NCBI RefSeq assembly: GCF_002234675.1
Contig: NC_019879.2
Location: 22,067,855-22,131,854 of the forward strand
Direction of reading: 5' to 3'
DNA: 64,000 nucleotides
DNA from: Oryzias latipes
Taxonomy: Eukaryota; Chordata; Actinopteri; Beloniformes; Adrianichthyidae
In this document: one piece after another, positions 1-64,000 of the stretch
Layout of the letters: each line of letters opens with the position of its first letter
Position numbering within the stretch: position 1 is the first letter of the stretch
Notes under the pieces: model-generated
Database searches by the model: none
The model's input: only the letters and a program-made list of their open reading frames with translations
What the model was told of the DNA's origin: nothing
Position numbers and translations under genes: made by a program

Positions 1-17
1 AGTGAATTTCTCCTCAG

Positions 18-3000
18 ATCCACTACCTGACAAACCTGCTGTGGAAGTCCTCTGTTCGGGCTGTTCTGCACATAAAGTGGCCGAAATTAAACAAGCAGGG
101 GAAATATCTATTGTACCTGATGAACGTCTCCACTAAGGGACAGAATGAAGTCCGCTGCTCCCCAGAGACTGAGATCAACAGCCTCAAACTCACCCATGTG
201 GTATTCTGGATCCTCAATTGATCACATTTGTTAGCGCTACTTTGCTCTTGACTTTCTGCTTTTCTTTGAGTGCTGGAATAATGTTCAGTAATATGTTTCC
301 AGAAGTCCTCCGTGTCTGAACCAAATCAGAAAATCACAAAAGAAGAGAAAAAAACCAGTGGAAGAATATCGTCTTTCTTTGGAAGAAAAAACAATGTTTT
401 GGTAAGCTGGGGTGTTAACATGCACAGTCTCATTTGTGAGCAGGGGGGTATTCCAGGAAGCATGTTTAAACTACCCTGACTTTAACCCTGAACTCTGGCT
501 GAAATCTGTCTGAACTTGCTTACTCTGGGTATGTCGGTTCCAAAAAACCGGATATGAGTTAGTGTAATTACGCTCGACTTGGTAACCCTGAGTTAATGCG
601 CGCGCACGGCAAGTACAAAAAGACATTCTCAATGGATCGCCGATTTCTGGAGTCACCATGGAAACGCGTGGAGAACAAAAGAGAGCGCTACACTTCAGTG
701 AGACGGAGTCTGAGATTTTAATGACGGCGTATGAAGATTATACGCCCATCAACAAAGTAATACGGCTGCATCATCAGCAAAAGAAAGAGTTTCTGCTTGG
801 AGCAAAATAACGGACAGAGTAAACGCATTATTCCAATTCAATTAAATGTTTTTCCATCTTAATTTATTATACTTCTTGAACTCTCGTATGTCTAAGTTTG
901 AGGCCACAGATATTCTCATATTTATAACATTAAAATAAATGATTTAATGTGGATTTGCAACATGACAAATTTATTCAATTATTATGACTCTAACTTTAAC
1001 TTCACTATTTGTAGCATCAATCAGTACTAGTGGTGCTAAATAAACTCATCATCCTCTCACTCATTCTACAGAAAGAATTAAACATAACAGGACAAAATAA
1101 CCCAGCAAAACACAGTAAAACAGCTAAACATATTTGGTCAAAAACCCACACTTAAACCCCAATCTGTCCAGACTGGCAAAGGAAATGGTAGCCCACAATT
1201 CCGTGCTGTGCCGATGTAACAGCAGCACCAAAGTTATACCTACGTAATTGAATTAATTTGAATGAAAGTAAAATAACTGTTTGATATCTACGTGTTATTT
1301 TTAAGATGACTTAACTAAAACCAATTTTTTTATCTTAACTGAAGCAAATAATTAAGTTAGATCAATGTTAAAAAGCTTATCTTTCCAACATCCATACGTG
1401 CTCTTATCACCCTCTCATGGTGGAAAAAGTATTATCTGAGCTTCTTCATCCACTAAATCATCTTCAAATGGACACACCATGCTCCTTCACCTCTCTGAAA
1501 CCAACTGACCTTCAACTAAACCTGCTCCAGACCAGGGGCCTCATTTATAAACGTTGCGTACGCACAAAAGAAGGCGTACGCCACTCTCTACGCAATAGTT
1601 GAGATTTATAAAAAGCAAACTTGACGGGAAAATTTGCGGTTCTCCACGCAAGCTCTGACCCAGGCGTACGCACAAAAACGGGTGAAATGAGAAACGGCGA
1701 CGCCGTCGGCAGATGGAAGAAACACGTGAAAGTGAAAATGACAATCCTGCCTCTCAGAAATAACATGAAGACTTCACAAAGCAAGTCTTACAATTAACAG
1801 CCTACACAAACACCCGTTTGATCGTTCAGCAGTGAAACAAACAAAACAATCAAACGAAAATTACAACAGAAATTCAAATGAACACTTATTTGGAAAAAGA
1901 AAAGTGAAATATGTTCTGCAATATTGGCATGTTGTGCAATTCATCCTCATAAATAATATAGTTAACAGAACGAAATAATGTACAAAACTGATATTCTCGT
2001 CAGTGTGTCCGTCTGGAGGAGCAGACAAAGGTGTGGGCGTGCAGACGGACGGACAGACGTACTAATTGTCCACTGGGGAAAGTTGTTTTCAGAGCAAAAC
2101 ATTTCTTCATAAGCTATGGAAGTATGGTATTCATGCATATGCCTTTAGTTTGTTTTATTTTTGATAAAACAATGTATGGCGTATGTCTCAACCATTCAGA
2201 AAGCAACAAGAAATTACATTTGCGCAGATCAATTTCCCATTTCCACGTCGATTATTACCGACATCTGTAGCTTGTCAGATGCAATTAAATGGAGGGAAAT
2301 AAAATGCCCCATCACAATGCGTAATGACGCACAATGGCTGATCTTACGCTCTTAGAAGATGTGGCAAATGGAAGAATTCGGAGTGAACGCATTTTTAGAC
2401 AGCAAGAAGACGTGCTGGCAAATGAGGACGAGTGGCTTATGAGCCGGTTCTGACTTCCTCCAGCCGTCCTGTTGGACCTCTGCGGGCTTTTGGGCCCGGC
2501 GTTACAGAGGAGCACTCGGAGGAACCACGCGTGTCACCCGGTGCATCTGGCGCTCCGGTCCCCCCGGCGCATGCATCTGGCGCTCCGGTGTCCCCCCCCC
2601 CCGATGGAGCGCTGTAGCCTCACAACCTCGAATGGTTGTGAGGCTACAGCATTTACGGCGTCCGCCACCGTTTGCCGCTCACGTGCCTTTTTGGCATTAG
2701 TAATGTCCACACTGTGCCCTCCAAACAACACTTTTCTCCTCTTTTCCACCTCGCCAACGATAACTTTTACTTCACATTGAGTGAAGTTACGTTTTTTTGA
2801 TTTCCTCTCGGTGTTTGCCATGGTTCCGCAATCAATGAATATTCATTTGTGGGCGTTTCACGGACTATTTATGGTCAAATATGGGCGTGTCATGAAGCCG
2901 CAAAAAGCTGCGCTGCATTTAGAATCGGTTGTGATTTATTAAGGGAAAGATGCATAGGATGTGCGTGCGCACGGTTTTATAAATCTGAATATTTCTTTGC

Positions 3001-5553
3001 GTACGCACGTCCTATGTTTCATCCGTACGCCACTTCTGACGCAAATCCTACGCAAAGTTTTATAAATGAGGCCCCAGGTTATGTTCAGAGCATGAGTTGC
3101 TATGGCAACTTGACAAACCCTGAAACATACCTCCATTTCTGGAACCGAAAGCTGAGGTTATACGCTTCCTTAGCCTCAAACTTACCATGGTAACTCACAT
3201 AACCTGCTTTTTGGAATACCCCCCTGATGTGATGTGCTAAAGCTGTTGTTCTCTCCTGTCTACAGTCTATGGAGAGTGGAATCCACTGGGGACATCTACA
3301 GTGCACTCTGCTGGGTATTGATGGTACAACAATTGAGCTGAGAACTCGTCTGTGGAACTCAACGTTTTTAGAGGTAAAAAATACAAATGTTTTTCTTCCA
3401 TGTTTTTAGTGTATCATCATTGTTGGTTTACTATATTTGCTAAACAGCAGCATCTTTGTTTTGGACAGGAGTATGCTTCCGTAAAAACCTCCCGTTTGTT
3501 GGTGAAGGCCTCTCTTGAGCTTCAGACAGATGTCAAAAATGTGATCCTGAAATCTCCTAACATAGATGTGAGTCTTTGATCTCTTACATAGACAAATGTA
3601 CCCTTACAGCTTTGATAGCATCTCATGGCCTTTTTGTGGCGTTAAAACGGTGGCAGGTAACGGTGGCCGTGTCTCCAGAGAGCGACGTGGCGCAGTATGT
3701 CGTCCAGTGGTGGGTCATACTGTTGGCTGTTCTCGCAGGAATCTTGATCTTGGCCTTGATGGTATTTATGCTTTGGAAGGTAAGAGGACACATTCTGTAT
3801 GTTGTTTGCAGGACAAAACAGAATCTTTTGATTTTTGTTATAAATGTAGCTGCCATATTTCACATGGACCTAAAAGAACTCAAAATGGCTGCCAAAGTGA
3901 TCAGCACAATGAATCATTTGACTGATTTTACAGTTCATAACATATCGCTCTTATTTAATTAAATAAAAGACATAGTTGTTGTTTGCTCTCTATTATTTCA
4001 CACTTCAACTGTTTTATAAAGTAACTACTTCTTAGATAAAACAATGCCTTATGTTAGTGTTAAGAACATTTATTACAAACGTTTTTGCTTATTTAAATAA
4101 ATACATCAATACATATATAAATGCACACATTTTTGCCCATTAAAAGGCAAATTCACCCTCTAAAATCATTAAATGTTTAAGTATTATTTTTAAATAAATA
4201 CTTTCCTATGATATAATTGCTGATAAAATTAAGTATGTTTTTTAATCAAATCAAAAAGGGAGCTGTAAAATGAAATCTATTTGACTTTACTGAATAGTTT
4301 AGAGTTTTTTATAGTGAAATAAACACAAAGTAGTGATGAACGTTTTTTTTTGTCTGAAAAGACCAAAGAACACGAGTTCCTTCACAATTAGTTTTAACAA
4401 TTTATTTGAGGTTTGGTAAATATATTTTGTAATTAAATGTCATTTTAGAGAAGTCCCTATTTTTGTGAAAGATAATGCAAAATATTTGTTTTTAAGTAGT
4501 TGGGCTTCTCAACGTCACAGGGGGGATATGATTCTCCATTGTATTTATTATATCCATATTAATTATTTATCTAAATTTATATGTATTAAATGTATTATAT
4601 ATATATATATAATATTAATATTAATGTATTTAAAGCCATTCATATTTTCTGGCTTTCCAATACGGATCAGAGTTACAACATCAAGTATTTTCTTTTTTCT
4701 TTTTTGAATATTTGTTCCTAAAGAACTTTATTACAAAGCCACAAAACATTAAGATCTTTTCTCTCCAAGTTTTCTGTGCAAAATACTAGAAGAGGTACAA
4801 CACAAAATGGACGGTAAAAGGCAGTTTATTTTACTGTCCATTTACTGGATGAAATTGAGGATGATAGAGCATCGCTCCTAACCACTGCCCTTGCTCCTCC
4901 TCAGTGCGGTTTCTTCAAAAGAGCATATAAAGATCAATATGAGGCTGCCAGTCACAGGGCAGATATCCATCAACAGCCTTCTGAACAAGAAACACTCACT
5001 GAGGCCTGACTTTCTGTCTGAACGGGGGTAACGTTAGCATGAAGCGTGCTTTTGCAGTTGCTCATGAGTTTACCTTTCTGCTCCATCTGCAGATGTGATG
5101 TGGGACAAATTCAGCCGGACTCAAATTTTACTAACCACACGATAGAAGTCATTTAAAAACAATCCAGCATGAATGAACCACTGACAAAATATGCTTTCCA
5201 GTGGTGCCACATGTGTCTCTGAATTTTGCCCACATTTCGGTGCTTTTCCTGTGCACAGTTCTGTCGATGCGCGGCCTGTCAGCATTTTGTCTGCTTGGAC
5301 TCCAAAAATACGCTAAGCAAGAGCATGCTTAATGTCAGGATCCACACCTGCCTTCCTGTTTCATCTCATGTTTTGCCTGTGTCACCAGTGCGGATTCTTC
5401 AAGCGCTCCCAGAAGGACGACAGCGTTCCTCAGTACCACGCGGTGCGGATAAGGAAGGAGAGTGTCGAGCGTGAAGATGCAAAACTCAAACCTGATGTTA
5501 CTGAAAAGAAGCAGTGGATGACATCATGGATGGACAGTGAAAGTTACTCTTGA
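18..5553 (+). CDS. itga6: Integrin alpha-6 (3' part, N-terminus outside window)
   Basis: Laminin-receptor integrin alpha chain; pairs with beta-1 or beta-4 at the plasma membrane. Coding exons, all phase 0: 18-197, 303-401, 3266-3373, 3469-3567, 3657-3779 and tail exon B 5389-5553. The first exons cover the end of the calf-2 region (INSLKLTH; later SRLLVKAS and the family motif RLWNSTFLEEY). Exon 3657-3779 encodes the stalk end and one transmembrane helix (VVQWWVILLAVLAGILILAL). Exon B starts CGFFKRS, the GFFKR clasp that binds beta-chain tails, and ends WMDSESYS, close to the ITGA6B tail ending in NESYS; this is what separates alpha-6 from alpha-3 and alpha-7. A weak donor leaves the end of the first exon uncertain by one codon (197 or 200). 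The furin-type RKKR site expected around 300-330 is absent (see findings). Neighbour order (PDK1, RAPGEF4 downstream) supports ITGA6. Confidence 0.95.
1535..3075. mobile_element. Second Harbinger-like element nested in the first
   Basis: Terminal inverted repeats GGGGCCTCATTTATAA (from 1535) and TTATAAATGAGGCCCC (to 3075), followed inward by copies of TGCGTACGCAC / GCGTACGCAC. A 3-bp repeat CAG flanks the GGGCC ends (1533-1535 and 3075-3077), the size expected for PIF/Harbinger target duplication. Removing the insert restores a continuous outer element (gaccag joined to gttatgttcag). Contains the Myb/SANT-like reading frame at 2534-2821 on the - strand. No transposase of normal length remains. 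Confidence 0.7.
2534..2821 (-). pseudogene. Myb/SANT-like protein remnant of the nested Harbinger element
   Basis: The 95-codon frame starts MANTERKSKKRNFTQCEV and continues KVLFGGHSVDITNAKKARE, the pattern of the N-terminal Myb/SANT-like DNA-binding domain carried by the second protein of fish Harbinger transposons. After about residue 65 the family sequence breaks off into a GC-rich stretch (GGGGHRSARC), so the gene is truncated. It lies wholly inside the inner element and is not a host gene. Confidence 0.6.
3780..4904 (+). other. ITGA6 intron before alternative exons
   Basis: AT-rich intron between the transmembrane exon and exon A, with an AT dinucleotide-rich stretch near 4590-4625. No gene, transposon end or RNA structure recognised. 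A further 361-nt intron (5028-5388) separates exons A and B. Confidence 0.7.
4905..5009 (+). CDS. itga6: ITGA6 alternative cytoplasmic exon A
   Basis: Follows a CAG acceptor (4902-4904), opens in phase 0 with CGFFKRAYKDQYEA and ends at a TGA (5007-5009) after 34 codons, ending SEQETLTEA. This matches the alpha-6A tail of other vertebrates (CGFFKR...DHYDA...QPS...ERLTSDA). A donor GTAACG follows at 5028, giving a 123-nt cassette. If included, the protein ends here and exon B becomes 3' UTR; if skipped, exon B (5389-5553) is translated. Both joins to the transmembrane exon ending at 3779 keep the frame. Confidence 0.92.
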   Translation, partial: CGFFKRAYKDQYEAASHRADIHQQPSEQETLTEA

Positions 5554-6201
5554 AAGCTGAGATCATTTGTTCGATAAATAATCAATCATTCTGCTGACAT
5601 CATTTTTAATGTGTAAATCCAGGATTTACTGGTTTCAGTACCTTGAATTTTGACACTGTACAGATATATTTTTCTATGTGCTGTTTGTTTTTTATGGTTT
5701 CTGCACATTTTGTATTTATTTTTGTATAAAAAAAAACATGGTGCCAAAGGTTCGTAATAACAGGTTTACAGCTGAGATGCTATTGTTGTCAAATCTATGC
5801 AAAGGTACAAGTCCATCACTGTGGAATGATGTCATTTTACTCATCGCCTGTGTTCCCGTCAAGTTGAAATCTCTCACTGCTGTGATGTTCAGGTAGCATC
5901 CACTGTACTTTAGATCATCACTGAATCGGATTGTTTTTATTTTTATTCAATCCAAAGGGAATGTGCTAAAAAGACTGTTTTTATGGGTGTAACTGCTTCT
6001 TTTTGTCATATATAAAACAATTTAAAGAATTATTTCTAATGAATCTTCCTTTTCTATATAAAAAAAAAAACATCTTCAGCTTCTCCGTAAATTAAGTTTA
6101 AAACATTGTTTTGACAAAACTCAAACAAATGCTGAAGTCAATTCCCCTTCAAACGAGTGTCATAGCAAAAACATCCTAATTGAAAATCCACCTTGCAAGT
6201 A

Positions 6202-6404
6202 TTAACCCTTGTGCTATCCTAGGCACTTTAACATTGGGAGTGGGGTCATCTAGACCCACTAGACAGTGCGCTGAACCTTTTTTCTTCAATGATTTGTGAT
6301 CTTCACTGGTGTCCATGGATTACATGAAATCTTTCCACCTTTGTCATGGTAGGGAGAACACGTCAATGTAAGGGTGGGGTCATCTAAGATAGCACAAGGG
6401 GTAA
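6202..6404. mobile_element. piggyBac-like MITE, copy 1
   Basis: About 200 bp. The left end is TTAACCCTTGTGCTATCCTA and the right end is CTAAGATAGCACAAGGGG, forming an inverted repeat. The TTAA plus CCC start is typical of piggyBac-type elements. Related copies lie at 40228-40431 (same orientation) and 52708-52906 (inverted). The right TTAA has decayed (GGGGTAAC). No coding capacity. Confidence 0.65.
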
Positions 6405-6518
6405 CATCAGTCTTAGAACAAGAAACAAATCTTGTCATTAGATGTTTTTCAATCCTAAATATAGATAAAAAACAGGTAAAATTAGGATGTGAAAACACAA
6501 AAAAGTTCAAAATTTGTT

Positions 6519-6524
6519 TTTAAT
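6519..6524 (-). terminator. Likely poly(A) signal of NUP62
   Basis: ATTAAA on the - strand, about 130 bases after the NUP62 stop codon; the nearest reasonable signal downstream. Not proven. Confidence 0.35.
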
Positions 6525-6655
6525 CATTCTATTCAGGTAGATACAATTATAAAGATGATTGCATTTAAAATAGTTTTGCAACACACAATAGAAGTATAAT
6601 AAAGGAGAAAATCCAAAGCAAAATGGGAAAAATAAGCACTGAGCCAAAAAACAAA

Positions 6656-8411
6656 TCAGTCAAAGGTTAGACGAAAGGTCTTCTCCTGCTCTTTGCGCTG
6701 GGTGTCGCACTGTTTGGACACTTCCTCCACTCTTCTGTGCAGCAGGACAGAGTTCTGGTCGATCCACTGCAGCGAATCCATGTGAGCATTCAGGATCTTG
6801 CAAATCTGCTGAAGCTAAAGGATTCAAAAAGAAAGGAAGGCGATTAAAACAGCAGAAGACTTGATTTTATGAGAAATATGATTTAAAAAAAAAAGGCTCA
6901 GATCTTACTGGATCACTGGTGTCTGCCGGCCCGCTGGATGTGTTCAGGTGCTCAATGATCTCCTTCAGGTCCTGTGACATCCTCTTCAGCTGGGCGTCCA
7001 CGTTCTCAGCGAGCTTGTATGTTCTTTCGCGTTCCTCGTCTGCGTTCTGCATGTAGATGGTTCCGCTCTGCTCCTTCACAGTCTCTTCCAGAGGGCAAAG
7101 CAAGTCCTCCAGCTCCTTCTGCTGGGACAGAATGAAATCGAGCTCCTGGTTGAGCCTTCTCTGGTCCAGCTTCACCTTCTCCATCTCCTTATGCAGAGAC
7201 GTGATCTTTTCCCCGTTCTCCACCAGCATTCTGTCCCAAGCGTTGACCTGAGTTGCCTGCTGTAAGAAATGCCTCTCTTGGTCCTGAAGTTCAAGACTCC
7301 ACTTGTTTATGAGACCCTCCAGCTGGGCGTAGGTCATCACCGGAGGGGCCGTGGTGGTGGTTGTAACGGCTGTTGCTGTGGAGGCTGTTGTGGAGCTTGA
7401 GATGGTCGGAGGTTTGAATCCCAGCGTGAAGCCTGCGGTGGCATTAGCTGTGACAGCTGCAGTTGTTGTGGTGGTGGTGGAGCCGGTGTTTGCTGCTGTG
7501 CTGGCAACGGACCCCAGAGGCTTGAGCATGAAGGATGGAGCTGTACCTGCAGCTGTGGATGCTGCCATGCTGGTTGACAACGCTGGAGCTGCACCCAAAG
7601 TAAAACCTGAAGTTGGCGCTGCTGCAGAGGTTGTGATGATAGGTGACGCAAACAGAGACAGGCCTAGGGTGGGGGCTGACTGGGTGGGGGCTGACTGGGT
7701 GGATGCGGGAGGAGCTGGTGTTGATGAGGGTTTAATTCCGAAGTTAAACCCTCCACCCTGGGTTGGAGCTGCTGGAGCTGCAGCTGCTGGGGCTGGCTGG
7801 GTGAGGGTGGAGGGGGCAGGGGTCCCGAAGCTGAAGCCTCCTCCCCCCGCTGCGATGGTTGTGCTTGCAGCTGAGGTCACCTGGACTTTCGGCGCTCCGA
7901 AGCTGAACCCTCCGAAAGCCATGCCACCTGATGCGGTGGTTGTTGTAGGTGCAACTGTCGCTGCGGGTGGGGCCTGGGAGGTAGCCCCAAAGTTGAAGCC
8001 CCCTCCCGCTGGAGCGGCGCTGTTCGTCTGCGAAGACAACATCCCGCCCAGGGTGAAGCCGGACCCCGCAGCTGGAGCGGCCGAGGAGCCTAAGGTCAAC
8101 CCAGTGGCGGCGGTGGTTTGGGTAGTCGTGGCCAGGCCGAACGTGCCGGTGGCGGCGGCGGCGTTGGGTGTGCCAAAGGAGAAGCCGGTGCCGCCGGCGG
8201 AAGAGTTCTTAGCCGGTGCGCCAAAACTGAAGCCACCGGTCGGGTTGGCGTTGGTCTGACTCTGAGTCGGAGTGCCAAAAGAGAAGCCCGTTCCCGAAGC
8301 CGCAGCCGTGGAGTTCGTTAAACTGAAGCCCGGGGCCGGAGCGGCCGCTGTGGTCTTCTGCGCTCCGAAGGCAAAACCCGAAGGTTGCCCGAAGTTGAAT
8401 CCGCCACTCAT
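6656..8411 (-). CDS. nup62: Nucleoporin p62 (FG-repeat nucleoporin)
   Basis: Central-channel component of the nuclear pore; its coiled coil assembles with NUP54 and NUP58 and its FG repeats bind transport receptors. Two coding exons: 6909-8411 (501 codons, ATG at 8409-8411) and 6656-6814 (52 codons plus stop), joined across a 94-nt GT-AG intron in phase 0. Residues 1 to about 330 form a Ser/Thr/Ala/Gly-rich FG domain with many FSFG, FNFG, FTLG units starting MSGGFNFGQPSGFAFG. From residue 359 (MTYAQLEGLINKWSLELQDQ) to the C-terminus is the NSP1-like coiled coil; it ends KEQEKTFRLTFD. Predicted 553 residues against about 520 in mammals. Fish carry a gene named nup62l, which this may be. A CAG acceptor 9 bases before the ATG (8421-8422) suggests a 5' UTR intron. 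It is not next to ITGA6/PDK1 in mammals. Confidence 0.95.
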
Positions 8412-8420
8412 GTTCTTCCT

Positions 8421-9620
8421 CTGATAAAAACAAAATGACTTTACAGCTTACGAACAAAATGGTATCTTTCACCACAGTTTTTGGCGGGTCGCTAGCACGA
8501 GCTGCCGGTTCAACTAGCTTCACCGAAGAAAAACCGTCTAATGAGAGGACTTCTTACGTTAGCCACGGATATTTTAAATCATAGTCTAATAACTAATTCT
8601 TTCACTGTGCCGGTAAATATAATAATACTAGCGAAGCATCTTTAAAAAAAACGTGGGTAACTGACCAAACGTTTCTTTGAGCATACTTTCTGTTGTAGCT
8701 AAAGGAAGTGACGCCACTTTCAACATGCAATTTTGCCCTCAATTCTGTCTGTCAGAGAAAAAGCCCCACCCTCTAGTTTAGATTGACATCCTTAACACCA
8801 AATTACTGTGCCGAAATGAAAAATGCTGACATTTGATTGGTTTTTATTTTTTAACCTTACAGACAAGCACTGGGGATCAGAGCGACGGCATTTCAACCAG
8901 TCAAAGAGTTAATAGAGGACAAGAGATGCACAGAACGCACTTTTTAGTGTCGTAGATATGAACTACATGTTAATAATTCCTCTTGCATTTTGCTAAATAA
9001 TTAAAATTATATAAATTCGTTTTGTTGTTAAACGCTTTAAAGTAAAACAACATATATTTTATTTGTCACGCAAATATGTATTACTTTCTACATTAGTGGT
9101 GTTTTTAGCGGTCTAATCTAACCCATCTGATATGCGGGTTAGGAACCAAAAGTGATCAATTTGTAGGTGGCGAACATCCCAAAAGTTGTATTCCAACCAC
9201 CATAAAATAAAAGCAGAAGAATAATCTATTTAAATTGCATAAAAGTTGTCATCTTTATTTTATAAAGACTACTGCAAAATAGTTGCGTTGTTCTCTCGGC
9301 GTCGAATCAACTCTTTGAACTTGCTAGCTCAGCTGCGGAGTGGGTGCGTTTGCCGTGTTGACTTTTGACTGAATTTTACAGAGGACGTCCGAAGTGAGGG
9401 ATGATGCTTTAGTCCGTCTGTGACCATGCCTGCAGCAGGAATTCAGTCCAAGTGGAAACACGGTCGATAATCGCAAACGTGCGGGCGAACTGCTGAGTTT
9501 AGCCAACAAGCTAGTGTGTCAACAAGCGTCACATATTTATTGTTGTGGCCGCGTGCGCCATAAGAATTCGGACGTGTCGTGTGTGTTTGAAATCTGATCA
9601 AGTCGAGGCCGGAGAGCAAC
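8421..9620. promoter_or_regulatory. Head-to-head spacer between NUP62 and PDK1
   Basis: About 1.2 kb between two divergent start codons; must hold the promoters of both genes and any NUP62 5' UTR exon. No TATA box is evident. Near PDK1 it contains HIF-type core motifs: ACGTG at 9477-9481, GCGTG at 9551-9555 and ACGTG at 9572-9576. PDK1 is a known HIF-1 target in mammals; function here is inferred only. Confidence 0.4.
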
Positions 9621-12600
9621 ATGAGGCTTTTAAGGTTCCTGAGGAAGAGCGTGGCGGTCGGGAAGGACATTGACTATTACTCAAAGTTTTCTCCTTCGCC
9701 TTTATCCATGAAGCAGTTTCTGGATTTTGGTAAAATGAATTTTAGATGCTTTAAATATAGTTGTAATTTACTCCCCCTCTCTCTATGTGTGTGTATTCTA
9801 GCTTATGGTTGGAATTTTAAAGGATACTTTAAAGTATTTTTGAAAGTCCTCCATGTTTTTGTCTTCCTTCAGGTTCTGAAAATGCATGTGAGAAAACATC
9901 CTTCGCCTTCCTCAGACAAGAGCTCCCTGTGAGGCTGGCAAACATCATGAAGGAAATTAATTTGCTGCCAGATAATCTGCTGAGAACTTCATCAGTTAGC
10001 TTGGTCCAAAGCTGGTGTGCTTTTGTTTTTATTAATATTTTCCTATGAGTTTTCTGTTTGCACACACGTTTATGGATATTTTCCATCCCTAGGTATATGC
10101 AAAGTTTCCAGGACATCCTTAAATTCAAGGACAAAAATGCAGACAATGAAAAAGTCACACATGAGTGAGTCGTTTTTACTAGTGGACCAGTTCTACAGTC
10201 TGGTTTTACACATTCAACCTGTAACGGGTTTTTGATCAGGTTCACAGATGCAGTCATCAAAATCCGAAACCGCCACAACGATGTGATTCCCACCATGGCT
10301 CAAGGCGTCGTGGAGTATAAGGAAACCTACGGCACCGACCCAGTCGTCAGCCAGAACGTTCAGTATTTTCTGGATCGGTTTTACATGAGTAGAATATCCA
10401 TCAGGATGCTGCTGAACCAGCACAGTGAGTGAAACATTTGCTAACAGAACTCTTAGGTGTTCACCTCATTGCTGTATTGCTCAAAAGCACGTGGAAGTGA
10501 ATTCAAATGAAGGGGGAAAACAAAGACTAGAAAAGCATAAAATAATCAAAACTGACGAAACATCAACCAGGGAAAACAAAAAGTCAGAATTCAGAGAAAA
10601 AGTGGGGCTTATCTGACACCATGATGACTGACATTTTTATTAAAATGACTAAAAAAGTCTTTCTTCATGGATCCACAAACAAAAAATAGAGATAATATAG
10701 CAAACACACATTTCATAGCCAACAAAAAAGGAAACAGATTTGTTTTTTAGTGTTTTAATCTTCAAGGTCCATGTACGGTTTGAGCTTAAGTTAGAATTTT
10801 GTTTTAGTGGATGTCAATTCTTTTACTTTTTCTAGCATCGCTTGTGTTAAAAAAAAAAACGGAAGAACCTTACCTTCTTTTTTTTAATGAGTTCCTTTTT
10901 ATTTCAAGCTTTCTGATTAAAGGATTATACATGTTTTTCTCCCTTACATTTTCATAGTTTAAAATTTGGGGCTTGGACTCAATAAGTTGTTAAACTTCCT
11001 TTTTTTTTTAAAACTTTGCATGTTGTCATTCATTGCAACACTTGTTTATTTTTTAATTTGATCAGTTTGAAATCAATGAAAATCTAATTTGTGTAAAATA
11101 AAAACAATAATTCCATCATTATAGTGAAAATAACTAATTTTTTATGCAGAACCCCAACATTTTGAATATTTCTATAAAAAATAGTGACTATATAAAATTT
11201 TAAGAAAAAATGTGTTTCTTTGACATCACTCCTTTCTTTTCGGGTCGTTTCCTTCAGCTCTCCTGTTTGGAGGGAAAGTGAATCCTGCACATCCCAAACA
11301 GATCGGCAGTATTGATCCACACTGTCACGTCACTGAAGTCATCAAAGGTGAGATTTATTATTAGCCAAATAAAAGAGAGAAAATGTAACGAGACTGTTTT
11401 ACAGAGGATGTTTTGCTTTAATGATGGAAAAAAAAAAAAAACTCCCTTCATTGTAGATGCCTACGAAAACGCAAGGAACCTTTGTGACCGCTATTACATG
11501 AACTCTCCAGACCTGATCCTGGAGGAATTCAATGGTAATAGTTTGAATTCTTTTCTTTCTGATGCATCTTCTGTTGCTATTCATAACTGGCTGTAAAAGC
11601 TTTATTGATAAACCTTGTTGGAGACAAAAAAGTGTCAAAGGAGGACAATCATGAACTCTCTCGGATTCATGTCTGAAACTCACTTTAAGGACCAGAACAG
11701 AATATTTTTTTGAAGATGCTCCAACTTATTAAGATTCTATCCTTTTAAAAGTTGCATAAATTACTAAAATAAACATGTTTGCTGAGCATCTTTCTGTCCT
11801 GAGCGCAGCCAAAGAGCCGGGAAGTCCAGTAACTGTAGTCTACGTTCCGTCTCACCTGTATCACATGGTCTTTGAACTTTTCAAGGTGAGAGTAGCTTTT
11901 TAAACAGCTTCCCTCGTTCTTAAGGCACAGTTTGTTCAGCCCCGCGTTCTTTTTTGTGACCCGTCGTTTCAGAACGCAATGCGAGCCACGATGGAGTTAT
12001 GTGGAGACACAATGGAGTGTCCTCCCATCCAGGCACAGGTGGCTCTGGGATCAGAGGATCTGACGGTGAAGGTGAAGCTAAGCAGCCTCCTCCCAGCCAA
12101 AGCCTCGTCGTCGTTTCTCTCATGTTTCTTGGTTCTTACATAGACTTTTCCTTCTTTGTTAGGTGAGCGATCGTGGAGGCGGCGTTCCCATGCGTAAAAT
12201 CGACCGGCTCTTCACGTACACGTACTCCACCGCCCCACGGCCCAGCATCGACGGCTCCAGCGGCGCTCCTCTGGTCCGTCTACACGTCACCAATGGAAAA
12301 CTGCTAAATTTCTTTAAAAAACTGGAGATTATTCCATCACTTTTATAGTCATTTCTCTTATTTTTATGCTGCAGAACTTAACTTTTGAGCAGCAGTTACA
12401 CAAACACCTAAAAGTTCTTTTATCTCACAAGCTAACCTTCTTTGCGAAGTGTTTTGGACGGCATCGTTTGTCTTGTGTTTGGAAACTTTCCCAAACAGCA
12501 GAAACAAAAGGCTTTCTAACTGGAGCCTTTGTGCAAAGCAAGGCATTGTTCTGCTCCGCGGTCCATCCTGCAGAATGTTCTGGAGACGTGCGAGCTTGTT

Positions 12601-13230
12601 GGTCAGCATGACGACAGCCCACACAACAGCACTGGCTCCAAACACACAGCAGCTGTGGCGACAAAAAGTTCAACGCTTCCCCAAAACCTCAAAAAAGATG
12701 GGAATAAGGAACAGAATGATTCAGCCTCGATTTTGTTAAGATTAATAATCCAACCACACCCGTCTTCCATCAGTCTAGTCTAATCAGATGAATTTTAGGC
12801 ACTTTTAGGTGACATCATCTAAACCTCATACTCACTTCCTGAAGGACTGAGTTCAGTCTGTGGGTTTACTCTAATAATCCCAGATCTGTGGCGTTTTTTC
12901 CCTCAGGCTGGTTACGGGTACGGCCTGCCCATCTCTCGCCTGTACGCGCGGTACTTTCAAGGGGACCTGAAGCTCTACTCTCTGGAAGGCTACGGGACGG
13001 ATGCCGTCATCTACATTCGGGTAAATCTTTTCTTTGTGTAGCGCAAAGGGAAGGCCGTGCACGATTCGACACCTTCCTCTTCCTCTCAGGCGCTGTCCAC
13101 AGAGTCCATCGAGAGGCTCCCTGTGTACAACAAATCCGCCTGGAAGCACTACAAGACCATCCACGAGGCGGACGACTGGTGCGTCCCCAGCAAAGAGCCC
13201 AAGGACATGACGACGTTTCGTAGTTTTTGA
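9621..13230 (+). CDS. pdk1: Pyruvate dehydrogenase kinase 1, mitochondrial
   Basis: Phosphorylates the E1-alpha subunit in the mitochondrial matrix and switches off the pyruvate dehydrogenase complex. Eleven exons: 9621-9729, 9873-10014, 10093-10164, 10240-10424, 11258-11347, 11457-11534, 11809-11885, 11973-12071, 12163-12273, 12907-13020, 13090-13230; they join in frame to 405 residues. Visible motifs: [14 protein letters not shown] (about 25-37), the conserved [11 protein letters not shown] (His about 120), GHKL-fold ATP site with N-box ELFKNAMRAT (Asn 252), G1 DRGGG (about 287-291) and G2 GYGYGLP (about 323-329), and the C-terminal DW pair (388-389) used in dimer regulation. The end [12 protein letters not shown] is PDK1-like; many internal residues and the short leader look PDK2-like, so the paralog call leans on synteny with ITGA6 and RAPGEF4. 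The donor after 12273 (GTCCGT) is weak. Confidence 0.93.
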
Positions 13231-13933
13231 AGCAGAAATGTGGCAGAAGCCCTTCTGAAGGATAAGGGATATATTTTAGTACAAACAAAAGTCAGTCTTA
13301 TCTCTGATGAGGTCAAATAGTTTAGAAAAATAACATGAATGCACTGAGCCGTTTGTTGGAAGCTTGAGAGCCGCTGTTTTAAGTCAAACTGCACAGTTGT
13401 GTGTTGTCTCCATTGTGTGTGTGGCGTCCTGTCTTATGCTGTTGGGGTATTCCTCTTCTGCTTTTTGGGTTTGGGTATTTAAGAAAAAACAACTTAAATC
13501 TTCTGTTTTTAGGATAAAATGTTGATTTGCTCAGTAGAGGGAATTTTGCACACGCTGCCACACAAAAAGTCTAGATTTCTAAAGCTGTTAAGTAACAGAT
13601 AAGTGGGGATGAATGTGTGTGTTTTTTTTTTTTGTTAATTTTTCCTCCAGGTAGTTTGTAAATGAGCTTAAGCACCTTCCAGTTAACCTCAGCTAAATAT
13701 TACCTGTACATGGTAGGCTGTAGTTAACCAATACTGTTACTCTATGATAAGTTTACCATTTCCATTCAGCACAGTGGAAATGAAGTGTTTCATGTAAATA
13801 TTTTAAAGATCCTTTGGAGAATGAGGAGTGCTGAAACAGCAGATGAGGACGTGTGTTTGGGACGGTCTGCATTTTCTGTGCTGATGGTGAAGTGAGTGTG
13901 TGCGTGATAGAAGTTCACACAATCAATGCTGGG

Positions 13934-13939
13934 AATAAA
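13934..13939 (+). terminator. Likely PDK1 poly(A) signal
   Basis: AATAAA about 700 bases after the PDK1 stop, followed by GT/T-rich sequence. It would give a 3' UTR of about 720 nt. No closer canonical signal was noticed. Confidence 0.55.
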
Positions 13940-15009
13940 GGCTTGAAGTATTCATTAGCAATTATTTTCTCTTTTTCATATAAAATATTTGAATCCTTAG
14001 TAAAGAGGATAAATTAACTAAAACCCATCAAACGTTTACAACTGAAGACTATGAAGAAATGGAAATGAATGAAATAGTGTATGGGTTAATTATGTCAATC
14101 TTATTACCTACATTCAAAAAACAAACACAAAAGATAATAAAAAGTGAGTTTATTGATGCTGCAGGTGCCAAAAACGGTTTTCTGACTGTCAGAAGTCAGA
14201 AAACAGTTTTTTTTGTTGTGATTTAATGTTATTTTCTGCACAAAACAGACTCATCTGTTTGCTTCTTTTCTGCTAAATCATTTTTTTCTGCTATTCTACT
14301 TAGTAGAAACATTTGAATAATATAAAACAAATATTGGAATTTGAGTAAAAAAAAGGAAGGAAAAAAACAGATATGCAGTTAACAGGCACATGTAGACAAC
14401 GTATTTATACATTTAAAACCTTGCTGCCCGTTGAAGCTTAAAAGACAAATATAGTGCTTTTATCTGAACTTTACATGTTCTAGCAGAGCGCCAAACATGG
14501 AATCAGGTGTTCAGCGAAAATATTAAATGATTAAAAAAACAAAGATCATTGTGGATGTGAATTTAAAGAACATGACATCAGAATTAAAAAAAAAAAAAAT
14601 CATAGTGTCTTTGCCGTTTCAGTGGTATAAAAAGATGGAATCTGGATTTTTGGTCACAAACCAAACCTTTCATGACTTCTGTTTCAAATTGCCGCTGATT
14701 TTGGGAGAAAAATAAAACAGAAAGGGACAACATGAACATAAATAACAGCATCTGTATGTTCAGGACTGATGGTTTCAGGTCTGACAGATGCCCAAATTCC
14801 AACTGGTAATTTTGAATCACCATAAACCCGGTAAACTCATTAGTGGGGGCGGAGCTTAGCATCCCATCAGTCCTAGCAGTAAGGTTCAGGCTGACAAGTT
14901 TGAGGTGCAGGGACCTCCTGACACAAACGCCCCATCATTCAGTTCCAGAAAAGAATGTTTCTGTGTGACTTCCTCAGATCCCTTTATTCAGAGTTCTGAG
15001 TGGGATACC
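13940..15009. other. Tail-to-tail spacer, PDK1 / neurabin gene
   Basis: AT-rich; must contain the 3' UTR of the - strand neurabin gene. Candidate - strand AATAAA signals: 14983-14988 (22 nt after the stop, giving an unusually short UTR) and 14149-14154 (a more usual distance). No gene seen. Confidence 0.5.
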
Positions 15010-18000
15010 TCAGCAGACAGAGTCAGAAGGGACGGGCAGCTTCCCGCTACGCCGACTCTCCTTCTCTCTCTTCTCTCGCTGTTTTTCCATCTTCTCCTGG
15101 GCTTTTTTCAGTTCTTTCAGTTTCTTTTTGATAGTTGAGCGATCACTTTGATTGGAAACACCAAGAGCCTAAAGTTGGAAAAACATAAAAAACGTGAATC
15201 AGAATCCACATATATGTTTCAGCCACCAGGTGGCGGTAAAGAGCAAAACACCGTTTACTTTCTATTCAACCCTTGGATTTAGGTTTACCTTTAACTTGTC
15301 ACTGTCCAACAGCAGGAGCTGTTGGCCATCCACGGCTTTAGCAGTGAATTCTGCCGTGTACTGGTCCATGTTCATGCCCATCAACCAGTGGCAGACCTGC
15401 TGATTGGTCCACTCGCTGACCGGACGGTTGTGCCATTGATAGTCTTTACCCGCAGCTGCTGGCTCATCCTCCAAAGTCTACAAAGAACAAATACATTTCG
15501 GATCCACTCTTGTTGCTCACAGAAAAGCATTATCTAAAATAATGTAAAAAAATAGTGTCTGCAGACAGAGCATTTTAAAATATTAAAGCCAAATACAGCG
15601 CATAGAAGTCAAATTTCTGCTGATGTACATCACCCAAAGAAGGAAAAGTGAGAACTAGCGTGCAATCACCAAAAACACCAACAAAACTACAAAACAAAAC
15701 GAGGAGCAAAGCTGCAAAATCTGTTCGGAAGCAAAATACAATCAACATCCCAGCCGACAACACTAAAGACTTATTGCAACACTAAACAAATGCCAAGTTT
15801 GAAGACACACATGCAGCGCTCATATTCTGTCTCCATTCATGGTTTAATCTGTGCAATGAAAGGGAGGCCGGCTCAAAGAGCATGCTTGAGAATGTCCCCT
15901 TTCAGGCCCATCAAGGCGTCCCACACGGCTTTTGTAACTGAGCAACAAGGAGAGCACTCACCTCGCTGGAAGAGAAGATTAAAGTGTGTGAGCGCCCAGA
16001 CAGACTGGGTTCAGCAACTAACCCAGAGATGTCTGAACTGTGGCTGGCAGGGTTAGAATCATCTACCACTGACAAACTCTGGAACAAGTGGAAACAAGGA
16101 ACGCATTTACTAAAGAAACACAGAGGCAAACAGTACGATTTCTGTTTTTTTATCGAAAGCAAACAAACAAATGATGTGAGGGTTAGGAGGAGACACGTTT
16201 CTATGGAAACGGTTGTCTGCTATTCATTAGGAGTGGTTGACTTTGATCCAAAACAAGTGATATGAAGCGGAAAAAAAGAATCTACGGTGCGACTGATCCA
16301 TCCCCAAAACCACAACCATCCTCTAAACTACAACTAACTGGACAAAATATCTAAAGAAGGAAAACTAAACGACACTGATAAACTAAGGTCTGAGGTCGCA
16401 TTTATAATTAAGAAGAGACAACATGGAGATTATGGAAAGATCTACATTGATGTCAAACCCTGAAAACGCTCAATAAGTCAGTGAAGAAGGAACAGATACC
16501 GAGCCACAATGATCTGAACTGCAGTCTCTGTTTTCTTCATCTGTTTCTCTAAAATTAACATTAAGTGAAAAAATCCACGATATGGCTGCTTTTATCTTTC
16601 ACGTTTGATGCTACGTTCACACTGGCCTTGGAAAACGTGCGTTCCAGCGACCACTGTCAATGAAAAGTTCATGTCAACGCACATAAATGCATGTCTCCAG
16701 TTTCCGAATTCAGAATGTCTTCGCTGGTTTCTGTGCCTGTTTTTGGGATATACACACAAAACCTGTGACAATTGAGTGCGTGTCAAAAGTTAAACCAGCG
16801 TCTCACATGCCCGACGTGTAGCGTAAGCCGCATCCACACTATTATTACATTTCTCAAAACACTCATTGGTAAAGCCAAGGGTCTGCAGCAGCTGAGAGCC
16901 GATTTAAAGTCTGCTTTCGGCAAAAAGGCCTTTTCGACGCCTGCATGTTACAGTTTTTTTTGATTAAGCTTGAATGTGTTAAAAAAAAACGGGTTAATCA
17001 AAACCTCAGCTTGGAATTAAAAGCACAGTTTAGACACAACTAAATCTTCAAACACTACCACATACTCACTACAAAAGAAAGCATGAGGGAATTTATTGGG
17101 GTGTGTCAAATGTTAGAAAATCTGGAACTATGTTTGTTAGTTACATTCGAAGGTCTTTCTAAAAAAATCAGAGGGAGAAAAACGTGTATACTGTACCAAA
17201 TCTAACGAGCGACTGAATAAAGAAGACCAGGAGAGATTTGTCTGTTTAAAGGAAACATGAGAAATGCACTGAGGAAAAACACAATTATTCAACACAGAAG
17301 CAGAAACACTGAATTACAGAGAATCCTGTGCAACTTCAGAGCAGAAGAGGCTGGTAGAAATAGAAAAAAATGAGCAAAAATCTTGTACGCAAGATATTTA
17401 CATTTGAATGTGTTAGTCTGCATCAAAAACCCTGAACTATTGCCGCCAAAAAGAATATATGAGACAAAAAGAGCCAGAAATAATGTTCCTCCTCTTAAAT
17501 GACATGGGTTGTTTTTTTTAAGTTCACATTTTGTGCTTTTAGTAGACCTTATTCACGCACAGCAGATTAACATCAACTGGAAGAAATATTCCTCTTCTAA
17601 AGTCTGAGTTTTGGGGAGAGAAACTGGTCATAAAGAAGCACTTAAATCTTGAGCTGAGCTGCCACATTTAAAGGGTTTTTCCCACATGACAAGAACCCGG
17701 TGTGCACACTCATACAAAGCTGGACCCTCTCCTCACAGTGTGCAGTTTAGCAGATCGGTGCACAGCTTAAACACTGCAGACTTCTCATACAAAGGAATAA
17801 CATTATATTTTCTCAAATAAATAAGACATTCAAGATCTAACGGAGCATTAAATGAAGAAAAAAAGAAATGGTGGATGAAGACAAAACACTAGAGATGAAT
17901 GAAAGGAACTCAGCTTTTGTAAATGTGTCCAGAATTTTTTCAAGATTTTTCTTTAAAAAAAAGAATTTAAAAAAATGCAAATGTAGCTTCTAACATGACA

Positions 18001-21000
18001 CAGAATTTCTGTGAATGACTAAGGACTTAAATTTAAGTTTTAATAATTATATCCAAGTGCTGCCCTAAGCATTTTCAGTAATTATCATTACTGAAAACAT
18101 AGTTCTGATCTTGGAAAAGTAACCCCTAACTATCGGTTTGACTGAAGTTGTTATAGAAAATGTTACAAAGTGAGGCTCATTTGGAAAGCCGGTGTGGGAA
18201 CTGATGACTCTGATGACTCTGGCCTTTTAAAATCAGAATTGACTCATTTTTGTTGGATATCAATCTCATCTGGAGAAGAAACAGATGTCCTCCATACTTT
18301 GTTAAAGGATGAACACACAAAACATAATATCAGTGAAGATTCTTGTACCTTGTTTCTGCGTTCATGGTTCTGCTCGCCGCTGGGCTCGCTCGCGGTGTAC
18401 GGCAGGCTGCAGCTGCTGCTGGAGGACGGACCTTCTCTGTCTTTATCCTTCTCTCTGTCTCCGAACCAGGAGAAGGGTATGCATGTAGGAATGGCGGTCA
18501 TTGATTCTGCAGGAGACAAGTTTCCTCCAGATTCCTCCAGTAACTCTGCAGACCCCCTGATCATTCCAGAAATAGGAACGTTAAATGTGTGTTGAGAACT
18601 GGCAATGAAAGCTACAAATCTAGAGGAACAAACGTGATGATAGGCCCTTCATATGTATTAATATCAAAGTTGTTAAAATAAAAACCTGCTGTCCAAAGAC
18701 GCTCTGAAAGCCTCTTTGTCGTGTTTCTTTCCTTTTCCACCTGACTTGCGGAGGCCCCTGCTTGCGTGATCAGAAACATTTAGGTTAGAAAATGAAACAA
18801 AAACTTTGATTTAAGGTGATGGGTTCAGATACTTGCCCAAAATCTGGAAATCGCCGTTTGGGTTTTCCTCCTTGAGAAGTTTCACCAAAGTCTTCTGTAA
18901 TCAGAGTCAAAATCATTCTTGAGAAGGGTTGGTTCCTGTGAGGATCAACCCTGGACATCACAAACCTTTCGGCTCCTTTGTCTTGCCTTTGGACTCCCTC
19001 TTCTTGCGGATGAAGCTGGTGGGGGACTGGGGTGAGGATGCGTGTTTGGGAGGGGACAAAGAGGGGCTGCTGCTTTCAGGACTTTCTCCCTGTGATGGGG
19101 ACAAAGACGGGCTGCTGGAGAGCTCCACGTTACTCCTGACTGCGTCAGTGCTGATGTTCGGATCATCTTTCCGTCCACTCCCAGGATAACAGGCGCTAAC
19201 TGGGAGAAGCAGGTTCTCCCCAGTGGACCTCCGACTGCTGGAGGAATCCAGCTCCTCCTGCTTGTCCTCCTCTTCCGTTTCCTGCAGGGACCAAGCTTGT
19301 TATTTTAAAGGACAATACAAGGAAGAGAAGACGAAAGCTATTTATAAAAGTGGAAGTTTGTCTTTTTTGTGCGGCAAATTTGAATTTTCCTGTAATACAC
19401 AGATTTGTTTTTTATTTAGACACCTTATTAAAAATCAGTGATCTTGCAAGCGCTTTATTTCTAGGCTACCACATTGTCATAAGTCTTAGGTGGGAGGAAT
19501 CTCAAATTGCATTAATGCTGAGATTTCTTGGCTCACCTGAGAGTAGGATGAAGCCACAGCAAAGCTTTCCTTCAGTTTGCTCCGGGATGGAGGCTGACGC
19601 TTAGCCATCTGAGCCAACTGGCCTTTGGCTCTGTGTACGCTGGTGTCCAGGCGCTTGGTTTCGGGGATGGACTCGATCCATTCTTGTTCTACAGAAATAA
19701 AAGCCAAACGAGTTAATGCCATGGCCACAAGGATGCGGCTCCCCCGCCTGGACACTAGCAATTAATGCATGCGATGAAGGGTAAAAGAAACAAGATATTT
19801 GGTCATGCCAAACGCACAGCAAACCTTTCCCAAATCACACACATCTGAGAACAGGAATCTACACAACCTGGCCACCATAGTAAAAAATATTTCAGTCCAA
19901 CATCCAGAGTTTGGGAAATTAGGTAACTGGAGGACAATATTCAAAAATCTGTGAATGTTTAACAGCATTGGTAAAAAAGAAAAGAATGATTGTGTTGCAA
20001 CATTTGAGTCAAAGTCCAGACTTGAGTGCGATTGTTACAGCAGCTGCGCACGGATCTACCTATAAACCTCAAGTTACAGCAGCAGAATGAGACAACATTC
20101 CTTCCCATTTTTGTCAGAGACTGATAACAGTACGCAGGAAATAAGTACTTCTAGTTAATGGATAACAATCCTTACTCTTCAGGAATGATCTAAAAGAGAG
20201 GACTTTTAAAAAGTGTCTAAGGTAAAACATTTGACTGACAGGTGACGCGTTCATAAATTGAGATGGAAAACAATCCTTTCATTCCTTTATTTTCTTCTCT
20301 TTATATGAAACAAATGGTAGCTTTAAACAGGATGCATTTATCTTTATTTTAAGCCTATTTTTTTCAATACATTGTTTGATTCCAGGGACTTTGGCTCTTT
20401 AACATCTGTCATGTTGATTAATCAGGGCAGCATTTAAGTCTGAACAGGTTATTCAGGATTATAGAGCTGAAGAGCTAGTCAGAGACACTAAGCATGAGCT
20501 GAAGCCCTTTGCCCTGAATGTTTGGACCGTATAACGTGCTGTAGCATAGAAAGTTAAGGTGAACCTTAAAAGACTTTTTCTTTCACAAGCTATGATGTAG
20601 CGTAAACATTAAAAGTATGTCCACAATGCTCAGAATCTAAAGCTGTGAGGTCAATGTGTGAACAGCAGCTGGTAATACTCTGTCTGAAAGGGGCATCCTT
20701 CATGTAAAACTTTTATCTTTCATTTCAAAATGTTCTCCCACAGCAGACACGCATGTTTACAGTTCAAACTCAAGCACTGACACACAGCTGCAGATACAAG
20801 GTCAACATCGGCATTAACCATTTTTTCCCATGGATTTCTCAAGATGTGGAAGAGTGGAGGACCAACCCATCAACCTGGCAATTAGTGGGCAGCCCAGAGG
20901 AGTCCTTAAGCCTCAAACTAACATGTCAACTATACAGCCACAAGGGCACGAGTAGTGGACAGAAGCTGCAGGACAGTTTTTATCTTTGTAAATATAAATA

Positions 21001-24000
21001 GATAAAAAAATAAAAAGATTTATTGTGGTCAGCTCCAAAACTGCAACACTAATTTCCATAAAGAATATACTTTAATTGCCCAGAGTGTGCCTGCTAATCT
21101 AAAATAGTTCAATTCTTAGTGCTTAGAAGTTTGTAAAACGATCATTAGTGATTAGATTCAGGTATGCAGACACAACATGGCTAAATAATCTTTAAATCCA
21201 TGCTAGGTGTGCGTTTAATGTAGTTTTTTTCCTCGTGGGCTCCAAGGACCCCAGGAGAAGATGACAAGTAAAGCAAAAAAAAACTGAATTACTTTGCCAC
21301 TTTATAGTGACGGTTATTAATAGATTAAAGCAAAAGTCTAACAACACTTCAAGCAAGCAATCTCAGGAAGCAATATCAAAATAATTAACATTTTTTCATA
21401 ATTAAAGCCAAATGTGGAACCAGCTGTGGTAAAAATCAACTGATAAGAAATTCTTTTCAATTTTTTTACTCAGCACCTGCCTACCATAATGCTTTGATGA
21501 TGGCTCACTTAAAATGGAAAACATGTTACATCTGATATCTAAAATGTTCAGACATTAGACTGGCGTGACATAATTACAATAATGTTTACTTTTCTCGTAT
21601 TAAAATAGAGACTGATGCAGCTGGATTAGATGGGAAATCTATAAACAAAAAAATCCTCCAAAAACAATAATCTTCTTTCAAACCATTTCTTATCATTTCC
21701 TATCATTATATGATAATAAAAGATAAGTATGTTGGACTGGAAACATCTTTGTCTGCTTTTTTAAAGTCAGTCTTGCTACTGTTTAGAATAACTGAACAAA
21801 AAGTGTTACAGTTTCTTAGTTTTGATTGTGTAGACAAAAATGTAACAGATTTCAGCTGCCTTTTAAAAAGCTGAATTTTTAGAATTCTTCTAAAAATATT
21901 ATAGACAGGATTGCTAGAACCCTCCAAACAAAGTGATACATTTACATAAAAAATGCAGTTGAGTATTTTTACTGTACCAAGCAGCGAATCAGTAGACTGA
22001 GTGTTTGTAACCGAGTCTTGGCTGCTTCGTCTCTCCTCTGTAGCAGAATCCTCACCACTCTGACCTTCCACACCTGGAGCCTCTCTGTCCTCTAGGACAG
22101 GAATCTGGGAGGAACAAGAAAAAAAAAAGAAAGAACAAATCAGCATACATTCAGTTTCTTTTGCAAATTTGCATGCATGCAAACTCTATTATTATCTTAC
22201 TCTGTTCTGTAGGTTCTCCAGCTGCTCTTTATACCACCTGTCTTTTTCCTCTAGAACCTTTTTCAGCTCCTCTTCTTTCTTCACAAAGTCTATCTCTCTT
22301 TGGAAGAAACAAAAAATGTTCCATTAGAAGAGAATCACAAAAAGGCGGGCCTCTTTAAAACAAGAAAACGCACAAAGAAAAAAATAAACCATCAACACCC
22401 AGGACCTAGTCAACTTTTTCACCTGAATTCCCCACCATGACGGCCACACAAACGGAAAGGACAAGACTGGAACAAAACCCAGTCCTGCTCGAAACAACCA
22501 AGCTGACATCAGAACACATTTGTTATCTGCTTGACATCTACCTGAGCACCACCTATTTCCAATTTTAGGAGAAATTCTAGAGGCAAAAACACATCTGTGC
22601 CGTGGGATCATCAGTATGCCCAATAGCGCCATCCTTCAATGAAGCTGCACCAACACCGTGGTACACGGATGACAGCTAGGCGTGATTGGAAACCCAGAAG
22701 GTGGAAGAATCTACTCATCACATCAATGTAGTGAACACATACATATGATCTTTTCAACACTGTGGACCTCGCCTGTGGAACAGCCTGCCTGAGGACGTGA
22801 GGGCTTCAGCCACTGTGGAGGTTTTTAAGAAAAAACTTAAGACACATCTTTTTAGTAAAGCTTTTACATAGTTTTTACTTGTCCACATGTTTTTATTTGA
22901 TTTTATAAAATTTTAACAGCTAATTTTATTTGTTTTTATTTTAAAGGAGGGATGTGTATGTGTTGGGTTTTTGTGTGTTTTTATTAATTCATTTATTTTA
23001 TTATTATTTGCATTTATTTTTATTTTTATTATTATTACATTCTTTTTACTTTGTTTATTATTTTAACTAAAATATATATTTTTTTATCTTATTTGTTTTA
23101 TTTTTTATTTTTTTTTATTTTTTCCTTTGGTAAGCACTTTGAGATGCTATGAAGCATGAAAAGCGCTATATAAATAAAGTTGAATTTGAATTTGAATGAT
23201 TCACTAAGGATATTGCAAAGGACAACGATTGACTCGACAGGGACTGCACAGATAAAAAGAATCTGAATATTTGGCTGTGCAGGAAACCCCCCTCACACTG
23301 ATCAGTACGTCATTTGTCTCCTAAAACACACAGAACCAAGGCGTAATGAGAACTGTAAGAGTTCTGAGCAGAAATAATACCTACCCGTAATTTCCGGACT
23401 ACAAGCCGCTACTTTTTTTCCTGCGCTCACAGCCCTGCGGCTTATTCTGTGACGCGGCTAATTTATGGATTTGATTGGCGGCCGCCATGTACGAACATTC
23501 GGGCTCGGTGAATGGTTTTGTATGCGCCATCCACCACCAAGCACAAGTCATTTTTTTTTTAACACACCTCTAAGCAGCCAAACAGCATGGAGGTCACTTC
23601 AGGTCTTAGACACTTCAGTCATGGTTCAACAAAAAGAAACACGCATGCCCGGCCGCATCCCAGAATCCTTTGGTGCCATTAGACCCAACGTGCACTTGAT
23701 CGCCGCTACAATATGATAAAGCTTTCAAGTTAAAAGCAATCATTAAAAGCAGCGTGAAAAAATCCCCCATCAGTAAATGGAAATGCCGGTCAGCTGCGTG
23801 ACGGAGAGAACAGCGCATGCTCAGAAGTGTATTTACCTCTGAGTCATAGTGACTCGGCTGGCTGCACGTAAATATGTGTGAATAACATCAGCCTTTATTT
23901 TGTCGGGACACGACTGGAAACACAAATCCATTTGGTCGTTTTTACGGTTTCTGACTGAGCGGAATTTTGCATTGAAAAGCTCACAGCCACCATGTGAGCT

Positions 24001-27000
24001 TTTCGGATAGGAAGGGGAGACAAGGAGCCCGCTTGGCGAGCGCGGAGCGCAGAGGCGTCCGGGGAGCAACAAGTGTTTGTTGTGAAAGGAAGCTTCTGAC
24101 GAACGCGCCGCGCTGAGGCGCGCGCTATTTTACTGATGTTTTTTAACCAGCCCCGTTAGTACCATAATGCTGCCGCGACACAAGTGGAAGGAGAGCTGTT
24201 CCTTTTCACCCCTCCATGCACTGCTGCTCCTTGCTCATTCTTAAACACGAACAACAGTGTGGCGAGCCGGGCGTTGGCCCCGCCTTTAGCCCCTAAGACT
24301 CATGGGAAATGGGGGATCGCGGATGTAAATTTCCTCATCATAACTGAGGGATGTAATGTTGATTATATGGTTACTGTTAGTAATTTTATGTATGATACCT
24401 AGTTTGTCAATAAGTTAAAAAAAATAAAAAAAAAATCAAATAAAAAAAACCATAACTGAGGAATTTGTGAACAGAATAGAGGTGCATGCTGTTTCAGAAG
24501 TGGGTGTAATTAGATACATGAGCTTGAGACAAGGCCAGTACCTGCCCACAGTGTGGTAATGAGCCATGCACACTCTGGTAGTCAGGACGCGCTTTGTCGA
24601 GGCAGCGGCTTGTATACTGATGCGGCTTGTGTATGTACAAAAACATTTGAGCACGTTAAAATAGGTGGGTGCGGCTTGTAATCGGGTGCGCTTTATAACC
24701 CGGAATTTACGGTAAACGTTCAGAAGGAACCAACAAGGAAAAGATCTAATGGCTGATTTCTAATCTGTCTCTGCTCTCTGCTTTTGGCATTTGGTCATTG
24801 AAGTGTTTTTTTTCTATCACAAATGAGTTCTTTCTTCTCTTTAGCACTGCTAAAAAGCTCCCCTGAACCCCCTATGAGGAGAGGGGTGTCAGTCAGCCAG
24901 TCACCCGTAGTCTGAACCAGTTTAAGAGAATGAAATTCAAATAAATTATAAATAGTATGAACACATCTTTAATGTCATCTAGCTCTAAACTCAAACTAAA
25001 ACTGGCTGAGAAAAGAAAAGGACAGATTTACTTAATGGAGCCAGATTGACAGAAAATGCACTTTTTTTCCTAATTCTGCCTCCAGGTGATTCATTTTTTA
25101 ATGAAATCATAACAAAACAGCCTAAAAACATACGTTTTGGATTCTTGCCATGATGTCATTGACAGTAAAGATGCAGCGCTCTCCCAAGGGAGGGCTTTTT
25201 GCAGCTCAACACCGGCTCTGTATATCCCATGTGTCCAGGAAACTCAGGAGGATCTAGCAAGAAATCCTTTAAACCTCAGGCCAAACAACACACTTTGACC
25301 AAAACTGACCCGCCCAAAATCAAAACACAGAGGGAAAGCAATCTACTGAGAACTTGAAAATGACCTTGTGGCATTAATCAACAAAACCTGCAAAACATAT
25401 CACAACTTTAATTATAAAATAAATATTGAAAATGAGATATTTTCGCTTTGGCGTATAGACAGCAATAGAGTCCAGTTGCCCTAAAGAGCAAAATCATGTT
25501 ACTATCATGTAAACTTTAGCTCACACTTGTTACTTTTAATAAAATCCAGTTTGGTTCAGATAACTTCCAAACAGAATAAACAAAATAAACATAAAATCTG
25601 TGATTTCAAGCGTCTCATTTTCCATTTTTACTCAACAGCTGCTTTTTCATTTTCTCTTCAAATAAACCAACCTGAACAAAACAACTTCAGACTCACTTTT
25701 GCTGATAGTCCTTCAGAAGTTTCTTAGCTTTGTTGTACTTCTTGTCCAAAGTCTCATACTGCGCTTGGGTCTCAGCTAGCTGTCCGTTTACGCTCTTACA
25801 CACAGCCTGGGCCTCCAGCCAGTAGCTCTCCAGCTTTTGGATCTTGTCGTTACTGTCGTCAATCTTCTGCTCCAGGGCAGACACCCTGGTCCCCCACAAA
25901 GATTTCTCCTCCTCCAGTTCATGCACCTACAGAGAAGGTGGAATGTTGCTTCAGAGGCATGACAATATGCTGTCACACAGCCTGTGCGTTGATTTTAACT
26001 TCATTTTCTATCACAAACATTGTATTGAAAAAAGAACTTTGAGACTTAAAAATAAGTCATAAATGAGACAATGATGACTACTATACATATCAGTTTTCAC
26101 TGATACATTATTGCCATACCTTTAATTTTAGCTGATTAATGTCATCCATTGCAATGCTGTGTTTAAGTTGCAGCTGCAGAAAAGAATCAAAAACAAATAA
26201 AAATTGGTTAACTCTGTTAATTACGTTACCCTGAATGATAAAAGACCAATTAACAGACTGGGATACCTCTTTGAATCTGAAAGACATCTGAGAGCCGTCC
26301 ATGTTGGTTGGCATGAACATGGCCTCTGACTCAGGGAGCTCAAAAACCTCCACATTCCGCCCTGGAGAAAAATTGGATCCCAAAATCCTTTCTTCTATCA
26401 CGTCCTCCTCCTCGTCATATCGCTCCTCCTGGAAAAATTTTTGCACTGGATGCATGTCATCTGAAAACCACCCAATGTCCAGGAACACGCTCCGCAGTGT
26501 GTCAATAACACGCCTACTGTTCACCAAAGACTGGCGGGAATTTTGGAATCAATACGTTTTTAGCTAACAGCAGTAGGCTGGACTCCAGAAAACTATGACA
26601 AGTTCATGAGACTAAATACAATTAAAGCGAAGAACCTGTATTCTAAGTCCACAGAGTCCATTTCTGCACTGATAACTGTTTGGGTTCTGCTCCTGCTAAT
26701 CCTATTTATTTTGCGCAGTCTCTCTCTGTTGCAAAAGTTCAAGTCTGTGGTGGCTCGAACTCTGAAAAAAGCAAACATTTCACAACTCTGGCAGACAGAT
26801 GGCAGCTGAAAGAACATATTCCAACAGGGCAGAGCGGTGACACATGGCTTACTCACAGCCAGCTGCTCATTTCCTGGTTCAGCCGAGTGGGATAGAACTG
26901 GGAGGGGGCTAGGACAACTGCAGAGTCACCTCACAATATTCTATAATTATGAAAACTACACTTGAACCTCTTGAACTGGAGATTTTGATATCCGATTCTT

Positions 27001-30000
27001 TTCGAGTGATGGAAGTGGAAATCTTCTGTTTAAAATAATAAAACAGTGCCACAACCATTGCTTGAAACACAGTTATGTCATAGGTGAACTAACCTCCTCG
27101 GTGGAGTGCTCATATGGGTCATCCAGGTTCTGGTGCTGCTGCTGGGTTCTCTCCTGCTCCAGGGTTTCGCTTATGAGGCGGGCCACCTCACTTTGAGTTC
27201 CTGGCTTCTCTCGACCAATCAGGAAGCTGTTTTTTTTTAATTTTTTATAAATACATTAGAGCACTTGTTACATCTAAATATCTAACATCTAAATAAAGTC
27301 TAAATATCTGCTCAGAAAAATAAATACCTTAATAAATCTGTAAACCATTTTTTAATTTAAAAGACCATATTTATCAACAATAAATTTACCATAAAAACAT
27401 TGTTTAAGAGTTAAACTGACCTGACAGTGCCTTTGGTGTTCTTTAAGACAGTTGCAGCAAACAGCTGGGTGACTCCTACCAGACTGACACCATCCACTTC
27501 CACTATCTGGTCATTCACCTGGATTCTACAGATACAAACACGTTTTTCAAGATTTTATCATGGGGAGTTGAGGAGTTATGCACACAAATGAACAGAAGAC
27601 AAATACAACAGATTTCGTGTAGTACAAAAAGACTGTTTTCTCCAAGTTAAGAGTTATTAAAACATTTCTACTATAATTAGTAGTTTTCAAAAGCCAATTT
27701 CAAAATTACAACCCAGTACATTTTATGTGTTTGATATACTTTAGGTACTTGGAAGAACATTTAAGGGTTGCTCTAAAATATGATGCTAGAGTTGTGTACA
27801 CGTAAATAAAATTAAAAGTTCAAACTTACCGTCCATCTTTCTCAGCAGCTCCATTCTGGGTTATAGTTTTCACAAAAATGCCAAGCTTTTCCAGACCCTG
27901 ATCAGCTCCAACTCCCATTCCAATGATACTAATGCCAAGGCCATTGTCTCCTGAAAACAGAAAAAGTGGGGAAGGGGAAGACGGAACTTATATTTTGTAG
28001 TATTTCATACATTGTGGTTATCTAAGGATTAGAAATAGAGACATTTCATACAAAATGTAAACCAAGTGTAAGACTGAAGATTGAATGTGAGAATGAGGCC
28101 ATTGTATATTACATTATCAGAACCTGAGTGCAAGAATGCAGTGGTGACTCATTCAAAAGAAGGAATTCCTACAACACTAAATACAAAGGAGATCTGGTAC
28201 TTCATGTTTTTACGTTTCAAGCTATTAAAAAAACTGTTTAAAACAGAATTTGAACTCACAGAAATTCTACCAGTCAGACACAAAATACACATTTTTGCTT
28301 TTATATGGAGCCCAGCAGTTTTAAGCACAGTCAAAGCTCCAGATCTGTCCCTTCTGTCTGGGGGATCATGCCTAATAAGCCATATTTTTGAGCTCAGTGG
28401 TGGATTTAATACCCCATGCTACTAAAGAGCTTTACTGTTTTTTTTTTTACTTGACCCGATCACCATGGTAACCTTTACCGACCACATTTTAATATGAGTC
28501 GCAGAAAGTCAGTAAGTCAAATCTTAAGGCTGTGGTGTAAATAATAGAAATATTGCGTCGGCTGACAGAGAAAAGATATTGTTGAACTCACAACATGTGC
28601 AATGCCACCTTCAAGCAGCCGTTTTAGTGGATTCCTTTTCTCTATCCCACTTTTAAACCACTCAACTAAAAACTAGAGTTTAATTGTCATCTATCAAAAT
28701 GGAATAGTTTTGAAGCAAGATGGGAAAACATTTTTAATATTTCATGGTGCAAAGATCTGATTTATGCCCAATGAGATGACTTTTTCTGGGAAACAATATG
28801 TCTGAACACCTAAGAGAGCAGTTCTACTGAAGTTAGATCACTAAAATGTTTGTCTACCACCTACCTTTCTGAATTTCCACAGGAAACACATCCATCTTCT
28901 CCACTCTCTTTTCCAGCTCATACTCTGCAGATGCTGCAACTGGATCAACGTCATCATTGCGCCGATCATAGTCTTCATTGGAGAAGGTGCTGAAGATCTG
29001 TATTTGTCCAAAAGAGCACAGGAGTAAATTTCCCACAGAAACTCCTCATTTTTCTGCTGATGAGTGAAAAGCAATCAGTTTTGTCTCAGGAATATAATGA
29101 TTTTGTAACTTGATAACTTGAAACACAAACACAATTGAACCTCTCATTCATAAAGCATTAACACCTCGATATATTTTTTACCCCACAGATCTAATGTTTA
29201 ATACAGCAGCAAAGGAGAAATTTCCAACATGTATTAAGCTCATCTTTTTGCTTGATATAAAAAAAACAGACATCTGCAGTAAGAAAGTCCTGAACCATGT
29301 GGGAAGTAGGACACATCTGGAGAAAGCTTGGAGGTGACAAACCATTTTCTATTTTTGCTCATAAAGACATAGATTAAGAAAAAGGAAAAACTCCATCATT
29401 TTAATGTAGCCCCCCACAAAGTCCATTTGTTAGAACATGAAACACCTTGTGTTGTTTACCCTGAATACCAGAGATTAAATACCAGACTATCTCTGCCTCC
29501 TAAATCACAAAAATCCGTCTGATGACGAGGACTGCATTTCGAGCAGAGAAATATGCGTGAAGAGCAGCTTTGAGTTAGCAGAATGAGGAGAGAGAAAAAT
29601 GAAACTGCTTTCTTGCATCTTTGCTTTTTTGTTTGCAACAACCGTCATATTTGCTGGGACAACATTAAAATCTAAAAAGCAATAAATTGGAGAACGGAAG
29701 GAGTAAAATCCTATTGTTTAAAAGAAGTAATCCACTGATAAATGTACTATTACATTAGCACCATAAGGGCCTCTTTGCAGGCTTCTTGGCCATTTGTAGC
29801 AATTATTGTTTTAATTCCTTATTCAAAAATGACATTGCTAGTTACTAAATTTGATGTTACCTTTTGAATGCAAAACATGCAACACAAACTCATTTTCACG
29901 TTTGCATGTTGTAAAAGTTTATTAGTATATAAATAATACAAATGACAAGAAAGTAAGCTCATCACTTACTCAAGGATCATCAGCTGTAAAGCTTTAGATG

Positions 30001-33000
30001 CTTGTTTTTTTTTCAAATTCTGTCATATTCACATGTAAACATAAGTTAAAAATAGTGTAAATTACTTATAGAATAAATGTTTCAGAAGAATAAAATTCTG
30101 TCCTCTTATTTACAGACAAACCCTTAAATTGTTGAGGTTGAAGAAGCAGCTATACTCAACATAAAATCCTATTAATATTTCTAAAACATGCATCTGTAAC
30201 TAAACTCATAACATAATATTGCCAGTTTACAGTTTCAAGACTTGCAGAATTCAATGTAATCTTTGTAATAGCAAAATACTCCTCTACTAAAACATGATAG
30301 GTGCTCATCACATCCTAAGATGAGGAAGAATAATATAGATGAGCAAGAAGATTAGAGTTTAGAAGACATCAGCAGAGGCTAAAGCCTGATTAGAGAAGTC
30401 AACCTAACAGAGGGTCGCCACTATAAGCCCCCTGCTGTGCCATTAGTAGTCTTTAATCTGTATGGGGTCAAAATGACCCGTCTAATGCCAAAAAGTGCAT
30501 CATAAAACTGCTGCTGAGTGAATCAATTTAAAGTTGATTCTGATTCATTTTCCTCCAATGGGCGTCTAAGAGAGTACTAAAAGCTTTGACTGACCAACAT
30601 CTATAGAAAAAAACTGTTTTCCTTGAATTTTTAAAATAAAAATAGGAAGGATGATTAATAGAACGAGAAAAATAGGAATATAGAAGATAACAAGACAGCT
30701 ACACTTTGTGAAGCTTTTATCTAATATAAAGAAACCGTAGCTTTTGCAGAGGTCACCGATGCCCTGCATTATTTCAAGATGAAGAAAAACACATGCAAGA
30801 TGGGAGAAGAAAAAGCTCTGTTTGAAATCCACGTAAGCAGATAATAGACTGCAATGAAAGCATATTGTTTGCTATTTCTTCATTGACTAAAATTAAACCT
30901 ATACAAACATATTTGCTGTTTGCTCAATTTAAACGTATCTGTGAAAAAATAAAAGTTTTTTGAGATACATTTGATATCCTAGGTGGTAAATTCAAAAGCT
31001 AACAGTATTATGTCAACTTAATACAATGGCATCCATCTCAAAATAGTTTCCAAAGCCGTTCCTTGCTCCCTTAGACTGGTTACATGTGAGGAAAACATTT
31101 TCCACTGACATTTTCAACAACTAGTAAACAACTTTAACTTTATTTTATGATACATAAAACAAGATCCTTACTTTGATTGGAGAAAACGTGGTTTTTGTTG
31201 ACTTAAAACGGTCATCTTTTAAGTATGCTAAGCTAAACAATACATCAAGGTGTCAAAATGCAATTCTCATTCCATGCAAACTATAATAGCAGCCAAATCC
31301 AGTGTTTTTCCTAGACTAATTTGAGGCATGTACTGTAAGGTTACATGATGTAATCATAGATATTTCTGCAACAAGTCAAGACCTGAAGACAGCTATAGAA
31401 AAATGCCTCTCTCTCCAAGTCTTCCTCTCTTCTTTGCACAGCACAGATGCTGACATTGAAAACAGAGCACATAGTCAGTTCCTTAACAAGAACTGAACCC
31501 AAAAGCAGAATAAGTTTGATTCCACGGTGCTGATGAGCCAAAGACCACTCTGAAGTAAACCACAGGAATAACATTGTCTGTAATTGTCATCTTTGTTGCC
31601 AAGTGTTTATAAGGAAAGATAAAAATCACAACATTGCAAGCAAGTCTCTTAAACTTTGGTTTCAAAGTGAATCACTTCAATTATTTCATCTTCCGTTTTG
31701 GAACTTTAAGGACTTTTAAACTTATCAAAAATGTCAATATCCTCCCTTTAAAAAAAAAAAAATATCCACTGTTTTACTCTGAAATGAAAGACAGTAAAAT
31801 AAACAACTGATGTTCTAATAAGTAGCTAATAATGGCTTGATTGTACAGACTTTAACACCAAACTACGTGTTTTACTTTGAACGGTTTCTGAGCCATATTC
31901 TAATCATCTTTGTTGTTAACATTTCTTATCAATAACATCATTTGGCTCAAAGGAACACAAACTCTTTAGCAGACTAAAAAAATCTTTACTAATTGTATTT
32001 TAAACTCATTAAAAAAATCCATCCAGCCATTCATTTTACAAATAGGCTAAATCACTTTCAGGGCCACAGGATTGCTGGAGCCTATCCCAGAAATAGTTGG
32101 GCAAAGGCAGGGTATACTCTGTACAGGTCGCTAGTCCATTACAGAGTCACATATTAAAAAAATAATAATCAAAAGTTCTCTTTTTAACTTTATCAATTCT
32201 CAAGCTCTAATCTGGATCCAGTAGGTTCCAATGCTTTTATCACATTTCCATTTCTTCCCCAAAACAACCCACGAGCAAGATGTGTGGGCTTGCTATCCAT
32301 CTTCTCCAACTTTGATGATCTTTTCTGTACCGCATGTGAGCTTTAAATGCACAGATGTACATGTCCCCACACCCAAAATGAAAACACTTTCCACCCCTCC
32401 CTCATTCCCCTCAATATAACAGAATACCAGTGTGGGAAATGAGTCAGCATCTGTATGGAAAAGCAAACGAAAAAAAAAAAAAGGTCAGTGTAAAAAAGTA
32501 TGGGCTGATCGCTGGAAAGAGGTAATTGTAATCTAAACAGAACTACAAAAAGGCAACAAATCATGCATGCTGTAAAGACTGAGCTGGAGAAGAAATGAAA
32601 GCAAATTCAGATTTTAGAATTTGAGTAGACACAACAGTGAACACAGTGTACTTCCTGTTGGCCTTTCTTTTCTTACTTTAGAATTAATGTTGACTTCGGT
32701 ACTTCATATTTAAAACTATGCATCTGTATCGATCCAAAATCAAATCTAGCAGTGTTATGAACAAACTGACAACTTTTAATTGAAAACAGTTGCCAAAACA
32801 AACCTCAAAGTTCAAAGGTTCTCTTTTTTACCTGAATCTGTAAAACAGAGCAGCAGCAGGTTAGAGCTAGGACTGCTGAATAAACCTGTCCAAGTTTTAA
32901 ATGGCATCCAGTCACATGGAAAGCTCAGCCTTCAGTCCAACAAACTATACTATATTTTGACTTTTTGACACCATGTGCTCCAGCTCCAACAAAGTATAAT

Positions 33001-36000
33001 GGATGACCAATACAACGGTATTCAAATTTGCCCTAAACATCCCTGTGGTGATTCATGACCCGAACCAGGAAAGGAAGAGCACAAACTGGTTGGACTGGTT
33101 TTTTTTTTTTTTTTTTTTTTTTAATCAGTGGCCTACAAATGCTTTCTTTTTCATGTAAAACCAGCTACGAATTCTAACACATTATAACTTTAATCCTTTA
33201 TTTAAAAAGAATATTTGAATGTTTAAGCAAAGAATTACAAAAATCTCAACACTCATTCCATTTCAAGCGGTTTAATAAACAGCCTTGGACAGGCCACAAC
33301 AGCATTCTGCCTTGTTTTAATCACCCACAGGCGTCTTCATAACAGCGTTTCTTTTTATTTTTTGTTTTTGTTAAATGTGGGTTGGGCCAAGTCAGACAAA
33401 TTAAAATGTTTAAATTTTAGCAAGATAAACACATATAATAAAAGGGTGATTTATCTGTAAGGGCCAGTACTGTAACCAAATACGCTTTTTTTGTACAACT
33501 GTATAAGTACCAGTAATTTGTTTTCTGTAAAACTCAAAACTGTTGAACAACTAATTATTTATTCCCAAAAAGGCCCTCGACTTCCAAAGACTAAATTAAT
33601 CAAAATTAATTATTTGCCCTTAAATCAAGGCTCAAGGTGACATAAACTTGAAAAGTCTGAATTCACATTGGTGCAAGGCTGACAAGAGATGATAAACTGT
33701 TTGTCACAAAACATGTTCCATCTTTATGAAGCTTGCTACATGACACAAACAAACAAAAAAAACTGGTTTAGGTTGTCTGAATTCTTTGGTGACATTTAAA
33801 CTTTTTCTTTTGCAAATTTTTAACAAACAAGATTGTAAAATAACTTAACTCTTTACTGTGGGGACGAAGGAAAAAAACATTTACAGGACAAGGCAAACAG
33901 CTGGCCTAATGTGTACAGTGTGAGCACCAAAAGGTTGGTTAGAAGAATCCAAACCGTCTCTGACCACGCCCTGTGTGCTCAAAAAGGGACAACGCAGCCT
34001 CTTAATTAAAAAGCGCTCTTCCTTTGGCTGAAGGCAGTGCGGGGCAACAGGTGCAGATCTTAAGCTTTAGTGGTAATGGTCGACTCCAACATTCAAAATG
34101 TTCTTGCATGTCACATGGTATGACTCAACACAGCCTCAGACTTCCAAGATAAATGCTTCGGTAATGACGATGCGGTTTTCACACAACCAAGCAAATGAAC
34201 AGACCAACAGCCGTGATCAAGAATGATTAAATTACTCTTAAAACTACATTGTGTTATAAAATGGTGCAACACTCAAATATAATAAAAAAAAAGATCAAAG
34301 TATGACATGTTTTGTTACAGATACAGGTCAATACATTATTCCTATTAATAGATTTAATTTAATGTTTAAAGGGAAATTACAACTTTGCTACGTGTAATAC
34401 TTATTTTGCACCACAATCAGTAAGTACAGTGAAACTGCAGGATCTACATGCATCCACACACAAAAAGACTCAAATTGACACAAATCAGACTTGTCTATGT
34501 ATTTTAAAGATTCCAGTAGTTTTTTCTCTCGAAATGCCCTGAAAGTTAAAAAAATCTTTGTCAATAAATTTAACTTTACATGGTTAAATCCTGTGCAAGT
34601 ATAACATGGAACAGTTCAAGTGCCAGGCCCATTAAGTGTATTTGTCTGCAGTAAGCATTAAATATTTGCCTTGAATCCCTTCTTATCCAAATTTCTCTTT
34701 TCATCCCAGACAAGGCTGATGCGTGTTTAGAGCCAATTTATCCTCTGCTACACAAAGAAGACCTTTCTTCCACACAGGAGTTCTCTGTCGAGGATTCTTG
34801 GGTTACTTAGGAACCCAATCCTGTTGTGAGCAGGCAGCACAACGCACTTCCTGTCTCCTTGTCAGTTCCAGCACAAGCCCATTTAATTTCAGTACCAGGG
34901 CAGGTTAGTTGCCTGTGGAAAATCAGGCATTTGTAGGTGCAACTAGAAATAGAAATGTTAGCTGACAAACAGTATAATTTTGGACAAACATGACTTCAAA
35001 TTTGGCACATATATCTAATCAGACTATCAACAACGCAGAAAGTCTTTCACTGGGAGTTGTGAACAAATCCAGAGTTTAGGACCCTATTTTAATATACAAC
35101 TGTACAGTTGGGACTATTTTTGTCGAAGCTTAACTTTTGTTTGTGTCCCCTCCACTCCAGGCCAGCTTCTGGTCCCCTCTCCCAGGACCCCCCCCATGAC
35201 TAGGATGGGAATCCACACCCTCAGATAACTCATTTTAAAAGTCTGTATAAACAGCGAGCAGGTCGCAAACTGTGCGGAATGCACGGGAGTGATTTGTTCT
35301 GTTATTTTCTAGCTAAATAAGATATGGTAAGTGTAGAAAATCAATAGTGGAAAATATGACTTGTCCTTTCACCCTTACCCCTTTCACTGAAACTATTCTT
35401 CTTTCTCTCTTTCGGCTTTAATCTTTCTTTTTTTTAAATGCATCAAAATTTCTTTGATCACAAATAGTTTGGTTTGTCACTGTCAATATGAGGGATAGCA
35501 CTCTTGCCTCACAGCAAGAAGGCCCCTGGTTCAAGTCCCGGCTAGGGGATCTGAAACAGAACATCAACAGGGGACCTTTCTGTGTGGAGATTGCATGTTC
35601 TCCCCGTGGCATGCGTGGGTTCTCTCCGGGGTCTCCGGCTTCCTCTGTCCAAAAACATGCTTCATAGGTCAATTGGCAACTCTAAACTGTCCATAGGTGT
35701 GAGAGTGATTGGGTGTGTGATTGTGGCCCTGCGACAGACTGGCGAACAGTCCAGGGTGTCCCCTGCCTTCGCCTACAAGTTGCCAGGATCGGCTCTACAA
35801 ATTCTTTATAGCCCCTACAGGCAAAAGTTAAAAGTGAAGAAAAGAATTCTTACAAAAAACATTTAAGTGTTTTAGAAATCAACCAGAAAACTGTCAACTT
35901 TAATAGAATTTGCAATTTAGCTTGACTGTTGACATTTGGGTTATGTAGCATCCATGAGACTGACTCTGGACCTATTTAAGCTACTTTTAATTGCCTACAC

Positions 36001-38517
36001 AGCTGTAATGTTTGTTCTGCGATTCCCCAAAGCGGACAGAACAGGCGGCTGAACATGGAGGGATTCCCTAACTTCATAAATAACACACTCACAGAGGAAA
36101 TAGGAAACACTGAGGGGCTTTCACTTGTATCACAAATATACCACAACAAACATTCAAAATAAGTGCCTGCATGGCAGGAACAGGTCATATATAATAGAAA
36201 AATCGGATCCATAGAAATGCTCATGAAAGCAGACGAATGCATTTTTTTGAGCTGCTGACTCCATCCTGCTTTTGATTGGATGAGTGAGCATGCACAGATG
36301 CATTTTACAAAAACATGAGGTTTTACTTGTGTCTTTAACAAGAAAACAAAAACAGAAACACACCAAAAAAAGGATTTAAAACAGGTCAATGTTTTAGCCC
36401 AACAAAAACAACCACAACCAAACTTATCATCTATGCCGAGATAAGAGAGGCGGTTTAACAACCCACTTCCTCTTTCATCAAAATTAAACAAACAGTAGTT
36501 CTTAGTTTGTTTTCTTTTTTGAAGCTGTAGCCAATCTCATAGGATGATGCACTCCGGCAGCTTTGACGTGAACACACCAGACAAAGCAGGTACTCTTCTC
36601 TTCCACTGATTTGTTTTGAGTCTGCAGGGAACACCCAGGTCAGACACCAACTGCTGAGTCAGTCTAACAGCCAGACTGTGGTTTTTAATAAAAGGTACTG
36701 AAGATTTTTGAGCAGTGCATCAAATCTTTAGATGTAAACAAAACACTTACCAGAATGGGATCCGTGGAGAACTGAATTTTTCTCTTAGAGGGAGGCTCAT
36801 CTTCTTCTGACAAACCAGGGGCCTCATAGCAGTACTCATCCTCCTTATACATTTGATCTTCCTCATCTTCATAGTCCTCCTCTTCTTCCCTCAGCATCTG
36901 TTCTACGTCCTTGTCGTCCATGAATGCTGCATTCTCAATGCCGCAGACTATAGGAGAAGCTCGTCCATGACTTTGTAGGTCCTCCTGCTCCTCTAATGTC
37001 TCATCTTCATCATCCTGACTCACAGCCAAACTGTCTTCTCTTCTCTTTTCTTTCAGAACTAAAGCCTCGTCAACCACATCAGTTGCCCTTTGTGTTTTTT
37101 TAATTCCCTCCAGCGAAGTGACTTGGTTAACTGTGTCGAGCTTCACTTTTTCTGGCGTAAAGCTCCTTCTGACGTCGTCGTCCTGTTGTTGCTCTTTCTC
37201 CTCTTCAAACACGTCATCATCATTATTTGCCTCCTCGTTCTCTTCACTTTCCGAGGATTCATTCTGCACCACGACCAGCTCAGCCCGGACCGTGCCGGGG
37301 CCTTTGGAGCTCGGTGACGACGTCTGGCTGGTTGCTTTGTCCCCTCTGGGGCTAAGCGTTACATCATCATCCCTTTGGGCTCTTTCGGGGGTTTTGTCCC
37401 TGCTGGCGTTCTGCGGGCCATCAGCTGTTGGAAAAGGCTGTTTCCCATCCCTTGGGGGGGTGCTATGTGATTTGCCTCCATCCCCACCAACAGATGTCCG
37501 ACTTAAGCCATTGACAGAAGAGAGCTTGTTGCCGTGGGTGGTTGTGGCAATTTCCTCTGCTGAGTGGGGTTTGTGAGTGGCATCAGTTGACAAAGAATCA
37601 GATTTAGATGTTGGGCTGCTACCATGGACTGTGGATTTCAACACAACGCTCGACCCCAAAGAAGCAGATTTACTGTCCTTGCTTTTACTGGACATCATAG
37701 ATGAGAATTCTGAGGCTTCCATCACAGAAGCCGGCTGCGTGCGTTCAGTGGTACTGTGTTTAGAAGACAACAATCCTCCTTTCCCACCATCTGCGTTTTC
37801 AGCTGCATGGTTTTCCAAGCGCATTGATATAGGCCCTACATTTAACTGTGTTTTGGACAAATGCTTTTTTGCATCATCAGCTGCATCCTCTGAAGGACTT
37901 TTAAGGGGTGATGCAACAGTTTGCTCAGATTTACTAGGAGTTTCTATGGATCCTGAAGTTCTCCTTCCACTTTTCCCATCATCAGAGGAGCTTCCGAGGG
38001 ATAAACGGTTTACCACCCTGCTTGGAGTCTGCTTTTCGGCTGCAGGCGGCTCTTTGGTGCCCCTTTCAAACAGCTTCCTGGTCACGGAGAACTTTTCTGC
38101 CAAAGCCACCTTGTCGATCTCCGCATCTTCTCCTTTGGATGTTTTATCAGCACTGTGCGACTCGGGGCTTGAAGCGCTGTTGAAGCTAACCCTTTGAGTG
38201 ACAACAGGAAACGGCATCTTTGGTGGGGAGGCCTGGGGAACATCTGACTTAAGGGTTGGCTTCCCCTCCTGGGCCTCCTGAAGCTGACCGTCCATTTGTA
38301 GGAAAATGTTTTTTATCTTGTTCACCCTGGTGCCAAAAGGTCTCCCCCTGGACTCCTCCCGGGTGTCCGTAGATCCATTTGCAAGGGTTTTGGAGGGTCC
38401 CTCTGGCTTTAGTCCATCAAAGGAGCATTTAATGGCGTGGAAGTCAGACTTGTAGGAGTTTCTGTGAGGGGATGCACTCCTTAGGGTCCTCTCCCCTTTA
38501 GTTTCCGCTTTTATCAT
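15010..38517 (-). CDS. ppp1r9al: Neurabin-type scaffold (PPP1R9 family, PP1- and actin-binding), third paralog
   Basis: Synaptic/actin scaffold that docks protein phosphatase 1. Coding exons 5' to 3': 36751-38517, 28865-28997, 27830-27950, 27421-27525, 27094-27226, 26267-26428, 26120-26173, 25697-25926, 22201-22297, 21978-22104, 19537-19688, 18966-19281, 18837-18894, 18686-18757, 18349-18598, 15962-16078, 15289-15477, 15010-15168. Phases agree throughout; about 1413 residues. N-terminus has the family start ([15 protein letters not shown]) and [12 protein letters not shown] of the actin-binding region; TRKLFERG follows. PP1 motif RKIQF at 579-583, then [11 protein letters not shown] about 633-722 ([12 protein letters not shown]). 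Coiled coil about 826-934. SAM domain in 15289-15477 ([20 protein letters not shown]), then a basic Lys/Glu coil to the C-terminus. The SAM domain excludes spinophilin (PPP1R9B); location beside PDK1 excludes the mammalian PPP1R9A position. Symbol follows zebrafish usage as I recall it. One intron appears to be GC-AG. Confidence 0.93.
15289..15477 (-). CDS. ppp1r9al: SAM-domain exon of the neurabin gene
   Basis: 63 codons in phase 0, [14 protein letters not shown] at the start and [10 protein letters not shown] at the end. It encodes most of the SAM helix bundle; the rest ([20 protein letters not shown]) is in the last exon 15010-15168. SAM domains mediate self- or partner oligomerisation. 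Neurabin-1 has one here, spinophilin does not. Confidence 0.93.
16079..18348 (-). other. Neurabin-gene intron
   Basis: 2.3 kb AT-rich intron between the IPFSWFGD exon and the exon encoding [10 protein letters not shown] sequence near 16610-16640 (gatgctacgttcacactgg) resembles ends of fish DNA transposons, but no partner end was found. No gene seen. Confidence 0.5.
18349..19281 (-). CDS. ppp1r9al: Extended C-terminal block of four clustered neurabin exons
   Basis: Exons 18966-19281, 18837-18894, 18686-18757 and 18349-18598 lie together with introns of only 71, 79 and 87 nt. They encode a Ser/Pro-rich stretch ([17 protein letters not shown]), then [18 protein letters not shown] and [15 protein letters not shown], a block found in long neurabin-1 isoforms and, from memory, in SAMD14. 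Reading PDFG-GLRKS in frame requires a GC donor at 18836-18835. The donor after 18686 (GTTTTTAT) is weak. These signs suggest alternative splicing. Confidence 0.8.
19689..21977 (-). other. Neurabin-gene intron
   Basis: 2.3 kb, AT-rich. I see no transposon ends, conserved reading frame or repeat array in it. Confidence 0.5.
22755..23205 (+). mobile_element. LINE 3'-end fragment
   Basis: Begins in a degenerate reading frame (ctgtggaacagcctgcctga..) followed by a long T-rich tract and the ending aagcgctatataaataaag then repeats of TTGAAT. This short-repeat tail is typical of 3' ends of fish CR1/L2-like LINEs. 5'-truncated, inside a neurabin-gene intron, opposite to the gene's direction. Confidence 0.55.
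23384..24712. mobile_element. pogo/Tigger-like DNA transposon, degenerate
   Basis: The left end reads CCCGTAATTTCCGG and the right end, inverted, CCGTAAATTCCGG; both are followed further in by ACAAGCCGC. TA flanks both sides (23382-23383, 24713-24714), fitting Tc1/mariner/pogo target duplication. On the + strand near 23712-23742 the bases read DKAFKLKAI, as in the helix-turn-helix start of fish pogo-like transposases. The rest is broken. About 1.33 kb, within the neurabin intron 22298-25696. Confidence 0.6.
24715..25696 (-). other. Neurabin-gene intron remainder
   Basis: AT-rich intronic sequence between the pogo-like element and the coiled-coil exon. Nothing further recognised. Confidence 0.5.
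27951..28864 (-). other. Neurabin-gene intron within the PDZ-coding part
   Basis: 914-nt AT-rich intron. No internal feature recognised. Confidence 0.5.
33099..33122. repeat. Poly(T) run
   Basis: 24 consecutive T. Could be the A tail of a retroposed element on the - strand, but no body was recognised next to it. Confidence 0.8.
35486..35800 (+). mobile_element. tRNA-headed SINE-like repeat common in fish
   Basis: Starts with a tRNA-like segment including a B-box-like GGTTCAAGTCC (35529-35539), followed by tgtggagattgcatgttctc, the Pro/Gly-like stretch and gcgacagactggcgaacagt, a dispersed fish repeat body I recognise. The A-box region is weak (gcactcttgcctcacagc). Partial copies of the same family: about 32040-32150 (reverse), 42815-42930 and 51250-51302. 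Not a functional tRNA gene: no cloverleaf forms. Confidence 0.6.
36751..38517 (-). CDS. ppp1r9al: First coding exon of the neurabin gene
   Basis: 589 codons in one exon, from ATG 38515-38517 to the GTAAGT donor at 36750. Carries the actin-binding N-terminus, a long Ser/Thr-rich low-complexity middle part, an acidic run ([20 protein letters not shown]) and the PP1 motif RKIQF just before the donor. Longer than the matching part of neurabin-1, where the motif lies about 120 residues earlier (from memory). Confidence 0.93.
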
Positions 38518-39118
38518 GTTTCTTATTGATTAGCCGTAGCACAATAATCCAATGGTTTTAAAGGCAGAGCGCGCAGGTTGATGGGGAACCTACGGGTGGC
38601 TTCGCGGCAGCGGTGCAGTGGGTCAGGCGGAGGTTTTCTGGAGCACCGTCGCCGGCTTAACTGAAAACAAAGTGGGGAAAAGTTTCAAAGCGACGCACCA
38701 GCTTGTCGGTTTATTCACGATTCCCGAAACAAAACTAGCTTGTTTGCACGTTTGAAAAAAACTAAAACGAAAACAACCCCAAGCGTTCATTTGAAAGCCT
38801 AACGGCTGGCTAGCAACTAACTTTGCTCGTTTTCTTTGCACTTAGCCGCGATCCAGAGCTAACGCGTCCAAATCAAAGCGAACAACATCGACGCTAGCAT
38901 TCATCTACTCCCCCATAATCAACGGGTTGAAAGTTTCCGAGGCCATTAGACACAAATGACAAAACAAAGTTCAACTTTCTGAGGCCAACAGTCACACACA
39001 CGCCTGAACGTTGTGTCTCTCAGTACACAAACACACACACACTTCATTGTCGCTTTTCAACGACTGAATATTATATCAGTCTCGCGTCAGTAAACTACGT
39101 CGGCGGCTTCTTCTCACC
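38518..39118 (-). other. Neurabin-gene 5' UTR with probable intron
   Basis: A good acceptor (TTGTTTTCAG, exon starting 38660) and a good donor (ACAG then GTGAGAAG, exon ending 39118) on the - strand suggest a 457-nt intron in the 5' UTR, with first exon upstream of 39118. Confidence 0.5.
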
Positions 39119-39345
39119 TGTCCGTTTCATCGTCTCGGGTAAAAAAAAAACTTGCACAAGAACCTGGTTTTACTGTCTTTTTTTTTCTTTTAAAGAAGTT
39201 GTTGGGTCTTCTGTCTCTCCGCCATCATTCCCCGCTCCAGCCGCGTTTCCCTGTGTCTCTTCCAGACCTGCTGCGAGTGCACGAGAGCGGAGCGCGCGCG
39301 CGCAGCAAGTGAGTTCGACGGAGAGCTCGGGAGCGCGCGCACATT
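39119..39345 (-). promoter_or_regulatory. Probable neurabin-gene first exon and GC-rich promoter
   Basis: GC-rich island with CG-repeat blocks (gcgcgcgcgcgc near 39290-39303 and 39331-39340) in otherwise AT-rich DNA, directly upstream of the predicted noncoding exon. No TATA box seen; start site not determined. Confidence 0.45.
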
Positions 39346-40227
39346 CCAGGACTGTGTAACCTACTGCTCCTCTTTCTGTTTCCTGGTTCCTCTGTTGTGT
39401 TTCTGAGAGCTGGAGGACAAAAGTGTGGGAACCAGCTCTGACTAAGACCCGAACGTCCTCTGCGAGTCAACTGAAAACTCATTTTCATAGAAGAAATGCA
39501 GCTGAACCTGTGAAAGACTTCCCTTCAAGGAACAAAGGAACCCTTCCTTCTCCATTACAGTCAGCTGTTCAGTGGGTCATTTGCTATGTTCACATTGGGT
39601 TTCTTGTTTTTATAGGAAAAGCTGATCAAGTAGTTGTTTATTTTTTGGTAATAATACGTTGTAAAGCCAAATGTATCTTTGGCCAGGTGTGTTTTTCTTG
39701 AAACAAAACAAAAGAGGAAGTGTAGCATGAAGGTTAAAAGCCTGATAATAAAAATGCAGCAAAGTACAGAGGAACGACTAGGAGAGCAGTGCAGCCTTGT
39801 TCTTTTTAATTACCTCTAAACTAATAAACCGAACCAAAACTATTTTCTTTTATTTTCTTAATTTGATTGATTTCTAGTTAGAGCCAGCTTTTAAAACTCA
39901 ATTGATTTAATTAAGTCGAAACGTACTGAACTTTTTTTTTATTACACGAAATGTAAAAAACTTAAAACATGTATTCATCAAATCCATCTTATTTTTTGAT
40001 CACATGTATTTAAAGTACAGGAAAAAAATGTGTACATTTTATGAATGAAAGATGTTTAGTTTGATTCACTGGTCCCGGGAAAACTCGTTTCATAATCAAA
40101 CACAACGGAAATAAAATAAAATCCACCTAAATTAATTATTTTAGTTAAGTATAGTTTAGTTTATTTATTTCAAATGTGTTATAAAGACATCAAATGAATA
40201 CCCACACTGATAATAATAGTAATAATA

Positions 40228-40431
40228 GTGCCATCCTAGGCACTTTAACATTGGGAGTTGGGTCATCTAGACCCACTAAACAGTGCACTGAACCTTTTTT
40301 CTTTAATGATTTGTGAACCTCCCTGGTGTCCATGGATTAGATGAAATCTTTCCACCTTTATCCACCTTTGTCATGGTAGGGAGAACACGTCAATGTAAGG
40401 GTGGGGTCATCTAAGATAGCACGAGGGTTAA
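40228..40431. mobile_element. piggyBac-like MITE, copy 2
   Basis: Same body as copy 1 (atcctaggcactttaacatt.. to ..gatagcacgagggttaa). The left end has lost its TTAACCCTTG; the right end keeps GGGTTAA (TTAA 40428-40431). It carries an extra partial repeat of tttatccacc relative to copy 1. Confidence 0.65.
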
Positions 40432-41389
40432 GGGGGAAAAAGAGTTTTCATTTGACAGAATTAGAAAGAAAACGAATGAAGAAAATGTTGGAAAAGGAGA
40501 TTATTAAACCCTATTCCTAAATACCCATTCAAATTTGCCAAAAACATGTATTACTGGAGATTTTTTAACCATCAATCACATTATAAATTACAGCCATTTA
40601 TTACAGTCATCACAGGGTTCAGACATCAACAACATCCAATTCCCGCATAACCATTATCTATTGAGTTTTGATGTAAAGATTGAAAATCATTTTTTTGAAT
40701 TTATTTTTAAGCTGACTAATGATTGGACATTGGTGGATCGTAAATTAAATCATGAACTTGTGAAATTAATTCTGTAGTAGGGATATCCAGCCCTAAACAT
40801 AGCAATTATCCAAAGCCCCTCCATCTAGCAGTTCAAAAAATTCACTGCATGTGATCTCATTTTTAATTATCATACATTCTTTGACTATTTACAAAAAAAA
40901 AAGAAAAGGAAAAAAACAGTGAATAGCTGTGTTGTTATTAATAACATCATTGATGGTTGGATTCTGCTTTTTTACTTCTGCATCTATTTTGTTTGAGATG
41001 GCTCTCTGCCGTAGTTCTGCAAGTTTATATGGTCCTTGCATGACACCTCAAGATGTTTTAGACATGTTTCCTCTATAAAAAGTTATTCAATCTTAGCAAA
41101 AAAAAAGTATCTTGATGCAAAATCCTCTTGTCCTTAACGCTGTAGAAATTCTTAATATAGATTTAAGTCTAAGTGACCCTATAGATCATACACACAAGAC
41201 CCCCTAACCTAATATGACCTGCTCTCACTGTCCCCAGTAACTTTGATTTTTTTTTTTAAGTTTTGTTAATACAGAAATGATTTGTTAAACGGATATCTTG
41301 TAGCAAACTTCCTGTCTGTGAACCTAAAAACAAAAATTTGAAATAAAATTTGAATAACAATAACAATTACTTGTTTGTAGGCTGCTAGA

Positions 41390-41935
41390 AGTTAGAAGCT
41401 GGGGGAAAATGGTGCACTGGGGTTCTGACCTCTATCCTCATTTACTTCCCCTCTCCTCTGTTTGGTGAAGTGCTATTCATGTGTTGTCCCTCTCTCCCAC
41501 TCCCCTCCAGGTGAGTGGGAGTGAATCCATATTCCAGTTGGCTCGTCTTTGCTCCTGTCCTTGGCTCGTCTCACAACCCCCCCCTCCAGTTGTGCCCCAG
41601 TTCCATCTGGATGAAGCCCATCTGCTGGACTATTCAAACATGAGTTCTGATACATCACCTGTCTGTCCTGGGAGAGGATCCCCTTCTTCACGTGGACATC
41701 CCTGATGTTTCTTTTTTTTCTTTCCTGGAATCTGTTTTTTTTTTAATGAGTGTTTCCTCACGGAGAAGGAGGGTCTAAGGGCAGGGATGCCCAGTTTACT
41801 TTAGTCTGTTTAGGTTAGTTTAGCAATCAGCTATTGTATTTTATAACTGATTTTTATGTTTTGTACAATTAGTTAAGCCTGTTAAGACAACTGTGTTGTA
41901 ATATTGAGCTACATAAATAAAACCGAATTGAACTG
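41390..41935 (+). repeat. Dispersed non-LTR-like repeat ending in an A/T tail
   Basis: A long unspliced, non-coding body (ccatctggatgaagcccatc ... gaaggagggtctaagggcag) ending in tacataaataaaaccgaatt then gaactgaa, like 3' tails of fish retroposons. I recognise the body as a dispersed fish sequence but cannot name the family. Boundaries approximate. Confidence 0.45.
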
Positions 41936-42127
41936 AAGTTAAAAACAATTTGTTGACTCAACTCATCAAGGTGATACATAATGTTTTGTGATGAATGCAG
42001 CCTTAATGGCACTTTACCAGGTACAATGAATTTCTCCCCAATGTGTTTTGGTTAACTGATTAGCACCAAAAAAAAAGTATTTAACTTTGAAAGCTCTGCC
42101 TTTGAGAATTTTAGTAACAGTATAGCT

Positions 42128-42705
42128 CATAGGCGGGCAAACTTTTTGACTCGTGGGGCACAAAGGGTTCCAAAATTTGACAGGAGGGCCGGACCATGAC
42201 CGAAGCATGGCGTATTTTGATGATCTACCTCATAGGAGAAAGAAATAACATGGAATGTGGATGAAAACATGCTTCAATTTTGATTGAAAATGAATAAATA
42301 TGTTCTAAAACAGAAGATTTGGGATTTTTTATTTAAAAACAGTGACATTTGTTCTTATTTCAGAGCTAACTGCACCAATGGGTTGATGTCCCTCAGGAAA
42401 AAATGCAAACTTAGAGAAATTCTGCGTTCAGGTGGTGTTGGAATTATTTAAAAAATAGGACTGTCTGAATGAAAACATAAAAAGTGTCAGAAAAACAATC
42501 AATCTTCCAAAAACAAATGAATGCAGAATTATATGTACCTAAAAATTAGTCAATTTATTTATATCATTTACATCGGGACACACTAGAACTACAGGGAAAA
42601 TAAAACATTAATAATGGTTATCAAAATTTAGTCCAGTTTGGAAGGCCAGATTACATAGCTTGACAGGCTGCACAGGGCCCCTGAGCTGTAGTTTGCCCAT
42701 CCGCG
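42128..42705. mobile_element. hAT-like nonautonomous element
   Basis: The left end GGCGGGCAAACTTTTTGAC and right end TAGTTTGCCCATCCGCG form an imperfect inverted repeat of the fish GGTGGGCAAACT type, followed by a ggccgga motif. No transposase. An 8-bp target duplication is not clear (gtatagct against gtatttga). Confidence 0.5.
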
Positions 42706-45420
42706 GTATTTGATTTCCTTCCTGACATTGGAAAAACATTTTCAATTTAAAAAAATCAAGGAAAATTTTGCATCAAGTAGCAGTTGTTTTTGAAACCCAA
42801 GTTAGAAAAAAGCCCTATGACAGACTGGTAAACTGTCCGGGGTGTACACTGCTTTTGCCCAACAGGATAGGCTCCAGCAACCTTGTGATCCCGAAAGGGT
42901 ACAAACAGGGTTCGGAGGACTGATGGATGGATGGATTCAGGTCAGGTTTTGTGGTTCTTGAACATCATCATCAAACATCTGAACTTCTTGTAGCAAACTG
43001 CAGAAGTGTCTTTTATCTGTAGTATCTACTGATAAGCAAGAACCCATATGTCAGCTGCTTTTCTCAAGCATCTGCATCTTTTGTGCAGCCAAAGGATCAA
43101 TCCCATCCACAACTTCAATTCAACAAAAGAAAAAAAGATAAAACATCAGATACTGCATGCAGTTTGCCCCCCTGGTTGCTGGTTTGTGCCCTGATTTATG
43201 TGAGTCTCTCATGTAAAGGATTGAGACGTCTGCCAGTTTTTGTAAACTTGTTGACTTGAATCACTCAGAGATACATGTGGAAAAGTCCCAGTCCTCCGGC
43301 ATTTCCTCTGGAGTTATCTGCCTTCACATTCCATCTGAGACATGCTTATCTGATATGTAAGTTTTATACAGCTTCTTCCAACATCTCTCACACGACCACA
43401 GTTTATGTAAGCCCCGTTTTGTTCCTGCACAATACGCCTTTCAGAAGAAAAGCCTGGTGCTCATTCGCTTTATGTAAATCCACTGACATTTGGCCACCAT
43501 GTGAACTTAAGACCTCTCAACAAGCTCATTTGTGGAGCACTTTTGGCACACTGGCTCTGCTGTTTACGAAAGATTTCTTTCTGCATTTGCTTCTCTAAAA
43601 CACAATCCAAGAACATTACCACAATTAAACACGTTTTCCTTACTCTTTGCTTTTTAATCAAAAATGTATTGAAAGTTTGCACGTGTCAGAAGTCCTAGAT
43701 ACAACAAAACCTCTAAGTAAAACTGCATGTGGTGGTCACGAGGGTCGCAAATGTCCACGTTTACCATTTCCAGCTTGTGCGAGCATTCTCCTAGCAAATG
43801 TAGGTTTGAAGAGCCAGGCTTGTGGAAACATCACAGACAGGCCAACAGTCACTATGGCAACAAGTCAAACAAAGCCAAATGATGAGAAAAAGAAAATGGA
43901 AAAATTAACAGGTGATGTGCTCAAAGCATTCACTGGAACTTTTGGGCATTACTGAAACTGTCAGGCATTGCAAAACCATCTCCGCAGCCGAGTCTCTTTT
44001 TTTCTGTAAATTATGAGCTTCTCTAAACAATTACAACAAATTTCCTTGAAACAACTAAAATAATGCCCATGCTGACGGATGGACACCTAAAAATCTTGAT
44101 GCATTTTTTTGTGCAATTTGAGTTTTTCTCACTGATTTTTGAACAGATGGCTTTAATGTTGCAGTGTTAACACACTGTCATGCCATGTCTTCATTTATTT
44201 TGGCTGTGGCTTTATGGCATGCAACAAAACAGGAATGTGTGTTTTGTTTTGTGCATGTTCAAGTCTGAACAGAGACTGGCCCAATTGGATTCAGAGGCAG
44301 AGGGAAAAAAAACTCCAAAGCAATTAAAGTTAAGCTTTCAATATGTAGCTTATACTAATAACTTACTACTTGTGTATTATTTTTCGACTAAATATGAACA
44401 TTTTCTATTCTTGAAGAGAGTAGAAAATCCTCCAATGCTTACTTTAACCAAAAACGTTGACAATGCTGCCATCTTGTGCTGAAATACTGAACTGCAACTA
44501 ATTTAATCAAAATACGTTTTTGGTTTTTACAAAAACATCTAAAACAAGAAAAAAAACCTTATTGTCACATTTTATTAGCTTAGCTCACTGTAACAAGGCT
44601 TCCTTTAAACATATTAACAATAAGTTCATTTTCAAGGAAGCTGCTTTTGACATGAGATCAGTTTAAAAAAATATTTTTTAAATTTTTATTATTTACCAAA
44701 ATACCAGTAATCAGCATAAGTCATTGGGTTTTAATGGACAAGAAACCAACGATAAAAGGAACACAAACTGTTTTCTTATTAGTGTACTCACATCACCACA
44801 CTCCTTTCTATGGTTCGTTGCCAAGGCAACAAGGAGAATCCAATTAACATTTCATCATATTGCCTTTTTCAAGTTTAGCTGATTTCCTTGTGATCATCAT
44901 GGGAATGTTTAAGATCTAACAGTTAAACTGTTCAGTGAAGGAGATTTTGTGAACTGTGATGGATCAAATTTTTGAATCCCACGAAGTCATGATGCCCTGT
45001 CTTTGTCTCTGCTTTCTAACATGTCATGCACACTAGAACTGTGCTGCCGGGGTGCATGCTTTATGATACTTGTTCAAATTTCTGGCAAAAGCTTTAGTGG
45101 AGGAGGCTGAGGCAGCCATCCATCAGTTATGGACTTCTGATTCTAACAACAACGATATCTTTTATCTCCTTTTTGGGAGAAAGATAATATCCTTTCATGT
45201 TGGAATTTTTTTAATATTTTGCACCAGTAAGCTTTGGGTGTTTCACAGTTTTCATCCATTATATTACAAAAATAACATCTTAGTTTGTCCAAACATCTGG
45301 TAAAAAGTTTTATGGAAAAATAGCCTTCCTGACAGGATAATTGGCTGCAATTCAAGCGCTTCTACAGAAAAAAAAAGGAAAAAAATAGATAAACAGAGTT
45401 TTGATTTGAGCTACACTTTC

Positions 45421-45561
45421 CTTTCCTTCAGAATTCATTTCTGAGGCGAGCACAAGGACTGTTGGAGGAGAGGCGAGGCAGACGAAGCTCTGGTGCTGGT
45501 CCAGCCCTCCTCTCCTCTTCCTTCCCTGCAGCAACGGCAGAAGTCTCGGCAGGATCACACT
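45421..45561 (+). promoter_or_regulatory. RAPGEF4 5' UTR region
   Basis: Less AT-rich than its surroundings, directly upstream of the RAPGEF4 start codon. A pyrimidine tract ending CCCTGCAG at 45531 could be an acceptor, in which case the promoter and a noncoding exon lie farther upstream. Start site not determined. Confidence 0.4.
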
Positions 45562-48500
45562 ATGGTTGCTGCACGCACCTCCGCGCATTCCTCCCAAACC
45601 GCCGACTGGATTAATAGCTTGGACAAGAGGTAATCCATTTCTTAGCCAATTGTTTTCCCACTTGATGTAAGATTTGGGCTATACCACTCTAACCATGTTT
45701 CAACAGCTGCGTTGTCGTTAGAGTTGAATTTCTTCTGCAGAAGTAGAGCGCAGGAGTCTAAATATGAGCATCTTTTTTCTGCCATCTCCAAGGTTACTGC
45801 CCCTTTGACCCCAGTCATTTGAGAACCCTTTTCTATTTCATTTATTTGGTTCAGTTTCTAAAACAAATGATTCAAGAACCACACCTTCATCTGACCTCTG
45901 CACAACTTGAAAATAATCTAAGGCTTATGGAAATCGGGTTGTTGGAACGGAGGAAAACAGGCACTTGGTGGGTCTTTGGAAATGATAAGGAGTGAAACAC
46001 TTTGGCGCACAAAACAAGAAAAAAAATGAAGAACATTTCATGTGTGTGACAGGCTAAGATGTAAACAGGTCACCAGGATGGAGAGATAGAGTGGAAGGGA
46101 TACAGAAAACGTCCAAAGTGCAGCAGCTATAAAAAGCTGAGTGATGCAGTGTGCCAGATGTGTTTACACAGCAATATCCCCTGGCTGATGCTGGAAGCCA
46201 CCTGCTCCACTTGAATCAATTGGTTCCTGTGACTCACCTTTTTTGAGCAAATGCCATCTTGGTGAACTTTACAGTGAAATGCAGAGAAACACGTGTGATT
46301 CCAGGTGAGTCAAGGTAATTCAGAAGTGTCGGATGAAAAAAAGTAGAAAGGAAAAATGCTATTTTTTTATCTTGGCACAAACATTTTGGTGTTTGGTGTA
46401 AAAAAAAATGTAAAGGAAACCAAGCGCTCGTTTGCACTTGTTTCATCAGAAAGTTTATTTCATGAGTCTTGACAGTAATTGAAACAGGTGATGAGCCTGA
46501 ATCAAATTGTGTCCTGTGATGTCTCCATCTTTTGTGATGCAGCAGGATCTAGTGACACCATCCATGGAGGGCTGAGGGTAACTGATCATTATCCTCAGCA
46601 GTGCTGAAAATCCTGCAGGCTTTCTGTCCTCAGCTGTGGGGCCGGCATACCAATGCCCCAGGCAGTCTGTGGGTGCATTCTTCATGGAGAAGTGATACAG
46701 AGTCAGATGCAGCTATTTATTTGTAATTTTGCACCAACATGCAGAATGGATTAGCACTGATGATCCACTGGAAATGGTTTTTGGTGGGGATGTAGGGATT
46801 CATTTTAGCAATTCAATTCATATCATAATTTGTGGTTGACAAGTCAATAAGGATTCATTTTGGATGATTCGTTACACTGATCTGACATCGATCCTAAACA
46901 TCCTTAGCCAAAAATCCAACCAGTGTTACTCAGAGATAAATACATATGTACTGAACAGAGCAGGTGAAGTTTTCCAGATTCCTTGTATTTCTTGCGAGAT
47001 AATCATGTGTAAATTAAATATGTGTACAAACAAACAAGTAACCAAGAATTAATGTCAAATCCATTCGCATTTTAGTTTCATGAAGTTCAGCCCACTGTTG
47101 TTTTTCCACATAAAATGAATACAAACGGAACATTATTAGAAGAACATTCGACCACATTGGACGGTGTGTTTCCACACATTGGACTTGATCACTTTTTGCT
47201 TCCATCACATGTGTGTGTGTTGTCCACTGTGATGCACTTGGTTGTTTTTACATTTGAGTAAAATAAACCTACCGTGTCTCAATCCATAAGGTGTTTTCCA
47301 AAATCGATAAAATCAATTTATTTCAGTTTGAAATGATAACTGTATAGGTCAATTCAATGAACAACTTGCTTCAAACAGATCTGTCTGGTTGGATCGTAGG
47401 AATATAAAATGATTAATCAATTAAATCGATTAATCGTTACACCCCTAGTTTTAGGCTATAAATACTGGTGCATATTCCGTAAACCTTTTAGGTTGAGGAG
47501 TCAAATGACTATAAATGCTGAGCTAAAGTCCATGAGGAGAATCCTTAAATCAGTTTGACCGTTCTCAAGCTCAGCATGCATTAAGTGATGATGATGATGA
47601 TGAAGGTGACAATGTCCTATTTGGACTCAAAGGTGACATCAAGCTTCATAACAAGGCTGGCTTTTATTTTGAGCTATAGGGCAAGCCTTACAACTTTGGA
47701 TTAATTCAATTTTTAACATTGATTCATCAAATTTTTGAACCAGTTATTTTGTACTTTTGAGCCAAAAAACACAACTGTTTTTTTTTACAAGTTAGAATTT
47801 TAACATTTTTAATGAAAGTTTCACTTTTTTAGTTGAAGTCACTTATTTGAAAACATTTTTAAAAAATTAACAAAATTTATTTTAGAATAGAAATCAGACA
47901 AAAAATTGACATTTTAACAAACAATTGCTGAATCCAATATCAAATATTGAACTTTTGAATCATAGTCAAATCCAGTTAGTATATTGGTGTCTACATCCCT
48001 ACAGATGTTCAATTTCATATTTTGTCAAATGGGACATTAACTTATCTCTAAGCTATATTAGAACACCCCCCCCCCCCCAAAAAAAAAGAGCCAGACAACT
48101 CTAATGCAATCAAACACACCACTATGTTTCTCTTTCAATAAAGAGCATTTTAAAAACTAATTCAGGTGAAAAATAACATCTTATTTTAATGGTTTTCGTG
48201 GAATGAAGTTTATCTGTGATCGACATTTCTTAAAACATTTACAAAGACTGAGAGCTGTGTTTTACTGGATTATGTATAAACTGTTTTATAAGACAATCAT
48301 CTATTTTTATTTGGAAAAAATAAAAATAAAGTTAAAAATAAGATTACAGGACGCTGAAATGTGTTTAATGTCCCTTTTTTCTGGAAACCTGATTTGACAT
48401 GGTCTTTCAAGGTCCTTTTATTTACTTTTACAACCTTTTACAAATGGGCTTTTCTTGGATGATGCACTTTAAAGACTGAATTGTCCGCTGCATGCTGGAA

Positions 48501-51500
48501 GAAAAATGAAACTTCATTTGACAAAACTGCAGTTAGACTAAACCACACAATGGGGATACGGAAAAATGCATCACCTTTTTTGTGTTTTTGAACATCACTA
48601 TTCACTATTCTATTTCTTACCCCATCTTTTATTTTATTTAACCTTTAACCTCATGTCCTTCCCTATCTTTTCTTTTCTTTTATTTTAGTAAACCTTTAAC
48701 CTTATGGCATTCAGAGTGAATAGCAAAGTAAGCATCTTATTGTACAGGGAAACCCGATTCCTTATACATACGACAATTAACCCCATTGAATCCTTTGAAT
48801 CCTCAAGGAATGACTTTACCAAATGTTATAAAAAATTCCAAAAATATCAAACCAGCTCAGGATTTTAGTTTAGAAACAAACGAATCAAGCTGGACGATCA
48901 GTGTGCTTCTAAACTCCTCCTTCACACAGAGATTCAGAAGTTTGCTTCAAAAGAAGGCTTTCTTTAATCTATTTGTTAGTTACCGTAATTGCATGTTAAT
49001 TGTTTGGATCTTCTTCTTTCTCCAGACCAGAAGAACGCTCAAGTGAAGATGTGGACATAATCCTGGCTCGTCTGAAAAAGGTTAAGGCCTTTAAAGGATT
49101 TAACCCCAGTTTACTGCAGCAGATCTGCTTGTGTGGCTTCTATGAGGGCTTGGAGAAAGGCATCATGTGTAGGTTGAAACCAATAAGCATTGACCTATAA
49201 ACAAACTTGTTTTTAAACAAAAAAGTCAAGCTGAAATGTTGTCACTTTTTTTTTTTAAGTGTATCGTCAAGGAGACATTGGTACTAGCTGGTACACTGTA
49301 CTTTCTGGCTCGCTGGATGTTAAAGTGTCTGAGACCTCAAGTTATCAGGTATAACTACAAAATATATAAATTAAAGCTACAAAACTTTTATGTAAGGTTT
49401 CACTAAAATTGATTCGATCTCAACTTCAGGGGTTTTATATACAGTTAAAGCAAGTACCGGTTGGATAATAATCATTCATAAACTGAATAAAAAAATGTAC
49501 AAATGCACCAATTCAGATGGAGGAGTCCAAAAATGTCCATCAGTTTAGAAAGACCAGGGTAATGCCAAATCATTTCCAAATATTATAGATGAAACAAAAT
49601 GATAAATACCAATGCAATGTTATTCAAACAGCTGCAATGGTTCTTGTGTACTGCTATTCAGTAATGAAAATTTGCCATTGCTCCACATTTAGGAGTCGTT
49701 TTAAAATCTTTCTTTTAAGTTTTTGTTGTTGAGCCACATTAACTATCTATCTATTATGTTTTGCTGTTGTCAGATAGATAAATGCTGAATATTTATCAAT
49801 TCTGCATCTCTTCACGATGAGTGCGTTTGTTTGGATGAAATCCTTTTGTTTATCTTAGATGCACAAAAAAGAGAGAAGTGCACCTACTGGTGGTGAGTGT
49901 GGATTTCATGTAGTAATCTGCCTACAAGATAGTAAACAATGAGGATGCTAAACAGAATAGACTGTAAAAGAAATAGAAATAGAAGAGTAAAAAACAGTTT
50001 ATGTTAATTATATGCATTAAAAGTGAGGAATGCACATTTGTGCTCATTTATGTTTGTTTAAGAAGCATCGACAGGTTATTAATAATAGACAGTGTTTTTT
50101 TTTATGTGGTGTAATAGCCACCTATGCAGCTTGTAACTGCTAATTAATACCACATCCATTCCTCTGAGAGTTAAGGCATTAAATATTCACATCACTTAAA
50201 GAAAGTTAAAAAAAAAACATTTTCCTGTAAATTACTTCCAAGCAGCAATACACAACAGATTACAATTTAAATTTACTTTAAAAGGAATCCGTCTCTCACC
50301 TTGTGGTCCCCCCTCAGTTACAATTGAGGTTAGTTAGTCGGTTGTAATACACAAGTTAATGAACTTGGAATCCATAAAATATCATTCAAACTCATTAGTT
50401 ATAGCAAAAAGTAATTTTTTACTGTAATAGATTACTTTTGTAGTGAATTGCATCCAACAGGGATGTTCATATGAATATAAAGACCCTCAAAAGTTTTTAA
50501 GTGATTGTCATTCCCGTTATCTGACAGTTAACTTTGCTTATAGGAAAATGTTACAAGTGGTTTATATACCTTTTTTGTAATGTCCTTATACTTCTTATAA
50601 TAGTGGCTATCAATAATATCACTAATTTTACACTCTAAAATCAAATCCCTGATCGGATGGCTTTGGTAGCTCACCAGTCTAACAATATTGTATCCACTAA
50701 ACTAGTTATTTTTCAGGAGGGAGTTTTCTATATATTGAATTTACCTTTTTCATGTCCAGCTGCTGTTTTAGCCTTCAAAGGTTGCTTCTTCACAGGATGG
50801 TGTCACCATCTGCACATTGGGGACTGGAACAGCGTTTGGGGAGTCGATCCTGGATAACACCCCCAGGCACGCTACCATTGTCACTCGTGAGTTTAGCGAA
50901 CTCCTACGCATTGAGCAGAAGGAGTTCAGGTCTCTGTGGGAGGTAAGCTGGGCTCCATCTGTACTATTACAATAAGATTGGAGACTTTTCTAGTCTGCAT
51001 TACAGTCTTCAGACATCATATTTAAGATAAAATGTGATATGGTTCATTGATGCACTTCTTCTAGCAAAGCAAAATGCTGTAGATGTTTCATTATTGTAGG
51101 CAGAGAGTTTTGATGAACCTTTTTTGACCCAGTGTGTTCAACTCTAAATAGTAGACACACAAGCATTCACCATTTAAAATGCAATGCGGAAAAAACTTTG
51201 ATTCTTTTTTTTTTTTTATGAAATCCCATTAGTGTAGCATTGAAGTAAAACTTGGCCCGACTCCTGGGAGACCCAGGATTGAACCCTGGTTAGGGGCACC
51301 TTGCCTACCAATAACACGCAAAGAAAGAATCATGCTGGCTCGTATTGCCACGGTCTGTTGGAGAAACAAAACATTTAGGAGAGAAATGGACTCCTGGTAT
51401 AAAACATTCTTGGACTAAAGGTGAAAATTGGGAAGTGCTGGAAAGCTTTTACACCAGATACCCCAGAGGGAGGAGGAGTTGGAGAATGTGGGGAGCTATG

Positions 51501-54500
51501 GTTACTTCGAAATGCAACATCCCGGGTGACACGAAAAAAACTGGAAGCTCAAAGTTCCGACACTGTGATTACTAGAGATTGAAGAGATACAACAAGGAGC
51601 GGTCAAGACGTCTGAAGGCAACTACTAAGATTAAATGAAGGTAGCTTCTGGATGTGAAGGCAGCAGTGTGTTCAATAAGTGCAAAGGACTCTGTACAACG
51701 AAACCCTACAACAACCATCACTAAGAACATTGAGCTGGTGTACACAACAGCAACAGTGGTTTGTTGCTTGGCTACAAAATTAACACCACACATGAGAAGT
51801 AATACTTTCCACGGAAACAGAAGCTGGAGACAAAGATCAAGGCAGCGCCCAGAGATGTCCACCTGGTATTGGAACTGAATTAAGGGATATCTAAAGTTAC
51901 GAACACAGCGGGCATTTGAAGCGTGTTCTTGAATGCTCATTTACCCCATGGTGTCCACACTGTACCATTGACTGTATAATTTAACTGGATGAATCGTGTG
52001 TGACGTCACCCATAGAAAATGCCTTGCTTCCTGTTCCAACCAAAGGAAGTAAGTTCAGTAGCCATTTTTCCGCGATATGTCCATTGTGATGTTGGAACCA
52101 GATGTCCTCAGTAAGACATGATTGGTCCGTCTACATTTCTCTGGCAAAGACTCTATCTAATCAGGAGTGAGCACGTTAGAAGGCCACACCCCTACCACTG
52201 AAAGCGGACTTGGGAGAATCTGTCCATCAAATGCTTTGAACATCTGACGAGAGGCCACCAACTGAGGTGACTGATTGGTAAGTTTAAAACTTGAATAAGT
52301 TGCGCTACAGCAAAAATATCATGACAAAAAAATAGGATTACCAAGAACATGTTAGCAAGAATGGTTATTCTGACAAAAAAAATTGATTGATTGTTTATTT
52401 CTCAATAGAAGTGTGTGGGATTTCAGTTTTTTGGGACCAGAGGGTACTTCCTGTTTGAAATGTGAGGGGGGAGGGGTTGTTCAGTCCAGTTCCTATTTAC
52501 TGTCAATGCACTGGGCAAGCAGGGAGAGACTTCTTCTTCTTTTTCTTTTCTATTGTCTACTAGCTCTTAAACCATAGTCTGGTTAAATACTCAATTCTGA
52601 TTGGCTGCTGGGTGTGGATTAAAAAGTGAAAATGCACAGTGATAATGCACGCCTAAAAAAGAAGTTCAGGTCACATTAAATGTTCTATATCACTGCGCTG
52701 GCTTCTTTATCTTAGATGACCCCACCCTTACATTGACGTGTTCTCCCTACCATGACAAAAGTGGATAAAGGTGGAAAGATTTCATGTAATCCATGGACAC
52801 CAGTGAAGATCACAAATCATTGAAGAAAAAAGGTTCAGTGCACTGTCTAGTGGGTCTAGATGACCCAACTCTCAATGTTAAAGTGCCTAGGATAGCACAA
52901 GGGTTACGACAAACTGTTGCTTCATCATGTGGACAAAAAAACAACTGTAGGAGGTAAACTCTCTCTCTGAACTGATATTTTTTTTAACATATCGTGACGA
53001 TCAGCATATGTATCGCTTTCCTTTACCGCTGAGTCAAGGTCGGTGGCGGCTCAGCCGGTTAAGCTGCGTGTTGTCACGGTAACATGACAAGCGCAGCACC
53101 ACATTGCTAATTGTCCACTTTTTGTGAAAAAAGTTATCTAAACCAAACAAATAAGAATGAAGTACTAAAAACTGATAGAGTATTTATTTATTGTGTAATA
53201 AATTGTTAATGGCCTTTGAAGTGTGGATTTTCAGACATTAACACACTTCGTGGAAGCAACCGTCCGTTGTATATAATTTAAATCCGTTGAAGAAACCGTT
53301 GTACGCATAGCCCGAAAACTGTATTAGAAATTTGCGTAGCTGCGCATGAATGCAAGAGTTTTAGGCGCTGAAACCTAAAACGCGCATCTATGCACGTGTA
53401 CACAGACTTTTCATTGGAGGTGGCCGCTTGAACGTGTGTTGTCGAGGGTGATGTGAACGTAACTTGAGAGGTACAACCAAACGTCGACATACTCACAACT
53501 TTAGCTCTCTGTCTGAAGATATACACTAGAGAAATGGAGGCAGGAGGATAAATCCGCTGTTTTTCAACCATCAAAGAGGTGCCCTCAGAAGCATCATTAA
53601 AACTTGGAGACAGGTCCACAAAGGCTGGAGACTGGACAATGCTGGAAAAGCTACAAGATGAAGAAACATCACATACAACAAAGCTCAGTGGCAAGTGGAC
53701 TAAAGAGCAGAACTCAAGGATCTCCTGGAACAGTATCCGGCAACCATTACAGTGACTGACATCCAGGAAGAACTGCAAGGAACTGAAGAGCACTTAACAT
53801 GATCCACATATACTGGCTATAGAAACTGACTGGCATGAGTACCTGGCAGCATATGGATCCACCCTGAGAGACTGACTAGAGATCATCAATTTTATGAATT
53901 ATCAGGCTAGGAGCATAAAAAAAATCATTGTTGGTTGATTGACTTTATTTGATATTTGAAAGGTAAAACCTCAAACTATAAAAATGTCCTCCCAAAAAAA
54001 GTCAGTTCGTCTTTTTCACCAATCTGGTGATTTATCTTTTGACCAGCAGATGGGAGCACAGTATAAATGAAACAGGCAGTTTCAAATGTTTCACCTTTTA
54101 ATCAGTCAGTTCTCTGTAAACTGTTTCAACATATTTGAAAATTTTATTTTATTTATGACCAAAAACTTTTTTTTTTCAAAGTAAAATGTAAATTTAACTC
54201 ATGGTAGACATAACTGTCATCACTCGTCTCAGCCCCCCTCTACACAGGGGTTGGTTTCCTGAGACAGGCAGCTCTTTTCGTTTTAGACCACAGAGCATCA
54301 ACAGGTCAGATGAAGTCTTTGTCTGTGGGAGTTTGGGCAGAAGAGTTCTGGACACTTTGATCTGGCAGAACCTGTGCTGTGGATAACAGCAAAAGCGTAA
54401 GCGGACGATTTTAACGTCTGCTGTGAGGTTTGTCTCTAACTTTGATTTAAAGGTTCCGTTTCCCAAACCAAGAACGTTTTGTCAAACTGATTTTAATTTG

Positions 54501-57500
54501 TGGTGAAATATTAACACAATGAAAGAACTTTTTAAAAAGGGATCTTAGTGCTGACCTTTTGATATGCGTCTTTATGTTTCGTGATGAATAGAATAAGGCA
54601 ATGTTTTTAATTAAGATTTTTGTTTATTTTTTGTTCAAAGAATTTAGTTTATTAGTTTAGTTTATTGAATACAATCAAACCCAATGTCTCAACTTGCAAC
54701 ACAAAGAAAGCATGAAAGAAAGTTTGCATTGACTTAACATTTAATTCATTTCAATAATTTAGGATGAATAAAGTTGTATTTTATTTCAGATCAATTTATT
54801 AAATGTTAATTACTGTAACTAAATTTTAAGTCTAGTAATGGCCTACAAGTAACTATATGTCTATTAGCTTAAATTAAATGTTAATGTGTAAATACCTCTT
54901 TGTACTAATTTTTTTAATGTCAAACTGTGTAAAAAATGTAAAAACTGATGCCTAATCCTTGAATTATTTTTCTATGGCAACCAAAGAAAATAAGACAAGA
55001 AGTTAGAGTTTTGTGTAACTGTTTCATAAAAAAATATCAGGCACTAATTTTGGTTCCAAATTATTGAACGTCTTTTTTTAACTTGGTAAATGCATTTAAG
55101 TAAAAAATAAAAAAAGATAACATGACATTTTCCACTTTGTTTTGGTCCATTTTAAAATTCAGCTAATTCAACTAAAGCAAATCCTTTCCTGAAATGCTTT
55201 TATCTAGGTTTGTTTTTTGACCACCAAATGTTGTCTTTAGGTCATTTTTTCTCTTCTTTGTTTTAATTAAAACTTCAGCATTTACACTTGATGCTATAAC
55301 TGTTAGATCAAAATCTACATGGATTACCCTCCAACAAGCTGTCCTGGTTGTCTTAACAGTGGCCGTTTCTGTTGACATTCAGCTTCTGCAGAAAGCCTTG
55401 GTTTAGGCAGAGCTGTGTTTTGTGGTGCATGAAAAATGTGAAGCTGTGTGAGGTCAGTTCTCTCACTGCTTACAGCCTGAAAGCTATGGTGAGTAAAGAA
55501 ATGCAGCCTCCTGATTTGTAGATGGACTACGAATGGATGTCAGGGTGAACACGTTTGCTTGGAGGGAAAAGCCGTTTGCACGCCATGTTGTTGCACAAGT
55601 GTTTTCATGCTGGATTACTCTAATGAAGCACCAGGTCCTCTTATGTGTCTTTACATCACTGCAGATTCCCTCAGTTTCCTTTCAAATGAAAATTGAGACA
55701 ATTTTTAGAAGTAAATAAGTGACTGATTCTATTATTTGTGCAACCAAAGCACATTGATAACTGCCTTACCTGAATATCTCATGCATGACATTTAAAAAAG
55801 GTTTTCCTCATGTTGCTAACTCTTGCAAATACTACGGCAGCAGCTTTCTGCGGCTCTGCACGTGACAGAGGCTGGATTCAGAGTCTGGGAGTGCACAGCC
55901 GGGTGTTTGTTTAACAGAGCAGACATGAGCCAAACGCAGCATGCAAGGGTGGGGGGGGCTGACCACAGCTCAGATGTGCTGATCATCAGCCCAGGCTAAC
56001 CTTTTGTTTCCTGCTTCCGATGGTCGCTTTTACTGAAACAACACAATTGTAATTTGTGGTTTTTGGCGTGTAAGGAAGCTGTGCTGCAGCAGGTTCTGAC
56101 CTTTGTGTGACCTCCGCAGGATTCTGTTTTTTTACCCTAATATGACATCTTGTAAAGCACTGTGGGAAGGTTTTTTTTTTCTTTTTTTCTGATTGTTCTG
56201 TATGTTTTTAATGACACTGCATTTCATGTGATTGGGTTTTGTCTGTTGGATGGCAAATGGAGAGAGTTTGGTGTGTGTCTGTGGAAGCAGCCTTATGGGC
56301 CGTCAGTGGAGACGGATGATGAACAGGAAGCAGCAGAGATGCAGCATGCCCTCTGAGCGCCGGGTGAGGGGTTGGTCAGAAAAAAAACAAGTATATTTTC
56401 GGAGTCTAAACCGAAGTCTATTGAATAAAGGGATATCCATGCAAGTCTTAACTGTGGACTGATCTTTATCATATCAGACGTGTATGTCTGTGGATGGCAA
56501 CATGTCAAATCTAATCCAACTTTATACAGTAATTACAAATTCCAGATTTGAAGCCTTGAGCTCTGCAACTTCAAAATTAACTTCTTGGAGACTTGGAGTG
56601 ACTGAAGCAGAAGTTTGATTCTCTTCAAGCAGCACTTTTCTACATTAAACATGCAGACTGTTTTAACTTAAAAGATTAAAATACAAGGCTGGTTTTGGTT
56701 AGTTTTATTTTAGAGTTATAATGCAGCCTTGAGAGGCTGAAATCAATACAGTTTTAATATTTCTGTTAAAAGAAACAATAATAAAGAAAACCATGTGGTC
56801 ATATCCTTTATTGAGTAATAATTATACAAACAACAGCCTTTTTGAGGGGTATTTTAATAATCTGACCCCAGATAATGTCCAGTTAAACTTGTTGCTGTTG
56901 ACGTGTTTCCTCTCCTGTCAGACTTTAGTAAGAGTCAATAAATAGATGTCAGGCAAAGAAATCTGACGGTGTCTTGGTCTCTCCTACAGATTTTCTTATA
57001 AAAGTTGTGGAGGAATAGAGCTGTTGTTTTTCATCAGTATAGCCATTTTGATTTGAATTTGATTTGTTTGAAATGGTTTGTTTCAAGCACTTAAAGCAAG
57101 AATAATGCACAAAACAATACAACAAGCAGTTTTATCTTTCAGACAAATATGTGTCAAACTTAGGATACTTTTAGGATGATTTTGCAATTTGTTTCTACTC
57201 TATGTGTCCAAAATAATATCATTGTTCATTTAAGGTTTAAAAGAAAACAGAAAAAAAATCTTCAAATAATCAATCTATATAATGTTATATAGATGTAATA
57301 ATGTTAAAACTACTCTTTTTTTTAACAACATCTGTCCAAATATGAAGCAGAGATAAAGACGTAAAACCTTTCATCACCCTCCTCCTCTTAAAGCAGGAAG
57401 ACTGCATTGGTTTACTCTTCCTCTCAAGGACATAGAGCGAGTGGTCTTATCGCTAACCTTGTTATTTATCAGAGACTGAGGAGACTGCTGTACTGAACTT

Positions 57501-60500
57501 CCTGAGTGACAGAGAAATGGCCCCTTGGATCAGGAGTTTATAAGTGAATCCTAACACTATGTTTTAAGGAGGAGTTTTTCAGCTGTTTGTGTGGACACAT
57601 TTTCACCTTAAAACATATATTAAGTTACACATCTTTTATTTAAAAAAAAAAAAAAAAATTCCCCCTGATATTTCATCCATTGACTGATTGAGTAACTTTA
57701 ATTGTCTTTTTTAAAATTTGACTTTTTATTTGACAATTCAATCTATGCTTTTTTGTGATTAATATAGATATAAAGTCTTAAACATGCATATTATGTATAT
57801 ACATTATTTGTAAATTATGCTTACAGGTGATGTGCATAATTTCTCCATTATTTATAGTTACGTTTAGGTGGAAAAAGGTATGTAGAAGATAAAAACTAAA
57901 AATAAAAGTGAGTTAATTTATTCTTCTGAAAGCAAAGCACTTTTATGGCTGACACATCCATAAGCTGTTGCATTACAAAATCAAAATAATTTTTATTACG
58001 TTTGTTTGTATTAAAAATCTTCATTTTAACTTAATATTTCCTTAAACAGCTGCAAGCCCAGAACATTCTAAAATCCCACTTCTTTATTATTGGTTTTCAG
58101 TAACAATCAGTCTCTTAGGCAGGACCCTTGGTGTGTTTGGACGTTGTAAAAGCTGCAGATCTTCTGGCTTGTGTGTACCGATTAACCTGGGTTTGTGACA
58201 GACAAAGGGAGGGGCAGAGACTGAGCATGCTCTGAGAAATCACCTAGCAACTGCTGCTCAGAAGAAGTCAGCAGCTGAGCAGCGCTCTGCAGAGCTGGCG
58301 GGCTGGCACAGTCTGCTCACTCTGCTCCCAGAGTGGCTCCAAGGCCCAGCTGCATCATGTTGGACCTGTGGACCAGCGTGAGTCTCTTGGAGTAGAAAAA
58401 CTGGAAGCACACGCTCTGAGAGTTTGATAACGCTTGGATTAAGTGGTTTGGAGGATCCTCCAGATTTTTCTACAAAAACAGGCTTTATGGGACACAAACA
58501 CGATCTTTAGGTAATCTCTTCTGCACTACTTATGCATGCATTTGTAGTTAAAAGGTCAGAAGCAAATGTTGCATTAGTCTTTTACTAAGAAATATGTTAG
58601 ATGAGTTTTTACAAGTTTCTTAAAAACTGATTTTAATGTCTTAGCCATGTCCTTTTTTTCTTGGTTGAACAAAGTTAAATGTAAATTATTCAGATTTATC
58701 TTTTAAAAAAAATCAAGATTTTATAATCCTGTTTATGTAATATTATGCAGCAAATGGTTTGAAGTACAGGCATGCATTCACAGGCGTGCATTCAAGCACA
58801 GTGATGGTTTGCAATGCATGTACTCAAGCGTTAAACTCTGAGACACAGATTGAACTGAGCTAACAGAGATAGAACTTGGAAAACAGTGGCATCGATCTGC
58901 TTTTGCACCAAAAGTAAGATGACACAAGACTCTGTTTTCATCTGTTGTGTAATTTGACAACATTAAAAACCATCTGCAAGGCAAATCTACATTTAAACAT
59001 TCTATAAAAGACAAGAGATGTTGTTCAACCAGAGCCAAAAGGCAGCAATAAGAGATGACAGCAAAATCATATCTGTCATATCTGTATAAACCGCATGTGC
59101 AGAAAAATAGACATATCACAATGAACAATTTTTCATTCTTTAAAAGATAGAAGATCTGTGGAATAAACAGATTTATTTAAGTGCCTCAAGTTACTGATGA
59201 TAAAATAAGTGTAAATGTTTGCGGAACTAAAACTAACAAATGGCTTCATACTCCCATTATGTAAGATTGACAATAACTGATGGAGAAAAATGGATTATTT
59301 CGTTTATAAATTCAGATGATGGAAACAGGTGATTCTCAGGATTTATAAAACAAAGAAAGACTGTAAACGTAGTCACAAAGGTTAAAATAAAAATCAAAGC
59401 TGTCAATCTAATAAATAAAGGGATAAAATAACGTCTGTGACATTTTAAATCAATTTAAAGGTTGTTTTAAGGGCTTCTGTCTCTATAATACCAAAGCCTA
59501 CCTCACACGTTCAGTAGTTTCTGATCTGTTCTGTCCAACAAACTGAAAATACCTGCTTTGATGGCATTTGATTGTAAAAATAATATATTTTTATGCACCT
59601 TAAGTCGTATAAAATACTTCTTTCAACTGATCAAACTAAAAGATTATTTTATTTATTTTGTATGTTTTACATATGTTGTGTTTAGTTCATCTTAGTTTTT
59701 AGTGATTTGCTTTAAAAATGATGAAATCTAACCACTTTGCATTTCTGTTATTTGTCATGATTCAGAGAAGCAAAAAGAAATCCCTGAAACTCCACACTGT
59801 TTTTATCTGTGAAAATGATCCACCTTTTGTTTGCTTTCATTATGTCGTACATTGCTCAATGACATGAATTTTTTTCTTTTAAATAAAAAGTAAGAGCTAA
59901 AGGTTTTTTTAAAGAAAACAATGCAATAAAAATTGATAAATATCTGATATTTAACAGCATTGTGTGAAAGTTTCTTTGTCATAATGCCAGAATTATCATT
60001 GTTAAGAACAAGGTGGAGTGCTCTTTCCTCACCTGACAGTGGTGCTAATCCTCTAAAGCAACACTTGCATCCTGCATGCTGGGCTCTGCCCCTCAGGGAA
60101 CTCAGCTCTGTTGGTTCAGAGAGCTTGAGTTCATTTGATCATGTGCTCCTCTGTTTAAGTGCATCTCGCTAATCCTAAATCCTTCAATTGTCTGGAAAGA
60201 TTGACAGGATTAGTGATCTAACTGTTGTAACACGTTTGCATTGATTAAATGTATAGTTTTTTATTTTGCATGAATAAATTATTCTTAAGTAACATTTAAA
60301 GGTCTGACTAAATTCATTAGTATAGAATCCGGAAAGGTTCTCATTCAAGTTGATGCTCATTGGAAAATGCTGAAGACACAGAGTTTTGACTCCGAGAGTG
60401 GTTCTCTAAAGCACCGCTAAAGCGATAACATGACCTCAGAGAGACGAATTTCATTTAAATGAGACCTTTGAGTACATTGCCATTAGGGAAAAAATAGGAT

Positions 60501-63214
60501 TCTTGCCTTAACTTTGACCTCACTTAAGCAGAGATCATCAAGCCTGATCCTGAGTGACCCACGATTGACTTTTTATTGATCTATGGCTTATCTGCATGCA
60601 GCAAATGACGATTTGGTGTTGTTTTTTTTTTTATCACAGATGTATTTTAAGTCATGAATCTTCTCAACAAACCTGTGATCTTTATTGATGTAGATGTTGC
60701 AATTGCAATGCTTTTTAGACATTTATAGAAGTTGCTGAATTATTTAATTTTTTTGCAAGAAAGAAAGGAGAGGTAAAATACAAATTCTGTCCTCACAAAA
60801 TACCTGAAAAACGAGCTGCTGACTAAGCGTTGATGAAAACGACACAAGAATTTGTGCACCATACATAGGTGCATATTCACTTTAACGACTTTCGGCTTTT
60901 CAAAAGCTTAAAGAAAATGTTTGAACTACTAAGGTCCACTGTGAAGCATGCATTTACAGCTCTGTTTGTAGCTGGGGGTTTTAGGGCGTGTCCACCTAAA
61001 GTCCCTCTCTCACCTGCCTATTTGGATATTTGTTAAACAGCTTTGCAAAACTGGTTTAAAAAGGGTTTGTTCTCTAAAAAAAAAACAGGAAATTTTGTCT
61101 CTGGTACAGCAGTGTAAGTTTGGTTTCAAAGACTCAAATATGGGGTTGTTTTAATCACATCGCTCGGGCTGAAATTGATACCATTCTGTGATCGGTCAAA
61201 CACTTGAAATGGAAGTGGAGAGCTTTGTGGAGGCGCAAACTAAACACTAAAAAAGGAACATAGTTTCTGCAGAGCTGCAATAGTTTATTAGAAATTCGCC
61301 TCCAAGTTGTGGTATAAACACAGTATAAACTCAGAATAACCCCCCCCCCCTGTTGCTGAGAGCTCAGAGCAGATTGTGGCCTGCCCAGCGTATTTTCATA
61401 AATTTACTCTTTTCCAAACTGCATTTTATTGTCTGTTCTTGATTCACAACGATTTAAATAAAGTAATACTCATACTCAAATATATTTCTTACTACATTGC
61501 ATTTCCCGCAACAAAAACATGTTAAAATCACCCAAAACCCCATTTTCATTGGAGAGTCTCTTTAAAAAATTCATTGCTGTTGGGGTATTTAGCACAAATA
61601 AAGTCTAACATTCTCTCTAGAAATTCCCTTGGTTGCCTTCTACAGTCATTCTAACAGTTTGAATCGGCCTGTCAGCAGCCCCACAAAGTCAAGACACACA
61701 ACTATAATTTCAACAACTAACCACCTCTCTGTTGACACGTGAGCATCAAAAGCATTGCATTTGCATGAATGTGGGAGTGCAGTACTCTGTGTGTTACGTA
61801 ATATCTGTGCTGCATGTCACAGCAGCAGTAAACTGCAGGCATGGCAACATTGTCTCGCTTCATTTGCCCTGTGGATTTCTGCATTTTGCACAATGTCAGA
61901 ACAATGGTGAATATTATTGCTCAATCAAACCCTTGACAAGAAAACATTACAAATCCACAGAAAAAAATGGCCATTAAATCAAATTTAACCTCTACAAGTG
62001 AAGGATTTTATTTTATCTTTTTAACAAGAGCATTTTTTACTCCATCCCCTCTCTCTGATCATCAGTCTCTGACCCCTGCTAACGTTTGCATGCTATGAGT
62101 AATGCGGATGAAATGTCAACAAACACCACAAACTCCTGCTGACTTTGGCTCATATTGGAGGACAAGGATGCGACGGATTTTATTTCTCCACAAGGCTACT
62201 GCATCATAAAGAGAACTAATGTAAGCCAGGAGGCTTTTGTAGGGACACAAAGAAAGGTGCAAAATATAAATAATGTTCATTCTTGTGTGGTGTTATGGGT
62301 TTTTCAGGTCTGTCATTGGTCCTGTGCATTGCTGTCCAATCTTTATATTTATATCGGGTTTTCTTTTTAAATTTATGCCTTATGTAGAGATGCGGATGTG
62401 TGTTGGACTCTCTTTTATTATTATTATTATTATTATATATTTTCCACAAAAACATTATTTAAAGACACTGAAACACACCTCAGATCAAATCTCACAATCT
62501 GTTATGAAGTACTTTCATAAAAGGATGCCATCAGATTCAAAGAAATTGTAAATTAATTGAGATTTTCTACTGCTCTTCTACTTTATTATTACGTTTATTG
62601 AGTTGCTGTGAAAAGTACGGTAATAGTTTATTACAAGACTGTCCTGTTTCAGTACATTCTCACCTCAAAACACAAAATGGTACAAGATTGAAAAAAAGTG
62701 TTTGCATTGACAAACTTTTAAGAGTAAATTAGTTGACTATTCATTACAGCTGCATCAATATTTTACTTCATGTGCACACGAGTTTGATATAATAAAATAT
62801 CTTGTTAAGCGTTATGAAAAATGCTAAGAAAACAGCACAAGTGGACGCGCACTTTAGAAAATGTTACTTGAACGTTTTTACTTTCCTCTTTGTTGACTTT
62901 TAGGGTGATAAAAAAACCTTTAGCACCTAATGACTTAAAATTGAACGTTTTGTTTTTTGGATTCTGTGCTTCATGTTGGATTGTAAAATGTCAGAACAAA
63001 TATGTTTTTTCCTACTATTCTTGCTCATCCCTGTAATGCAAACTCAATGTTCTATCATAGATTATTTACATGGTGTTATATGTCCTAGAGCTGTTTAGAG
63101 GTGTAAGTAACGTTTTCAACATTGTCTTTTTTTTGTGGTAGAAATTCTACTATTGCATGGCCGGATTACTCGTTCCACCTTATGGTGTGATGGAAAGCAC
63201 CTGTGGCTCAGACA
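45562..63214 (+). CDS. rapgef4: RAPGEF4 / EPAC2, cAMP-regulated Rap exchange factor (5' part)
   Basis: Guanine-nucleotide exchange factor for Rap GTPases, opened by cAMP; acts in neurons and secretory cells. Five coding exons in the window: 45562-45629, 49026-49168, 49260-49348, 50796-50942, 63142-63214, in frame; the gene continues past the window. The start [20 protein letters not shown] matches the EPAC2A N-terminus. Exons 2-4 encode the N-terminal cyclic-nucleotide-binding domain: [40 protein letters not shown], then the phosphate-binding cassette [16 protein letters not shown]. Exon 5 gives [19 protein letters not shown], the link to the DEP domain. Having this first cAMP domain and position after PDK1 separates it from RAPGEF3. 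The intron before exon 5 is 12.2 kb. Confidence 0.94.
45630..49025 (+). other. RAPGEF4 intron 1
   Basis: 3.4 kb, AT-rich, with the hAT-like element, a GAT triplet run near 47587-47603 and a C13/A9 homopolymer pair at 48066-48087. No gene seen. Confidence 0.6.
46795..47447. mobile_element. hAT-like nonautonomous element (tentative)
   Basis: The right end, inverted, reads CTAGGGGTGTAACGATTAAT, a very common fish hAT end; the left end GGGGATGTAGGGATTCA is a decayed partner. Body includes repeated gattc/atcgat words. A second possible outer end (GTAGGGATGTAG inverted) is at about 47985-47997, so limits are uncertain. Lies in RAPGEF4 intron 1. Confidence 0.4.
49349..50795 (+). other. RAPGEF4 intron 3
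   Basis: 1.45 kb AT-rich intron; nothing recognised beyond homopolymer runs. Confidence 0.6.
51300..51960 (+). mobile_element. LINE remnant, R4/Dong (Rex6)-like
   Basis: Broken reading frames. Around 51300-51350 the bases read [10 protein letters not shown], and near 51810-51850 they read [11 protein letters not shown], resembling the segment before the reverse transcriptase of Rex6-type fish LINEs. Heavily decayed; family assignment is from pattern memory. Confidence 0.35.
52708..52906. mobile_element. piggyBac-like MITE, copy 3 (inverted)
   Basis: Reverse orientation to copies 1 and 2: starts tatcttagatgaccccaccc and ends gcctaggatagcacaagggt followed by TA. It sits between two LINE remnants. 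The left terminal bases have decayed. Confidence 0.65.
53480..53930 (+). mobile_element. LINE remnant, R4/Dong (Rex6)-like, second piece
   Basis: Near 53800-53860 the bases read [18 protein letters not shown], close to the reverse-transcriptase lead-in of Rex6-like LINEs, with stops. Upstream bases (aagtggactaaagagcagaa) may belong to the same element. The 171-codon frame on the opposite strand is a shadow. Confidence 0.4.
58201..58377 (+). promoter_or_regulatory. Candidate alternative first exon of RAPGEF4
   Basis: An unusually GC-rich patch in an AT-rich intron. ATG at 58357 opens MLDLWTS and meets a donor AGC|GTGAGTCT at 58378 in phase 0, which would join in frame to the exon at 63142. 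Such a transcript would lack the N-terminal cAMP domain, as shorter EPAC2 isoforms do. No expression evidence. Confidence 0.3.
62414..62439. repeat. TTA microsatellite
   Basis: About eight uninterrupted TTA units. Confidence 0.85.
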
Positions 63215-64000
63215 GTAAGTGTTTTTCTTTCTTGTAAGGGATCTCAGTGAAGCTGCAATTTTTCTCTTCTTTCTTTTTTCCTTTCTTTGAGCTGATTTCG
63301 TATATCTTTCATGCCAGGTAGACTGACACATTCAAATCTATAATAGAGCTTAAACTAACTTGTTTAAAAGAAGTACGTTTTTTAATTATGCTGCGTAATT
63401 ATCATAACTTAAAAATCTGAACCTAAATGCATCTACACAGTTCATATGAAGCAGACTTGGTGTTGTGACCTTCCCCTGACTTACACCTTCTTATTTTTTT
63501 ATGCTTCTCTGCTGTAACTTAACTGAATACAATTTTTGTTTTATTCAGTAAAACTCTTTTTGACTTACTTTAAATTTACGTCCCATAAAAAACACGAACA
63601 GTAGTGTGCAGAGGGAATATAAAATCTGCTGATTTAGCAGCTGGTCATACAAATTTAATGATCGTTCAGAAACTATTCATTCCCTTTTCTCTTCTCTTTT
63701 GGTACAAATTTTGCTTTTTAAATATTCAAAAATCTTTAACATACATTCTAAGACAATCTGCTTTTTGCTACTGATTGACAGAATTTTTGTCATGTCAGCT
63801 ATTCAGGGTTTATAAATTATGCTGGCGGAGCCTATTCCTCCTGATGTGCAGCAAATCTCCAGCAGTCTAACCGCTGGGTTTCTATAAATTAAACATGTTT
63901 TCAACACTTCTCTTTGCTGTAGCCCAGACTTTTCACCTTTTAACACTTTGCTCTTGACAAAGTGCATTTGACACAGCCAAAACTCCGTTGTACAAACAAA
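63215..64000 (+). other. RAPGEF4 intron 5, cut by window end
   Basis: Starts with donor GTAAGT. AT-rich; no further exon recognised before the window ends. Confidence 0.6.

Follow-up and report, generated by a model that had tools for sequence, protein, structure and literature searches.

A third, SAM-bearing PPP1R9 gene beside PDK1 in medaka: very probably the HOXD-side ohnolog of neurabin-1 and spinophilin

Introduction

Neurabin-1 (PPP1R9A) and spinophilin (neurabin-2, PPP1R9B) are commonly regarded as a pair. A 64,000-nucleotide stretch of the medaka (Oryzias latipes) genome, hereafter the window, carries a further PPP1R9 gene between PDK1 and RAPGEF4, and an earlier note, made from the letters of the window, read it as the HOXD-side survivor of an ancestral block that held an integrin alpha, a PDK, and a PPP1R9 gene. 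Is it such an ancient third paralog, the product of an older single-gene duplication, a teleost duplicate of PPP1R9A, or a pseudogene or assembly artefact? A third teleost gene on the HOXD side would alter orthology calls in fish and would matter for fish knockouts that model the neurabin/spinophilin pair. The genome searched comprises 734,051,031 bases in 25 contigs, whose numbers in the medaka HdrR assembly we take to be chromosome numbers (C21 and so on); the window is C21:22067855-22131854.

Results

Gene model and neighbors

The PPP1R9 gene and its neighbors lie at the following positions of the window.

15010..38517, minus strand: third PPP1R9 paralog (neurabin-type), complete coding region in 18 exons, 1399 aa
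36751..38517, minus strand: exon 1, N-terminal region to the PP1-docking motif (exon model)
36769..36780, minus strand: RVxF-type PP1-docking motif KIQF, residues 580-583 (alignment to PDB 3hvq/9gsu/3egh)
27094..28997, minus strand: exons 2-5, PP1-binding tail and PDZ domain (exon model, Pfam, PDB matches)
22201..26428, minus strand: exons 6-9, acidic stretch and putative coiled-coil region (exons 8-9 match C17 and C8)
19537..19688, minus strand: exon 11, conserved block (identity with C17)
15010..15477, minus strand: exons 17-18, SAM domain and C-terminus (Pfam SAM, PDB 2gle)
60..5550, plus strand: ITGA6-like integrin alpha, 3' exons including transmembrane segment and CGFFKR tail (Pfam Integrin_A_Ig_3; exons matched to the C17 copy)
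6867..8411, minus strand: NUP62-like single-exon gene (Nsp1_C, 119.8 bits)
9591..13230, plus strand: PDK1, first recognized reading frame to stop codon (best match PDK1)
49260..50942, plus strand: RAPGEF4 (EPAC2) cNMP-binding exons (at 49260 and 50781)

The exon model runs on the minus strand from a start codon at 38517 to a stop codon ending at 15010, and joining the 18 exons gives a single open frame of 1399 codons plus the stop. The SAM-bearing gene that the earlier note had placed here is real and intact; its coordinates agree exactly with those of the note, and Pfam finds its SAM domain. Its introns are GT-AG in 16 of 17 cases; the remaining one is GC-AG, with the GC donor at exon 13 (18894-18837, minus strand). 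Apart from this intron and a change of one residue, Arg to Ser, at the exon 4/5 junction, the model holds no oddities. Translated comparison with a second copy on C17 clearly matched 12 exons (1-5, 8, 9, 11, and 15-18), exon 11 at 53% identity over 47 aa (57% over 42 aa in a separate search). Exons 12 and 13 matched C17 weakly (E 0.018 and 0.09), these being the collinear matches picked from a list rich in chance ones; exon 6 is weakly like a C8 exon (E 0.036), and exons 7, 10, and 14 were placed by open frame and splice sites alone. The intron stretch at 23460-23890 (minus strand) holds a repeat common to the C19 PPP1R9 locus (94% identical translated stretch), which looks like an interspersed element.

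The row of ITGA6, PDK1, PPP1R9, and RAPGEF4 described earlier was recovered by Pfam, PDB matches, and exon comparison with C17. The window PDK scored 167.0 bits with PDK1 vs 145.5 with PDK2, and the RAPGEF4 exon at 50781 matched EPAC2 at 104.4 bits; the name ITGA6 rather than ITGA3 or ITGA7 is an assumption from gene order. PPP1R9 and PDK1 converge, with 1.8 kb between their stop codons, and PPP1R9 and RAPGEF4 are divergent. The intact NUP62-like gene between ITGA6 and PDK1 was missing from the earlier row; when the genome was searched with its C-terminal domain, the sole match was the window copy. Downstream of ITGA6, 6204-6368 (plus strand) is a repeat shared in opposite orientation with the C17 integrin gene (~21611.4-21611.66 kb, minus strand), and an ORF of 102 codons in the ITGA6 region (2534-2842, minus strand) resembles by eye Myb/SANT-like DNA-binding proteins of DNA transposons.

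Protein domains

Pfam analysis of the joined protein found PF17817 (PDZ_5) at residues 559-621 (E 1.3e-29; 102.6 bits vs a cut-off of 23.6), PF00595 (PDZ) at residues 630-712, and PF07647/PF00536 (SAM) at residues 1304-1368. The protein has an RVxF-type PP1-docking motif followed by the PP1-binding tail (PDZ_5), as expected of the neurabin family, and a C-terminal SAM domain of the neurabin-1 type. In the PDB alignment, the docking motif KIQF corresponds to KIKF in neurabin-1 and KIHF in spinophilin, within the stretches RKIKFS(S/C)API and RKIHFSTAPI, respectively. The top solved relatives of the PP1/PDZ stretch are neurabin-1 (249.7 bits) and spinophilin (245.1 bits). The PDZ domain is of the neurabin kind, with top matches to neurabin-1, spinophilin, and fly Spinophilin (141-228 bits); the next PDZ chain in PDB reached 108 bits over three stretches. 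Among solved SAM domains, that of neurabin-1 (PDB 2gle) ranked first at 83.7 bits, followed by Liprin-beta-1, with its three SAMs, at 52.5 bits.

Exons 8-9, in the putative coiled-coil region after the PDZ domain, match C17 and C8 exons at the same place. The N-terminus resembles C17 exon 1 (RSASPHR..YKSDF.AIK), and exon 1 presumably occupies the position of the neurabin F-actin-binding region. The protein looks like an ordinary neurabin and, by homology, would be a PP1- and actin-binding scaffold; nothing in its sequence hints at a new activity, which suggests that its interest is evolutionary.

PPP1R9 loci and the C17 twin

A single 150-residue query gave 25 matches in the medaka genome, 20 of which fall in five PPP1R9 loci (C21, C17, C11, C8, and C19, four exons each); the other five lie in other PDZ genes at 40-48% identity. 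Of seven matches to a SAM query, five are exons of the genes on C21, C17, and C11; the other two are weak, at 29-30% identity. Because the SAM query matched it, the C11 locus looks neurabin-1-like, and the C8 and C19 loci, with spinophilin residues and no detected SAM, look PPP1R9B-like. The third type is found at two loci, the window and C17, and the C17 copy is the closest relative of the window gene in this genome.

The C17 copy (minus strand) lies between an integrin alpha with a CGFF tail, ending at ~C17:21613.4 kb (plus strand), and a second RAPGEF4 at C17:21638380 (plus strand; exon 86% identical over 50 aa). Since C17 (21609001-21638529) thus repeats ITGA-PPP1R9-RAPGEF4 in the orientations of the window, we regard the C21/C17 pair as a block duplicate. 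None of the 11 PDK-family matches in the genome lies on C17. A Hox9-type query found no Hox cluster on C17 and a second HOXD-like cluster on C15; a later translocation may be one answer to the separation of the C17 block from the C15 cluster.

Hox-linked gene order

The Hox9-type query located Hox clusters on C7, C8, C11, C15, C16, C19, and C21; the letter of each, including HOXD for C21, is presumed from the neighboring genes. A DLX query found pairs at C21:22.029/22.035 Mb, C11:10.695/10.700 Mb, and C19:4.192/4.199 Mb, and one match on C8, at 25.71 Mb. The order on C21 is DLX pair, ITGA6, PDK1 (plus strand), PPP1R9 (minus strand), RAPGEF4 (plus strand), and Hox cluster, all within 0.53 Mb end to end, so that the window PPP1R9 is linked to every element expected of the HOXD side. 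The order on C11 differs: PPP1R9 (plus strand), PDK (minus strand), DLX pair, and Hox cluster, within 1.0 Mb. PPP1R9 and PDK converge on both.

The distance from PPP1R9 to Hox cluster is 0.42 Mb on C21, 0.86 Mb on C11, 0.97 Mb on C8, and 3.63 Mb on C19. Four of the five PPP1R9 loci thus have a Hox cluster no more than 3.63 Mb away, an arrangement with a chance of ~1e-4 under random placement, or 0.0013 for three of four loci when the window copy is left out; both figures are rough, the distance limit being derived from the same data.

The PDK-family matches fall on C21 (window), C11, C19, C20, and C14. The C19 PDK, at 18.82 Mb, is 3.3 Mb from PPP1R9, and its exon is closest to PDK2 (103.9 bits). 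The C11 PDK lies less than 30 kb from the PPP1R9 gene with which it converges. Over 115 aa it scored 199.6 bits with PDK2, 183.8 with PDK4, and 175.4 with PDK1 and is not PDK1-like; one exon alone gave 103.4 bits with PDK1 and 103.0 with PDK4. By position it may be PDK4; the bits favor PDK2.

Phylogeny

A tree was built from eight sequences: the five fish genes, mammalian neurabin-1, mammalian spinophilin, and fly Spinophilin as root. The alignment holds 145 residues (90 for fly Spinophilin, PDB 4xhv), and the mammalian letters come from PDB entries. The best tree (LG+R2) places the third pair outside A+B and not with mammalian neurabin-1 and C11. Supports (SH-aLRT/UFBoot) are 89.4/80 for the third pair, 87.8/62 for A+B, 95.9/94 for B, and 70.4/40 for A. 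Within B, C19 joins mammalian spinophilin before C8 (73.9/67), against expectation, which is a sign of weak resolution. With moderate supports and few residues, the sequence tree carries the conclusion only beside other evidence.

Approximately unbiased (AU) tests compared six topologies chosen by the analyst. The third pair outside A+B ranked first (p 0.955; 0.91-0.96 in six reruns with three models and two alignments). Trees that made the third pair sister to A (p 0.096-0.39) or to B (p 0.199-0.337) were not rejected, and one that made it a teleost duplicate of A was disfavored yet not rejected (p 0.058-0.26). Nesting inside teleost PPP1R9A duplicates, which the earlier note had set against its own reading, is not the arrangement that the best tree returns. 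The window gene grouped alone with C11 was rejected by AU (p 0.0036-0.0215) and not by SH on the 90-column alignment (0.054-0.073); a spinophilin origin of the third pair by teleost duplication was likewise rejected by AU (p 0.008-0.037) and not by the more cautious SH (0.13-0.20).

When the tree was forced to make the third pair a PPP1R9A duplicate, the joining branch was ~0 and the third stem 0.21. Compared with C11 across the 90 sites shared with fly, the window gene shows 23 differences, mammalian neurabin-1 10, and C8 12. To reach 23 differences, a duplicate of A of teleost age would need strong acceleration, and none was seen in relative-rate tests, which have little power at 90 sites: against fly, the window and C11 genes carry seven private changes each (p = 1.00), and the counts in six further comparisons were similarly even (p 0.71-1.00). 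Thirteen alignment columns set the third pair apart; the fly residue agrees with that pair in two of them (37 and 45) and with A+B, wholly or for the most part, or with A, in four (42, 62, 82, and 113).

Human counterpart, naming, and SAMD14

A human deletion spans the counterpart of this locus, presumably at 2q31. Its published gene list gives, in this order, DLX1, DLX2, ITGA6, PDK1, RAPGEF4-AS1, RAPGEF4, and ZAK and includes no PPP1R9 gene (PMC3704668), in line with the earlier statement that human ITGA6, PDK1, and RAPGEF4 adjoin without one. The same list has no NUP62 at ITGA6-PDK1 either. According to a DLX survey, Itga6 and Pdk1 flank DLX2, and Itga3, Pdk2, and Samd14 flank DLX3 (PMC2685005), which fits the proposed ancestral integrin-PDK-PPP1R9 block.

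Databases name a fish gene pair ppp1r9ala and ppp1r9alb, "9A-like"; it is probably the C21/C17 pair. The name ppp1r9ala occurs in a carp target list (PMC10113649). In the portions found of the literature on PPP1R9 paralogs, neurabin variants, and the PDK1/RAPGEF4 gene block, a third vertebrate neurabin is not named.

In Caenorhabditis elegans, the neurabin NAB-1 is described as combining an actin-binding part with PDZ, coiled-coil, and SAM parts (PMC6179291), which makes the SAM end probably ancestral. PPP1R9B and SAMD14 lie side by side in cow and in the human counterpart, and an automatic cow PPP1R9B gene model overlapped SAMD14 (PMC3833843). The capping-protein-binding motif of Samd14 aligns to neurabin-1 at 64.7%, both proteins having a SAM domain (PMC9282853), and the two SAM domains are termed highly homologous (PMC7689012).

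In three genome searches, neither C8 nor C19 showed a match to SAM or to SAMD14-like sequence, and tblastn detected no SAM in C8 23149501-23163500, below the C8 PPP1R9 copy. An exon-11 bait matched C21 and C17 only; as it missed even C11, failure to find SAMD14 is no proof of its absence from medaka.

Discussion

The third PPP1R9 gene is very probably the HOXD-side ohnolog of neurabin-1 and spinophilin. Two early vertebrate genome duplications would have produced PPP1R9A on the HOXA side, PPP1R9B on the HOXB side, and the third gene on the HOXD side, and a subsequent duplication of the block, most likely that of teleosts, the C21 and C17 copies; the gene would since have been lost in human and probably in other mammals. 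The tree, the C21/C11 synteny, and the DLX survey (PMC2685005) support the proposal of an ancestral integrin alpha-PDK-PPP1R9 block whose HOXD-side copy fish kept. Such a gene would complete three of four Hox-linked PPP1R9 sites.

An older single-gene duplication, outside any whole-genome event, could instead have made the third type, which later came beside PDK1, and a best tree with the pair outside A+B would also follow from a preduplication origin. We consider this improbable: the gene sits where the Hox-linked block predicts, converging with PDK as on C11, and four of five PPP1R9 loci are Hox-linked. A fast-diverged, teleost-specific duplicate of PPP1R9A that moved beside PDK1 seems improbable as well. 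Its AU values stay above 5%, it shares the SAM domain with PPP1R9A, neurabin-1 leads in PDB by a small margin, and a database-type name, ppp1r9ala (PMC10113649), points the same way. Synteny argues against it, the C17 copy having the same integrin and RAPGEF4 neighbors; there is also the rate evenness, and the joining branch collapses in the forced tree. Sharing a SAM says little when the domain is probably ancestral (PMC6179291). A pseudogene or assembly artefact is highly implausible, as no support was found for it beyond the GC-AG intron and the junction change, 1399 open codons over 18 exons lead us to reject a pseudogene, and twelve of these exons have clear counterparts in a diverged copy on a different contig.

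On the ohnolog reading, the protein most likely works like neurabin-1, as an F-actin-bound scaffold that would dock PP1 by KIQF, choose targets by its PDZ domain, dimerize by the putative coiled coil, and use its C-terminal SAM domain.

Spinophilin and SAMD14 may be halves of one former neurabin gene, SAMD14 being the missing C-terminal half of spinophilin. We lean toward an ancestral vertebrate neurabin that was one long gene, with a PP1/PDZ half and a capping-protein-motif/SAM half, of which the HOXA and HOXD copies stayed whole and the HOXB copy split into adjacent PPP1R9B and SAMD14. The HOXD copy, lost in human, would then give third, independent evidence of the unsplit state and an unsplit reference for this idea. 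The available parts of the literature found on SAMD14 and neurabin do not state such a split.

Set beside known systems, the third gene differs from its apparent database label: fish seem to have it filed as PPP1R9A-like, and the names ppp1r9ala and ppp1r9alb place it under PPP1R9A, whereas the tree and gene order of C21/C17 do not. SAMD14, represented by a bait sequence, has a SAM 58% identical over 43 aa to that of the window gene and is not known to have a PDZ or PP1 part. Spinophilin shares the PP1-docking motif, the PDZ domain, and the putative coiled-coil region, at 77% identity over 145 aa; unlike the third protein, it presumably has no SAM. Neurabin-1 shares all of these and the C-terminal SAM domain, its mammalian form is 81% identical over 128 aa of PP1 tail and PDZ, and PPP1R9A on C11 has a converging PDK neighbor, as does the third gene in the window; its wider neighborhood differs, and the 13 peculiar columns set the third pair apart from A and B alike.
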